This document shows positions 1-64,000 of a DNA stretch of 64,000 bases, piece after piece. This DNA comes from Amia ocellicauda (Eukaryota; Chordata; Actinopteri; Amiiformes; Amiidae). The position numbers and the translations under genes are program-made. Below the pieces are notes generated by a model. It saw only the letters and a list, made by a program, of their open reading frames with translations, was not told the origin of the DNA and ran no database searches. The stretch lies in NCBI RefSeq assembly GCF_036373705.1, contig NC_089864.1, positions 3,625,001 to 3,689,000 on the forward strand, written 5' to 3'. The stretch's first letter is position 1. Each line of letters begins with the position of its first letter.

Positions 1-589
1 ACAGGGACTATAGCAGGGATGGCGAACCTGTGGCACGTATAGGTTGGCAGGCCAAGTGAGCGACTATCTTTTTTTTTTTAGTTTTTTGCCTCAATTGTCT
101 AAACTGATTGAAAACCAGTATATTTGGCAGTGATGGCATCGCCCCAAGTAACTGAGCAGCTCACGTTTTTTTCTGAATATTAATGTTTTAGGTCGGGTTC
201 TTATGCGCAGATTTTCGCAATTATGTGCAGAACTGCAGAATCCTCCACTCCCATTGGTGGAGCTGCGCAGATCCACGCAGAACTGCGAACATCTGCACTT
301 CACGGACGAGATGTTAGTGTGATGATGAGTGTTGATGCTGCGTGCGGCGCTGGGTGGAGCAGGTCTGTGCTGTTGTAATTGAACACACGGAACAGCATTC
401 ATATTTAACACTCCGACAATTTAAAAACTTCATGAAGTTGGCAAAAGAAAGCTGTAAATTCCCCAAAATAAATAAATTATGCCTTTGATTGTAGAGTACA
501 TTTGTGCACACTCATAGTCACGGTAGATTGATACCACTGCACTATTTTTTATCTTAAAACAAAAGTGCCGCACAAGCAGGGCTGGATTG
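1..589. other. No gene recognised
   Basis: AT-rich sequence without a convincing exon. The phrase GCGCAGATTTTCGCAATT and similar low-complexity runs near 200-300 look like part of an old interspersed repeat, but no ends could be defined. Confidence 0.4.
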
Positions 590-2478
590 ATTATCGGGCA
601 TCCCGGGCATTTTCCCAGTGGGCCGACGCACTTTGGAGCCGATACATTTTTTTTTTTTGGGTGGCCCATCATGTAGGGGCAGCGGCCCATTGGTTTGTCC
701 TCTGTGTGGACAGTGTGTGAACCCCATCACGATGCCCGATAGACGGAGCGATTACGCATCTTGCTCGCCTTATATAAATGTCGCTCGGCTTCACCCCTCC
801 CTTCTCCTCCATCATCTCTGAAAATGGACAGATGAAGCGCACAAATGGAGCTGAAAAACTCTGGGATAAGAGGGTTAAAAGTTTGGAGGCGGATGCCGCC
901 AGATGTGCCAAGATAACCGATATGTGTAGTTTAGGGGCTTCAGTGGCCTTTAGTGCGTCGCAGTGCCGAAGTGTGTGCAGCAGCAAGGAAAAGAGCAGGT
1001 GGCGAGCAATGAAGAGCAGGCCTGTCTGTCAGTGATGAGGAGGAGGGACAGGCAGGAGGAGGAGGAGGAGGAGGAGGGTGGGGTACTGAATCGGTGAGGA
1101 ACAGCTCCATGATAACAGGGACTCGCAGGGAGGGGAGGAAGAGGGAGGAACCTGTCCTATGTGGCGCGCAGTGGCGGATCCTGGCACAGGCACCGCCCGC
1201 CATCTTTACACACGACTGTCTTTATAGCTGATTTCAGGCAGTTTCTATCTATGATAGGACAGGGGTTGAAGTTCTCCGTTGCTACGACGGATTTCCTCAA
1301 TTGCAGGGTCCCCGCGGGTCCTTAAAATGTCTTAAATTCACCTTTCATAATGTTAACGCCGTAAAAAGTCTTTAATTTCTCAAATAGTGTAAAAAATGTC
1401 TTAATTTTGGTTTGTAGAGGTCTTAAATTTAGGAACAGACGGGAGACGAGGTGGATACTGTATTTCCAGTGTGATCATAAATCTCGAAAAACGACTCACT
1501 TGATTGGATTTGCCAGGGTTTTCTTACAACAGGATTTGTGAACCGATTTCGTCTTTCGTTTGAATCTATTCCATTCTTGTGTGATGAGAATGGAGATGGA
1601 TAGTGCGCTGATCATCGAGGATGCCTGATCTGCGGGTTGTTTGCGTCATTGTGCAAACTGTCCGAAAGAGCTGCGAGCGTGTAGAGAACTGCACATGCGC
1701 AGCACGAATCGCCAGCTCGCAGCGAGAGCTGCAAATGTGTAAACGACACTGAACAGCGCAGAATTGAATTGCAAGCGTAAAAACTGCAAGTGTAGTTTTG
1801 CACGTACATGCTGTATTTCTGTGCTCACTAATAATGCGCGCCGCATCGCCGTGCATAACGAACCCAGCTGTGCAGCGAGCGCTCGACTGACACTGCATAC
1901 AGCAACTGAATGATAATGCGGCAGTTAGCGCACTGCAATACACTTTTTGTAATGTTTAAACACGTATACATTTTTTGAAGTATTTTTCACATGTCACATT
2001 GCCATATCAAGAAATTAGTTTTTATTAAAAATGTTCTTAGAGCTGTGCACTTTATGTAGCGGATGCACAGGTAATCCTGCTGGATTCAGAATTGTGATAA
2101 TTTTTAACAATCAATATATGAACAGACAACAATCATACATTATATATAACTTTATTAATATTGTAGCGATCCTGGCTATTGGACTGCTGTATTGCCTGGC
2201 GGAGACCGCTGTGTGGGTGTGTGCCATTGGGCAGCATAGTGGGGGGGCGTAAGAGTGTGCAATGAAGAGCAGGCCTGTCTGTCAGTGGGTGGTTGATTCA
2301 GATCGAGGACCTTGTTTTTGTGTGTGTGGGGGGTAGTTATTGTGGGGTTTTTTGGTTATGTTTTGGGGTTGGGGAGGGATGTTGTTGTGGGAAGTTGAAT
2401 ATTATTTCAGTATGTTGATTTTGGCATAAATGTGGGCCGGTCGACCTTAACTTCTGGTCCAATTTTTGGTCCCAGTCT
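590..2478. mobile_element. Degenerate hAT-like element (ends uncertain)
   Basis: The left end near 580-600 (GGGCTGGATTGATTATCGGGC) and the right end near 2420-2478 (a GGTCCCAGTCTCAC-type end) resemble the ends of non-autonomous hAT elements. A similar pair occurs in a short copy at 12852-13053. The interior carries a short transposase-like N-terminal remnant at 832. No target-site duplication was confirmed, so the limits are a guess. Confidence 0.35.
832..1035 (+). pseudogene. hAT transposase N-terminal remnant
   Basis: This is a 68-codon frame starting with ATG at 832. It begins MKRTNGAEKLWDKRVKSL and continues with EADAARCAKITDM. That basic, lysine-rich opening followed by a Cys-containing stretch resembles the start of hAT/ZMYM1-like transposases in fish genomes, recalled from general knowledge and not searched. 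The frame ends at a stop at 1035, far short of a full transposase. It is a relic inside the surrounding hAT-like sequence. It could also be a chance frame. Confidence 0.35.
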
Positions 2479-2786
2479 CACACTCTCACACACACAGTGG
2501 GCCTCTAATTGCAGCGAAAGCATATCTCATTGAACTTGCAGCTGCAGGGGAATTGGTGCAGCTTTTCTTGTGTTAGGAGCTGGAAAATTGGCCAAAAAAT
2601 GGGCCACAGATGGGCCTCTCTGATTTCTCTCGCTTTTGAAATTGTTCTTCTTTTGAGCTGTTCTTCATTGTTGTTCTTCATTCATTGTTAATTGGAATTG
2701 TTCATGAAGTAGCCCAAGCTAAACAAGCCAGTTACAAAACATGTGTGAAGAAAAGCCTAGCCTGCCTATACTAGTTGGATGTGTGT

Positions 2787-2960
2787 TACAGTTTCTCTCG
2801 ATTGCTTGAGCACATTTCTACAAACAGAATTCACTTTTTCAAAATGATTAACACACAGCCCCAAACAAATCCTTTGCAAAACGCACTCAGACTCTCAAAA
2901 CAGCAAATACTTGTCACAAAATCAAATCACTCTGTAAGAGAATTTTGAATGCTTGGTTTT
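2787..2960 (+). repeat. Direct repeat copy 1 (~170 bp)
   Basis: Starts TACAGTTTCTCTCGATTGCT and matches 3903-4085 with moderate divergence (shared blocks: CAGTTTCTCTCGATTGCTTG, AGCCCCAAA, GACTCTCAAAACA, CACAAAAT). Probably two fragments of one transposon family. Confidence 0.6.
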
Positions 2961-3902
2961 TCAGTCAATCTAAATAAATAGTTGATCTGAAAACTCATAG
3001 GTCAATTGGTTTCTCTTTTAAGATTCTTTTTAGAGGGAAGATGTGGTCAAGTCACAGATGTGCAATAATCATTTATTTTGACAAAAATTGGAAACTAATA
3101 TCATTCAATTATATTACTGAAAATAAGTAATATTAAGCTTCTGCTGGATTACAGTAAAAAACAGATAATACCCATTTTCTTCTTTCTCCTCACAGTACAG
3201 CTTATAGGCCAGTCTGGTCAGGCAGGAAGCGGTGTGTCTCTCTCTGTCCCTCCTCTCCAGCTCTGTCTTGTGTCTCGTTGCAGGATGAAGAAGTTAAGAG
3301 AAACTCAAATTCTCTTTGTTTTCCCTTTTATAAGGTTTCCTTCCAACCAATAGCATTTTGCCACCACCATGACTTGGGTATGCTAAAGTAATTTAGAAGT
3401 GGGGGTCATTTCGAATTTGACTAGGAGCCAATCAGAGGACAGGTGCCTTTTGGTCTTCTGGACATACAGATAAGGTTACCAGGGGCTACCAGATAAAAGG
3501 GAGGAAGTCTGTTTCCTCTACTAAACCAGATGATATAGAATTTCCCATAGAAAAATATATTCTAACAAATAATATCTTACAACTCCATCACAACAGTATC
3601 ATTTGTTATCGAACTTTGAGCATCAATATGACAAGGTCAGCCCTGTACATGTTCTATTTGTCTTCTTCTGTTTGTTTGTAAAATAAAATGTAAATGGTCG
3701 GTAAATATTTCACCACAGCATGAGCTGTACTCTGTACTGTACTGCTGTACTGAACAGCAAAAAGTACACTGAAAAGATTTTACTATATTCAGTTACAGTA
3801 ATGTTCTTTATATATTGAATGAAGCTGGAAATACTTTACAGCAAATATAAATCAATATTCTGAAGATACTCAGGACCAAGCTGGTTATGACAAAAATTAC
3901 AT

Positions 3903-4085
3903 TACAGTTTCTCTCGATTGCTTGAGCATTTTTCTCCAAACAGGATTTTTCAAAACAATTAACAAATAGCCCCAAAGTGATGCACGTTTGCCACAATTAC
4001 ACATTTATTTTGCAAAATGCACTATGACTCTCAAAACATTAAATACTTGACACAAAATTAACTACCTCCATCAAAACACCCACCT
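3903..4085 (+). repeat. Direct repeat copy 2 (~180 bp)
   Basis: Second copy of the block at 2787-2960, in the same orientation and about 1.1 kb downstream. It has extra bases around 3975-4010 (a small insertion, or a deletion in copy 1). No coding potential seen. Confidence 0.6.
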
Positions 4086-4099
4086 TGTTATCTAATTAA

Positions 4100-4779
4100 A
4101 CAGGTCTTTCAATCAATTGTTACTCAATGGCCCAATAAATACTAAATACAACTATCAATATACCTCAAGAAGGTTAACCTTCTTTTATATGTCTGTGCCA
4201 TTTCTTAATACTATAGTTGTAACTTAGCTATTCTTATTCTTGAATATTCTTACTATTGATGCCATAGTTGATCTACTGAGATTGGGCTCGACCCGCTGCC
4301 CAACCTCTCATGGAAAGGCCATGATTGACAACATGATCAATAATTGTGGCACAAATGTAATCTGTAATCAGTGCTGTCCATCAGAGCAAAATGTTAGGGA
4401 GCAGGACAGTTCATTATTGTTCCTTTCCTGTTGTCTCTTGCTGATGTTGTCTGGAGGGTCGTTTCTAGGCATAAGCGACATAAGCGACCACTTATGGCCC
4501 CTGACCGCCTGGGGGTCCCCGGCCACCAATGTTAGGGCCCCAGGAAATCCCCCCCCCCGCAACCATGAATGAAACAGTGTCAGAACAACCCCACCTCAAC
4601 TGCAGCTCCAGTGAGGCATCAAAGACACTATATACCCCATTGTGAGTTGGTGTGTGTGTGTTGTATCTGTGTGTGTGTTGTCTCTCACACTATATTCACA
4701 GTCCAGCTCATGTCTTCTGCAGCTCTGAGCTCCACCCTCTCTGACTGAAATGGTTTTGTGTTTTGTTTTGCCATTTCAG
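4100..4779. other. Intergenic or intronic sequence before first stalk exon
   Basis: No exon recognised. Around 4455-4550 is a GC-rich block (CATAAGCGACCACTTATGGCC, GTTAGGGCCCC) like the ends of hAT-type transposons seen elsewhere in the window. 4640-4780 is homologous to the intron in front of each later A-type stalk exon. Confidence 0.4.
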
Positions 4780-4830
4780 CCACAACCTCCAGTTCTACTG
4801 AATCCCAGACTCCATCCTCCCCCAGCACCC
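4780..4830 (+). CDS. Receptor stalk exon A1
   Basis: A 51-bp internal exon, phase 1 at both ends, with acceptor CCATTTCAG and donor GTGAGT. It encodes TTSSSTESQTPSSPST, a Ser/Thr/Pro-rich mucin-like segment suited to an O-glycosylated extracellular stalk. It is the first of nine stalk exons read on this strand up to the transmembrane exon at 13672. Three near-identical copies lie at 6012, 7604 and 8870. No Ig or other ligand-binding exon precedes it in the window, so the receptor's N-terminus must lie further left. The exon call rests on conservation of splice sites and frame across copies. Confidence 0.6.
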
Positions 4831-5051
4831 GTGAGTATCACCCCTCTCTAATGCTCAGAGGCTGGTCAATGTTGTGAAGCCCTTGGTTTCTGTCCCACAC
4901 TGTGGCGCTCTGAGTGCTGCACCCTCTGACTGCTCTGTCTCACCTGTCTGTCTGTTAGCTCTGAGAAGTGCACCCAACAATTGTGTGGGTTTTGTTTTAG
5001 TTCGGGTATTAAATTTGGGTTGCAATCCTTCAGTTCCAGTCATTATGAGCA

Positions 5052-5334
5052 GACTACACTGCACTGCACTACACTACACTACACTACACTACACTACACT
5101 ACACTACACTGCACTGCACTACACTGCACTGCACTGCACTACACTACACTGCACTACACTACACTACACAGCACTACACTGCACTACACTACACTGCACT
5201 ACACTACACTACACTACACTACACTACACTACACTACACTGCACTGCACTACACTACACTGCACTGCACTGCACTACACTGCACTACACTACACTACACT
5301 ACACTACACTACACAACACTGCACTACACAACAC
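5052..5334 (+). repeat. 5-bp satellite (CACTA/CACTG)n, array 1
   Basis: About 280 bp of a 5-bp unit alternating ACTAC and ACTGC, in the intron after stalk exon A1. It is followed by (GA)n at about 5459-5503. The same satellite recurs in each duplicated unit up to 12041. Confidence 0.95.
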
Positions 5335-5454
5335 TTTTATGGTTTCATTCTAACACGGTGCTGGAGCTTCTAATCAGAGAACAACACAGAAGACAATTAC
5401 AAGTACTAATGAGAACTTTCTGTTATAGCATTGTCTCCTACAGAGTGTGCAAAT

Positions 5455-5505
<51 letters not shown>

Positions 5506-5625
5506 GGGATGAGTTAGAAAATAAAAATGTTCTAAGAACAGATCAGGGCTTTTGTTCTGTGAAACACTGTGTCTGTCTGTGTCCCCCTCTGAACTCAACT
5601 GCCTGTCCTGCTTTCACTGTTTCAG

Positions 5626-5661
5626 ATGCAACCACCAGGACTACAGCCTCTTCCAGTACAG
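5626..5661 (+). CDS. Receptor stalk exon B1
   Basis: A 36-bp phase 1-1 exon with acceptor CTGTTTCAG and donor GTGAGT. It encodes ATTRTTASSST plus split codons, again Thr/Ser-rich stalk sequence. Joined to A1 and A2 it keeps frame (…PSST-H-ATTRTT…-G/A-TTSSS…). Copies B2 and B3 at 7212 and 8484 differ by one residue (T to A). Confidence 0.6.
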
Positions 5662-5773
5662 GTGAGTGAGACCCATCTGTGGCCCATTTTCCAGCTCCTG
5701 AACCAAGAAAAGCTGCACCGATTCTCCTGCAGCTCCCAGTTCACTGAGATACTGTCAGTGCGGTCAGAGCCCC

Positions 5774-5774
<1 letters not shown>

Positions 5775-5828
<54 letters not shown>
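5775..5828 (+). repeat. (GT)n(GA)n microsatellite
   Basis: Compound dinucleotide repeat downstream of stalk exon B1. Homologous repeats follow B2 (7369-7420) and B3 (8640-8687), marking the duplicated unit. Confidence 0.9.
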
Positions 5829-5830
<2 letters not shown>

Positions 5831-6011
5831 GTGTGACTGTTTGCCTACGTGTGTGTGAGTGTGTGTTTGTGATTGTGAGTGTGTGTCTATGTGAGTCTGT
5901 GTGTGCGTGTTGTCTGTGTCACTGTATTCACAGTCCAGCTCATGTTTTCTGCAGCTCTGAGCTCCACCCTCTCTGACTGAAATGGTTTTGTGTTTTGTTT
6001 TGCCATTTCAG

Positions 6012-6062
6012 CCACAACCTCCAGTTCTACTGAATCCCAGACTCCATCCTCCCCCAGCACCC
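6012..6062 (+). CDS. Receptor stalk exon A2
   Basis: 51-bp phase 1-1 exon identical in coding content to A1 (TTSSSTESQTPSSPST), with acceptor CATTTCAG and donor GTGAGT. It lies about 1.23 kb after A1, inside the second duplicated unit, whose flanking introns also match. Confidence 0.6.
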
Positions 6063-6290
6063 GTGAGTATCACCCCTCTCTAATGCTCAGAGGCTGGTCA
6101 ATGTTGTGAAGCCCTTGGTTTCTGTCCCACACTGTGGCGCTCTGAGTGCTGCACCCTCTGACTGCTCTGTCTCTCCTGTCTGTCTGTTAGCTCTGAGCAG
6201 TGCATCCAACAATTGTGTGGGATTTCTTTCTATTGTTCTGGTTTTAATTTTGGTTTCCAATCCTTCAGGTCCAGTCATTATGAGCAGACT

Positions 6291-6340
6291 ACACTACACT
6301 ACACTGCACTACACTGCACTACACTACACTATACTACACT
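6291..6340 (+). repeat. 5-bp satellite, array 2 (left part)
   Basis: Short CACTA/CACTG array interrupted by the LTR at 6341-6768. The array resumes at 6769. Confidence 0.9.
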
Positions 6341-6768
6341 TGTGGAAGATCAATCATCTTCAATCAGGTTGGAGCGTTAGTTGCAATGCCTATAATACAC
6401 GCAGCGTGGAGAGGAACAGTGAATCAAGAAGATCCCAAAGTCGCTCTGCCTTCATTCTGACAGTCAGAGGTTTTATACACAAAAATCAAAGAGCTGGTTA
6501 TAATCAGAAAGTCATTACTATATTATATTAAAAGTTAGCTAAGCAGAATATATTTCATTATAGGACAGAGTTCATAGATCAACACATGGATTAGGGAGCA
6601 GGCTCTTCAATCATACTATTTGACATTGTCTCCAAGATTCTCATCGTAAATAACAAACAGAAATCAAGCTTCCTTCTGGCCTGTCCTCCTGGCTTGACCT
6701 TATCTTTCTTAAGTATACAAGAGAGTAAAACAGGTATGAAATAAATAATTTCTAACTTTCCTTCCACA
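6341..6768 (+). mobile_element. LTR (probable solo LTR) inserted in the satellite
   Basis: 428 bp with perfect short inverted ends TGTGGAAG…CTTCCACA, in the TG…CA form expected of LTRs. It is embedded in the 5-bp satellite, with possible CACT duplications at both sides that the repeat itself makes hard to prove. A near-identical 428-bp copy is at 10640-11067. No internal retroelement genes lie beside this copy. Strand was not determined with certainty. Confidence 0.7.
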
Positions 6769-6926
6769 CACTACACAGCACTACACTACACTGCACTGCA
6801 CTACACTACACTACACTACACTGCACTACACTACACTGCACTACACTGCACTACACTACACTGCACTACACTACACTACACTACACTGTACTGCACTACA
6901 CTACACAACACTGCACTTCACTACAG
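6769..6926 (+). repeat. 5-bp satellite, array 2 (right part)
   Basis: Continuation of the CACTA/CACTG array after the LTR, followed by (GA)n at 7051-7090. Confidence 0.9.
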
Positions 6927-7046
6927 TTTTATGGTTTCATTCTAACACGGTGCTGGAGCTTCTAATCAGAGAACAACACAGAAGACAATTACAAGTACTA
7001 ATGAGAGCTTTCTGTAATAGCATTGTCTCCTACAGAGTGTGCAAAT

Positions 7047-7091
<45 letters not shown>

Positions 7092-7211
7092 GGGATGAGT
7101 TAGAAAATAAAAATGTTCTAAGAACAGATCAGGGCTTTTGTTCTGTGAAACACTGTGTCTGTCTGTGTCCCCCTCTGAACTCAACTGCCTGTCCTGCTTT
7201 CACTGTTTCAG

Positions 7212-7247
7212 ATGCAGCCACCAGGACTGCAGCCTCTTCCAGTACAG
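7212..7247 (+). CDS. Receptor stalk exon B2
   Basis: 36-bp phase 1-1 exon with acceptor CTGTTTCAG and donor GTGAGT. It encodes ATTRTAASSST. It differs from B1 by ACA to GCA (Thr to Ala). Second unit of the tandem duplication. Confidence 0.6.
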
Positions 7248-7361
7248 GTGAGTGAGACCCATCTGTGGCCCATTTTCCAGCTCCTGAACCAAGAAAAGCT
7301 GCACCGATTCTCCTGCAGCTCCCAGTTCACTGAGATACTGTCAGTGCGGTCAGAGCCTCAC

Positions 7362-7420
<59 letters not shown>

Positions 7421-7603
7421 CAGTGTGACTGTTTGCCTACGTGTGTGTGAGTGTGTGTTTGTGATTGTGAGTGTGTGTCTATGTGAGTCTGTGTGTGCGT
7501 GTTGTCTGTGTCACTGTATTCACAGTCCAGCTCATGTCTTCTGCAGCTCTGAGCTCCACCCTCTCTGACTGAAATGGTTTTGTGTTTTGTTTTGACATTT
7601 CAG

Positions 7604-7654
7604 CCACAACCTCCAGTTCTACTGAATCCCAGACTCCATCCTCCCCCAGCACCC
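7604..7654 (+). CDS. Receptor stalk exon A3
   Basis: 51-bp phase 1-1 exon coding TTSSSTESQTPSSPST, with acceptor ACATTTCAG and donor GTGAGT. Third copy of the A exon. The intron 3' of it again leads into the 5-bp satellite. Confidence 0.6.
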
Positions 7655-7875
7655 GTGAGTATCACCCCTCTCTAATGCTCAGAGGCTGGTCAATGTTGTG
7701 AAGCCCTTGGTTTCTGTCCCACACTGTGGCGCTCTGAGCGCTGCACCCTCTGACTGCTCTGTCTCTACTGTCTGTCTGTTAACTCTGAGAAGTGCACCCA
7801 ACAATTGTGTGGGTTTTGTTTTAATTGGGGTATTAAATTTGGGTTGCAGTCCTTCAGTTCCAGTCATTATGAGCA

Positions 7876-8219
7876 GACTACACTATACTACACTACACTA
7901 CACTGCACTGCACTGCACTACACTGCACTACACTGCACTACACTGCACTACACTACACTGCACTACACTGCACTACACTGCACTGCACTACACTACACTG
8001 CACTACACTGTACTACACTACACTACACTACACTACACTGCACTACACTGCACTACACTACACTACACTGCACTACACTGTACTACACTACACTGCACTA
8101 CACTGCACTACACTGCACTGCACTACACTACACTGCACTACACTGTACTACACTACACTACACTGCACTACACTGCACTACACTGCACTACACTACACTA
8201 CACTGCACTGCACTACACT
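7876..8219 (+). repeat. 5-bp satellite, array 3
   Basis: About 345 bp of CACTA/CACTG units. Within it a block of about 130 bp appears to repeat, a higher-order structure. (GA)n at 8343-8361 follows. Confidence 0.95.
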
Positions 8220-8483
8220 TTTATGGTTTCATTCTAACACGGTGCTGGAGCTTCTAATCAGAGAACAACCCAGAAGACAATTACAAGTACTAATGAGAAC
8301 TTTCTGTAATAGCATTGTCTCCTACAGAGTGTGCAAATAGACGAGAGAGAGAGAGAGAGAGTTGGGATGAGTTAGAAAATAAAAATGTTCTTAGAACAGA
8401 TCAGGGCTTTTGTTCTGTGAAACACTGTGTCTGTCTGTGTCCCCCTCTGAACTCAACTGCCTGTCCTGCTTTCACTGTTTCAG

Positions 8484-8519
8484 ATGCAGCCACCAGGACT
8501 GCAGCCTCTTCCAGTACAG
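8484..8519 (+). CDS. Receptor stalk exon B3
   Basis: 36-bp phase 1-1 exon with the same sequence as B2 (ATTRTAASSST), acceptor CTGTTTCAG and donor GTGAGT. Third duplicated unit. Confidence 0.6.
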
Positions 8520-8633
8520 GTGAGTGAGACCCATCTGTGGCCCATTTTCCAGCTCCTGACCCAAGAAAAGCTGCACCGATTCTCCTGCAGCTCCCAGTTC
8601 ACTGAGATACTGTCAGTGCGGTCAGAGCCTCAC

Positions 8634-8688
<55 letters not shown>

Positions 8689-8869
8689 GTGTGACTGTTT
8701 GCCTACGTGTGTGTGAGTGTGTGTTTGTGATTGTGAGTGTGTGTCTATGTGAGTCTGTTTGTGTGTGTTGTCTGTGTCACTGTATTCACAGTCCAGCTCA
8801 TGTCTTCTGCAGCTCTGAGCTCCACCCTCTCTGACTGAAATGGTTTTGTGTTTTGTTTTGCCATTTCAG

Positions 8870-8920
8870 CCACAACCTCCAGTTCTACTGAATCCCAGAC
8901 TCCATCCTCCCCCATCACCG
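8870..8920 (+). CDS. Receptor stalk exon A4
   Basis: 51-bp phase 1-1 exon. It differs from A1-A3 at its end (SSPIT then a G of a split Gly codon). Acceptor CCATTTCAG, donor GTGAGT. It is the last A-type exon and is followed by the charged C-type exon instead of a B exon. Confidence 0.6.
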
Positions 8921-9144
8921 GTGAGTATCACCCCTCTCTAATGCTCAGAGGCTGGTCAATGTTGTGAAGCCCTTGGTTTCTGTCCCACACTGTGGTGCTC
9001 TGAGCGCTGCACCCTCTGACTGCTCTGTCTCACCTGTCTGTCTGTTAGCTCTGAGAAGTGCATCCAACAATTGTGTGGGTTTTGTTTTAATTGGGGTATT
9101 AAATTTGGGTTACAGTCCTTCAGTTCCAGTCATTATGAGCAGAC

Positions 9145-9376
9145 TGCACTACACTGCACTACACTGCACTACACTGCACTACACTACACTACACTACACT
9201 GCACTACACTGTACTACACTACACTACACTACACTACACTACACTACACTACACTACACTGCACTACACTGTACTACACTACACTACACTTCACTACACT
9301 ACACTACACTACACTACACTGCACTACACTGTACTACACTACACTACACTTCACTACACTACACTTCACTACACTT
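9145..9376 (+). repeat. 5-bp satellite, array 4
   Basis: About 230 bp of CACTA/CACTG with a visible ~75-bp higher-order repeat (blocks ending in a CACTT variant). (GA)n at 9498-9529 follows. Confidence 0.95.
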
Positions 9377-9494
9377 TTATGGTTTGATTCTGACACAGTG
9401 CTGGAGCTTCTAATCAGAGAACAACACAGAAGACAATTACAAGTACTAATGAGAGCTTTCTGTAATAGCATTGTCTCCTACAGAGTGTGCAAAT

Positions 9495-9534
<40 letters not shown>

Positions 9535-9684
9535 ATGAGTTAGAAAATAATAACATTTGTGATTGTGACTAACATTGTGTGTGGGTGAGTGTGTGTGTGT
9601 GTGTGTGTGAGAGTGTGAGTTTGTTGTGTATATTGTGGTGTGCGTTGTGTCTGTCTCCAACTGAATCTGATTTCATTATTTCAG

Positions 9685-9717
9685 GTAAAAACGATCATAA
9701 AGATGACAACCATTCAG
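9685..9717 (+). CDS. Receptor stalk exon C1 (charged)
   Basis: 33-bp phase 1-1 exon with acceptor TTATTTCAG and donor GTGAGT. With the incoming G it encodes GKNDHKDDNHS, a highly charged, Asp/Lys/His-rich segment unlike the mucin-like A and B exons. A near-identical copy is C2 at 12369. About 280 bp downstream (9993-10030) lies a decayed sister (GAAGATGATGATGGTGATGA…) whose acceptor AG is gone. Confidence 0.5.
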
Positions 9718-9917
9718 GTGAGTAGCTGCTGGGTTCAGTTTTGAATCCCAAGGTAAAATACATTGATTTTCCTGAAACCCCCACTGCACAATATCTCCAA
9801 CTGTGAGTGTGTCTGCGTCTGCGTCTGCGTATGAGAGTTTGTGTGTGCGAGTGAGTGTGTGAGTGCTTGTGCATTTGCGTGTGTGTGTGAGAGAGTGTTG
9901 TATGTGTGCGTGTGTGT

Positions 9918-9968
<51 letters not shown>

Positions 9969-9992
9969 GCGTCCGTCTCCATCTGAATCTGA

Positions 9993-10029
9993 TTTGGTGA
10001 AGATGATGATGGTGATGACAGCCATTCAA
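9993..10029 (+). pseudogene. Decayed C-type stalk exon
   Basis: The sequence after ATCTGATTTG is alignable to exon C1 (…GATGATGGTGATGACAGCCATTCAAGTGAG). The acceptor TTTCAG is replaced, and the last base before the donor is A. An identical decayed copy is at about 12666-12702. Between C1 and this remnant is a long (GT)n run. Confidence 0.4.
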
Positions 10030-10639
10030 GTGAGTAATAAAAGTATAACCAAACAAAACACAAATTAAAATAAATCCTATATACGAAAATAACAAACATG
10101 TTTTTCAATATGTTTGCATTTATATAACTTAATGACGTTTCTTCATTTACCATACCATTTATGGTTCTATAAAACACATGCTTTTATATTATCACCGCAT
10201 ATCAGATATTGAACAATTAATTAGCGCTCCTTTTTTTCTCTTTTCTCTAATAGTAGGTCAAACCTACACTGCAGTTTACAAACACACTTTTGTCTGCGGG
10301 AACCCAAACAGGAAAACACAGTCCTGTTTCTTCACAAACAAGAAGACACAGTCAAGTTTGTGGTAACCCTAAGAAACCCTTGTTTCTTTACAAGCAAGAA
10401 AACATTTCCTGCCTCAAGTATTTGATGTAAGGCAAGCAACAACGTTGAATTAAAATATAGATCGCGTTACCTGATCGTCAGGGCCTGGCGAGCAGACAAG
10501 TGAAAGCAAAGCACCGCAGTAGGGATTTTAAAAGGCTCCCTTACCTTATTATTCTGCCGGCGCGGCTTTACTGGTCAGTGGTCTGGCCACTCCGCTCCTC
10601 TCCATCAGGGTCAGCGATCCCATCCTCATCGCCATGTAA

Positions 10640-11067
10640 TGTGGAAGATCAATCATCTTCAATCAGGTTGGAGCATTATTTGCAATGCCTTTAATACACG
10701 CAGCGTGGAGAGGAACAGTGAATCAAGAAGATCCCAAAGTCGCTCTGCCTTCATTTTAACAGTCAGAGGTTTTATACACAAAAATCAAAGAGCTGGTTAT
10801 AATCAGAAAGTCATTACTATATTATATTAATAGTTAGCTAAGCAGAATATATTTCATTATAGGACAGAGTTCATAGATCAACACATGGATTAGGGAGCAG
10901 GCACTTCAATCATACTATTTGACATTGTCTCCAAGATTCTCATCGTAAATAACAAACAGAAATCAAGCTTCCTTCTGGCCTGTCCTCCTGGCTTGACCTT
11001 ATCTTTCTTAAGTATACAAGAGAGTAAAACAGGTATGAAATAAATAATTTCTAACTTTCCTTCCACA
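10640..11067 (+). mobile_element. Second LTR copy
   Basis: 428 bp, near-identical to 6341-6768, with the same TGTGGAAG…CTTCCACA ends and the same satellite on its right flank. Its left flank differs: 10460-10639 is GC-rich non-satellite sequence. On the - strand it reads TTACATGGCGATGAGGATGG directly after the LTR, the position of a primer-binding site starting TGG. This copy may therefore be one LTR of a retroelement with a bit of internal sequence, while the 6.3-kb copy is solo. Confidence 0.65.
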
Positions 11068-12041
11068 CACTACACAGCACTACACTACACTGCACTGCAC
11101 TACACTACACTACACTACACTGCACTACACTACACTGCACTACACTGCACTACACTACACTGCACTACACTGCACTACACTACACTACACTGCACTGCAC
11201 TACACTGCACTACACTACACTGCACTACACTGCACTACACTACACTGCACTGCACTGCACTACACTACACTGCACTACACGACACTGCACTGTACTACAC
11301 TACACTGCACTACACTGCACTACACTGTACTACACTACACTGCACTACACTGCACTGCACTACACTACACTGCACTGCACTGGACTGCACTACACTACAC
11401 TACACTACACTGCACTACACTGCACTACACTACACTACACTGCACTGCACTGTACTACACTACACTGCACTACACTGCACTACACTGCACTGCACTACAC
11501 TACACTGCACTGCACTGCACTGCACTACACTACACTAAACTGTACTACACTGCACTACACTACACTGCACTGCACTACACTTACACTACACTACACTGCA
11601 CTACACTGCACTACACTGTACTGCACTATACTACACTACACTACACTGCACTACACTACACTACGCTGTACTACACTACACTGTACTGCACTGCACTGCA
11701 CTGCACTACACTGCACTACACTACACTACACTACACTGCACTGCACTGCACTACACTACACTACACTGTACTACACTGCACTGCACTACACTACACTGCA
11801 CTACACTGCACTGCACTACACTACACTGCACTACACTAAACTGTACTACACTACACTACACTGCACTACACTACACTACACTGCACTACACTACACTACA
11901 CTGCACTGCACTACACTGCACTGCACTACACTGCACTACACTACACTGCACTACACTACACTGCACTGCACTACACTGCACTGCACTACACTGCACTACA
12001 CTACACTGCACTACACTACACTGCACTACACTACACTACAC
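11068..12041 (+). repeat. 5-bp satellite, array 5 (largest, ~1 kb)
   Basis: Nearly 1 kb of CACTA/CACTG with few variants (TGTAC, TAAAC, one GGAC). It lies between the LTR and the unit carrying stalk exon C2. (GA)n follows at 12166-12191. Confidence 0.95.
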
Positions 12042-12368
12042 TTTTATGGTTTCATTCTAACACGGTGCTGGAGCTTCTAATAAGAGAACAACACAGAAGA
12101 CAATTACAAGTACTAATGATAATTTTCTGTAATAGCATTGTCTCCTACAGAGTGTGCAAATAGACGAGAGAGAGAGAGAGAGAGAGAGAGATAGTTTTGA
12201 TGAGTTAGAAAATAAAAACATTTGTGATTGTGACTAACATTGTGTGTGGGTGAGTGTGTGTGTGTGTGTATGAGAGAATGTGCGTGCACGTGTGTGTGTG
12301 TGTGAGAGTGTGAGTTGTGTGGTGTACGTTGTGTCTGTCTCCAACTGAATCTGATTTCATTATTTCAG

Positions 12369-12401
12369 GTAAAAACGATCATAAAGATGACAACCATTCA
12401 G
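12369..12401 (+). CDS. Receptor stalk exon C2 (charged)
   Basis: 33-bp phase 1-1 exon identical in coding content to C1 (KNDHKDDNHS), with acceptor TTATTTCAG and donor GTGAGT. It is the last stalk exon before the transmembrane exon in this reading. A decayed sister copy follows at about 12666. Confidence 0.5.
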
Positions 12402-12601
12402 GTGAGTAGCTGCTGGGTTCAGTTTTGAATCCCAAGGTAAAATACATTGATTTTCCTGAAACCCCCACTGCACAATATCTCCAACTGTGAGTGTGTCTGC
12501 GTCTGTGTCTGCATATGAGAGTTTGTGTGTGCGAGTGAGTGTGTGAGTGCTTGTGCATTTGCGTGTGTGTGTGAGAGAGTGTTGTATGTGTGCGTGTGTG
12601 T

Positions 12602-12638
<37 letters not shown>

Positions 12639-12851
12639 GTGTCCGTCTCCATCTGAATCTGATTTGGTGAAGATGATGATGGTGATGACAACTATTCAAG
12701 TGAGTCAGCACCCGCGCCCCCTGCTCTCACTGGGGAAAACACTGTCAAGAAATATTTTGCCTAGGGTGCCTACATACTCTAGAATCGCCACTGTGTGCGA
12801 GTGTGTGAGTGTGAGAGTGTGAGTTTGTTGTGTATTGTGTGGTGTGTGAGC

Positions 12852-13049
12852 ATAGGTGGACTGGCCATCAGGCAATTCTGTCAAATGCCAGATATGCCGG
12901 TCTATTCACATGTAGCCGGTCGTCCCAGTGTAGACACCCAGACCGCACATCGGCAACAGCCCCCCAGCCCCCGGACCGCACTTTAATGGGACCCAGTCGT
13001 CGCCCCCCCTGAGTAAATGTCCAGGGCCGTTTTTTGGTCCCAGTCTGCC

Positions 13050-13053
<4 letters not shown>
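12852..13053. mobile_element. Short non-autonomous DNA element (~200 bp)
   Basis: The left end CATAGGTGGACTGGCCATC and the right end GGTCCCAGTCTGCCCCTGTG form imperfect terminal inverted repeats. The interior is GC-rich. It resembles a miniature hAT-type element related to the larger one at 590-2478. Confidence 0.45.
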
Positions 13054-13089
<36 letters not shown>

Positions 13090-13211
13090 CGTGTGAGATT
13101 GTTGTCTCTCTCACTATATTCACAGTTCAGCTCATGTTTACTGCAGCTCAGAGCTCCACTCTTCTTGTATTTGTTGTACTTTGTATTTTTGTATTTTGTT
13201 TTGCCACTTCA

Positions 13212-13244
13212 GCCACTAACCCCAGTTCGGCTAAACCCCATTAG
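13212..13244 (+). pseudogene. Decayed A-type stalk exon
   Basis: Preceded by a TTTTGCCACTTCAG acceptor region matching the A-exon introns. It then reads CCACTAACCCCAGTTCGGC, akin to the A exon. It runs into an in-frame TAG at about 13242 and a (TTAGTA)n stretch, so it is probably not used. Confidence 0.35.
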
Positions 13245-13671
13245 TATTAGTATTAGTAGTTGTGGTAGTATTAATTTGGCTGTACTTCTTTCTTGTTTAA
13301 CTGAGCTGTCAACTTGTCCTATTCACAATCACCATCTGCAGCCCCTGTTCCATGTGAGTATGACACCGGTCTATGCAAGGGACGTCAGGCATGTTGTCTC
13401 TGAAGTTAAGTGTAATGTTATAATGTATAGCAGAGTGACCTTGTAGATAAAATTCAGTTAAGGGAGACAAAACAGAGCAAATTCAGTTAAGAGCAATGCC
13501 TTCATAACTGTTTACTGTAGTATTTCACTGTGAAATCACAGTGGAGAGAAATTGTGGTAAAGCATGGAGAAGTATAGCCGACCATGAACCAGAGCAAAGC
13601 AGATGTGTTTTGGAAATGTATTTTAATAACCATGGGAGGAAACAGCCAGTGCTCTCTGTCTGTCTCTGCAG

Positions 13672-13770
13672 GGAGTAAGATTAAATACCCTGCGGTGGGA
13701 GGAGGAGTGCTCATACTGGTCTGTGTGGTTGTGCTGATCGTGTGCTACTGCAGGAGGTGCAGAAATAAAG
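13672..13770 (+). CDS. Receptor transmembrane exon
   Basis: 99-bp phase 1-1 exon with acceptor GTCTCTGCAG and donor GTTGGT. It encodes SKIKYPAV, then a hydrophobic run of about 20 residues starting GGGVLILVCVVVLIV, then CYCRRCRNK. The basic CRRCRNK after the membrane segment fits a type I protein with the tail inside. It joins in frame to the stalk exons upstream and to tyrosine-motif exon T1 downstream. The TM core has no acidic or basic residue, so nothing suggests pairing with a charged adaptor. Cys residues at the cytoplasmic edge could be palmitoylated (inference). Confidence 0.7.
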
Positions 13771-14123
13771 GTTGGTACCTTCCTGTCTGTCTGTCTGTCC
13801 ATCTATCAATACAAATGCTGTATGTGCACTGTGAAGAAAAAGAAAAGTGAAAACTTACAGTACCTTACTGGTAACATGCTCTGTACCCCAGTTTAGCTCA
13901 GTGCATCGCTTTTTTACTTATTGAAGCCTCATGTTTAATGCTGGCACTACTTGGCCTGTCCTACAATCTTCCACATTAGGAACAAGTGTCAAACCCACTG
14001 AGTCACTATGCCACCCTGTGGCACTGAGGAAGATATCAACATGTATCTTGAAATGTAGCCATTTCAGCCATACTATGAACCCACCTTGCTCTTCCTCTCT
14101 CTCTCTCTCTCTCTCTCCTCTAG

Positions 14124-14177
14124 GCTCCATGGACACATCGACAGACTATGCTGTCGTACACGTGCCTCAGATAACAG
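14124..14177 (+). CDS. Cytoplasmic tail exon T1 (TDYAVV)
   Basis: 54-bp phase 1-1 exon after a CT-rich tract, with acceptor CCTCTAG and donor GTACAC. It encodes SMDTSTDYAVVHVPQIT. TDYAVV fits the ITSM consensus TxYxx[VI], a motif that binds SH2-domain adaptors and phosphatases in leukocyte receptors. It is the first of ten similar small exons. Confidence 0.65.
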
Positions 14178-14382
14178 GTACACTGCCCTTCCTTACCTCT
14201 GTGACATAAGCCGAGGGACGAGGCACAGTTAGAGTGAACTGTCACCTTCCAGAAGCACTGTAGATAATTAAAAAGATAGATGGATGGATGGATAGATTGA
14301 TAAATGGGTGAAGTCAGTGTTCTAGAGTTTGTTCAGTGTATTCTTGTGTGCAGTTTATAGCCATCACTCTGTTGTGTTTCAG

Positions 14383-14436
14383 AAGAAGGGGACCCAGACT
14401 ACACTGAGATAAAGGACCTCAAACCAGCTGAAGAAG
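14383..14436 (+). CDS. Cytoplasmic tail exon T2 (PDYTEI)
   Basis: 54-bp phase 1-1 exon with acceptor GTGTTTCAG and donor GTAGGG. It encodes EEGDPDYTEIKDLKPAEE. The tyrosine has Ile at +3 but Pro at -2, so it is an SH2-type YxxI site and not a strict ITIM. DYTEI is also a typical tail motif of other leukocyte receptors. Confidence 0.65.
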
Positions 14437-14721
14437 GTAGGGTCGGTCTGCCCCCTCTGTCATCCGCCACTGCCCAGTTCTCTGTTGTCATCGTCGTCCC
14501 CCTCCACCTTTTGTTGCGTCTCTCCTCTTGTACATGTGGATGACTAAGTGATTCTCGGTTCCTTCTCTATCATCGTCGATTCTATTAGGATTCTCTCCCT
14601 TATCTCATCTCTCCACTGTCTTACTATCCTAACACTGTGAAGTTTAGGAATCTCCTCACACTACACCACTGGGGGGATGTTATTGCCTGCTGACTGAGAC
14701 GCCTCCTGTGATTGGTCTGAT

Positions 14722-16290
14722 GTTGAGCCAGGAAATTACAGACCAATCAGTCTCCCTGCACTACTTGTAAAATGATTAGACAGAAAACAGAGGAGCATCT
14801 TAATGAAAACCATATTCTTGGAGATAGTCAACATGGGTTTAGACGAGGCAGATCATGTCTTACTAATTTATTAGAGTTATTTGAACTGCAGCTGTAGATC
14901 ACATGAAAGCTTATGATATGATATACTTAGATTTCCAGAAAGCTTTTGATAAGGTTCCACACCAAAGACTGATCCTCAAATTGGAAGCTGTAGGCATTCA
15001 GGGTAATGTAAGTAGATGGATTATGAACTGGTTGATGTCTAGGAAACAGAGGGTGTCGATTAGAGGAGTTGCTTCTAACTGGAGTGAGGTTGTTAGTGGA
15101 GTTCCACAGGGATCAGTATTAGGGCCTTTGCTTTTTCTAATATATATTAATGATTATTTATTATTATTTATGTATTAATTAATTAGCAGACATCCTTAAC
15201 CAGAACTTACGAAATATAAGCGCAATACAAAGTGCAAAATTACAGTGCAGTAAAAGGCATAACATATTACAAATTCCATAATACAGTGCAATTCAAAGCA
15301 TAATACATGTTACAAATTCCAATTCACACAATATATGAGGTCTTACATCCTGGACTGTTAGAGGTGATGAGTGCAGACAAGATGTTAGGTCACAGTCAAG
15401 GGCCAGGGGAAGGGAGCATAGGGGAGATCAAAATACAAATACTAGTAATGCAAGGCAAGTAGTATGATAAACGTTGTATAAGTGCTATCTTACAGGAGAG
15501 TAAATTACTAAATTACAAGTACTGTTTGAAATTATGTGTTTTTGAGTGAGGATTCTGGGATTGTTAGCAAACTTGTCAAATTTGCTGATGATACTAAAAT
15601 AGGTGGCTCAGCAGATACAATCTTGGCAGCACAGGCTATTCAGAGGGACTTGGATAATATTCAGTTGTGGGCCGACACCTGGCAGATGAAATTCAATGTG
15701 AAAAAGTGCAAGGTATTACATGCAGGTAACAAAAATGTCCACTATAATTACACTATGGGAGGAATAGAACTAGATGAAGTAACACATGAGAAAGACCTAG
15801 GAGTCTATGTGGACTCCTCACTTTCTCCATCCAAACAATGTGGGGAAGCAATAAAAAAGGCAAACAGGATGCTAGGGTATATTGTCAAAAGTGTAGAATT
15901 GAAAACAAGGGCAATGATATTCAGACTGTACAATGCACTAGTTAGAGCTCATCTGGATACTGTGGACAGTTCTGGGCTCCACACTTCAAGAAAGATATCG
16001 CTGCTCTAGGGGCAGTTCAAACCAGAGGCGCTTTTCCAGATCAGCAGGGACACACGCACCCAGGGAAACAAATGGAAATTGGGCTTCAAGGCATTCAAGA
16101 CAGAAAACAGGAGACACTTCTTCACACAGAGAGGCGTCACAATCTGAACAAACTCCCTAGCGATGTGGTTGAAGCTGAAAATTTGGGAACACATAAAAAT
16201 ATACTGGATAGGATCCTTGGATCACCAAACGAGCACAATGGGTCGAATGGCCTCCTCTCGTTTGGAAGCTTTCTTATGTTCTTGCATGGG
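14722..16290 (+). mobile_element. CR1-type LINE fragment inserted between tail exons T2 and T3
   Basis: Reverse transcriptase remains read on +: the YRPIS region near 14740, DFQKAFDKVPHQRL near 14930, GVPQGSVLGPLLFLIYIND near 15100, then, after an interruption, KFADDTKIGG near 15580 and DLGVYVDSSLSPSKQCG near 15800. The 3' end near 16240-16280 (GGGTCGAATGGCCTCCTCTCG) is the type found at CR1-like LINE ends. The RT catalytic FADD is present, but stops and a ~360-bp insert break the frame, and the C-terminal region is internally deleted around 16005. An inverted second copy lies at 36230-37770. Confidence 0.8.
15168..15530 (-). mobile_element. SINE-like insert within the LINE
   Basis: It interrupts the RT reading frame between YIND and the FADD block. 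It starts with a TTATTATTTAT run followed by AGCAGACATCCTTAACCAG, the reverse complement of the L2-type 3' tail seen in fish SINEs. It is therefore inserted on the - strand. Confidence 0.5.
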
Positions 16291-16351
16291 TGTATGAATG
16301 CAGAGAGATTGAACGTCTCAGTCGTAACCTCTCTGCTGTTCCTCCCAGCAG

Positions 16352-16405
16352 CTGTAGAAGCGAATGCTGAATCTGACTACGCCGTCATCAGTGAAGCAGA
16401 AGCCA
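16352..16405 (+). CDS. Cytoplasmic tail exon T3 (SDYAVI)
   Basis: 54-bp phase 1-1 exon with acceptor CCCAGCAG and donor GTAAGT. It encodes VEANAESDYAVISEAEA. SDYAVI is a perfect ITIM ([SIVL]xYxx[ILV]), the phosphatase-recruiting motif of inhibitory receptors. Confidence 0.65.
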
Positions 16406-16508
16406 GTAAGTAGTGAGTGCAGATCCACCCTTACAGAGGACATGCGAGGAGCGGGGGGGTGGAGCTCTTTGTCTTTGATGCTGCCCTTGTCTTGTCTCGT
16501 ATTCCTAG

Positions 16509-16571
16509 AGCAAGCCGGCGATCAGGGCTCTGACTACGCTCTGGCCCAGGCCCCGCAGACGGCTAAGGAAG
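16509..16571 (+). CDS. Cytoplasmic tail exon T4 (SDYALA)
   Basis: 63-bp phase 1-1 exon with acceptor ATTCCTAG and donor GTACTG. It encodes QAGDQGSDYALAQAPQTAKE. The tyrosine is kept, but position +3 is Ala, so the ITIM is weakened. Confidence 0.65.
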
Positions 16572-16701
16572 GTACTGACTGTGTTTCTACTGCAGTATAG
16601 CAAGTGCCACCCCACCCCTGTCACAGCACCACCACCAGAAACAGAAATGTCGAGCCTTGCTGTCTAGCTTTTTACCCTCCCATGTTTACAGCATGTTTTT
16701 A

Positions 16702-17440
16702 ACATGGACAGTGACACAATTGTCATCATTTTGGCTCTGTATGCCACCAAAATGGATTTGAAAGGAAACAATGGAACTGGTTCCCTTGCATTTATTGATG
16801 ATACTGACAAAAGCAGCAGGATGAATTCTGAAGTGTTTAGGGCTATATTATCTGCTCAGATTCAGCCAAATGCTTCAAAACTCATTGGGTGGCGCTTCAC
16901 AGTGCAGATGGACAACAACCAGAAGCATACTGCGAAAGCAACCCAAGACTTTTTTAATTTGAAGAAGTGGAATGTTCTGCAATGGCCAAGTCAATCACCT
17001 GACCTGAATCCAACTGAGCAGCATTTCACTTGCTGAAGGCATAACTGAAGGCAAAACGCAACAAAAACAAGCAGGAACTAAAGACACTGCAGTGCACGCC
17101 TGGCAGAGCATCACCAGGGAAGAAACCCAGCATCTGCTGATGTCTATGGGTTCCAGACTTCAGGCAGTCATTGACTGCAAAGGATTTGCAACCAAGTATT
17201 GAAACTCACATCTGAATTCATGATTTTGTTAGTTTGTCCAGTTACCTTTGAACCCCTAAAATTGGGGGGACCACAAATAAAAATGGGTGCAATTCCTACA
17301 CAGTTCACCCAATTTGGATGTAACTAGCATAAAATTAAAGATGAAAGTCTACACTTAAAGCACATCTTGATTGTTTCCTTTCAAATCCATTGTGGTGTTG
17401 TACACAGCCAAAAAGACGACAATCATGTCACTGTCCAAAC
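16702..17440 (+). mobile_element. Degraded Tc1-like element (GTTAGGTCCATA family)
   Basis: The left part begins TGGACAGTGACACAATTGTC and the right part ends near CACTGTCCAAAC. These match the inner ends of the two shorter copies at 18408-18841 and 20871-21319. The outer TIRs are eroded. Confidence 0.6.
16704..17036 (+). pseudogene. Tc1-like transposase fragment (C-terminal)
   Basis: A frame containing RFTVQMDNNQKHTAKATQDF and [14 protein letters not shown], the second and third catalytic-residue regions of Tc1 transposases (D in MDNN, E in NPTE). The N-terminal DNA-binding part and the first catalytic Asp are missing, and the frame stops at 17036 before the normal C-terminus. It lies in the intron between T4 and T5. 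Confidence 0.7.
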
Positions 17441-17575
17441 TGGCTATAGATATAGCTATACAGATATGACAATAGAATCGTTTATGGGACACACTGAGCT
17501 GAGTGTTAGTAGCGACCGCATGATTTTCAATAGGGACAAGATAGGACATCACAAATACTTTTGTCTTCTGCCCAG

Positions 17576-17638
17576 GTCCAGCCTCTGTCCAGGACTCAGA
17601 TTACTCTTCTGTTCAGCCTCCCAAGGATGTTGAGAAAG
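17576..17638 (+). CDS. Cytoplasmic tail exon T5 (SDYSSV)
   Basis: 63-bp phase 1-1 exon with acceptor TCTGCCCAG and donor GTGAGC. It encodes PASVQDSDYSSVQPPKDVEK. SDYSSV is a perfect ITIM. Confidence 0.65.
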
Positions 17639-17773
17639 GTGAGCTCTGGGGCAGGTACTATATTACAATTGATAGTGACAGAATGAACACTGACTCTGGA
17701 GTGGAGGGGTGGGGAGGGTGGAGATGAACTCTGATCTGTGACCCTGTTCTTATCTCATCTCATTCTTTTCTAG

Positions 17774-17830
17774 AGACAACCGGCAGTCCGAATTCAGACA
17801 ACTCTGTGGCTCCCGAGACAGCTGGGAAGG
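17774..17830 (+). CDS. Cytoplasmic tail exon T6 (SDNSVA, tyrosine lost)
   Basis: 57-bp phase 1-1 exon with acceptor CTTTTCTAG and donor GTGAGA. It encodes ETTGSPNSDNSVAPETAGK. Aligned with its sisters, Asn sits where the tyrosine should be (TAC to AAC is one base). Frame and splice sites stay intact. Confidence 0.55.
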
Positions 17831-18226
17831 GTGAGATTGAATGCACTTCCTGTTTCAGAGACTCTTGGGGTCTGGAAGGAGGGGGAGGGGTGTTGGTTGG
17901 CCTTTGGGATGCAGGGATGTGATTTAGAAAGAGGGAGAGCCATCATTCATGGCAGTCAAATGTACCAATCTGCTAAACAATCACCAAACTGCTTTCATCA
18001 ATTGCATTAAACAATTAACCAATTGTACTTGATTAATTTCCTAAAACACACTGCCACACACACAGAATTCCCACAGACACCCCCATGCACACATAGACCC
18101 ACAGATGTCTGTATCCAGCCCAGTAGGAGCTGTAGATCCCGTGTGTTGGACATGTGACTCATGAACAGTTGTTGCAATGCTACCAGAGAAATCTGCTTCA
18201 TCGTGTCCACCCTTGTCTTGTGTCAG

Positions 18227-18286
18227 AGCCAGAGAAAGCTGTTGATTGTGAATATGCTTCTGTGACCAAACCCAAACCAGCACAGA
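18227..18286 (+). CDS. Cytoplasmic tail exon T7 (CEYASV)
   Basis: 60-bp phase 1-1 exon with acceptor TTGTGTCAG and donor GTAAGA. It encodes EPEKAVDCEYASVTKPKPAQ. The tyrosine and Val at +3 are present; position -2 is Cys instead of Ser. Confidence 0.65.
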
Positions 18287-18338
18287 GTAAGACATGAACA
18301 TTTTACTTATATTATCTATCCATCCATCAATCCATCCA

Positions 18339-18342
18339 TCTA

Positions 18343-18406
<64 letters not shown>
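18339..18406 (+). repeat. (CT)n(GT)n(TA)n microsatellite
   Basis: Compound dinucleotide repeat immediately left of the Tc1-like element at 18408. That element's TA target may lie in this tract. Confidence 0.9.
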
Positions 18407-18407
<1 letters not shown>

Positions 18408-18410
<3 letters not shown>

Positions 18411-18841
18411 GTTAGGTCCATACATATTTGGACAGTGACACAACTGTCATCATTTTGGCTCTGTACACCACTACAATGGATTTGAAAAGAATCAATCAAG
18501 ATGTGATTTAGGTGTAGACTTCCATCTTTAATTTGAGGGTAGTTATTTGGGTGAACGGTGTAGGAATTACACCCATTTTCAATCAATACTTGGTTGCAAA
18601 TCCTTTGCAATTCATGATTATGTTAGTTTATCCAATTTCTTTTGAGCCCCTAAAATTGGGGGGGGGGGCACATATAAAAATGGGTGTAATTCCTACACTA
18701 ACTTCACTCAAATTAAAGGTGAAAGTTGACACTTAAAGCACATTGTTTCCTTTCAAATCAATTGTACAGAGTACACAGAGTGTACAGAGCCTAAATTATG
18801 TTAATTGTGTCACTGTCCAAATATTTATGAACCTAACTGTG
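18408..18841. mobile_element. Non-autonomous Tc1-like element (MITE)
   Basis: 434 bp with inverted ends ACAGTTAGGTCCATACATAT and ATATTTATGAACCTAACTGT. It has no coding sequence and belongs to the same family as 20871-21319. Confidence 0.75.
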
Positions 18842-19080
18842 TATATACATCTGTATCTGTGTGTGTATCTGTCTGAATATATTTCTTACTGTGCTTATAT
18901 GTCTTATGTCAGTCAATATTTGTGATTGTCAGTCACTCTATAATGTACTATTGTGAGCCCTGGTCCTGGAGTACCCCTGTGTCTTGTGCTTTGGGTTGTA
19001 GCTGGGCTCTAAAGCTACTAAAACCAATAAAATATGTACACTGCACCTATACATATTTCACCTCTGTCTCTGTATCCCAG

Positions 19081-19131
19081 GCCCTGTAGGCAGCAGCACC
19101 GACAATGCAGCTATACAGAAGACACAGAACG
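19081..19131 (+). CDS. Cytoplasmic tail exon T8 (TDNAAI, tyrosine lost)
   Basis: 51-bp phase 1-1 exon with acceptor GTATCCCAG and donor GTACAG. It encodes PVGSSTDNAAIQKTQN. The motif would be TDYAAI, an ITSM, but Asn replaces tyrosine, the second such case in the array. Confidence 0.5.
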
Positions 19132-19573
19132 GTACAGTGCCCTTCAACTACACAGTTTCCTCTCTTGTACCACTTGTATCTTGAGCTTTGTGCACGTTGC
19201 TTTGCTGTCACTGTTGATTAAGATTAGGTCTGTGGATGTGATCTGGAGCTGAATGGCACTAAGGAGGGGAATTCTCATTGAGAGCACTTAGCCATAGGGC
19301 ACTGCTATGGGATATTATAGTAAAGGATCACAGATAGCCTTCAGTACAGGAATGTTTTGGGTTGTTTTTCTCTCTCTGTCCGTCTGTCTTTGTCTAAGCC
19401 CCCTCCTCTCTCATTCCTTTTCTCTCTCAGTGCCCATTGCCTTTGCTTCCCCTTACCCCTTCCTTCCAGTTCTTCCAATGTTAAGACGCTTGTTTACCAA
19501 TAAAAAACCTCTGACACAGTGTATCACTGACCCTTTGACTGTCTGTGTGTGTCTTTGTGTCTCTGTGTTACAG

Positions 19574-19632
19574 ATGCTGCCCAGTCTAACAATCCAGATT
19601 ATTCTCTCAGGGGCTTCACTAAGAGCTGTTGA
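19574..19632 (+). CDS. Cytoplasmic tail exon T9 (NPDYSL), runs to a stop
   Basis: Acceptor GTGTTACAG. It encodes AAQSNNPDYSLRGFTKSC and then TGA at 19630-19632. No GT donor sits where the sister exons end, so this is either an alternative last exon or one that has lost its donor. NPDY matches the NPxY form used by PTB-domain endocytic adaptors, but Y+3 is Arg, not an aliphatic residue. A Tc1-like element follows 140 bp downstream. Confidence 0.5.
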
Positions 19633-19770
19633 TTGGCATTTTTTTCTCTTTCTTACTCTGCCTGAATTCTCTTTCTTTTTATCTCTCTACTTGTTGCCTT
19701 TCTCTTACTGTATTAGTGAAACTCTCTCAGCCTATTGACCTATTTGTTCCACTACCTATTTGTCTATATA

Positions 19771-20668
19771 CACTGATCAGCCATAACATAATGATCACTG
19801 ACAGGTGAAGTGAATAACACTGATAATCTCGTTATCATGGCACCTGTCAGTGGGTGGGATATATTAGGCAGCAAGTGAACATTTTGTCCTCAAAGTTGAT
19901 GTGTTAGAAGCAGGAAAAATGGGCAAGCGTAAGGATCTGAGCGACTTTGACAAGGGCCACATTGTGATGGCTAGACGACTGGGTCAGAGCATCTCCAAAA
20001 CTGCAGCTCTTGTGGGGTGTTCCCGGTCTGCAGTGGTCAGTACCTATCAAAAGTGGTCTAAGGAAGGAAAAGAGGTGAACCAGCGACAGGGTCATGGGCG
20101 GCCAAGGCTCATTGATGCACGTGGGGAGCGAAGGCTGGCCCATGTGGTCCGATCCAACAGACGAGCTACTGTAGCTCAAATTGCTGAAAAAGTGAATGCT
20201 GGTTCTGATAGAAAGGTGTCAGAACACACAGTGCGTCGCAGTTTGTTGCGTATGGGGCTGCGTAGCCGCAGACCAGTCAGGGTGCCCATGCTGACCCCTG
20301 TCCACTGCCGAAAGTGCCTACAATGGGCACGTGAGCATCAGAACTGGACCACGGAGCAATGGAAGAAGGTGGCCTGGTCTGATGAATCACAAGTTCAAGG
20401 TGTTGACTTGACCTCCAAATTCCCCAGATCTCAATCCAATCGAGCATCTGTGGGATGTGCTGGACAAACAAGTCCGATCCATGGAGGCCCCACCTCGCAA
20501 CTTACAGGACTTAAAGGATCTGTTCCTAACATCTTGGTGCCAGATACCACAGCACACCTTCAGAGGTCTAGTGGAGTCCATGCCTCGACGGGTCAGGGCT
20601 GTTTTGGTGGCAAAAGGGGGACCTACACCATATTAGGCAGGTGGTCATAATGTTATAGCTGATCGGTG
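19771..20668 (+). mobile_element. Tc1-like element, internally deleted
   Basis: Inverted ends CACTGATCAGCCATAACAT and ATGTTATAGCTGATCGGTG, flanked on each side by TA. About 0.9 kb, so shorter than a full 1.2-1.3-kb copy. It lies between tail exons T9 and T10. Confidence 0.85.
19919..20637 (+). pseudogene. Tc1-like transposase, deleted and frameshifted
   Basis: ATG at 19919 opens [20 protein letters not shown] with the paired helix-turn-helix region of Tc1 transposases. The first catalytic Asp is in VAWSDESQ. The sequence then jumps, with loss of about 90 codons and a frame change, to [15 protein letters not shown], which holds the third catalytic residue (E). It ends at the GGPTPY terminus. 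The second catalytic Asp region is gone, so the protein is inactive. Confidence 0.8.
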
Positions 20669-20724
20669 TATCTATATGTATCTGTCTGCATACCTGCCTG
20701 ATCCACCCTGTGTGTGTGTTTCAG

Positions 20725-20792
20725 ATTGTGCGCTGTCCACAGACTCAGAGTACTCCCTCCTACAGCCCATTCAACAAGCCCAAGCACAGTGA
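20725..20792 (+). CDS. Cytoplasmic tail exon T10, last exon (SEYSLL)
   Basis: Acceptor GTGTTTCAG. It encodes CALSTDSEYSLLQPIQQAQAQ and then TGA at 20790-20792. SEYSLL is a perfect ITIM. Its entry phase matches the other cassettes, so splicing T8 to T10 over the interrupted T9 keeps frame and gives a longer tail ending in an ITIM. Confidence 0.6.
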
Positions 20793-20870
20793 GGCTTCAT
20801 CTGTTTTGTGATTGTGAGTGAGTCAGTTCACACTTACCTCATTGGAAGATGAAGCCAGGGAGCAGCACAT

Positions 20871-21319
20871 ACAGTTAGGTCCATAAATATTTGGACAGTG
20901 ACACAACTGACACAAACGGCCCAAGAACAAGCAGGAACTGAAGACAGCTGCAGTGCAGGCCTGGCAGAGCATCACCAGGGAAGAAACCCAGCATCTGCTG
21001 ATGTCTATGGGTTCCAGACTTCAGGCAGTCATTGACTGCAAAGGATTTGCAACCAAGTATTGAAACTCACAACTGAATTCATGATTATGTTAGTTTGTCC
21101 AATTACTTTTGAGACCCTAAAATTGGGGGGAACACATATAAAAATGGGTGTAATTCCTACACCGTTCATCCAGTTTGGATGTAACTACCCTCAAATTAAA
21201 TATGAAAGTCTACATTTAAAGCACATCTTGATTGTTTCCTTTCAAATCCATTGTGGTGGCTTACAGAGCCAAAAAGATGGCAATTGTGTCACTTTCCAAA
21301 TATGTATGGACCTAACTGT
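20871..21319. mobile_element. Non-autonomous Tc1-like element (MITE)
   Basis: 449 bp with inverted ends ACAGTTAGGTCCATAAATAT and ATATGTATGGACCTAACTGT. It keeps a short transposase-derived stretch (CAGCATCTGCTGATGTCTAT) also present at 17130. It sits just past the receptor stop codon, in the probable 3' UTR. Confidence 0.75.
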
Positions 21320-21499
21320 ACATTAAACATCTGTGATACTGTGCACTGCTAATTGCACCTCCTCTGCCACATTACAATGAGCAGCCAAGGTTGTGCAACA
21401 CAGAGCACGAAACAGATCACACACAAACACACCGTGGCCTGGACCGTGCCTGCCTGTGCGTTGTGCAGGGCCAGAGCAGATGCTGATACAGGAGGCTGA

Positions 21500-21562
21500 C
21501 AGTTATTATTATTATTATTATTTTTTTTTTTTTTTTTTTTTGGCAGACGCCCTTATCCAGAG
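21500..21562 (-). mobile_element. SINE/L2 3' tail fragment
   Basis: (ATT)n and poly-T followed by GGCAGACGCCCTTATCCAGAG, the reverse complement of the fish L2/SINE tail also seen at 61530. Another short piece is at 22400-22442. Confidence 0.6.
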
Positions 21563-21879
21563 GGTTTTGTTGTTTGTTTGCTAATAAGTTAATAAGTTAA
21601 TAGTTTGTGTAACATCAAGATCAATTCCTGACACACTTTGTGTCACCTGCTCCAAATTCCATGTGAGATTGAAGGATAACCTGAAGGCACTGATATCTCC
21701 TCACCCTGAGACCACAGCTGTGCAGCCCTGCGAGAAAACGATGAATAACAATTGACAACACCTCTCAATTCCTCCCCTTTCACAGGACCTGAGCACAGAG
21801 GAGCCGAGACTGTCTAGAGGAACCCACTGAACATTTACACACCCACTGTTACCAGATACTGTTTGTTTTTTCCCGGTTA

Positions 21880-22115
21880 GTTAAAGTATATCATGCTCAA
21901 ATGTGCAATTCGGGAGCTATTGTATGTAATGTACAGGTGTCACACAGACAGGATGCTTATGCAATAAGATGGTTATTTGACTCTGCTTTCATTATAGTTG
22001 TGAAATAGAGGGTTTGACAAGCCTTGTTACATGTTTACACCATGTTATAGTGTAAAACAAGCCACTGGTGAACTTACCAGGGTAAGAGTGCATAAAGGAG
22101 GGAAGTAAAGCCTTT
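21880..22115 (+). repeat. Segmental duplication, copy 1
   Basis: Contains AGCTATTGTATGTAATGTAC, a block ending GAGGGTTTGACAAGCCTT, and TTACACCATGTTATAGTGTA. All recur in order at 25568-25922. This copy lacks about 120 bp present between the last two blocks in the other copy. Confidence 0.8.
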
Positions 22116-22119
22116 GGCC

Positions 22120-24180
22120 TCAGCCCTTGTTCTCTCCTTCTTCTCAGGGGATTCACACATGATCAAAACATTGACCTCCCTGCTAATCATAAACCTGACA
22201 AGCTGTAACCTATCACAGTATACAGTGACGTCTACAATACATTAAACTATTTATAACTCAAAACATGATAGGGCACAACTTTGAAGGTGATTTGCAGGAG
22301 GGTCAATGTTTTGATTTGGTCTCTAAGACAATCAGGAATGTGCCGCCAGTGCCGAACAAACTAACCCTGTAATTATAATAGTTATATACTCCTTTAATTA
22401 TTATTTTTTTGTAAATGCCCTTACCCAGGGCAACTTACAGTTTACTAAAGAAGCATTTTAAAGCTTTACAAATGTTCAGTAATTTGTAAGTTATATATTT
22501 ATATTTTTCAATGAGTTTTGTAAAAAATATGTGTGATGTAATCACATCCTACAGAGCCGGAAAGTGGCAACACATGGCAATCTTTGTACATAGAACTCTA
22601 TTTTATATATTGAATCTGCTTGATAGATAGAAAGAAAGGTAGAAAGGTAGGGAGGTTGATGAAGAGAAGTCAGTAGGTAGATATAGACAGAATTCATTTA
22701 AAAAGGCAAACTAGCAAGATGGCAAGTTGTTTTCTTGGTGTATGTTGCTGTACATGATGACAGTTTGTGGCTGCTGATGCGTTGTATTGTCGATCGCTGT
22801 TGAGTCTTTATTATTTAAGGTAAGCTTGTGTAAAATAAAGTCAATCAGGGAAATGAAAGTGTGTATCAATTGTCCTTCGCTGATGGGGATTGTCACTGGT
22901 CTGGCTGTTTTCACACAGCTGGAGTCATTGGCAAACTGGCCACTGGCTCTCATTGGTTGGCAAATTATTGCAGAATCAGAATTGCACTTGGTCAGTTGAT
23001 AGCTGCTGTGCTGTTGATTTTTTTTTAACCAGTCTGTACTTGTGTTATTAAAGAATCGTGATCAACGTAACTTTTCTTCGTTCACACCGAGATTGCGGTG
23101 CGGTCCACTGCTGCCTTGGCCAAGTCCTGTACCAAACGTTTTTGAAACTTAATCACGAATTGTGTGAAAACTGTCCTATACTTGAAACGTCACACAAGCA
23201 AACATAGAACAATATACATGTGCTAAATGTATATTTAATCTTAGATTTAAAGTCCTTGTCCGCTCACATTGACGTATACCGATTTGTTTTTAATTATCTA
23301 AATGAAAACGAGCCGTGTGGGAAAGTAGGTGTTTTGATGTTGTGGCGACATCTAGCGGCGCCAGTGCGCTATTTCACCACAACAGCAACACGACCGACTA
23401 AGACAGGCTGTTTTGAAATATGAAAATGCGACACAAGAACAAAATATAACCGTGCACACTGGATTTACACCCAGAAGTGGCTTTGGTTATTTGGATCTTT
23501 ATTGATGAACAGAGACTGTTAAGGTAAGAAGACTGTTCTTCTTGTTTCTTGTCTGTGTTTTATATATAACGTTCATTTGTGGTTTTACAATATGCGAATT
23601 TAAAACGAGCTACAATGCATATGTGATGTTTTAGTGTGGTCGGACCCGAGTCGTCTTCACTGCTACACATTCATTCAACACAAACCGTTTTAACAAACTG
23701 CATGGTTAGATCGATAGACTTTTCATTGTAGATGACGTACGATATCGTAGTTAACACGCATCGTAAGACCTAAAACATGCAGCACTGCAGTAATGCTTAG
23801 GACGGGGGTATAAACAGGTAAACTAGACAAATGCATTCATGTCAATGCCTTTATTAATTTGCATGAAGTAAGTTTGACCACAAGCTATTCAATTAATTTA
23901 AATAAATGAACAATATAATATGCTACCACTGGAACAAATCCTGTATAACAATAGATTTGAAGGCCCAGTATTTGATCAAGTACAGTATTTCTCAAAGCTG
24001 GATATTGGCTGAATCATTTTATTGCACTTATTTTACATAATTGGTGTAAATGAACCTTTCATAACCGCAAGGTTTAGCTTTTAAAAAATGTTTATTTGAA
24101 ATTTCACAGCTTGCAAATGGTTAAATCTAGAAAATGTTTAGTTCAAATCATGGTTTGACTCTAATATTGAGACCTTCATT
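22120..24180. other. No gene recognised
   Basis: Mostly AT-rich unique-looking sequence. It includes a short SINE tail at 22400 and a CTAGCGGCGCC-type motif near 23350. I see no exon with credible splice sites. Confidence 0.4.
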
Positions 24181-24247
24181 AGAGAAACTTTGAGTCCTGA
24201 GTTCTGTTATTGCAGAGCCCTGATGTAGTCTTCAGCCTGGCCTTCAT

Positions 24248-24354
24248 CTACCTTGCAATCACCGCAGCCATTATTCCAGCCACGCCGCAGGCTGTGAGGG
24301 AGCTGTGGACTCTGTGGACAGAGGAGCCCGCACTGCACCTGCTGTTCCTGCAGT
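24248..24354 (-). CDS. Terminal TM exon of a short-tailed receptor copy (relic?)
   Basis: On the - strand, acceptor CTTTCCAG at 24355, phase 1. It encodes CRNSRCSAGSSVHRVHSSL, then the membrane core TACGVAGIMAAVIA, then R and a TAG stop. It aligns with the TM exons at 32029-32309 and 36053-36219 (shared V/I-H-x-V/I-x-SS/TSL-A-x-G-L/V-A pattern). The tail is only one residue, with no signalling motif. It follows the relic signal and Ig exons at 26.06 and 25.4 kb, so the gene is probably dead. It could instead serve as the last exon of the gene starting at 28964. Confidence 0.5.
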
Positions 24355-25281
24355 CTGGAAAGACAACCATTCAGACCTGGATTAGATGCACACACTAACA
24401 GCCAGTTCTACATCTGTCACACCCCCACATTGTGCGACGTCAGGCTCCGCATTAACACCTCGCTGTTGGGTTTTATTCTTATGTTGAATTGGCAAATATT
24501 TATGTCAGATTTATTAGAATAACTTTAAATTCCCTTTAACGCACAGGTGATAGAATTGGAACAAAATACAAAGCATACAACAGAGCAGGCTCAAACACCC
24601 AGTATTTTATATGGAACCTGGCTTTTTGCACTGCATAGGGCCTGGAGCAGATGCTCATTAATTCTACCAATCAGCCAATCACTATTTTTATGTGGTGTAG
24701 CGGCTTTCACAACAAGTTGTCACAGAGCTCTTTCACAGACTAAAGATGCACAAGGCCCGTCACCGTAGCGTCTCTGTGACCGTCTGTGCCAATCTACCCA
24801 TCATGCATCAGGTGTTCCCAGGGTTTTTCAATAAGAGACTGGGATGGGCTGAGACAGGCTATAACTTAAACCCAATAAAGAATTACAATACATTTCTGAG
24901 CAGTGTGTTTGTGAGGACTCCAAATCATATAATCTTATGTTAGGGTGTCTGCTAATAAATAAATAATAATACATCATTGTACAAATGCAATACAGATAGG
25001 CCTCAGTAGTAGTTTAACTACAAAACCCTACTCATGTTTAATAATCACCTGGGGATCCTGACAAGTAAGCCGAGGTATTTGCATCTACATTGATGGGCTT
25101 ATATTAATCTCTTTAAGTCTGCTTTACTGTGCCAAGCAGGCTGGGATTTCCCCAGTTTTGTGGTTTCAGTAGCTGCATTTCAGAAATTTGCCACCAACTG
25201 GGGCTGTGTTCAACCTGCAGGTCAGCTTTGAGGAATTCTTCCATATTGATCATATCACAACCACAAAGCTATGCCAAGTCC

Positions 25282-25436
25282 GTTGCATAGGACTCATCCT
25301 TTATCGCCTGTAAATGGGCAGCATGTTCAGTGTTACACAGGTACTGCCCAGAGTCTGCGGGCTGGACAGCTCTGATCACCAGGGTGAGGTCAGTAGGAAG
25401 GAGGCTGAACTTGTGCTGATGACCAGGTATGGTTGT
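25282..25436 (-). pseudogene. Truncated V-type Ig exon
   Basis: The - strand reads HKFSLLPTDLTLVIRAVQPADSGQYLCNTEHAAHLQAIK, split here as HKFSLLPTDL and DSGQYLCNTEHAAHL. It is very close to the second Ig domain of the gene at 33508-33804 (the F-strand D.G.Y.C motif is kept). The upstream half with the first Cys and Trp is replaced by GC-rich transposon-end sequence (25450-25510), and the donor reads GATGAG instead of GTGAGT. It is non-functional. Confidence 0.7.
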
Positions 25437-25567
25437 ATGTACAGCTCCTCGCCAGTGGCGCAGCTTACGGCAGCTGCCTGGGGCCCCAAGACTGACGGGG
25501 GCCCCCAAGGGGCAACTAATTTAAATCAACACCATTGACCGCAATGCCAACGACCCCCCCTCCCCAC

Positions 25568-25922
25568 TCTCATGCAATTTAGGAGCTATTGTATGTAAAG
25601 TACAGTCGTCACACAGACAGGATGCGTATGCAATAAGATGGTTATTTGACTCTGCTTTCATTATAGTTGTGAAATAGAGGGTTTGACAAGCCTTCGTTGT
25701 GCTTTATTACACTGGACCGCGGGAATACCATGATATACCACAATCAACACTTCTGTGGTGTGTGGACTGTGGTAGACCATGTTTTAGTCACAGTAGAGTG
25801 TAGTAAAGCATAGAGAAGGCCTGTGAAAGCCATAGGAAAACAGTTACACCATGTTATAGTGTAAAACAAGCCAATGGTGAACTTACCAGGGTAAGAGTGC
25901 ATAAAGGAAGGAAGTAAAACCT
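25568..25922 (+). repeat. Segmental duplication, copy 2
   Basis: Matches 21880-22115 over most of its length, with an extra ~120-bp segment (about 25694-25845). It lies directly upstream, on the - strand sense, of the truncated Ig exon. Confidence 0.8.
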
Positions 25923-26044
25923 CCACTCTCACTGGAGAAAACTGTCACCCCCAATCCCCCCCACCCTGCTCTCACCGGAGAAAACTCCGATCAAGTGTTA
26001 TGCCCAGGGCTAAAACATAAACCCTTCAGAGGAGAATCACTGGA

Positions 26045-26080
26045 GCTCTGCCGAGACCCTCCGTGTCTCTGATGCATCTC
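26045..26080 (-). pseudogene. Relic signal-peptide exon, start codon ACG
   Basis: The - strand reads GACACGGAGGGTCTCGGCAG. It aligns with the signal exon of the intact gene at 35548 (GACATGGAGGGTCTCAGTCA), with ATG changed to ACG. The flank at 26125-26150 (CAGTTCAATTGTCGGAT) matches 29035-29050 upstream of the 28964 gene. So this is the 5' end of another, dead gene copy. Confidence 0.65.
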
Positions 26081-26269
26081 CTCTGAACTGGGCTGGGTGG
26101 GGGGTGTGGGGGCCACTTCCTCTTCACATCACAGCCCAGTTCAATTGTCGGATTTGCATACTTCCTGCTTCCTATACGCTGTATGTGCTTCCCAAATGCT
26201 AAGTGGCCTATGATTTCACTGAACAGCCAATCTGTGGCTCTGTTTCACTTGGGAAATTCTAGCCATAGC

Positions 26270-26560
26270 TGGAACTCAAATCAAAGAAAGATCTCATTGA
26301 AAAGCATTACAGTATTGCTCAATGCACACACTGACCCCCAGGCCTGGAAGATTGAAGTGTCCCCCAACCCCCCCAATAAACCCCATAGACTTTCCAGAAA
26401 CAGGCACACACGCACAGGCATGCACTCACACTCACATTTACACACACACTCACATTCACACATACACACACACATTCACATTTACACGCATGTACACACA
26501 TTCACACATACACATACATGCATTCACATTTACATACACACAGTAAACAGCCCATGTTTG
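26270..26560 (+). repeat. CA-rich microsatellite region
   Basis: Imperfect (CA)n with CATTCACATTTACA variants at about 26400-26550. Frames in it have no coding meaning. Confidence 0.8.
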
Positions 26561-26772
26561 GACTGACCTATAAAGGGTTTTGTTAATTCTAAGTTCAAAT
26601 TCTTCACAGTTTTAGTAGTGTTTTCAGGGTCGTTATCTTTGTTGAACAAAGCCCCCGCCCCCTGGCACTGTCTCTATCTCTGTCTTTCTATGTCTCCCAT
26701 TTATTCTCTCTGCCCCTCCATCTCTCTTCAAGAAAGCAATGTTAGTATGTTAATCAATGCTCCCCGGTACCT

Positions 26773-26821
26773 GAAGAAGTCTCCTGAGTGCTGGTGTGTT
26801 GGGTACTTTCTGTAATATCTA
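26773..26821 (-). CDS. Stalk exon of - strand receptor (ITESTQHTSTQE)
   Basis: Phase 1-1 on the - strand. Acceptor TTGATAG, donor GTACCG. It encodes ITESTQHTSTQETSS, a Thr/Ser-rich stalk segment like its neighbours at 27012, 27199 and 27409. It is the most 3' stalk exon belonging to the gene whose signal exon is at 28964. Confidence 0.45.
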
Positions 26822-27009
26822 TCAACAGAAACAAAAATAGTTGTGTTAAAAAGGGAAGGCACTCTCTCTCTCTTTCACTCTCGCTCACACACACACACAC
26901 TAGTGTAGCCTTGTATGCACAGAGAGAGGGAGGGGAGGGAGAAGGTGGCTACTGTAGAAACTACTTCCTCTTAACAAGACAGTGTGCATATAAAGATTGC
27001 TGTTCTCAG

Positions 27010-27072
27010 TACCTGCAGTTGTCATCTCGGTTGCCGCCTCGGCTGTGCTACTCTGCGTAGTGACTTCTTGTT
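27010..27072 (-). CDS. Stalk exon of - strand receptor (KQEVTTQSST)
   Basis: - strand acceptor TTTGCAG, donor GTACTG, about 63 bp, phase 1-1. It encodes KQEVTTQSSTAEAATEMTTA. Clear homolog of the stalk exon of the complete gene (32708-32770: KQKRTNESHTVKTLTEMTPA) and of 27406-27468. Confidence 0.55.
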
Positions 27073-27197
27073 TCCCTGCAAATCAGAAATGCAAGCGGAC
27101 AGCTCATGAAACATTCCCGTCACACATCTGAGATCAATGGAGAGCAGCTCATTGGAAACTCGTCCTCTCCCACTGTCTGTCCTTGGTTCATTACCTG

Positions 27198-27245
27198 TAA
27201 AAGTCTCCTCAATAGTGGTGTGTTCAGCACTGTCTCTGCCTCCTA
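27198..27245 (-). CDS. Stalk exon of - strand receptor (RDSAEHTTIEET)
   Basis: - strand acceptor GGTCTATAG, donor GTAATG, phase 1-1. It encodes GRDSAEHTTIEETFT. Same type as 26773-26821. Confidence 0.5.
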
Positions 27246-27405
27246 TAGACCGAAACAGAAACAGCTGGGTTTAAGAGAATCCGCTCTCACAGTAGCCTAT
27301 CCTTGTCTACAGAGAAAAAGTAGGAGGAACTGAGGTGACTCCAGAGAGGGCAGTCGCTATGCCAGGAAGCAGTGTTCTTTTAGACAGTTGCTGTTCTTAG
27401 TACCT

Positions 27406-27468
27406 GCAGGTGTCGTCTCCATTGCAGGCTTGACTGTGCTTCTCTCTTTAGTGTCTTTCTGTTTCCCT
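27406..27468 (-). CDS. Stalk exon of - strand receptor (KQKDTKERST)
   Basis: - strand acceptor TTTTTCAG, donor GTACTA, about 63 bp, phase 1-1. It encodes KQKDTKERSTVKPAMETTPA. The stalk is thus built of two alternating exon types, KQ- and RD-/ITE-, duplicated here at least twice. Confidence 0.55.
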
Positions 27469-27633
27469 GAAAAACAGAGACGCAGGCATACAGGTTATGA
27501 CTGAAGGTCCTGTCACACACAATGGAGGACATTTTTAATCGGTGTAGAGCAGCGCAAAGGTCAGCAGAAGCCAGGAGAGATCCAATTTGTAGCTTGCCGT
27601 TTGGCCTCTGTCTCTAATTGGTTCTCATTAAGT

Positions 27634-27683
27634 GCAGCAGTCTCCTTGGTGCTGGTTTGCTCAGTAACATCTCTCCTTCCTGA
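27634..27683 (-). pseudogene. Stalk exon with lost donor (RRDVTEQTST)
   Basis: - strand acceptor TGCGCTCAG. It reads RRDVTEQTSTKETAA. The expected donor CAGGT is CACTT, so it cannot splice normally. Third copy of the RD-type stalk exon. Confidence 0.5.
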
Positions 27684-27928
27684 GCGCAGAAACGCCAACA
27701 GTAGTGTTAAAGAGCGCACACGCTACAGAGTAGACTGGCAACCTGGTCGAAGGAGCAGATGTATGCTCATGTTGTGTGTGCAGGGGATAAGGTCTTTATA
27801 AAACGGAAAGTAGAATGAAATCTGTAGCGCTTATTTCGGAAGCTTTAAATACATCTTCACCAAGCAATTACATCATCACCTCAATGAAGCACAAGTAGAA
27901 GAGGAAGGGCAATTCAATCAGGACTCAC

Positions 27929-28222
27929 CCTTTATCTCTAAATTGGCAGCATGTTCACCGTTACACAGGTAGAGGCCGGAGTCTGCCGACCGCACAGGTG
28001 ATATCATCAATTTGTTGTCATCAGGCAGCAGCCTGACCCTCTTGTCTTGAACAGCGACCTCCTTACGGACAGCTCCCTTCTCATCTCGGGTCAGTAGAAG
28101 CTCCGGTTTTGAGCCAGTCTTGCTGAATGACCACCGGACTGGCTCGCCGTGTGATGGGGGCTTCGAGATCTTGCATTCCAGCACTGCCGCTCCTCCCTCT
28201 GTCACGGTGTATTTCACGGCAG
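27929..28222 (-). CDS. V-type Ig domain exon of second receptor gene
   Basis: 294-bp phase 1-1 exon on the - strand with acceptor CCCCTCCACAG and donor GTGAGT. It encodes one Ig V-like domain. B-strand Cys is in AAVLECKI, the core Trp in PVRWSFSK, and the F-strand motif in SADSGLYLCNGEHAANL. It aligns along its length with the second domain of the complete gene (33508-33804), including the unusual HAAxLE/Q end, so it is paralogous. No J-like segment or recombination signal is present, so it is a germline receptor domain and not an antigen-receptor V segment. The signal exon at 28892-28964 is in phase with it. Confidence 0.75.
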
Positions 28223-28279
28223 CTGTGGAGGGGAAAGTGATTAAACTCAAAGTAACCGGATCAACCACACTGTGGATTC

Positions 28280-28880
28280 CACAAGCTCGCCAAATGAACT
28301 ATACGTGGGGCTGCCGACATTCGATGGTTCGATGGTACCAGTCTCTAAAGCAGGAGCAGGCCTTGTTAATCTGTCTGCCTCTCGAGGAATTCCTGGAGAT
28401 CCGGCAATGAAAGGCACAGTTAATAATTGTGTGCCACTGCATAATTATCCCAATGAATCATTTGTAGATTTAAGAGAAACGGACTTTCACCGCAAACCTG
28501 TTAGTGTTCAGTCGATCTCACACTGCAGTCTCTCTTCTGCTTGGATTGGGGTCCGATTTGGTTTGGACCGCTTACCTCTCTTTTTTCCTCTTAATCTGCA
28601 GCATGTCATCAAATACAGCTGAACTCTTCAGCGTCCCTAAACTTTACAACCTTGCCAATCTGTTCTGTCCTTTAACCTACATCTCTACTCTCCACTATGA
28701 TGCCCCCCTTCCACCCTCTTACAGACGGACCTGCTGCACACATTGTGTAGAGGAAGCACCCCTCCCACAGTTGAACTGTCCTAAAAATAGCCCTCTAACC
28801 ATATCCTCACTTCCTGTGACCCGGACATCTCTAAACTGCCCGCCGCCTTAATACCCCCTCCCCCCACTGCTTGCATTCGC
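28280..28880. other. Intron between signal and Ig exons
   Basis: No coding or repeat feature recognised apart from pyrimidine-rich stretches. Confidence 0.4.
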
Positions 28881-28891
28881 TTTCCCCTTAC

Positions 28892-28964
28892 CTGACTGCC
28901 AGCGTGTGCCCAGGCTGAGGAGAGAGAGCAGGAGAAACCCAGGAGCTTTGCGGAGACCGTCCAT
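28892..28964 (-). CDS. Signal-peptide exon of second receptor gene
   Basis: 73-bp first coding exon: ATG at 28964 reading down, donor GTAAGG, phase 1. It encodes MDGLRKAPGFLLLSLLSLGT, then RWQS, a short n-region and a Leu-rich hydrophobic core ending near the splice point. Same length and phase as the signal exon at 35476-35548. Confidence 0.75.
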
Positions 28965-29752
28965 GCCCCTGACGTGTCTTGTCTGCAGTGCAGGAGTATG
29001 ATGCCGTCTCTCTCTCTCTCGGACAAGCAGCCACAGTTCAATTGTCGGATCTGGACGCATCCTGTATGCAGTTCCAAGTTTTTAAGTCACTTCTACGATG
29101 TACACGCGCACATACAGCTCTGCTATATTGAAATGGGTTTGTCCAGTTCCACCCCCCCTCTGCCACTATAGCAGGAATCAGCGCAGTGTGACCACTTGTG
29201 TCAGGCTCTGTGTGATGCAGAGGGCCAAGCATTGAGGGATGAAGGAACAGTCCTTTACAGAATCCCATTTTATACATTGGAGATTGGTAACGTTCTAGAC
29301 CTGGCCATCTTTTTATTATTCTTTGTTACCATACATTATTTGTGTTAGTGAACTGTAACTCAATGCAGGGATTGGAGTTTGACGAATTGTACCTCAACAT
29401 GATCATGCTGCAATGTCTGTCAGCTCCTGTGCTGTTGCTGCAGCAGTACACATACTTTATGCCTCACATTCCCAAAGCTTAATATTAATTATTATACAAT
29501 TTATAGATTGTAACACTTGACAAAATATTTGTAATATATATTTTTAATTATTATTTTAATTATTATGTTATTCCCTAAAATAAACACAAACCCAGTATAG
29601 CACTGGCCTAACATTTTAAAGTTACCTGGAATTATCATGATACAGTTAGGGTATTTACTTAAAAATTAAATTACCATAGTCTAATTGAGAGGCGCTCCTC
29701 TGGGGTTGTCAAACACATTCTGTTGCTGATTGATAGAAGGATGCCGTCCGGC

Positions 29753-31332
29753 CAGAGCCCTATATGCTCACTACGCAAGTTGCGTAGGGCCCTGCAAATA
29801 AGGCAAGGGCCCCGCCCAGGACCGGCCCAACGTACAGGTGAACTAGGCAGTCGCTTAGGGCCCCATAATATCAAAGGGACCCTAAAATATGACATTATTC
29901 ATAATTTAACCTCCCTTGTCGAGTGATGCTTGTGTGTGACCTCAATCCCTGCAACAAGCTAGCTATTACTGAACTCATTTTCAATTGGAATCAGCTGTTA
30001 GCTTTGAAATCAACACAACATACCATGTAAGCAGATCACTAGCCAACCTCATGCTAAGCAGCAATGACAGAATGAATGCGCTGCTGACTGACTGGTTCTC
30101 AGTGCTGCTGCAGTGTGATAACTGATGCATTACATTTTTGCTCCACCACAAAGAAGTCAGAAACACACCCATTTCCACAGCAAGCAGTTTATGTACAAAC
30201 GCTGCTGTTTGAAATAATGTATCCTGAAATGGTCACATTTTAAAATTGCGACATAACTGGTCCGTTTATTGTGGGTTTCAAGTTACAGTGCAGATGGGAA
30301 TTTCATAGTTAATTGCAATGCGTATCACTTTTGTTTCCTATTATCATTATGCTCTCTGTATTACTGTGGGTCTGTTGTGCACTGTTCATGTACATCGTGT
30401 TGTAAGCCTAATGTTATCAAACTTGTCTATTCACGACTATAGCTCTGTCAGTGACGTGAAAAAACACTCTGTAAGATCATTAAAACAAAGTATTAAACAA
30501 CAAGTCGTAATGCATAAGACACTCCTTTGCCCTTTGCATCGCTCCGGGTAAACAGCAGATCCTCTCTAGTGTAATAAACTGAGAGCATGTAAACCCGAGA
30601 GGGAGAGAGAGGGGCATTAATCTGTGACTGAGCAGTGTCTCTAGTGAGGTCAAACACGCGTGTCAGGGATATGTGTGCTAAATGTCATGTAAATATGATG
30701 GATATAAGTGTATACTGCTGAGGAGTTTATGAAGAGAATGTCAGCACAACTTTAACAGCCGTTTTGTATATTCCACGTAGTGGGAATATAAAATGTCATA
30801 CCTTTGTGAGCAATGGACTATTATATATAAAGCAGTAATCCCGCTCAATCAGATTTAGTAATAATCTTTTTTTTTTTAATGTTGGTGATGTGATCACTTT
30901 GATAGTTAGCTAATGATTAGTAGTTCACTACTACAGTAGTTTGGCAGTTGTCAACTAATGATTTTTGATAGTATTGTATTTTTTATAAATACATTTTGTG
31001 TTTTAATGTGTAATATAGTGTTTTCAGTACTGAGTATTTATGGCGTGGGTGTTTTTTTTACCTAAACTCTTTATTAGTTATTGCTGTTATTTCAATGTGC
31101 ACAGTGCATTATTCAAATGTGTTTGTATTACTAAATATATTTCAGTGTATGTCAAAGTGCAATACATGTTCTGTGATGTGCACTATTCAAATGTTTGTCT
31201 CTCTCTTAGTTTTACCTAAACATTTTCTCTCTACGCCATTAAGATTGGCACCACTAAAATGTTTTGCGGCGAGGTGGGGTCCCCCACAATCAGATCTCGC
31301 CTTTGGCCCCCAATAAGCTACGGCCGGCTCTG
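29753..31332. mobile_element. Non-autonomous hAT-type element (~1.6 kb)
   Basis: It starts CAGAGCCCTATATGC and ends GGCCGGCTCTG, giving CAGAGCC inverted ends. It is flanked by GTCCGGC on the left and GGTCCGGC on the right, a near-perfect 8-bp duplication. The sub-terminal GGGCCC-rich stretches (29805-29880 and 31265-31330) are typical of this element type. No transposase frame is visible. A second nested end may lie at about 29817. Confidence 0.55.
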
Positions 31333-31676
31333 GGTCCGGCCATTTTTTTTTATGTAACCTTTGGAATCAGCTTTAACAATGGGACTGAGGTAGGTAGCAA
31401 AATTGCGTATCCCCTTCTGTAAAGATGTCTCCTGTGTTTACGCTTAATATGCCCTTCCAGTCAATTTCGTGTGCCAGAATACTGAGTGGTGATATTACAA
31501 AGGTTAAGGGCAGAGGGCTTAAATTGGTCCTGAAAAAGAGCCAGTATATTCAATATATTCAGTCTATTTTCCTTATTTCATTGATGGGACAGTTTTAATC
31601 TCACTGTCTTGTCTTAATGAGATGCTTCCTTATTTAAATTCTTAGAGCCCAAGAAGAGGTTATAGCTGATGGTATT

Positions 31677-31682
31677 TTTATT
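31677..31682 (-). terminator. Possible poly(A) signal AATAAA
   Basis: About 350 bp past the stop codon of the complete - strand receptor gene (32029), with a SINE in between. Only the hexamer supports it. Confidence 0.3.
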
Positions 31683-31714
31683 ATATTTCATATATATTAC
31701 AATATTACATTATT

Positions 31715-31880
31715 TTTACATACAATTATGCATTTAACAGCTGTATTTTTACTGGAGCAGTCAATATACAGTCCCTTGCTCAAAGGTACAACAGCAGTGT
31801 CCCCCATCTGGGCTTGAACCCACAACCCTTCTGCTTTAGAAGCCAGAGACCTGACCACTACTCCACACCTATATGGCCAG
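31715..31880 (-). mobile_element. tRNA-derived SINE
   Basis: The reverse complement carries a B-box-like GGGTTCAAGCC, followed by GTTGTACCTTTGAGCAAGG and TGCTCCAGTAAAAATACAGC. The copy at 35661-35833 is the same family on the other strand. Confidence 0.7.
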
Positions 31881-32028
31881 GAAAGGAGCCTCTTTGGTGC
31901 CAGAGATTTAGCGTGAGCTCAGGGACTCAATCAGGCCAAAATAAGCCATTGTGAGATGTCAGTGAGGGATGTGAATGCCCTTGTGAGACTAAGAGGAGTG
32001 TGCACTCCAGAGTAACAGCAAGGACTGG

Positions 32029-32309
32029 TCAGACGGCCCCAACATGAGGGTTCGGTAGTACTGTAGATATTGAATGAACCTGTCCCTGTGGCAGCTGCCC
32101 TGTCTGTGCCTGGCTCTCTCCTCGTCGTGTGCTCTTTATCTCAGTAACAATCACTGCACAGATCATGGCAGCCAGGCCGCAGGCTTTTAGTGATGTGTAG
32201 ATCGTGTGGAAGATGGACTGCGGACATCTGCTGCAGACTGGAAGGAAATTGTCCCCATTATCTGTAGAAGCCTCCGTGGTGATACTGTGCCCAGAGCTAT
32301 CTGTATTTC
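32029..32309 (-). CDS. TM and tail exon of complete short-tailed receptor
   Basis: Last exon on the - strand: acceptor TCTGTAG, phase 1, TGA at 32029-32031. It encodes a stalk end (NTDSSGHSITTEASTDNG), a Cys pair region (CSRCPQ), a membrane segment starting SLKACGLAAMICAVIV, then TEIKSTRRGESQ and a tail of about 30 residues without tyrosine motifs. The short basic tail contrasts with the ITIM-rich tail of the + strand gene. The membrane segment has a Lys at its outer edge but no clear buried charge, so the coupling mechanism is open. Confidence 0.65.
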
Positions 32310-32707
32310 CTACAGACAGAAGTGAAGGCTTTTGTCATGCACACTAGAGGTGGTTTCATTTCATTTTACACTTCTGATTCTGCACAGCATGGAGTTCTAC
32401 AGGTTAGGTCATAATTTTCCATACAGATTATTTCCCTCTCTGTTTGACATTTGATGAAGACGTGGAGACACCCTAACGATTGTACACATCCTCCTTTTGA
32501 TCTCTATGTATACAAACCTAGAGAGAGAAAAGCAATGGTTGAATTGAATGAAGAAAGACAGACACAGACTTGACTTGACAAATGTGTCATATGTAGCTGT
32601 TCTGCACAGAGAAGAGGGAGAGGGTTTGCATAACAGAGGGGACCCCAGAGAGAGCAGTCACTATGCAATAAGTCAATGTGGCTCTAGAAAAGTGCTGTTT
32701 TTTGTAC

Positions 32708-32770
32708 CTGCAGGCGTCATCTCTGTTAGAGTCTTGACTGTATGGCTTTCATTAGTGCGTTTCTGTTTCC
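32708..32770 (-). CDS. Stalk exon of complete short-tailed receptor
   Basis: 63-bp phase 1-1 exon on the - strand with acceptor TGCGCAG and donor GTACAA. It encodes KQKRTNESHTVKTLTEMTPA with one N-glycosylation sequon (NES). Homologs at 27010 and 27406. Confidence 0.65.
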
Positions 32771-32988
32771 CTGCGCAACAGAAACACAGACAGACAGGCT
32801 ATGATTGACAGTCCTGCCACAGACACAAGGGAAGGCATTTTGATATCAGATCAGTACAATGGTCAGCAGCAGGAGTAGCCATGAGTAAGCAATATTGCTC
32901 TCTTATTTCACTATCAAACTTTCTTTTACACTTTGTGGTATTCTGCCCTGCCCTTCACAACATAAAACAATGTATGGAATCATGCAAC

Positions 32989-33026
<38 letters not shown>

Positions 33027-33507
33027 TTATTTCCGTTTCATAGATTTTTAGCATTACACATTTTACTGGTTTCCCTTGCATCATTCCTACAACTGCTGAT
33101 TCATTCGGTTTCAGCTCTGTTTTGTGTCCATCATCACGGCCAGTCCCACAGTTTAATCCTCTTACTTAACGACTTTGGAGTGGTTTTGAGCAACTCGATA
33201 AAAGCAGAAACAGTTAATTAGGTACAGGAATTATACATGTATCAGTCAATTTGTTGTAGCTGCAAAGAAAGCATTAAAAAAAAAAATCAGTGTTTTGGGT
33301 TTAATTTCAGTTGGATCTTTCTCTTTTTATTTTAGAGCGAGACAAGAGTTCTGGATCATTGCTGTGAAACAGAATACAGAGTGACTCAGTTAACGAATAG
33401 TAAGTGTTATGTTGTAGGAGGTTCGAGATCATAAATCAACACTGAACAGTTATGCCAAGAAAGAAAACGGGATATGTTGCTAAATTAAATCGTATTATAG
33501 GACTCAC

Positions 33508-33804
33508 ATTTTACCACCTGTAAATGGGCAGCATGTTCACTGTTACACAGGTACTGCCCAGAGTCTGCGGGCTGCACATCTCTGATCACCAGGGTGGGTT
33601 CAATAGGAAGGAGACTGAACCTGTGTTCTTGACCAAGTTTCTTTATAGTTACAGTTCCTCTCTCATCTCTGGTCAGGATTGTCTCAGAGTTGGTGCCACC
33701 CTTACTGAATGTCCACTGGACTCTCTCACTGGATGTAGGAGGCAGTGAGGTATTACAGGGCAGCTGTACTGTTCGTCCGTTTGACACAGTGTAGTGTGCT
33801 GGAC
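33508..33804 (-). CDS. Second V-type Ig domain exon of complete receptor
   Basis: 297-bp phase 1-1 exon on the - strand with acceptor CCTCCACAG and donor GTGAGT. The domain has B-strand Cys in VQLPCNTS, Trp in RVQWTFSKGG, and the F-strand motif in QPADSGQYLCNSEHAAHL. An NTS sequon follows the first Cys. It is the parent type of the domain at 27929-28222 and of the truncated one at 25282. Family placement beyond Ig V-set is not possible from sequence alone. Confidence 0.8.
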
Positions 33805-34261
33805 CTGTGGAGGAGAGAAGTGTAATGGTAAACATTGATGGTCCAAAATGCAGAGATGCACAGGAATCAGAAAGATGTACGTTTGACCCCGACTTGACGA
33901 CTACATTACTTTTCTTTGTATGAACAAGGCCCTGACCTTTTGACTTTAATTACAGACAGCTGGCCAGAGGTGCTGGCTGGCCTCCATCACATAGCATATT
34001 GTAGCTGAAAGTATTGACACCCTCAAAACCCAGTCATATGTCATTTAAATGAACTCCCTTGAAATTACAGGAATTTTCAGTTTTTCACTTTGGCCAATTA
34101 AGTGTTCAACAAACCATGAAAGGATTTAATTGATAAATAAGTATAGTTTAATGCACAATAATGATTAAACTACAAGTATTTGGTGAGTGCCATTGTTTTC
34201 ACAATACTTTACACTTCAGCTCTGAGTTGCGAGAGGCCCGGATCACAGACCATGCTCTTAC

Positions 34262-34525
34262 CGGTCAGTAACGCCACCTCTGCCACTAGATGGGCATCAC
34301 AGAAGTACTGGCCAGAGTCCTTCTGGTCAACTTTGTAAATGGAAAGAGAGCCGTCAGAATACTGATGGTATTTATTTGGTGGTTTATACGCCTTTGTCAT
34401 GTTTATGCGGTGTGCACTGCTGTTCCCAGCCCCCCTGTGTGTCCACTGCACTTTGCTGCCCTCTGCTGGAGGAGGGGAGCTGCAGTCCAGGAGGAGGTAG
34501 TGCCCCCAAGGCACCGAGATTCTCT
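34262..34525 (-). CDS. First V-type Ig domain exon of complete receptor
   Basis: 264-bp phase 1-1 exon on the - strand with acceptor TTTCCCCCAG and donor GTAAGA. It encodes ERISVPWGHYLLLDCSS (B-strand Cys), KVQWTHRG (core Trp), then SLSIYKVDQKDSGQYFC (F-strand D.G.Y.C). Two sequons (NSS, NMT) are visible. It differs clearly from the second domain, giving a two-domain receptor: signal, D1, D2, stalk, TM. The spacing is 951 bp to the signal exon and about 460 bp to D2. Confidence 0.8.
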
Positions 34526-35475
34526 CTGGGGGGAAACGGAAGCACAGGATCACAGACTGAGAGCGAAGATGCTACATGTAGTGATGATCGTTATCACTGC
34601 ATCTTTGATTGAGAATCACCAAACTCCTTCCTTAAGTCTGTGAACACAATTTGATTAACTGCATCAATGAGTATATGCTACACTCTCCAAAAATTGGATA
34701 AGGATGGCACTCTCATTCACTCTCTATCTCTCAGATCAGCATTACTTTGAGTCTATATTAAAATCTGAACTAAGTGCCAGTGTCCTGTGCACCGTTGATA
34801 TGATTTCTTACCAACTTCCTCTCAGTACAGCTTGTACTGTTGTAATTTCCTTTGTATCCAGGATGAGCTTGCACCTTTTAATAGACCTTAGCAACTTCTC
34901 TATTTACGGTGAGAACTACTATGCTTTTGAAAGACTGACTGTATTCAATGCATTTGAGTTTGTTCTTTACTGAAAGCTTTACTTTATTTAGAAAATGTTT
35001 TCAGTCATTCAGTCCTTCCTTACCCTCAGCCAAGATTTTTCAGAGTTTGACATAAACATAGTTCTAGTCATTCCAGTTATCATCAGCATATCTGTAGAGC
35101 AGTAGAGCTCTTGGCCAGTCTCACATTAATACTCCCATCAGCATCTGTAACATTGTGCTGAAACTCTATCATAAATAACATCAACATTAAGTTTCAATAA
35201 GTTTCTGAAATCTAGAAAATTGAACTCAATAATTTGAGTCAAATACAATGACTAATTAGCATTGTTCAATGGCTTAATTTCACCCTTCTCATTTGTTATA
35301 TCAGCCCTTGTCAATTAACATTTCTCTTCACCCTTGTTAAAATATTTGTATGCCCTTTCTTTTATTAAGTTGCATTTATATCATCCATAGATTTAAACCT
35401 TTTTTTCCCATATTTAAAAATATTGAATTTATCGGTTACCAATCTTCTCTGACTACTGGGATCCCTGTCCCTTAC

Positions 35476-35548
35476 CTGACTGGCCGTGTGCCCCCAGGGT
35501 GGTGAGAGAGAGCAGGAGCGACAAGGCAGCTTGACTGAGACCCTCCAT
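35476..35548 (-). CDS. Signal-peptide exon of complete short-tailed receptor
   Basis: 73-bp first coding exon: ATG at 35548 reading down, donor GTAAGG, phase 1. It encodes MEGLSQAALSLLLSLTTLGA then HGQS. The n-region is short and the core is Leu-rich. Joined in order, the five exons (35548-35476, 34525-34262, 33804-33508, 32770-32708, 32309-32029) give one open frame of about 325 codons. The two relics (26045 and 52497) derive from this exon type. Confidence 0.75.
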
Positions 35549-35660
35549 GTCTGCGATCTGTTTGTGTGGACTGAGTCTCCAACTTCCTCATTATAAAAAA
35601 CCTGTGTGCCCTGAGCTAGATTATACAAAAAAGGAAATAAAGAATCAGTGATGTACATAA

Positions 35661-35833
35661 CAGGACTCAAGACTGGAAGGTGGTGGGTTCAAATCCCAGG
35701 TGGGGCAGTGCTGTTGTACCCTTGAGCAAGCTGCTTCACTTAGATTGCTCCTGTAAAAATGCCCAGCTGTATAAATGGGTACAAATGTAAGTCGCCCTGG
35801 ATAAGAGCGTCAGCTAAATAATAATAAATATTT
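35661..35833 (+). mobile_element. tRNA-derived SINE with L2-type tail
   Basis: Head with B-box GGGTTCAAATCCC, body GTTGTACCCTTGAGCAAGC, tail GTAAGTCGCCCTGGATAAGA and then a TAA-rich end. It lies just upstream of the - strand receptor's 5' end. Confidence 0.8.
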
Positions 35834-36052
35834 TTATCAACAACTATTCGAATAGTTCCCCCTCCAATACCTGGCTACTACAGCACCCCAGAAGGTCCAC
35901 GGTAGGGAAAAAAAAAAAAAAAAAAATGATAAAAGGAAATAATTTTTAATTCCTCTCGCAAGCACTATTACAGAGTTCTTCCTGTTGTTTTTAAACACCC
36001 TGTGGGGAATGCCAACTTTATGCTCCATTGCTATTGAGGAATTAATTGAATT

Positions 36053-36219
36053 TCATTTTAACTCGGACTGAAATACAAATAATAATAATATAGGTCTCCT
36101 CTCCGTCCTGAACTTGGTCACGATCACCGCAGAGCTCATGGCAGCCAGGCCCCAGGCGATGACGGAGGAGTAGACGGTGTGGACGGTGGACACCAGGTCA
36201 CAGCTCATGATGCCACTCA
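36053..36219 (-). CDS. Terminal TM exon of another receptor copy
   Basis: - strand acceptor CCCTTTGCAG, phase 1, TGA at 36053. It encodes SGIMSCDLVSTVHTVYSSV, membrane core IAWGLAAMSSAVIV, then TKFRTERRP and a short tail with no tyrosine. It is homologous to the TM exons at 32029 and 24248. Its upstream exons are not visible: a LINE fills 36230-37770. So this is the orphan 3' end of a further copy, or a pseudogene. Confidence 0.55.
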
Positions 36220-36229
36220 CTGCAAAGGG

Positions 36230-36425
36230 AGATTGTCTCCCGTTTTCTGTCTTGAATGCCTTGCAGCCCAATTTCCAGGTGTCCCCGGGTGCGTGTGTCC
36301 CTGCTGATCTGGAAAAGCTCCTCTGGTTTGATGTAGTTGATGCCTTTCATGATTTTGAAGACTTGGATCAAGTCCCCACGTAGACTAAAACCACCTTTAA
36401 TAACAGGCAATTGCCCTAGCAAATC

Positions 36426-36459
<34 letters not shown>

Positions 36460-37770
36460 CAGGAAGTGTTTAAAAGGCAAAAATAAACTACTAAAACCAA
36501 TCCTAAAAAAAAAAAAATCCCCAATAAAACTATTCTAAAAGTAAAGCCTGTCTTGGCCCCCCAAAGTCCCGGAATTAAGGTGCGAATCTGCTGCAAGGAG
36601 ACTTCTTCACCAATGTCCACTCAAGTTCTTTGCAGGTGGATCCCTAGGAGGCTTGGCAGTACGGTACCCCCTCCTACTGTGTCAGCCCCTGGGCCAGGCT
36701 CTGCAGTGCCACCAATCCTAGGCATGGAGAGAGAAACAAGGAAAGGACATTCAGAGGGCCGGGTAAGTGCAACCACACATACTACAGTGGTTATTTTCCC
36801 CATTCATATCCCTCCGCTATCCTTTTCCCCAGCGTGTCTCTCCACAGGTGCACTGCCTTCCATCTCAGGCCCAGCTGACCACCGGGGGACCACACCATCT
36901 CTACCAGCCCTGTCAGGTAAGTAGGAAAAATAGGAAATCAGTCCGGTATCTCTTCTCAAAATTAACTTTCCTTTTCTCCTCAGGATACCACACACACGTT
37001 ACGAGGCAGCCAGGAGCCAGGAAGGGTGCACAGCAATCAGCCAAAACTCATTCAAAACCAAGGAGAGTTTTTCCATAAGACATCAGAGTACTTATCCTGC
37101 CATGAACAATTCCCCTGTTCCCATCTGCAGCTTCCTCTGTTCCTCAAGGCTGTCTTCTAGGCTTATTACCCATTGTCGCACACCCTCCTGCCTGGCTCCC
37201 CACAGTGCTGTCCTCCTTCCTTCTCAGTCCCAGGTTTCCTCTCTTCCTGCTCTCTGCACTCGTTTTAAAGCAGGTGCTCTTCAGTAGGAGTCAGGAGATG
37301 AATGAAAACAGTTGTGCTAATTAAAGGAGTGGGGGACACCGCCCAATCAGACGGATGTGTCCTTGATTGGTATCTGCAGTTGGTGAGAATGTTACCTTTA
37401 AGGGAAAAAAAGCAAAGCAAATCAAGTGAAAATTAACAAGCAATATAACAAATACAAAAGTAAAAACAAGTGAAAATAAAACCCCACAAACTCTGTAATA
37501 AAATAAACATAATAAATAACACCAATTAATAGGCAACACCAATCACCCCTCCCAGCACCTCTTGTAACATGGAGCCCAGAGCTGTACACAGTATCCAGAT
37601 GAGCTCTAACTAGCGCGTTGTACAGTCTTAACATTACTTCCCTTATTTTAAATTCTACACTTTTGACAATATACCCTAGCATTGTGTTTGCCTTTTTTAT
37701 TGCTTCCCCACATTGTTTGGATGGAGAAAGTGATGAGTCCACATAGACTCTTAGGTATTTCTCATGCATT
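36230..37770 (-). mobile_element. CR1-type LINE fragments, inverted relative to the 14.7-kb copy
   Basis: The - strand reads RVYVDSSLSPSKQCGEAIKK near 37700 and LRGDLIQVFKIMKG near 36360, with FQISRDTRTRGHLEIGLQG near 36300. These match the same LINE as 15780-16280. The two parts are split by about 1.1 kb of unrelated sequence (36421-37545). Confidence 0.75.
36421..37545. other. Unidentified insert within the LINE
   Basis: Begins with a long A-run (36428-36458), then GC-richer sequence with short open frames. No exon, TIR or LTR was recognised. Confidence 0.35.
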
Positions 37771-37775
37771 ACATA

Positions 37776-39341
37776 CAGTGAGGGAAAAAAGTATTTGCAG
37801 TGTCCCCTGCTGATTTTGTACGTTTGCCCACTGACAAAGAAATAATCAGTCTATAATTTTAATGGTAGGTGTATTTTAACAGTGAGAGACAGAATAACAA
37901 CAAAAAAATCCAGAAAAACACATTTCAAAAAAGTTATACATTGATTTGCATGTTAATGAGGGAAATAAGTATTTGATCCCCTATCAATATGATACCCTAT
38001 ACAGGTAACGAGCTGAGATTAGGAGCACTCTCTTAAAGGGAGTGTTCCTAATCTCAGCTCGTTACCTGTATAAAAGACACCTGTCCACAGAAGCAATCAA
38101 TAAATCAGATTCCAAACTCTCCACCATGGCCAAGACCAAAGAGCTGTCCAAGGATGTCAGGGACAAGATTGTAGACCTACACAAGGCTGGAATGGGCTAC
38201 AAGACCATCACCAAGCAGCTTGGTGAGAAGGTGACAACAGTTGGTGCGATTATTGGCAAATGGAAGAAACGCAAAATAACTGTCAGTCTCCCGCGGTCTG
38301 GGGCTCCATGCAAGATCTCACCTCGTGGAGTTTCAATGATCATGAAAACGGTGAGGAATCAGCCCAGAACTACACGGGAGGATCTTGTTAATGATCTCAA
38401 GGCAGCTGGGACCATAGTCGCCAGAAAACAATTGGTAACGCACTATGCCGTGAAGGACTGAAATCCTGCAGCGCCCACAAGGTCCCCCTGCTCAAGAAAG
38501 CACATGTACAGGCCCGTCTGAAGTTTGCCAATGAACATCTGAATGATTCAGAGGAGAACTGGGTGAAAGTGTTGTGGTCAGATGAGACCAAAATCGAGCT
38601 CTTTGGCATCAACTCAACTTGACGTGTTTGGAGGAGGAGGAACTACCCCAAGAACACCATCCCCACCGTCCAACATGGAGGTGGAAACATTATGCCTTGG
38701 GGGTGTTTTTCTGCTAAGGGGACAGGACAACTGCACCGCATCAAGGGACGATGGACGGGGCCATGTACCGTCAAATCTTGGGTGAGAACCTCCTTCCCTC
38801 AGCCAGGGCATTGAAAATGGGTCATGGATGGGTATTCCAGCATGACAATGACCCAAAACACACAGCCAAGGCAACAAAGGAGTGGCTCAAGAAAAAGCAC
38901 ATTAAGGTCCTGGAGTGGCCTAGCCAGTCTCCAGACCTTAATCCCACAGAAAATCTGTGGAGGGAGCTGAAGGTTCGAGTTGCCAAACGTCAGCTTCGAA
39001 ACCTTAATGACTTGGAGAGGATCTGCAAAGAGGAGTGGGACAAAATCCCTCCTGAGATGTGTGCAAACCTGGTGGCCAACTACAAGAAACGTCTGACCTC
39101 TGTGATTGCCAACAAGGGTTTTGCCACCAAGTACTAAGTCGAAGGGGTCAAATACTTATTTCCCTCATTAACATGCAAATCAATTTATAACTTTTTTTGA
39201 AATGCATTTTTCTGGATTTATTTGTTATTCTGTCTCTCACTGATAAAATACACCTACCATTAAAATTATAGACTGATCATTTATTGTCAGTGGGCAAACG
39301 TACAAAATCAGCAGGGGATCAAATACTTTTTTCCCTCACTG
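37776..39341 (+). mobile_element. Tc1-like element, ~1.57 kb
   Basis: Ends CAGTGAGGGAAAAAAGTATT and AATACTTTTTTCCCTCACTG with TA on both sides. TIRs of about 200 bp (CTGATTTTGTACGTTTGCCC on the left mirrored on the right). A strong hairpin precedes the transposase (37995-38065: GTAACGAGCTGAGATTAGGA and its reverse complement). Confidence 0.9.
38126..39137 (+). pseudogene. Tc1-like transposase, frameshifted
   Basis: ATG at 38126 opens [20 protein letters not shown] with the HTH domain. The frame is lost near 38455 (TGA after HYAVKD) and again near 38615-38750. The first catalytic Asp is in VLWSDETKIELFG, the second in [14 protein letters not shown], the third residue (E) in [11 protein letters not shown]. 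It ends at FATKY and TAA, 39137. The last 129 codons (38751-39137) are open. At least two shifts are needed to read it through, so it is inactive. Confidence 0.85.
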
Positions 39342-41550
39342 TACTGCAGCGACACTTCTTTGCAACAGCAGCACCAAACTCCAGCATGAGCCCTATGAAA
39401 GTTTAACACAGAGTCTCAGAGGGATGTTAATAAACTAGTTTAAAGTGGCAATTTTATTTTTATATAAATTTTATGACCTACAATTTTGCCTATAATGAAA
39501 AAGTCAAGTCATAGCAACTCTAATGTGTAAAAATACCCTTCATTTCAGTTTTCTGTGGGATTTGAATGGGATTTTATTAATAAAGACAGAGATAATTAGG
39601 GATGGTTGTTCAGTGTTCTTTTCATTTTGTCCATCAAATTCACTTCCCAATATCCCACATGCTTTTATTCCTGTGCTGTCTGGGTGTCTTTTGTCAAAAG
39701 CAGAGACCAAAATGTTAAATGAAGAGGCTGCTCTGCAGAGCTTGGTAACAGGGGCAGGATTTAGCACAGAGGATGTGGGGCAAACAGCTATGCATGTTTG
39801 TTTAGTTAACAATATGAGAAACGTGATACTTGTTACTTCGTAACTTTGTACTTTGTAACAGGTGTATATCACGTGCTTACAATTGGTTTCTCTTTCCCCA
39901 TCATGTGCAAAAAAAAGAGCACCTGGCAACCCTGTAAAATCCCAGCTCTGGCTAACTCAGTGACATCAAAAGCCTTCCTATTTATCATTCCCCTCCAGCA
40001 CTCCCCTTGTCTGCCCTCACCACATCCTTGAGAGAATGCCATCATGCCATCTCTGACCGAGTTCCCTGATTTGCTTCCTGTTTAACATCAACCTGATTAA
40101 CTAGAAAAGCACAGAAACGCCCACACTGGCTTCAGTGCTGACTGCTCATGGGAGGACTTGAGCAATTTGAAAGTGATATCTACTCTATTCTATAAGGAGC
40201 AAACCCTTAGTTTTCACCTAAGAATTTGACAATTGAACTGTTGTTCACATTTTAAAACCTCCATCAACCTAAATGGGTTAAAGCCATCACAGATATTTTG
40301 TATGATGTGTGCCAAGGGTCTAACTGATTGCGCAAAAGCATTGTGACACGTTTAAATGCTATTTGTAGTTCCTCAAAATCACTCAAAAATTAAACCTTTC
40401 AATTTGGACTTCTCTCACCCAACACAAAGTGTGTCTTTTTAACTGTGGTGCTCCTTTAAAACAAACAAATAAAACATCTTAAATTAAATTCTGGATTAAT
40501 TTTTGAAAGCCAGTTTACCTTTAGGAAAGTTCCTACACACCTGGTGTGAAACTCCCCCAATTGGTACAGTCCATACATGACTGCATGTGTGTCCCCGGGG
40601 TGTTTGTGTGGACTCAGTGCTGTAAACCTCCTATTTATCGTATTGCTACAGAGCATCTGGATGTGTAGATATTGATTTTCCAGCAATGGTGTATTTCCCA
40701 GTGATGTCATGAATGACCCAAAGGAATGAACCAGAAGGGAACAGAGCTCAGGTCCAGGGTCCCTCTTAAGGCCATTTCACACTCGAATAGCAGCCAAATG
40801 CAGCCAGTGTTTGCCTGCTTTTTTCCTATTGCACCCCCACTCAAACACTGACTTTGAATGCCAGTGTTCTGACAAACTGAGCTTCCCTATCAGGATGAAA
40901 TGTCTGGTAGTCTGAAAAATATGAGCTCCCCCGACTGGAAACTTATGAAGCTCATCCTGTCAGACAGAATGGACCTATCAGAATGGGCTACCAGCTGTTT
41001 TTCAACACTATTACTGTATTAGAACCCTTAAAAATATATGTAGCTCATCCTGTCATATATGTGTAAATAGCAAATTGGTCACTATGAAATAACACTGGCA
41101 AAATCATTTTAACTGTATATAGTTATTAGCAGCAGATTTAGAGACATGTTCACTGCGCAAGCATACTTTCGTTAGGTAGCCCATTCTGACAAGTAGCTCA
41201 GTAGGCAAAATGCTGGGAGGTACCCTATCACACACAAAACAGATAATGGGATCAATGTGCAGTAGAAGACTGTGGACTCAAGAGAGGAGATGGATGGATA
41301 TTCTGGACGTATTTGTAAAAATGCAATACTTTCTCAATTTTGCCAGCTTCCTTCCATTGTGTTTACGGGGCTATTGTTTCTAAGCAGGGGTGTCGATTCG
41401 GTTCGTACTGAGGAGTAAGACTCTTGAAAACATATTCAGGAGGGAGAAGTCAACAATGTCACTCTATTCTGATTGGCTATGCCATTTAGCTAACGTACTG
41501 CGTCACAACAACGCAAGGATGTGATGTGTTATATGCTGGCATTCCTAATC
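39342..41550. other. No gene recognised
   Basis: Low-GC sequence. Nothing convincing was found on either strand beyond short stop-limited frames. Confidence 0.4.
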
Positions 41551-41552
41551 AT

Positions 41553-41750
41553 GCTTCTGTCAATCACAGCTAGTGGGCGGGATCCAGCGCTCTTATTGGC
41601 TAATCCAATACACTGTGTAGTGGGGTTCCTGTGGGGTTTAATTTGTTTTTGTGGACAATAACATAATTAAATAAGTGACACATATCTATAGGAGTAAAAA
41701 TAACCAATAAACTCATTGGATCCCGCCCACTAGCTGTGATTGACAGAAGG
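41553..41750. repeat. Fold-back inverted repeat with 32-bp arms
   Basis: CTTCTGTCAATCACAGCTAG… at 41553-41584 is mirrored at 41719-41750, the arms including GTGGGCGGGATCC. The loop is about 130 bp and includes CTTATTGGCTAATCCAATAC. It looks like a small fold-back or MITE-type element. Confidence 0.75.
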
Positions 41751-41966
41751 GGTATTGTCACATAGAAAAAGAAATACAGAACCACGCTTCAAAATATAAA
41801 AGCACACTGAGAAATGTAAATAGCAAAGCAGCAAGCGGGAAATAAATAAATGTATAAATAAATACAGAAATAAATAAATAAATGTCAATTTATTTATTTA
41901 TTTTTACATTTATTTATTTATTTGTTAATTTTGGCATGGATTATTCTCCATAGAATTATTGTTTGT

Positions 41967-41967
<1 letters not shown>

Positions 41968-42046
<79 letters not shown>
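41968..42046 (+). repeat. (CA)n(TA)n microsatellite
   Basis: Long TA dinucleotide run after a short CA run. Confidence 0.95.
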
Positions 42047-42049
<3 letters not shown>

Positions 42050-42365
42050 GTACATCCCAGTAACAATGAGCTGGACACAGACCAGGGACAGGACTCTGTT
42101 TGCACTTGCTAGCTCATCTGTACAAGTCTGTAGTGCTGGGAGACAACAGTGTCCTCTGCTGGATCTCTGCAGGAAAAGCCTGATTTGCCCCAGATAACCT
42201 GCTTCAGTGTAGGGACACTATCAGAGCCCTGTACCTCTGCGCCAGGGACTGACTCTCCTACAACGAATGCCTCAGAGCAATTCTGCATTTTTGTTGTTGT
42301 TGCTGATATTGATTCTACTAATAAAATACATATTCAAAAAAGACAAAAAAGTCAACTGATTTCAT

Positions 42366-42812
42366 TGTGTCTCCAGGTATATATATACAGTACAGTACAG
42401 TCTGTGTGTCTCCAGGTGTATATATACAGTACAGTCAGTGTGTCCAGGTGTATATATACATTACAATACAGTTAGTGTGTGTGTCCAGGTGTATATATAC
42501 AGTACAGTACAGTCAGTGTCCAGGTGTATATATACAGTACAGTACAGTCAGTGTGTGTCCAGAGGTATTTATACAGTACAATACAGTCAGTGTGTCTCCA
42601 GGTGTATATATACAGTACAGTCTGTGTGTCCAGGTGTATATATACAGTACAGTCAGTGTGTGTCTCAGGTGTATATATACAGTACAGTCAGTGTGTGTCC
42701 AGATGTATTTATACAGTACAATACAGTCAGTGTGTCCAGGTGTATATATACAGTACAGTACAGTCAGTGTGTATCCAGGTGTATATATACAGTACAGTCA
42801 GTGTGTGTCTCC
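42366..42812 (+). repeat. ~35-bp minisatellite, orientation +
   Basis: Unit CAGGTGTATATATACAGTAC followed by AGTCAGTGTGTGTC(TC), about 12 copies with variable numbers of the AGTAC step. It is the reverse complement of the large array at 62041-63928. It is open in all frames on this strand, which is a by-product of the repeat. Confidence 0.95.
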
Positions 42813-42889
42813 CCTGTATTTTATTCCATTGCTACTGAGAAACAGCTGATTGAAGTTATGCAAATAAATCACAGCTGATTGAGTGATTC

Positions 42890-43424
42890 CCATCTAGGAA
42901 ACACACTCAGGTTGCTGGTGATGGTGTAATGGTGTGGGGGATGTTTTCTTGGCACACTTTAGGCCCCTTAGTGCCAATTGGGCATCGTTTAAATGCCACG
43001 GCCTACCTGAGCATTGTTTCTGACCATGTCCATCCCTCTATAACCACCATGTACCCATCCTCTGATGGCTACTTCCAGCAGGATAATGCACCATGTCACA
43101 AAGGTCGAATCATTTCAAATTGGTTTCTTGAACATGACAATGAGTTCACTGTACTAAACTGGCCCCCACAGTCACCAGATCTCAACCCAATAGAGCATCT
43201 TTGGGATGTGGTGGAACGGGAGCTTCGTGCCCTGGATGTGCATCCCACAAATCTCCATCAACTGCAAGATGCTATCCTATCAATATGGGCCAACATTTCT
43301 AAAGAATGCTTTCAGCACCTTGTTGAATCAATGCCACGTAGAATTAAGGCAGTTCTGAAGGCAAAAGGGGGTCAAACACAGTATGGAAACACAGTGGTGT
43401 TCCTAATAATCCTTTAGGGGAGTG
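42890..43424 (+). mobile_element. Tc1-like element copy 1, 5'-truncated
   Basis: Right half only, ending CTAATAATCCTTTAGGGGAG with TA-rich sequence beyond. The coding part (42929-43417) runs from MVWGMFSWHTLG through QQDNAPCHKG and [12 protein letters not shown], so it has the last two catalytic residues. The DNA-binding half is missing. It lies tail to tail with copy 2. Confidence 0.85.
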
Positions 43425-43436
43425 TATATATATATA

Positions 43437-44657
43437 CACTATCCTAAAGGATTATTAGGAACACCATACTAATACTGTGTTTGACCCCCTTTCGCCTTCA
43501 GAACTGCCTTAATTCTACGTGGCATTGATTCAACAAGGTGCTGAAAGCATTCTTTAGAAATGTTGGCCCATATTGATAGGATAGCATCTTGCAGTTGATG
43601 GAGATTTGTGGGATGCACATCCAGGACACGAAGCTCCTGTTCCACCACATCCCAAAGATGCTCTATTGGGTTGAGATCTGGTGACTGTGGGGGCCAGTTT
43701 AGTACAGTGAACTAATTGTCATGTTCAAGAAACCAATTTGAAATGATTCGACCTTTGTGACATGGTGCATTATCCTGCTGGAAGTGGCCATCAGAGGATG
43801 GGTACATGGTGGTCATAAAGGGATGGACATGGTCAGAAACAATGCTCAGGTAGGCCGTGGCATTTAAACGATGCCCAATTGGCACTAAGGGGCCTAAAGT
43901 GTGCCAAGAAAACATCCCCCACACCATTACACCACCACCACCAGCCTGCACAGTGGTAACAAGGCATGATGGATCCATGTTCTCATTCTGTTTACGCCAA
44001 ATTCTGACTCTACCATCTGAATGTCTCAACAGAAATCGAGACTCATCAGACCAGGCAACATTTTTCCAGTCTTCAACTGTCCAATTTTGGTGAGCTTGTG
44101 CAAATTGTAGCCTCTTTTTCCTATTTGTAGTGGAGATGAGTGGTACCCGGTGGGGTCTTCTGCTGTTGTAGCCCATCCGCCTCAAGGTTGTACGTGTTGT
44201 GGCTTCACAAATGCTTTGCTGCATACCTCGGTTGTAACGAGTGGTTATTTCAGTCAAAGTTGCTCTTCTATCAGCTTGAATCAGTCGGCCCATTCTCCTC
44301 TGACCTCTAGCATCAACAAGGCATTTTCGCCCACAGGACTGCCGCATACTGGATGTTTTTCCCTTTTCACACCATTCTTTGTAAACCCTAGAAATGGTTG
44401 TGCGTGAAAATCCCAGTAACTGAGCAGATTGTGAAATACTCAGACCGGCCCGTCTGGCACCAACAACCATGCCACGCTCAAAATTGCTTAAATCACCTTT
44501 CTTTCCCATTCAGACATTCAGTTTGGAGTTCAGGAGATTGTCTTGACCAGGACCACACCCCTAAATGCATTGAAGCAACTGCCATGTGATTGGTTGATTA
44601 GATAATTGCATTAATGAGAAATTGAACAGGTGTTCCTAATAATCCTTTAGGTGAGTG
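43437..44657 (-). mobile_element. Tc1-like element copy 2
   Basis: Full length, 1.22 kb, with inverted ends CACTATCCTAAAGGATTATT and AATAATCCTTTAGGTGAGTG. Nearly identical to copy 3. Separated from copy 3 only by TATATA. Confidence 0.9.
43470..44509 (-). pseudogene. Tc1-like transposase copy 2, one nonsense codon
   Basis: Same protein as copy 3 from ATG at 44509 reading down. It has a TAG at 43712 (Glu codon GAG in copy 3) after 265 codons, and lacks one Gly codon near residue 60. The region beyond the stop remains alignable, including the third catalytic residue. It is a recently killed copy. Confidence 0.85.
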
Positions 44658-44663
44658 TATATA

Positions 44664-45887
44664 CACTCACCTAAAGGATTATTAGGAACACCATACTAAT
44701 ACTGTGTTTGACCCCCTTTCACCTTCAGAACTGCCTTAATTCTACGTGGCATTGATTCAACAAGGTGCTGAAAGCATTCTTTAGAAATGTTGGCCCATAT
44801 TGATAGGATAGCATCTTGCAGTTGATGGAGATTTGTGGGATGCACATCCAGGGCACGAAGCTCTCGTTCCACCACATCCCAAAGATGCTCTATTGGGTTG
44901 AGATCTGGTGACTGTGGGGGCCAGTTTAGTACAGTGAACTCATTGTCATGTTCAAGAAACCAATTTGAAATGATTCGACCTTTGTGACATGGTGCATTAT
45001 CCTGCTGGAAGTAGCCATCAGAGGATGGGTACATGGTGGTCATAAAGGGATGGACATGGTCAGAAACAATGCTCAGGTAGGCCGTGGCATTTAAACGATG
45101 CCCAATTGGCACTAAGGGGCCTAAAGTGTGCCAAGAAAACATCCCCCACACCATTACACCACCACCACCAGCCTGCACAGTGGTAACAAGGCATGATGGA
45201 TCCATGTTCTCATTCTGTTTATGCCAAATTCTGACTCTACCATCTGAATGTCTCAACAGAAATCGAGACTCATCAGACCAGGCAACATTTTTCCAGTCTT
45301 CAACTGTCCAATTTTGGTGAGCTTGTGCAAATTGTAGCCTCTTTTTCCTATTTGTAGTGGAGATGAGTGGTACCCGGTGGGGTCTTCTGCTGTTGTAGCC
45401 CATCCGCCTCAAGGTTGTACGTGTTGTGGCTTCACAAATGCTTTGCTGCATACCTCGATTGTAATGAGTGGTTATTTCAGTCAAAGTTGCTCTTCTATCA
45501 GCTTGAATCAGTCGGCCCATTCTCCTCTGACCTCTAGCATCAACAAGGCATTTTCGACCCCCACAGGACTGCCGCATACTGGATGTTTTTCCCTTTTCAC
45601 ACCATTCTTTGTAAACCCTAGAAATGGTTGTGCGTGAAAATCCCAGTAACTGAGCAGATTGTGAAATACTCAGACCGGCCCGTCTGGCACCAACAACCAT
45701 GCCACGCTCAAAATTGCTTAAATCACCTTTCTTTCCCATTCAGACATTCAGTTTGGAGTTCAGGAGATTGTCTTGACCAGGACCACACCACTAAATGCAT
45801 TGAAGCAACTGCCATGTGATTGGTTGGTTAGATAATTGCATTAATGAGAAATTGAACAGGTGTTCCTAATAATCCTTTAGGTGAGTG
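44664..45887 (-). mobile_element. Tc1-like element copy 3, apparently complete
   Basis: 1224 bp with inverted ends CACTCACCTAAAGGATTATT and AATAATCCTTTAGGTGAGTG, TA on both sides, and one open transposase gene. The ends are intact and the reading frame is unbroken. Confidence 0.92.
44696..45739 (-). CDS. Intact Tc1-like transposase
   Basis: 347 codons from ATG at 45739 reading down to a stop at 44696. The N-terminal paired-type DNA-binding part is MGKKGDLSNFERGMVVGARR followed by SISQSAQLLGFSRTTISRVY. Next comes a basic linker with RRPHRVPL, then the DDE catalytic domain. First Asp is in VAWSDESRF (about residue 150), second in YFQQDNAPCHKG (about 245), third (E) in [12 protein letters not shown] (about 280). 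Length and motif order match an average Tc1 transposase. It cuts and reinserts its own element at TA dinucleotides. Whether it is expressed cannot be told from sequence. Confidence 0.92.
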   Translation of the reverse strand: MGKKGDLSNFERGMVVGARRAGLSISQSAQLLGFSRTTISRVYKEWCEKGKTSSMRQSCGGRKCLVDARGQRRMGRLIQADRRATLTEITTHYNRGMQQSICEATTRTTLRRMGYNSRRPHRVPLISTTNRKKRLQFAQAHQNWTVEDWKNVAWSDESRFLLRHSDGRVRIWHKQNENMDPSCLVTTVQAGGGGVMVWGMFSWHTLGPLVPIGHRLNATAYLSIVSDHVHPFMTTMYPSSDGYFQQDNAPCHKGRIISNWFLEHDNEFTVLNWPPQSPDLNPIEHLWDVVERELRALDVHPTNLHQLQDAILSIWANISKECFQHLVESMPRRIKAVLKVKGGQTQY

Positions 45888-45899
45888 TATATTCATTCA

Positions 45900-45947
<48 letters not shown>
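45900..45947 (+). repeat. (TA)n microsatellite
   Basis: Pure TA run just beyond the right end of Tc1-like copy 3. Confidence 0.95.
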
Positions 45948-45951
<4 letters not shown>

Positions 45952-46679
45952 TTTTCGACTATCCTCTGTGGATTGTGAAGGAAGGGCTCTCTAATGTTAT
46001 ATTTGGCACTATTTTGTGGGGACTTGCTTTTAAACTATTATTGTTATATAGTTGTTTTCGTGACGTGCTTTAAACTTTAATAGTATAAATAAAGGATGGA
46101 TGTGCTCTGACAAACTGTATGATTACGATCTGCTTATATTGACTTATGAATTTAAAAGATCGGTATGTAAGTATACATTGAAAAGAGTAAGCATTTAAAG
46201 TTATATTCAACACATACATGCAATGTTAAGCTCTATTAACACAGAGCGCAATGGGATAATAGGGATTATCTACGTCACTGCCTGTTAGCCCCGCCCACCG
46301 ATTCACGCATATAGTAGGTAAATAGCGAGAGAGGCAAACGCAGGTCTGTGCAGAAACCAAACGATAAAGATGATCCGAAGACAACATTTGACACGGTTTT
46401 TACTTTAATGAAAATGATGGACAATGAATATAAGAACGACACCTTGACAGACGATGGTACATTCATTCATACTTCGTTTACATGAAGCAGCGCGAATTAT
46501 CCTTTGTCAGATATAACTATTAACGCCTAGTATCTAAACTTTATATGCAACAACCAATGAAATATAAAACGTGTCATATGCATAAATGTTAACAACATAA
46601 CGACACAAACTTCGGGTAAACTCTAATGCAATAGGCTAAATACCTCACAAATATATAAAGTATGAATATAAATGTGGAT

Positions 46680-46930
46680 GATTATTTCCCCCGCTGTCGC
46701 AGGCTGTAGTATCCTCGCCATTTGAGGTGCAGGTTCGTTGTCTTGTGTTTCGGGATCAGACTCTGGATCAAACATGTTTGGCTGAATTTCACCGGCTGCC
46801 ATTTCTCAACATCGGACATTTTCAACACAATTCCACGTGTAGTGACGCGAGTGACGTGTTTAAATATGGAAACTGTCAGCCAATCACAGAGCGGCGTTTA
46901 CTTCCGCGTTACAGTCCGCCGCGCCTGTTA
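46680..46930 (-). promoter_or_regulatory. CpG-richer block with a possible first exon
   Basis: The - strand carries an ATG near 46803 reading MAAGEIQPNMFDPESDPE, an acidic start with fair context. The adjacent + flank has CACGTG-like and GTGACG elements and CAATCACAG. It could be a short promoter with first exon, perhaps of transposon-associated origin. No downstream exon was found. Confidence 0.25.
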
Positions 46931-48150
46931 ATTCTAAATTAGGATGTTTTTTGATGTAAAAATCTTGATAACATTATAAGTGGACCTCGGAGAACAGTAC
47001 ATAATAATAAAAAAGGCAGTTCATGACCCCTTTAATACAGAAATAAATAGCACGCTGTGACCGCAGTGGAAATCACAGTGCAGCTGTGATATATACATAT
47101 AATATATACTACATTATATCAGCTTAATACTGTTGTATATATAGTCTAACTATGTCGATAAGTGCCTTTTTGAACTTCTCCTTGTCACACCACTCTGCTG
47201 CACTCACTCACAATCTCCATACAACTCCATACATACAGCTTCCTTCCCAGGCCAACCCACACATATTTGGAAAAATATTAACTAAAATCACTTTATAGCA
47301 ATACAACAATGTAATACTATCAATTAACAGACAATAAGACTCACTGCTAAATGGATCATGTGATAGGCACTCAGTATCCCTGTATTTATACAATGAGACT
47401 CTTACCTACTTCACTCCTGGCGTTTCTCTGGTGGCTTCTCCTTAACTCCAAGTCCACTGCGGGTGGTGGGTTAGGGGCATTAACCCTTGTAGGCACTGCA
47501 TCCCATTTCAATCCAGCATGGCTACAAGATCATCAAAGATAAACTGATCCCCTTCATTGGCTGATTTTTTTTCTAAAAGCAATTCTATGTGACTGAGATA
47601 TTTGTTCAGTATATACATACTCATTAGATGGCTCTTGACCTGGCTGGGTGGAAATGTGCGCTGTGCACTGTAGCTCTGAGCCTCTGAGCGCATCCCCATC
47701 AGAGACACATCCCTGAGACTGAGACCCCCCTGCACCTGCACACCTGCACACTCATTCACTACATTACTAGTTCAATATTACAGCTAACAAGAACTACCCA
47801 GAAGAAAAAACAAGGCTACATTCATTGTAAAACAGGAGGAAGTCTAGGCTACAGGCAGACTCTGTAGTCTCATGTTTTTAAGGTTTTGTGCGTTTGGGTT
47901 GGGTGCTGTAAGTGGAAGTTATTCTTTACCACCTCATAACACAGTGCCGTCCTGCCGCCATAGCATGTCTTACACACAATAATAGGTTATCAATTAACTG
48001 ATTTCGGCCACTGTATTTAATAACCCCATTCTTACTTAGAGGCACATCCATATAAATCGAAATGAATATGATGTTTCATGGCTACTGTAGGACTGCAGTT
48101 TCTAAAGGAAGATACAGTGCAGCAGCAGCAGAAGAAACACTGAAAATACT
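46931..48150. other. No gene recognised
   Basis: Mixed sequence with short frames only. A frame on - at 47508-47759 ending FIFDDLVAMLD has no recognisable domain. Confidence 0.35.
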
Positions 48151-48160
48151 TTCACACTTT

Positions 48161-48286
48161 AGTGAATAATTGCCTGTCAGGGTCTTTATGGAAACGGTGA
48201 AAGGCAAGACTATGTTTGTTATCAAACTGATAGTTGTTGCAGTTAATAGATGCACACAACTTTCTGCAGTTTTTCCACTTTGACAT
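48161..48286 (-). CDS. THAP-like zinc-finger N-terminal exon
   Basis: The - strand ATG at 48286 reads MSKWKNCRKLCASINCNNYQ, then FDNKHSLAFHRFHKDPDRQL. The spacing of Cys residues and the LAFHRFxKDP block fit the start of a THAP domain (C2CH DNA-binding fold; consensus CxxxxC and F-x-R-F-P-x-D). The second half of the domain (Trp, later Cys and His, AVPTIF) is not found nearby and no clean GT donor follows. It is a partial or broken gene, perhaps transposon-derived. Confidence 0.5.
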
Positions 48287-48339
48287 CACTGTCGGGCTCA
48301 TGCTGTCGGTACAGGTTGTGTGTAACTGTGTCTCACAGT

Positions 48340-48395
48340 CCAAAATGGCGGCAGCGCTACCGCCGCGCCATCTAGCGGCGATTGTCAAAAAAGCG
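48340..48395 (+). promoter_or_regulatory. GC-rich segment with YY1-like and CTAGCGGC motifs
   Basis: CAAAATGGCGGCAGCG matches the YY1-type AANATGGCGGC element. CGCCATCTAGCGGCG is a partial match to a CTCF core. It lies just upstream (- strand sense) of the THAP-like start, so it may be that gene's promoter. A second CATCTAGCGGCG occurs at 23350. Confidence 0.35.
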
Positions 48396-48419
48396 CCTGA
48401 GCGCCGACCTCCGTGAAGT

Positions 48420-48800
48420 TGGCGCCCCATGTGTTCAGAATATGAATCAAAATATACGCATTCGTTTGTGCTGCATTTGTGCTGGTTTGTGCCGCAAAAA
48501 TCATCGTTTGTGCCGGTATGGTTCCCGTGATATTAAAGATTATATTTTATGAGCTGTGACGTCACTCAGCACCCCATCAACCTCCAAATCGCACCAAAAT
48601 AGTCTATTTCGTTTGCGCTACGTTAGTGCCGGTTTGTGCCGTATTTGTTTTCATCAGTGCAGTTATAGTTTTTTAGTTATTCATTTTTTAATTAGCAGCG
48701 ATGACGTCACCTAGCACCCCATCACACTCCAAATCGATCCAAAGTGTGTCATTCGTTTGTGCAGCAAAAATCATTGTTTATACCCACATGACTCTGGAGA
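48420..48800 (+). repeat. Imperfect tandem repeat with GTTTGTGCCG motif
   Basis: Two to three diverged units of about 145 bp share TTCGTTTGTGC, GATGACGTCAC and AGCACCCCATCA. Probably transposon-derived. Confidence 0.6.
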
Positions 48801-49609
48801 TATCACCCATTATATTTGTATCACTTCACAGGGGTCTCTGTCCTTTATGCTGCGATGGTGCCGATTTGTGCTGTAAATGCACCGGCTATGTTGGCCGTAT
48901 CCGGCTTCAATGTCATTCTGCTCGGACGTGGCCGTGCAATGAAACAACAGGGTCTTTACTCGGCTCAATACAGCAGGGCAGGACAGACAACACCAATCAA
49001 GCCATGTTTTGCTTTAATAATAATTAAACACGTCATCAGTGCATACACTTCTCTATGTCTCGTTTTCCTAGTTTAGGACTATATCATTGTGTATAGGCTT
49101 CAGCCTAAACCCCTACCACGAAACCGCAAACAAACACTGGAAACCAGGACAGTTCACTAATGAATACCTGTTATCAACAGGTTCACCGCTCCAATCTGGG
49201 TACAAGGAAGTCGCCTGTAACTCTGAACCCTATACAACTGAAAAGGTTTTTTTTTTTTTTGCACCAGACATCAGTTATCCAGGGCAACTTCTTACTAGAA
49301 GGTCGATGCTATTCACGCATTGTAAGGTATTTCAATCGCATTGCATTAAAAGCTGAGCCATGTACCCTAATAAAACAGTGGTCAGCATAGCACGAAGACG
49401 TGATAATGAAAGAAGCTGATTCAAGAATTGGGAATGCTTCGATTGAAATCGATGTTTTTTACTAAAATAAATATCCTACATTTAGATTCTAACTTTTGGA
49501 AATGAAGCTTATAAACAGCATGGGGCCTGAAAGTCAATACAATCAATGTACAGTTTGTGTGTCTCAGTGTACAGAGTGTGTGTGTGTGTGTGTTTGTGCA
49601 TCTGCTTCT

Positions 49610-49711
49610 CTAACAGCTCGTCTCCAGCTGTGTGCGCTTCACTAAGACCTCCGCGATCTTTTCGATGTCATCCATCTTGCTCTTCAGCTTGTGGATGACC
49701 TCGTCCTTCTC
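49610..49711 (-). CDS. Unidentified C-terminal exon (coiled-coil)
   Basis: - strand acceptor TGGTCGCCAG, then 33 codons EKDEVIHKLKSKMDDIEKIA then EVLVKRTQLETSC and a TAG stop. The heptad-like spacing of I/L/V (VIHKLKSKMDDIEKIAEVL) predicts a coiled coil. The codon choice and clean acceptor make a real exon plausible. No upstream exon of the same gene was identified. Product unknown. Confidence 0.45.
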   Translation of the reverse strand, partial: EKDEVIHKLKSKMDDIEKIAEVLVKRTQLETSC

Positions 49712-49739
49712 CTGGCGACCAGGGTGGAGAGGTTTGTGA

Positions 49740-50240
49740 GATGAGAGCACGGGCTGGGAGCTGCTTGTAGCGCTCTCAGCCCACTACACGTTTTGCACCG
49801 TAATTTCCATTAAACACACGTATTTCACATCTGCACGTTTCATTTGAGTTCTCGCCCTCCAGTCCCCTGCAGTGCATGTGTTAACGGAGTCAGTGATTGG
49901 CGGATTTAAAGCCCCTGTGTGGGCAGTGACCGGTGGCCGCTCCCAGGACAGTGCAGCTCAGAGGACGGGCGACAGCGGGCGGGGTTTTATAATCCCCACT
50001 GCTGAGCCTCTCGCCTGCACTGCTCGCTGGTTGTTTGTGTTTTTGTGTATTTTAATTAATTTTAAACTTTGTGTTTTACATGATTTTAAAACATGTACAT
50101 TTTTACATTAAATAAACAATGTATTTTGAAAGAGACAGTCTGGCTGCTCTCTCCCACAATGCTGCTCCCCTCATTCGCACCCGTAGCCACCCCGCCGAGC
50201 TCCCATGCGCTACATACAGCAGTGTGCTATACTCACAATC
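49740..50240. other. No gene recognised
   Basis: Includes a GC-rich stretch (49910-50010) and an AT-rich one. No exon seen. Confidence 0.35.
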
Positions 50241-50244
50241 ATTG

Positions 50245-50608
50245 TGTTTAATGTGTGTGATCTCTCGTCTGCGCAATGAGAGACTGCGCACTCGACTGCA
50301 CTGACTCTTCTGTTCGTCCCTTCAGCCCATGGCAAGACTTCAACTCAAATCCTAACACAATGAAAATCTCTGATCCTGACGCACAGACTAGTATTAGTGC
50401 TGAAAGAAGCAGCAGTGATTTTAGCCGAGTGGGGAGTCATGTCAGTGGTAGTAGTAGCAGAAACAGTGCAGTCAAGAGTTCAAAATGCCAAGTGTCCTAT
50501 TCTTATAACAGGCCATAACATACTGTGACAATTACACGTTTAATACCACAAAATGCCAACCCTTAACCACAGACTGCAGCCTGAGGGCTCACAACCTGGC
50601 GTGTGCGT

Positions 50609-50612
<4 letters not shown>
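50245..50612 (+). repeat. Long inverted repeat, left arm (~365 bp)
   Basis: Inverted and nearly identical to 55776-56132. It includes an open stretch with ATG at 50360 (MKISDPDAQTSISAERSSSD, Ser-rich, ending in a TAA near 50516), present in both arms. The function of the frame is unknown. Confidence 0.85.
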
Positions 50613-50640
<28 letters not shown>

Positions 50641-51756
50641 TTTATATACAAGCATGTACAAGATAATAGTTAATTATTATCATTACATTTTCTTTACTTC
50701 TCTGAATGGTGTTTGAATTTGTTTCGTTCTTCAGGTACAGACGTGGCAGTAGTGTTACAATTATAATAACACTACTGTTACAATTATAACAGTATTACAA
50801 TTATAATTCCCCTCCCCCCTTGCAATATTTATAGCTAAGAGATTACAGTATGTCATTTTAGGAAAGATTTTGGGCTTTAAAATCAACTGGATAGTGCCAA
50901 GTGGTCAGGTGAAAGAATTAAACCGTTACCAAACATTAGTCACATCATTGTATTATTATTTTGTACTCCTTTTCACAAGAGTAGTATTTGTATTACATAT
51001 AAGGTGAACACATGATTTTCCATTGATATTCCACAAATTGTGTTGTATTTACAGCATGACTTGACTTTCTGTTCCAGAATGTGAGAAGCATTTTCATGAT
51101 GGGGTGGAGGTAGAAGTAAAACGTGGAAAACTGAACAAAATGAAAACTTCAGTAGAATTCTAAGTGCTTCATCAAATTGAAACATTGTACAGATCACTAT
51201 TAAATACATTTCTGTACATATTACTGTGTGTGTGTGTGTGTGTGTCTTGAATCTTATTCCCGAATATCCATGTCACAATGAACCCACAGTGTGAGCTCTT
51301 AGGTCACAAGGAGCTCACACCGTGGTTAGAGTTTTAGCTCAGTGTGACCTCACATTTTTCACTGGGTAAAGGACTTTGGGGGAATTGCATGTGGGCTGTA
51401 AAGATGATTGGGATACATTGTCTGGGGTTTAGAGGATTGTGACTCAGGTAATTGGGGTGAAGTGTATTAGCTTTAGTGGAGGAGGGTCAAGGACTCAGGT
51501 TAAGATTTACTGTGTCATAATTTCAGAGGGAGCAGTTCAGTAGACAGGAAACAGTGAGGATGAAGTGACCACTGCGGGGAAGAGTGAGAGCTATGAGATC
51601 CCTGTACCTCTGCGCCAGGGACTGACTCTCCTACAATGAATGCCTCGAGCAATTCTACATTAGTGTTGTTGTTGTTAATATTGATTCGAAGCCTAATAAA
51701 ATACATTCTAAAAAGACAAAATGACAACTGATCTCACTGCTATCCTTAAAATCATT

Positions 51757-51781
51757 CACACACACACCTGTACTGCAGTCA

Positions 51782-51821
<40 letters not shown>

Positions 51822-51882
51822 GTACTGAAGAGTCACTACTCACACACACACACACACACACACCTGTACTGCAGAGTCACTA

Positions 51883-51915
<33 letters not shown>

Positions 51916-51987
51916 GTACTGAAGAGTCACTACACACACACACCTGTACTGGAGAGTCACTACACACACACCTGTACTGCAGAGTCA

Positions 51988-52025
<38 letters not shown>

Positions 52026-52362
52026 GTACTGCAGAGTCACTACACACACACACCTGTACTGCAGAGTCACTACACACACACACCTGTACTGGAGAGCCAC
52101 TACGCACACACCTGTACTGGAGAGCCACTATACACACACCTGTACTGCAGAGTCACTACACACACACACACACACCTGTACTGCAGAGTCACTACACACA
52201 CACACCTGTACTGGAGAGCCACTACACACACACACACCTGTACTGGAGAGCCACTACACACACACCTGTACTGGAGAGCCACTACACACACCTGTACTGC
52301 AGAGTCACTACACACACACACCTGTACTGCAGAGTCACTACACACACACACCTGTACTGTAC
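51757..52362 (+). repeat. Minisatellite with CACCTGTACTGCAGAGTCAC units
   Basis: About 16 units, each a (CA)n run of variable length plus CCTGTACTGCAGAGTCACTA, with A/G and GGAGAGCC variants. The unit contains PstI-type CTGCAG. Frames within are not genes. Confidence 0.95.
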
Positions 52363-52496
52363 AGAGTCCTACAGAAGGTTCTGATGAGAACAGACATAAT
52401 CTCTGATCTCTGTTATGATCTGATGTTATATAGGATCTACACATCCAGAAATGCATGTAAGGAAGCCCAAAATACAGGAAGCACTTCGGCAGTGCT

Positions 52497-52592
52497 ATGA
52501 AGAGGAAGTGGGAGACTCTCGGTCCACACAGACGCAGAGCTGCAGTGTGGCTCACGCTCTCTCACCCTGGGGACACACGGACAGTCAGGTAA
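52497..52592 (+). pseudogene. Relic signal-peptide exon on + strand
   Basis: GTGGGAGACTCTCGGTCCAC…CACGCTCTCTCACCCTGGGG, then CACACGGACAGTCAG and GTAAGG. It aligns with the sense of the - strand signal exon at 35476-35570. The ATG and about 25 bp around it are deleted, so it cannot start translation. The donor is still intact. It marks an inverted paralogous gene start. Confidence 0.65.
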
Positions 52593-52845
52593 GGGACAGG
52601 GATCCCCACCAATCAGGGGACACGGAAAACACAGGGACTTCTAAAGCGTCAGCACTCGTAAAAACAGCCTTGCTAACATTTGCTTGCTTGACAAATAATA
52701 CAATTGGCTCTGTTGACATATTATTAATATAACACATTATACAGTTTATATAAAACATTAATACCGGCTCTTCACTATTGTAATGAGGGGAATTGAAAAA
52801 GGGCCAATCAAATATTAATGCACTTCAATTAACATTGCATTGTCA

Positions 52846-52847
52846 TT

Positions 52848-52906
<59 letters not shown>

Positions 52907-52920
52907 GTTGTTGTTGTTGT
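52846..52920 (+). repeat. (TTA)n(TTG)n microsatellite
   Basis: Pure trinucleotide run, about 20 TTA units then about 5 TTG units. Confidence 0.95.
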
Positions 52921-53544
52921 CTCACAAAACAGAAATAAGATAGTGTCTGTTTCAGTTGAGAAAATTGTATATTAGCTTGTTTTATGATTAAATTGTTTTT
53001 TGACATAAAATACAGACCGGTAATGTTACCATAAGAATCATTGATTTATGTCATAGACTTCAACACAGGGCCTTAGGTTTAAAAAGGTCCACTTAAAAGC
53101 ACTTAAAAGATACATTTATAATAGTAACTAGTACTAGCTTGCTGTTTAATTGCTCATCTGTAAAGATCGACATAATTTCTTCTATATTTACCAAATTATA
53201 TATACAGCACTGCAATTTTCTCTTAAATCAGCATCTCTACATGTATGGCAGCCATTACATTCAGATTTTTATTTGGAATTTGGGAGTAATGCTGTCAGTA
53301 AAATGTTAATTTTACCCAAACACATACCTATAAATAGTACAACCAGAGAAGCTGATAATATTGCAGTGGTCTCTTAATTTTATATTTATATATATATTTT
53401 AATTGTATATGTTCTGCTCTAGGTAGTCCTGCTAGTATTGTTCAGTGTAAAACATGTTATCAATATGAGACTGAACGCTATGAATATCTGACTGTGTTTC
53501 TGTTTCTAGCACTACTAGCACTACTGACAATGGTGATGAACTCT

Positions 53545-53635
53545 TACCTGTCAGGGCAGCGATGTTGTCTCGGTCTGTCTTCTGAAGTCCCCCGTTTCTA
53601 ATGACAAGCTCGTTCTCAGACTTCCTGCTGAACAA
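53545..53635 (-). pseudogene. Possible receptor-tail exon remnant
   Basis: The - strand frame SENELVIRNGGLQKTDRDN then IAALTG ends at a GTAAGA donor (53550). DNIAAL resembles the mutated cassettes of the + strand receptor (TDNAAI). The entry phase does not fit the other cassettes, so it is uncertain. Confidence 0.25.
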
Positions 53636-54502
53636 GAGAAGCTGCACACAACAACAGTTTCCATCTTAGAGTCATTTTATTTCATGAAGTGCATCATTTT
53701 TCATATTGATATATATGGTCATCGATATGTTTACTGCAGTCCTGAAGATACACAGAACCAGAGACGTGTGATACACAAACTGTAGATCAGCTCCCAAAAT
53801 GCTACAGTAGGACAAATACTTAGCAATGAAACTACAGTTTCAGTCGAATCTAATTCCATATGATCTCCTATGATCAACTCGGTCGAATGCGACTGTTTTT
53901 ACACACTGAACTGACTCTGTGCTGCAGTGACTCATTAAATCTGCAATGCTGTGGAACCCGGTCGGATTCATATCAATATTATGCTGTGCTGTTGCTCATA
54001 ACAGATCATCTTCTATATAATGAATCAAACTGGGACCTGTTTCATTGATTGATGACTGAGAGAGCGGTGTTGTTGTGGGACAGCCGCTGGGACGCACAGG
54101 CGCTGGTGTAAACTCAGCAGTGTGGTCTGTAGACCAGGAGCTCTGACTCAGCTGTCAGCTCTGGACATCACTGGCTGTTTCACCAGCTGATAAAACACAT
54201 CTGTAATACTGCAGAGTGGAGTAAAACTGTAGTAACTGCACAGAAGGCATGAATATTTATACAACATTTAGTAATCTAGTAATGCAGAAAACACCAGGCC
54301 TGAACTATATACTAACCCCAATGATCTGAACTCAAAACTAAGCCATAAATAACCCATTAATCACCAGTCCTACAATTAACACTAATTCTCACTGTTACGC
54401 TGACTTCATTGTAGCCTGTTGCTCTTATAGTACCGTTTTAAAATAAAGACCATTGTTTGATTGATGGACCGGTTTCTCTACAGAGCTGCTACACTGATAC
54501 TC

Positions 54503-54560
54503 ACTCTGACTTTCTCTTGCAATGGTTCACTTGTGCAGTCACTGTCCCCAGCATCAGACC
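54503..54560 (-). pseudogene. Receptor-tail exon remnant (SDCTSE)
   Basis: - strand acceptor TCTCTCTCAG, then SDAGDSDCTSEPLQEKV and GTGAGT. The SDxxxx motif has Cys in the tyrosine position. The exit phase does not match its neighbours, suggesting decay. Confidence 0.35.
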
Positions 54561-54712
54561 CTGAGAGAGAGAGAGAGAGAGAGAGAGCATCACATACAAC
54601 CAGCAGTTTCGACAGACACACAGGGAGGCAGACACAATTGAAGAGTAATTTTGTGTAACGTGGTGTTGTTTAATCTAGTGCCTCTAGTTAACAGTTAAAC
54701 CTGGTCACTCAC

Positions 54713-54772
54713 TGTCTTCGGAGGCTTTGAAGTCCTTCACTCCTGAGTTCTCTCCCTTCGTCGGCTCCGGGG
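54713..54772 (-). pseudogene. Receptor-tail exon remnant (KDFKAS)
   Basis: 60-bp phase 1-1 exon on the - strand with acceptor ATTCTCAG and donor GTGAGT. It encodes PEPTKGENSGVKDFKASED. Phe replaces the expected tyrosine. Size, phase and composition match the + strand tail cassettes. Confidence 0.45.
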
Positions 54773-55069
54773 CTGAGAATTAGAGCAGAGGACACAACCC
54801 GAACATACAGATGTGCCACAGCAGCACCGGGCCGTCACACGGGAACGCTGTGAAGAGACGCCGGTGTGCCGTGTGAAGACAGGAAGCGGGCCGGGCTGCC
54901 GCTGCGCCCCAAGACTGTGACCCGAGTACTCAGACTCGACACTGGGCCCGGGGGCTTGAGTGGCTGGTGAGACACTCAGAGGGAGTCCACCTGAGAGCAC
55001 AGCAAGCCCCTGCCAACGGTGGCCCCACATAGTAAATGTTGCCCAGGACACTGAGAACAGTAAAGGCTC

Positions 55070-55132
55070 CTGTTATGGCAGCTCCCAGTTCTTCCGCTGT
55101 GGCATAATCTGACTCTTCAATATCTTGATGCT
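55070..55132 (-). CDS. Receptor-tail-like exon (SDYATA)
   Basis: - strand acceptor CCCCCTACAG, phase 1. It encodes HQDIEESDYATAEELGAAIT. The tyrosine motif SDYATA keeps Ser at -2, with Ala at +3. No GT donor sits at the expected end; the frame stays open into GAFTVLSVLGNIYYV. It is most likely part of a dead or inverted copy of the long-tailed receptor. Confidence 0.4.
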
Positions 55133-55775
55133 CTGTAGGGGGGAGACACACTCAGAGTCAGTTCACACAGCGGTCAGTGGGACACGTAACAGCAGTAATT
55201 ATAGATGTAACAGGAGGAGAGACACTAGCCAGAGCCCAGCAGACACTTCTTGTGTTACTGTATGTGGCCCCAGACTGTCTGTAGCTTTGCCTGCTCTGAC
55301 CCCACGTCATAAAATAGTTGTGTAAGGATTGTATTGCTTTTGGCACTGACTTTGGATTACTTTAGGTAGGACTGATGCTGTGTTTTGTTCTCAGTTGAGA
55401 TTAGGAGTCCACTGTAACTTCACATCTGTCCACTAGATGGTCATTTACCGTGGTTGCACCTCAGGGTGATTTTTGTGGTCTTTTTTGTATTCTTTTTGTA
55501 AATATAAAATAAAAATAAGGTACCATGTTTTGAAATGCTTTTAATTGAATGTATGAATAGCATGAACATGGATTGCTTTGTAAGGTTTAAGATGCCAGTA
55601 CACTGTATGTACTGTGAATGGACATTTCTAAAATTACATGATGTCTGTGCCACGTCTGTACCTGAAGAACGAAACAGAAATTCAATCACACACCATTTAG
55701 AGAATTAAAGAAAAAGTAATGATAATAATGAACTTATCTTGTGCATGCTTGTATATAAACCACACACACACAAAC

Positions 55776-56132
55776 ACACACACGCCAGGTTGTGAGCCCT
55801 CAGGCTGCAGTCTGTGGTTAAGGGTTGGCATTTTGTGGTATTAAACGTGTAATTGTCACACTATGTTATGGCCTGTTATAAGAATAGGACACTTGACATT
55901 TTGAACTCTTGACTGCACTGTTTCTGCTACTACTACCACTGACATGACTCCCCACTCGGCTAAAATCACTGCTGCTTCTTTCAGCACTAATACTAGTCTG
56001 TGCGTCAGGATCAGAGATTTTCATTGTGTTAGGATTTGAGTTGAAGTCTTGCCACCGGCTGAAGGGACGAATAGAAGAGTCAGTGCAGTCGAGTGTGCAG
56101 TCTCTCAGTGCGCAGACGAGAGATCACACACA
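55776..56132 (-). repeat. Long inverted repeat, right arm
   Basis: Reverse complement of 50245-50612 with few differences. Together the arms bracket about 5.2 kb that contains the minisatellite at 51.8 kb, the relic signal exon and the relic tail exons. Confidence 0.85.
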
Positions 56133-56746
56133 TTAAACACACACACACACACACTTCAGACATCAAGATTAACACATATAGTGCGATATTTAGATGTATG
56201 CACAAGATATATAGAAATACACAAAACCCATTGTCTATAAAAATCTTACTCTGTTTCAAACCATATCGAGTTTGGTGAACAGTGGAGCATAACTAGGTGT
56301 TCCCTGAAGGATCGATTTAATTTCTCTGACTTGTCTTTACATAGCATGAGATTTGATGCTGGGCAATTTACAGTAGTATACTGAACAGAGCTACAAGTGT
56401 AGGTGTAGGAGGGCAATTCCGTACCCCAAACAAGACCTAGTTGTTAATATAGGATGCAAAAATGTCATCCCTTGTGCTCTGAGAAATGATCAAGTTCAGT
56501 GTTGTCAAGAGCAAGGCTTGTTGTGCTCTCTCCCATTGACGGCTATAGTCAGGGCCGCGTCCATGGCACTTGCTTGTAATGCAGGGTCTAGACCAGCCAC
56601 AAAACCTCAATCTCTCCATTTTAATAACCTGTGAATGCATCTTGCACAAGGCGTGTAATTTCAGCTGCATGAACCTCAAGTGTTTCTTTAGGCAGCCTAG
56701 GACATGCATTAACATGTAAAGTACAAAATCAAATGCTGTATGCAAG

Positions 56747-56977
56747 TCAAATAAAAAAGTTCGCAGGCACACCACATCCACAGCCCGTCTCACAGCGAGC
56801 ACAGCAGGAACCCGACACTGGAAACGGCAAGTGCTTTATGCTCGTCTTTACTCTTCGCCAACCGCTGCCCGCAGAAGATGTCATTCTGGATGAAGAAACG
56901 GGTTCAACGGGTCTGTATTTCAGCAGGTGTAGGTGCTGCGCACATCCCTGTCTGTAACCGTGCGCCCCGGCAGCCAT
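56747..56977 (-). other. Possible divergent first exon
   Basis: The - strand ATG at 56977 reads MAAGAHGYRQGCAQHLHLLK and stays open for 76 codons. It lies about 300 bp from, and divergent to, the IQCD start, as a bidirectional promoter partner would. No clear donor or downstream exon was found, so it may be a chance frame. Confidence 0.25.
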
Positions 56978-57173
56978 AGCCAGAGGAAGTGCAATGTGTA
57001 ATAGTCATGTAATCCAGTGAAGCCTCCCTACATAAAATATACACACCAAATGAACCGTGTGCGCAGTATAACAGCTACATGTGTTACTGCTATATCACAG
57101 TCTAAATTAAATCATTAACACCTCGACACACCCTGCTCTTCCTTTACTCACAAGATTGACAGTTGCTCGTTGA

Positions 57174-57178
57174 CCAAT
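57174..57178 (+). promoter_or_regulatory. CCAAT box of IQCD
   Basis: GACCAATGG about 120 bp before the probable start codon. Confidence 0.55.
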
Positions 57179-57188
57179 GGCTGCGTGT

Positions 57189-57197
57189 GGGCGGGGC
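57189..57197 (+). promoter_or_regulatory. GC box (Sp1-type) of IQCD
   Basis: GGGCGGGGC, 11 bp downstream of the CCAAT box. Confidence 0.55.
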
Positions 57198-57225
57198 TTC
57201 GCGCAACTACGCTGAGCAGACAAAC

Positions 57226-57239
57226 GTAACCATGGCGAC
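57226..57239 (+). promoter_or_regulatory. RFX X-box of IQCD
   Basis: GTAACCATGGCGAC matches the RFX X-box (GTNRCC, two-base spacer, RRNRAC) in both half-sites. RFX factors drive ciliary genes, which fits the gene downstream. The ATG inside it opens only a 7-codon frame ending in TAG at 57253. Confidence 0.7.
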
Positions 57240-57299
57240 GGAAGAACATAAATAGGGGCGCGGCCGCGTCGCGGCTGCATTGTTGCGGCGTGAGAGAGC

Positions 57300-58518
57300 A
57301 TGGAGGACCCCGCCCCCGGCCCCGGCCCCGCCCCCGGCCTCGGCCTCGGCCTCGGCCGTGCCCCCGCCACGCAAGAAACTAGATTACGTGGAGGCCGGCA
57401 TCGTGGGGGTGCTGGACGAAACCATCTATAACATAGAGTTTGCTGTCCTCCTGCCCTCGGTCCTGCCCAACCTGGATCGCTTCTCGGCGGTGCTGGGACC
57501 CGAGCTGGAGGGGGCTCTGTTGGAATACAGGCCCCACTATGACAGACTGGCAGCTTTGGAGGAGAGACACGCACAGGGCAGCACGGAGGCTTCAGAGATT
57601 GCGGAGCTGGGACTCACTTTCGACGACTCTCTCCGCAACGTGCTGAGGGTCCTGAAGGCCCACCCAGCTGCCCACCAGGCCCTGAAGGAGCAGATGGGCC
57701 CCAGCGAGGGGCAGGACGCTTTGCTGATTCAGGGGCTGTCGGAGCTGAAAGAGGTGGTGGTGGATATGTTCTTGACCAGCCCGGAAGAGGAGCAGGCGAT
57801 GGATCGCCGAATCCAGAAACTGACTCTCAAGTGCATCAAGCACCAGGTAACCAGCGCTGCGCTGGAGGAGAAGGTGGCTGCCGCCAAAAAGAAGAAGGAT
57901 GACACGATAAACCAGAAGCGTGAGATCTTCTTCAAGCTGCAGACCAAGCTGCACCATGAGGCCACGATCTCGGAGAAGTCCCTGAAACGCATGCAGCTGG
58001 AGGCGGACAGGCAGATGATGGCGGCTCAGAAGGCCTCAGAGCGCCGCTGCGCCGTCATGCAGCAGCAGCTGGAGCAGCTGTGCAAACATTACAAGACCCT
58101 CTGCACCGAGAACTGGGAGAAGCACCGGGCGATGAGGCAGATGAACCACAAGGTGGAGGCCGAGACTGAGAGCTGGCTGCAGAAGTACGACAGAGACATG
58201 GGAGCGTTGCAGGCGGAGCTGGACAGGCTGAATGTGGAGTATGCCGAGGAGCTGGAGCAGAGGCGCGAGCTGGAGCACAAACTGGCGGACATAGAGCCAG
58301 AGTGCGCGCGCATCCGGGAGAAGCGGCGCGTGGCTCTCAAGCTCAGGGAGCAGGAGGAGCGCGAGGCCTGCGCCGCCACCACAATCCAGGCCCTGTGGAG
58401 GAGCTACCAGCTGCGCAAGACGAAGGCTATGAAGGCTATGAAGGCCCAGAAGAAAGGTAAGAAGGGCAAGACCGGTAAGAGAGGACAGAAGGACAAGGGG
58501 AGAAAGGGCAAGAAATGA
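57300..58518 (+). CDS. iqcd: IQ domain-containing protein D / dynein regulatory complex subunit 10
   Basis: DRC10 is a coiled-coil subunit of the nexin-dynein regulatory complex of motile cilia and flagella. The conserved frame reads KKLDYVEAGIVGVLDETIYN near its start and LTFDDSLRNVLRVL at about residue 110-125. A long charged coiled coil with EKSLKRMQLEADRQ and WLQKYDRDMGALQAELDRLN follows. Near the C-terminus is an IQ motif TIQALWRSYQLRK (IQxxxRxxxxR, calmodulin-type), then a Lys/Gly-rich end (KKGKKGKTGKRGQK) as in the mammalian protein. The conserved frame is open from 57280 to TGA at 58516-58518. The best ATG (57300, AGAGCATGGAG) is one base out of frame with it and alone reaches a stop at 57429. 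The shift must lie in the GC-rich repeat at 57305-57360. No intron interrupts the frame. Identity is secure; the start is not. Confidence 0.88.
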
Positions 58519-58625
58519 ACTGTTTCCAGCCCGCCCTCTGTAGAGAATACGCCAGAGTAGTCAGTGTGAGACCCCTCTGAGCACATTGAGGCACCGTATG
58601 GGGACATGATCCGCCCTGTGCTACA

Positions 58626-59420
58626 CACGCACACACACACGCACGCCTAACACTGGGACACTCTTTACACTGAGAAGCACGCACGCCTTACACTGAGACA
58701 CGCCTTACACTGAGACACGCTTTACACTGAGACGCACGCACGCATGCCTTACACTGAGACGCACCTTACACTGAGACGCACACGCTTTACACTGAGATGC
58801 ACACACATGCACGCCTTTCACTGAGACACCCACGCACGCACGCCTTACAGTGAGACGCACGCATGCTTTACACTGAGACACACACATGCACACACTTTAC
58901 ACTGAGACGCCCACGCACACACGCCTTACACTGAGACACGCTTTACACTGAGACGCACACACGCCTTACACTGAGACACGCTTTACACTGAGACGCACGC
59001 ACGCATGCCTTACACTGAGACATGCCTTACACTGAGACGCACACACGCCTTACACTGAGACACGCTTTACACTGAGACGCCCACACACGCACGCCTTACA
59101 CTGAGACGCATGCACACTTTACACTGAGACACACACACGCGCACGCTTTACACTGAGACGCCCACGCAAGCATGCCTTACACTGAGACGCACACACACGC
59201 ACGTCTTTCACTGAGACGCCCACGCACGCATGCCTTACACTGAGACACGCCTTACAGTGAGACGCACACACGCTTTACACTGAGATGCACGCAGACCTTA
59301 CACTGAGATGCCCACGCAGGCATGCCTTACACTGAGACATGCCCTACACTGAGATGCACACACACGCACGCCTTACACTGAGACGCACGCGCACGCACAC
59401 GCATACGCACACACTATATT
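58626..59420 (+). repeat. Minisatellite in IQCD 3' UTR
   Basis: Units of TTACACTGAGACGCACGC with (AC/GC)n linkers of varying length, more than 30 copies. It starts about 110 bp after the stop codon and lies before the poly(A) signal. Confidence 0.95.
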
Positions 59421-59557
59421 CTGAGATGCACAAACTCTATATTAATTGTATTGCCTTTCAGGCCCAAGGTTGTTTATATGCTTAATTTCCAAAAGTTAAA
59501 AACTTAAAGTAGGGTGTGGGGAAAAGTTATTGTTTACTCATTGTGAGTCTTCTAACG

Positions 59558-59563
59558 AATAAA
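59558..59563 (+). terminator. Poly(A) signal AATAAA of IQCD
   Basis: AACGAATAAAGATT followed by a GT-rich stretch (TTTTGTGTGTTTTGTGTG) typical of cleavage regions. It gives a 3' UTR of about 1.05 kb. Confidence 0.65.
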
Positions 59564-59609
59564 GATTAATATTGTAATGTTTATTTTGTGTGTTTTGTGT
59601 GCTTGGGTC

Positions 59610-60242
59610 TAGGGCTGGGTGGCATACCGTAAAAAACGATATACCGGTGTTCATTTACGGACCGTTTTGGAATTTTACTATACCTTCATACCGGTATTTA
59701 AAAGTTTTGAATAATTTACTATTTACTGTGTCATTGAGTCATAGCATTCAGCTACCAATAAACTGGATCGTGTTTGCGTATCCCACAACTTGGTGCGTCG
59801 GCTGCCTGAGACTGCTCTGTCTGACATGAGACGCATCTGATCAAAAAACGCTGATAGCGTTCGTGTAATGCAAATTTCGACAGATCTGCGCAGATCTGCA
59901 CAAATATTGAAAATAAACTCCATGTGCATTGCGTGTTGACATAAATAAACGTGATAAATGCACAATGAATGAAGACGAGATGGAGGAAAGCAGTGTGGCT
60001 GAAACTTCACAGCAAAGTGACCCCAGTGAATCTGTCCTGAAGACAGGTGCATCGTCGATAGTGTGGACATTATTTGTTTTCAAGACAACTGACACAGAAC
60101 AGGAAACGTAATTCAATGTCATTTGTGTCCTATTATTTTTGATTTATGAACAGTATAAAATGGCCATTAAAAAATACCGTCATACCGTCAAGAATGTGAA
60201 AAATACAGCGGTATTGTATTTTGGCCATATCGCCCAGTCCTA
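59610..60242. mobile_element. hAT-type element, 633 bp, perfect 8-bp duplication
   Basis: Inverted ends TAGGGCTGGG and CCCAGTCCTA, flanked on both sides by CTTGGGTC (59602-59609 and 60243-60250). Sub-terminal ATACCG repeats are visible on both sides. Confidence 0.9.
59965..60111 (+). pseudogene. hAT transposase N-terminal remnant (BED-finger start)
   Basis: ATG at 59965 reads MNEDEMEESSVAETSQQSDP and then SSIVWTLFVFKTTDTEQET, ending at a stop. The S-x-VW-x-x-F block resembles the beginning of a BED zinc finger in hAT/ZBED transposases. The rest of the transposase is deleted. Confidence 0.5.
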
Positions 60243-60654
60243 CTTGGGTCTCTAACCTGTGTGAGAATGAGTTACATCTAGTAAATCTAGTCTCGTCCTG
60301 GAGGGGCCCACAAGCAAGCCGCTTTTCTTGAGTTTGCTTTTGAGTGGATTCCCACCTGATGTACGATGTGAACAAGGAGAGGGCTTCAGTAGGTTTGCTG
60401 AACAGGATGGGGAATTCCATTTAAAGGAATGAAAAACTCGGGGGTGGATTTCGAAGACGCGCAGAGAATGGGTTCGCACTGCACTAATGGCAGGGGCCAC
60501 TGTGCACTCGCCCACCCTGAGCCTGGACAGCCTCAATCTAGTTAATTTCACAGGCCACCACGTATGCACACTTTTCCAATTCTTCATTAATTAGGTGCTT
60601 ATTCAATTAAGGGAACTCGGGTGTTTAAGGTATAAAAAGGGATCCATATCTCTC

Positions 60655-61560
60655 GATCCCCTTGGAATCCACCACACTCTCTCCTTCTTCTTCCGCAAAA
60701 AATCTAGGAGTCACCCTTGATCCTGCGCTCTCCTACACCCAGCACATCCGGATCCATCACTTCATCACCGACTACTCGACTCAGCTGCTCGTCCAGTCAC
60801 TGGTCCTCTCCCGCCTGGACTACTGCAACTCCCTCCTGGCCGGTCTGCCTGCATCTACTACCCGCTGCTCCAGCTCATCCAGAACTCTGCGGCTCGTCTG
60901 GTGTCTCACTGCCACGATTCGCACACGCTACTCCACTGCTCCGCTCCCTCCAGTTCAAGACAATGACCCTCACCTACCGCTGTCTCGACCACACTGCACC
61001 AAGCTACCTTCAGTCACTCGTCTCTCCATACATCCCCTCCAGACCACTGCGCTCCTCCAGTGCCAGAAGACTAACTCTGCCTCCTCTCCACTCTCCTTCC
61101 TCCAGAGCCGCTCCTTCTCATCCCTGGACCCTAAATGGTGGAACGACTTGCCCACCGAAGTCAAAACAGCAGAGTCCTTGACCTCATTCCGGCGCTTACT
61201 CAAGACGCATCTCTTCCGACAGCACTTGTAATATTAGTCCTCTACCCCTGCTAGATAGCACTTCACAGTTTTTATTATGCTTCTCGCGTTCTTGATTGTT
61301 TTCCTCCTTGCTCCCTTTCCCGTAGCCCTTGACTGTGACCCTACATCTTGACAGCACTTAGCTTTCACCGTCCAGGATGTAGGACCTCACTTACTGTACT
61401 TATGTAAATTGTAAATTGTAATTTGTAAAATGTATTATTTTGAATTGCTGTTTTAGCTAAATTGAATTTGTAATGATTGATGCCTTGTACTTAACTGTAT
61501 TATTGCACTTTGTTTTGCACTTATGTTGTAAGTCGCCCTGGATAAGGGCGTCTGCCAAGA
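60655..61560 (+). mobile_element. L2-type LINE 3' end
   Basis: The coding remnant (60662-61231) has SSSAKNLGVTLDPALSYTQH, LSRLDYCNSLLAGLPAST, then after a frame slip SRSFSSLDPKWWNDLPTE and SFRRLLKTHLF, the C-terminal RT end of L2-type LINEs. The 3' tail GTAAGTCGCCCTGGATAAGG is the one shared with SINEs in this window. Confidence 0.85.
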
Positions 61561-61615
<55 letters not shown>

Positions 61616-61616
61616 T
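61561..61616 (+). repeat. (TAA)n tail of the LINE
   Basis: AATAATAAT run directly after the L2-type tail, the usual LINE/SINE 3' microsatellite. Confidence 0.9.
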
Positions 61617-62040
61617 CTTATGATGACGTTATCAAGAAATCTAGGAAATCTAGGGGAAAATCTGGTTGATGGGGCATCAAACGTGCATAAAATGTTAGTT
61701 TGTAATGATTTTCGTGTCTTTTCTGATTTCCGCCATTGACTTCCATCAAAGCAGCTCCAGAGTTAGCGCCCCCGTGACGTCACAGCATCTTTTTCGATCT
61801 GTGATATCTGGTACATAGTATGAGCTAGACGTAAAAAATTCACTGCACAGAATGTGTTTCTACTTACAGAATAACCAGAGAAAATATGCAATTTCGTGGG
61901 AGTTTCCCCTTTAAGTAAATTACAATTAATAAGTTAAGATCTACATTGTGATATGTAAAAACTGGTAATTCTGCATTAAAATGAAATAAATACATTTGTA
62001 ATATTAGTACAGGGGAAAAAATAAGTCTGTTGCTTAAAAG

Positions 62041-63928
62041 ACAAAGTACTGTACTGTATATATACACCTGGACACACACACTGACTGTACTGTATATATA
62101 CACCTGGACACACACACTGACTGTACTGTATATATACACCTGGACACACACACTGACTGTACTGTATATATACACCTGAGACACACACACTGACTGTACT
62201 GTATATATACACCTGGAGACACACTGACTGTACTGTATATATACACCTGGACACACACTGACTGTACTGTATATATACACCTGAGACACACACTGACTGT
62301 ACTGTACTGTATATATACACCTGGAGACACACTGACTGTACTGTATATATACACCTGGACACACACTGACTGTACTGTACTGTATATATACACCTGGAGA
62401 CACACTGACTGTACTGTATATATACACCTGGACACACACTGACTGTACTGTACTGTATATATACACCTGGAGACACACTGACTGTACTGTAAATATACAC
62501 CTGGCGTCACACACTGACTGTACTGTACTGTATATATACACCTGAGACACACACTGACTATACTGTATATATACACCTGACACACACACTGACTGTACTG
62601 TACTGTATATATACACCTGAGACACACACTGACTGTACTGTACTGTATATATACACCTGGAGACACACTGACTGTACTGTATATATACACCTGAGACACA
62701 CACTGACTGTACTGTACTGTATATATACACCTGGAGACACACTGACTGTACTGTAAATATACACCTGAGACACACACTGACTGTACTGTATATATACACC
62801 TAGAGAGACACACTGACTGTACTGTACTGTACTGTATATATACACCTGGAGTCACACACTGACTGTACTGTATATTTACACCTGAGACACACACTGACTG
62901 TACTGTACTGTATATATACACCTGGAGTCACACACTGACTGTACTGTATATATACACCATAGAGACACACTGACTGTACTGTACTGTATATATACACCTG
63001 GAGTCACACACTGACTGTACTGTATATATACACCTGAGACACACACTGACTGTACTGTATATATACACCTAGAGAGACACACTGACTGTACTGTACTGTA
63101 CTGTATATATACACCTGGAGTCACACACTGACTGTACTGTATATATACACCTGAGACACACACTGACTGTACTGTACTGTATATATACACCTGGAGTCAC
63201 ACACTGACTGTACTGTATATATACACCTGAGACACACACTGACTGTACTGTATATATACACCTAGAGACACACACTGACTGTACTGTACTGTACTGTATA
63301 TATACACCTGGAGTCACACACTGACTGTACTGTATATATACACCTGAGACACACACTGACTGTACTGTACTGTATATATACACCTGGAGTCACACACTGA
63401 CTGTACTGTATATATACACCTGGAGTCACACACTGACTGTACTGTATATATACACCTGAGACACACACTGACTGTACTATATATATACACCTGAGACACA
63501 CACTGACTGTACTGTATATATACACCTGAGACACACACTGACTGTACTGTACTGTATATATACACCTGGAGTCACACACTGACTGTACTGTATATATACA
63601 CCTGAGACACACATTGACTGTACTGTACTGTATATATACACCTGAGACACACACTGACTGTACTGTATATATACACCATAGAGACACACTTACTGTACTG
63701 TACTGTATATATACACCTGGAGTCACACACTGACTGTACTGTATATATACACCTGAGACACACACTGACTGTACTGTACTGTACTGTATATATACACCTG
63801 CAGTCACACACTGACTGTACTGTATATATACACCTGAGACACACACTGACTGTACTGTACTGTATATATACACCTGGAGTCACACACTGACTGTACTGTA
63901 TATATACACCTAGAGAGACACACTGACG
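62041..63928 (-). repeat. ~35-bp minisatellite, 1.9-kb array, orientation -
   Basis: Unit CTGTACTGTATATATACACC followed by TGGAGACACACTGA or TGAGACACACACTGA, more than 50 copies. Length variation comes from extra GTACT steps and from GAGTCACA and ACAT(A)GAGA variants. It shows higher-order pattern: blocks of 4-5 units repeat beyond 62800. All - strand frames are open, encoding repeats such as GVYIQYSQCV, which is an artefact. Confidence 0.97.
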
Positions 63929-64000
63929 GGAGCCCCTGTAATGTATATATTCACTTATATAGTCATTTAATGGGGCCATTGTAATGAACGTTATGTACAT

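Follow-up and report, generated by a model that had tools for sequence, protein, structure and literature searches.

Duplicated one-motif cytoplasmic exons in a candidate inhibitory-type receptor gene of Amia ocellicauda

Within the 64,000-nucleotide stretch of Amia ocellicauda DNA analyzed here (contig NC_089864.1; hereafter, the window), a gene was identified that looks like the 3' half of a gene encoding a type I membrane receptor, seemingly a cell-surface immune receptor. With somewhat better than even confidence, it is regarded as an inhibitory-type receptor whose one-motif cytoplasmic exons (cassettes) were multiplied, with gain and loss of cassettes. The product would consist of a stalk derived from repeated exons, one uncharged TM segment, and a tail of duplicated phase-1 one-motif cassettes that most likely represents a multivalent inhibitory tail. 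Its tyrosines may be phosphorylated by a Src-family kinase, and pairs of phosphotyrosines would then hold both SH2 domains of SHP-1/SHP-2. The array presumably grew by copying of single cassettes like those of a two-ITIM IgV neighbor (gene D), and it would change by cassette gain and loss, which are harmless to the frame because the phase is common to all cassettes. We infer that the gene is expressed and that the sign of the receptor is inhibitory; a splice choice among the cassettes is possible. Many IgSF exons are of phase 1, however, so that the symmetry by itself does not argue for alternative splicing.

Exon organization and motif content of the gene

Exon ends were obtained by scoring with splice matrices, and score percentiles were taken over every AG and GT of the window's + strand. 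The ten cytoplasmic exons following a single TM exon, described before in a sequence-only reading, were re-derived by this approach (Table 1), as was the phase-1 entry and exit of the internal cassettes: T1 to T8 are 51–63 bp long (17–21 codons), are multiples of three, and are all of phase 1/1. Acceptor scores of T1 to T8 exceed the 95th percentile (6.58) in seven out of eight cases, the exception being T7 (6.23), and donor scores exceed their own 95th percentile (5.19) in five out of eight. The donors of T1 (4.2) and T4 (3.85) lie above the 90th percentile (3.73), and that of T8 (1.91) is placed just above the 75th. The predicted form TM-T1...T8-T10 comprises 206 codons plus the stop, without frameshift or premature stop. 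The earlier proposal that any subset can be spliced held for T1 to T8 as far as the frame is concerned, with all 256 of 256 subsets remaining open to the end of T9 or T10. T9 itself would join T10 poorly (the GT at its end scores -4.55). As T9 contains a stop and has lost its donor, T9 and T10 are possibly alternative ends of the tail.

Table 1. Predicted features of the receptor gene in the window.
Feature	Position	Strand	Description	Basis
Stalk exon type A, copy 1	4780..4830	+	TTSSSTESQTPSSPST, phase 1/1	
Stalk exon type B, copy 1	5626..5661	+	ATTRTTASSST	
Stalk exon type A, copy 2	6012..6062	+		
Stalk exon type B, copy 2	7212..7247	+		
Stalk exon type A, copy 3	7604..7654	+		
Stalk exon type B, copy 3	8484..8519	+		
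Stalk exon type A, copy 4	8870..8920	+		
Stalk exon type C, copy 1	9685..9717	+	KNDHKDDNHS	
Stalk exon type C, copy 2	12369..12401	+		
TM exon	13672..13770	+	Hydrophobic stretch without charged residue	Translation, judged by eye
T1	14124..14177	+	TDYAVV, ITSM	Splice scoring, motif match
T2	14383..14436	+	PDYTEI, YxxI with non-consensus -2	Splice scoring, motif match
T3	16352..16405	+	SDYAVI, strict ITIM; acceptor of the NAGNAG type, exon may also start at 16349	
T4	16509..16571	+	SDYALA, non-ITIM (Ala at +3)	
T5	17576..17638	+	SDYSSV, strict ITIM	
T6	17774..17830	+	SDNSVA, Tyr replaced by Asn	
T7	18227..18286	+	CEYASV, YxxV with non-consensus -2	
T8	19081..19131	+	TDNAAI, Tyr replaced by Asn, weak donor	
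T9	19574..19630	+	PDYSLR, internal stop (ends 19630), donor lost	
T10	20725..20792	+	SEYSLL, strict ITIM, terminal coding exon with stop	
ATTAAA	21195..21200	+	First AATAAA/ATTAAA counting from 19501 (next: 21322)	

ITIMs were scored as [SVIL]xYxx[VIL] and ITSMs as TxYxx[VI]. The motif list of the sequence-only reading was correct as written, two of its ten entries (T6 and T8) having Asn for Tyr, and its motif classes agreed with the consensus scoring: with T3, T5, and T10, the tail contains the strict ITIMs of ITIM-bearing receptors, and T1 represents an ITSM of the SLAM/PD-1 type. T2 and T7 carry partial motifs, T4 (ending in Ala) and T9 (ending in Arg) are non-ITIM, and T6 and T8 are devoid of tyrosine; in total, six out of ten cassettes are outside the ITIM/ITSM consensus. 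To speak of ten signaling motifs would go too far: in the form ending with T10, seven motif tyrosines occur, 16–40 residues apart, and four of them fit ITIM/ITSM. In the TM-T1...T8-T10 form, the predicted tail is acidic and approximately 175 residues long. Its tyrosines are spaced by 16–21 residues across T1 to T5 and by 37–40 later on. Measured across the non-ITIM cassettes T4, T6, and T8, the distances are 39 (T3/T5), 40 (T5/T7), and 37 (T7/T10) residues. Four ITIM/ITSM-like motifs were observed compared to 0.26 in shuffled tails (P 0.0002).

The stalk is composed of Ser/Thr-rich, repeated small exons upstream of the TM exon. Among 15 candidate rows on the + strand, nine were assigned to the stalk and one to the TM exon, and five rows without repeated S/T-rich or KNDH sequence were left out by eye. 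Order and phase indicate that stalk and tail would belong to one gene. No Ig signature was detected on the + strand of the window, including the stalk exon region at 4.8–13.4 kb, the sequence further upstream having been read in part, and nine ORFs from 778–14206 yielded no Ig family match. Upstream of the window, nothing V-domain-like was found on the + strand, where part of the sequence reads N. Searched against proteins, the tail matched none at E<=0.1 (93 candidates), and the four solved structures it matched were at noise level (E 1 or worse). An IgV exon of the cluster matched no protein, and for two V exons the solved structures matched were V domains in general (best 60 of 106 and of 379). 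A search of Rfam gave nothing at gathering scores. As no informative homology match was obtained, the gene was given no family name.

Duplication of the cassettes and comparison with paralogue U

Judging from their sequences, the ten tail exons are duplicates of one another, because the motif is located at codon 10 in seven of them (codon 9 in two, codon 7 in one) and the likeness of T1 and T8 runs into the intron. An equally tight scatter of motif positions occurred in 0 of 100,000 uniform placements. Flank identity among the cassettes amounts to 34.6%, compared to 29.3% in codon shuffles (P 0.0005, 2000 shuffles), and nine out of 45 cassette pairs including flanks reached P<=0.01 (300 shuffles a pair), T1/T8 being the strongest (z 11). 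For the downstream flank alone (60 nt), just four of 45 pairs reached P<=0.01; the best of these, T3/T10, is senseless as a shared intron, since T10 is terminal. The duplicated-cassette origin suggested earlier is thus corroborated by motif position, flank identity, and the T1/T8 likeness.

For the mini-exon control, cut-offs were chosen after the scores of T1 to T8 were known, so that these exons pass. The + strand of the window contained 55 symmetric phase-1 mini-exons, nine of them with [DE][YN]xx[VILA]; these nine correspond to eight exons (T3 counted twice), all within 14124–19131. The corresponding value for the - strand was one out of 46, and when the region was simulated 200 times as a first-order Markov chain, 0.005 such mini-exons were obtained on average (maximum 1). 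That splice-like and motif-like sequences aligned by chance is therefore extremely improbable: the mini-exon clustering and the motif-position tests rule out such an origin, and the flank-pair control and the existence of a paralogue likewise speak against it.

This paralogue, U, is located 32.7 kb upstream and retains T1, T3–T6, and T9 in order. Counterparts of T2 and T8 were not found there, damage affects T7 and T10, and the tyrosine of T1 is lost. Unlike the window gene, U retains a donor at T9; its T3 also features a NAGNAG alternative acceptor. The Asn-for-Tyr replacement in T6 is common to both copies, and T5 reads SEYSLV in U versus SDYSSV in the window gene, a strict ITIM in both. Synonymous change (pS 0.202) exceeded replacement change (pN 0.066; T1 and T3–T6, Fisher one-sided p 0.003), also for T3–T5, without T6 (p 0.004). 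Exons (28/291) and introns (69/695) diverged equally (p 1.0), and replacement change was not clearly lower than intron change (p 0.09; T3–T5, p 0.25). The low pN/pS thus results partly from a high pS, and since the exons as a whole diverged like introns, coding constraint on the cassettes is only suggested. T6 is identical in both copies; exon constraint was rejected as the reason, because the identity tract (184 bp, 17732–17915; 0/20000 permutations) spans both flanking introns, and gene conversion therefore appears to be the better reading. A genome search for further copies returned 12 matches at E<=1, nine for the window gene and three for U; it missed T8 and T9 of the window gene and T1, T3, T5, and T9 of U, and absence elsewhere is not claimed.

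Genomic neighborhood and relationship to known receptors

The locus adjoins and sits among IgV receptor exons. Gene D, located downstream (C21:3.701-3.709 Mb), features an IgV exon, a TM exon with an uncharged hydrophobic stretch, and two ITIM cassettes, HVYAVI and SEYAEI, which are small phase-1 exons with one Tyr motif each, as in the window gene; the tyrosine is placed at codons 10 and 7, respectively (manual count). It differs from the window gene in that two cassettes were found versus ten and an IgV exon is seen. Two further V exons are 98–99% identical to that of gene D, and in the one copy with a tail read, SEYAEI is present and HVYAVI is partly doubled out of frame. For another + strand V gene, the third (TM at C21:3848010-3848099), no Tyr cassette was detected in the 9 kb after the TM at the cut-offs used.

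The cytoplasmic exons of PECAM-1 are not known to represent a repeated motif series. PECAM-1 is described as having eight alternatively spliced cytoplasmic exons and an ITIM pair, with forms lacking exon 14 not binding SHP-2 (PMC5664058). PECAM-1 (CD31) has two ITIMs, and six Ig domains before the TM. In the window gene, stalk exons are found at 4.8–13.4 kb. Teleost NILTs are clustered fish IgV receptors with multi-ITIM tails (four or five ITIMs in Atlantic salmon) and phase-1 introns 1–4; however, the salmon ITIMs all reside in exon 6, which begins in phase 0 (PMC3022915), whereas the cassettes of the window gene all begin in phase 1. A V domain with J-like FGXG is typical of NITRs, which likewise form clusters of IgV receptors in fish and have inhibitory tails. 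In medaka, NITRs have two cytoplasmic exons and one or two ITIM/ITIM-like motifs (PMC2442602), compared to ten cytoplasmic exons here. The chicken BG genes, again an IgV receptor cluster, possess tails of many small duplicated exons that expand and contract, but these are heptad exons of 21 nt that presumably encode a coiled coil, and the ITIMs lie in unspliced introns (PMC4046983), in contrast to the cassettes of 51–63 bp with one motif (or a worn-out version) per repeat. Neither a six-to-ten-ITIM tail nor a like ITIM exon layout was present among the matches listed in the open-access literature. The inhibitory tails of the fish families compared (NILT, NITR) contain between one and five motifs, encoded by one or two exons, and the cassette number of the window gene exceeds that of the related receptors compared.

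Alternative interpretations and significance of the array

With a likelihood slightly short of even, the working cassettes are all constitutive, their phase symmetry being an inherited IgSF pattern and the gene a plain long-tailed inhibitory receptor; this contests the splicing part only and not the receptor reading. An IgSF exon of phase 1 is nothing unusual (PMC3022915), and most splice sites score well, but the T8 donor is weak, T9 has no good donor and would therefore at least be skipped or end the tail, and PECAM-1 provides a precedent for alternative splicing of a tail of this kind (PMC5664058). It is rather unlikely that the array is decaying, having been duplicated without selection for number, so that few cassettes signal or the gene is an incipient pseudogene. 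The six cassettes outside ITIM/ITSM, the undetected (T2, T8) and damaged (T7, T10) cassettes of U, the equal divergence of exons and introns, and transposon-like pieces between the cassettes are in line with decay, but the intact TM-T8-T10 frame, the excess of synonymous change, and a T5 motif that differs between the copies while remaining a strict ITIM in both argue against it.

A receptor that is not purely inhibitory, in which the ITSM and closely placed motifs recruit Syk or SAP-type adaptors for activation or switching as proposed for IpLITR 1.1b, is considered improbable. A spacing of 22 residues between the tyrosines of PECAM-1 and IpLITR 1.1b is held to permit Syk binding (PMC4810170), which the 16–21 residues across T1–T5 resemble, but the later tyrosines are 37–40 apart, and three strict ITIMs with an uncharged TM represent the usual inhibitory layout. 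Equally doubtful is an adhesion or epithelial sialomucin-like receptor with motifs docking a phosphatase at junctions: the Ser/Thr-rich stalk exons and the unseen ectodomain would suit it, but the position beside and among IgV receptor exons and the same cassette build in gene D do not.

For the favored inhibitory-type receptor, a more specific proposal, namely that cassette length serves as a ruler in a splice-tunable phosphatase scaffold, with motif-less cassettes as spacers setting SHP-1/SHP-2 affinity, is quite unlikely. Arithmetically, skipping of T4, T6, or T8 would bring the T3/T5, T5/T7, and T7/T10 spacing to 18, 21, and 20 residues, T7 being a partial motif. Partner tyrosines in PECAM-1, PD-1, and BTLA are 22–25 residues apart, and the length of T1–T8 (17–21 codons) is near this spacing. 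Together, the ten-cassette gene, paralogue U, and the two-cassette gene D would form a natural series relating motif number and spacing to inhibitory strength, which also bears on whether splicing sets this strength. Cassette gain and loss would thereby be visible inside one receptor cluster, in which U gained or lost several cassettes.

Exon structure and common origin of the tail cassettes

The exon ends of the putative receptor gene (window gene) were re-derived on the + strand of the window using donor and acceptor matrices. All ten one-motif cytoplasmic exons (T1 to T10) that the sequence-only reading had described downstream of the single transmembrane (TM) exon were recovered. T1 to T8 are 54, 54, 54, 63, 63, 57, 60, and 51 bp long, respectively, and are in phase 1 at both entry and exit, the acceptor of T3 being of the NAGNAG type, a feature common to the second copy of the tail region (paralogue U). 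Due to the common phase and the absence of stops at the junctions, all 256 of the 256 subsets of T1 to T8 joined from TM to T10 or T9 are open. The proposal that any subset can be spliced therefore holds for the reading frame, but this shows tolerance only: subset splicing of T1 to T8 would be tolerated. Both T9 and T10 contain a terminal stop, and the GT at the end of T9 scores -4.55 with the donor matrix. Since the first AATAAA/ATTAAA from position 19501 onward is found at 21195, T9 as end exon would read through past T10 to the same signals, which speaks for T9 being skipped in most transcripts.

The cut-offs for motif-bearing symmetric phase-1 mini-exons were fixed after the re-derivation so that T1 to T8 pass, and were identical for the controls. 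Such mini-exons accounted for 9 out of 55 on the + strand (8 exons), all within 14124-19131, for 1 out of 46 on the - strand, and for 0.005 per copy in Markov copies of the region (n = 200). The motif tyrosine, or the asparagine replacing it, occupies codon 10 in seven of the ten exons, codon 9 in two, and codon 7 in one. Outside the motif, cassette identity was 34.6% compared to 29.3% in codon shuffles, and 9 out of 45 cassette pairs compared with their flanks reached P ≤ 0.01, the likeness of T1 and T8 extending across exon and donor into the intron (z 11). For the 60 nt downstream flank alone, the value was 4 out of 45, with T3/T10 being the strongest pair and T1/T8 the second; since T3/T10 cannot represent a shared intron, this flank provides weak evidence for duplication. 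Judged from these results together, the tail cassettes are duplicates of each other, and their duplications are old, perhaps with the exception of T1/T8.

Divergence between the window gene and its paralogue

Genome searches covered the 988-Mb assembly, with the window corresponding to C21:3625001-3689000 (C21 being this contig). Judged by its content, the window probably stems from a ray-finned fish. The search with the TM exon yielded one other match, 32.7 kb upstream, with 98% identity over 85 bases. Paralogue U at this locus carries T1, T3, T4, T5, T6, and T9 in window-gene order, T1 featuring a change from tyrosine to serine. T2 and T8 were sought in paralogue U and not found, T7 has no AG at the corresponding place and its likeness stops inside the exon, and T10 is without acceptor and 5' part. 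The interval between T9 and T10 in this copy is only about 0.2 kb. T9 of paralogue U encodes SDYSLS and keeps two GT sites leaving in phase 1 (scores 7.67 and 1.66). T9 thus most probably started out as an internal cassette, its role as end exon in the window gene being secondary.

Divergence between the copies amounts to 7-12% in five intron stretches (pooled 69/695) and to 3% in the 3' stretch 21602-22025. For T1 and T3 to T6, 13 synonymous differences per 64.5 sites were counted versus 14 replacement differences per 211.5 sites (Fisher one-sided p 0.003), and for T3 to T5 alone, 10 per 38.7 versus 10 per 132.3 sites (p 0.004, same test). Because the exons overall are as diverged as the introns (28/291; p 1.0), the deficit of replacement relative to intron change reaches no more than p 0.09 (T3 to T5, p 0.25), and synonymous change exceeds intron change (p 0.016), these values suggest, rather than establish, coding constraint on the cassettes. 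Furthermore, a 184-bp block identical in both copies is embedded in 10% diverged sequence; gene conversion is likely, as the identity crosses T6 into parts of both its introns.

Features within the window
Feature	Position	Strand	Remark
Stalk tandem units	4663-9052		96-99% alike; 1.2-1.6 kb between copies
Long ACACT-type pentamer arrays	5041-5336, 7873-8216, 11044-12040		in stalk introns
Reverse-transcriptase-like and Tc1-like transposase pieces	14885-16006, 19868-20647		between T2 and T3, and T9 and T10; labels presumed
Block identical to paralogue U	17732-17915		spans T6
IgV-type exon of neighbouring receptor gene	25272-25520	-	partial, below Pfam cut-off
IgV-type exon of neighbouring receptor gene	27921-28298	-	
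IgV-type exon of neighbouring receptor gene	33488-33949	-	
IgV-type exon of neighbouring receptor gene	34212-34571	-	
Open frame of 420 residues	57256-58515	+	coiled-coil look, IQ motif (Pfam E 3.7e-4), apparently intronless; may be a ciliary IQ protein retrocopy

Stalk exons and the neighbouring IgV cluster

No Ig signature was detected for the window gene within the window, and no Ig family in nine ORFs between 778 and 14206. Its stalk exons A, B, and C are present in four, three, and two copies, respectively. Given the high likeness of the tandem units, the stalk is currently growing, independently of the old tail cassettes.

Genome searches with two V exons resulted in 10 and 16 matches (partly overlapping sets), of which 10/10 and 15/16 were located on C21, 9 and 11 of them between 3.65 and 3.85 Mb. 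The four IgV-type exons on the - strand of the window belong to a cluster on C21, of which further members reside near 3.79-3.84 and 5.04 Mb. Gene D (+ strand, C21:3.701-3.709 Mb) combines an IgV exon with a TM exon and two phase-1 cassettes, HVYAVI of 63 bp and SEYAEI of 54 bp, which are nearest to T3 and T5, respectively, largely via the motif. A near-copy of gene D retains an intact SEYAEI, and its HVYAVI cassette is doubled in part, out of frame (about C21:3793179-3793220), representing another case of cassette change within the cluster. Since this cassette is damaged and no tyrosine cassette was found in the part read of another V gene, gene D is the single clear conventional form of the window gene's build.

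Motifs and comparison with known receptors

T3, T5, and T10 match [SVIL]xYxx[VIL], and T1 matches TxYxx[VI]. T2 and T7 feature YxxI/V, but with Pro or Cys at -2; the +3 residue is Ala in T4 and Arg in T9, and asparagine replaces the tyrosine in T6 and T8. The form TM-T1...T8-T10 contains seven motif tyrosines. Successive motif positions are spaced by 16, 21, 18, 21, 21, 19, 19, and 18 residues, or by 16, 21, 18, 21, 40, and 37 residues when counting tyrosines only. The ITIM-ITSM spacing is 25 residues in PD-1 and BTLA (PMC8631942), and the corresponding spacing is 22 residues in PECAM-1 and IpLITR 1.1b (PMC4810170).

Atlantic salmon NILT harbors four or five ITIMs in a single exon entered in phase 0 (PMC3022915), medaka NITR carries one or two ITIM or ITIM-like motifs in a tail of two cytoplasmic exons (PMC2442602), and PECAM-1 has eight alternatively spliced cytoplasmic exons, forms without exon 14 showing no SHP-2 binding (PMC5664058). 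By analogy, the window gene would signal in a like manner to these three. Chicken BG tails consist of a series of 21-nt exons expanding and contracting (PMC4046983); the window gene resembles them in exon evolution. Its exon layout differs from those of NILT, NITR, and chicken BG.

The finding of the sequence-only reading is real and was described with care, but was somewhat over-read. The phase rule is widespread and is of less interest to specialists than the length of the array and the turnover of cassettes between copies. This interest would rise sharply if the tyrosine-less cassettes set the spacing, or if cassette combinations occur in RNA.
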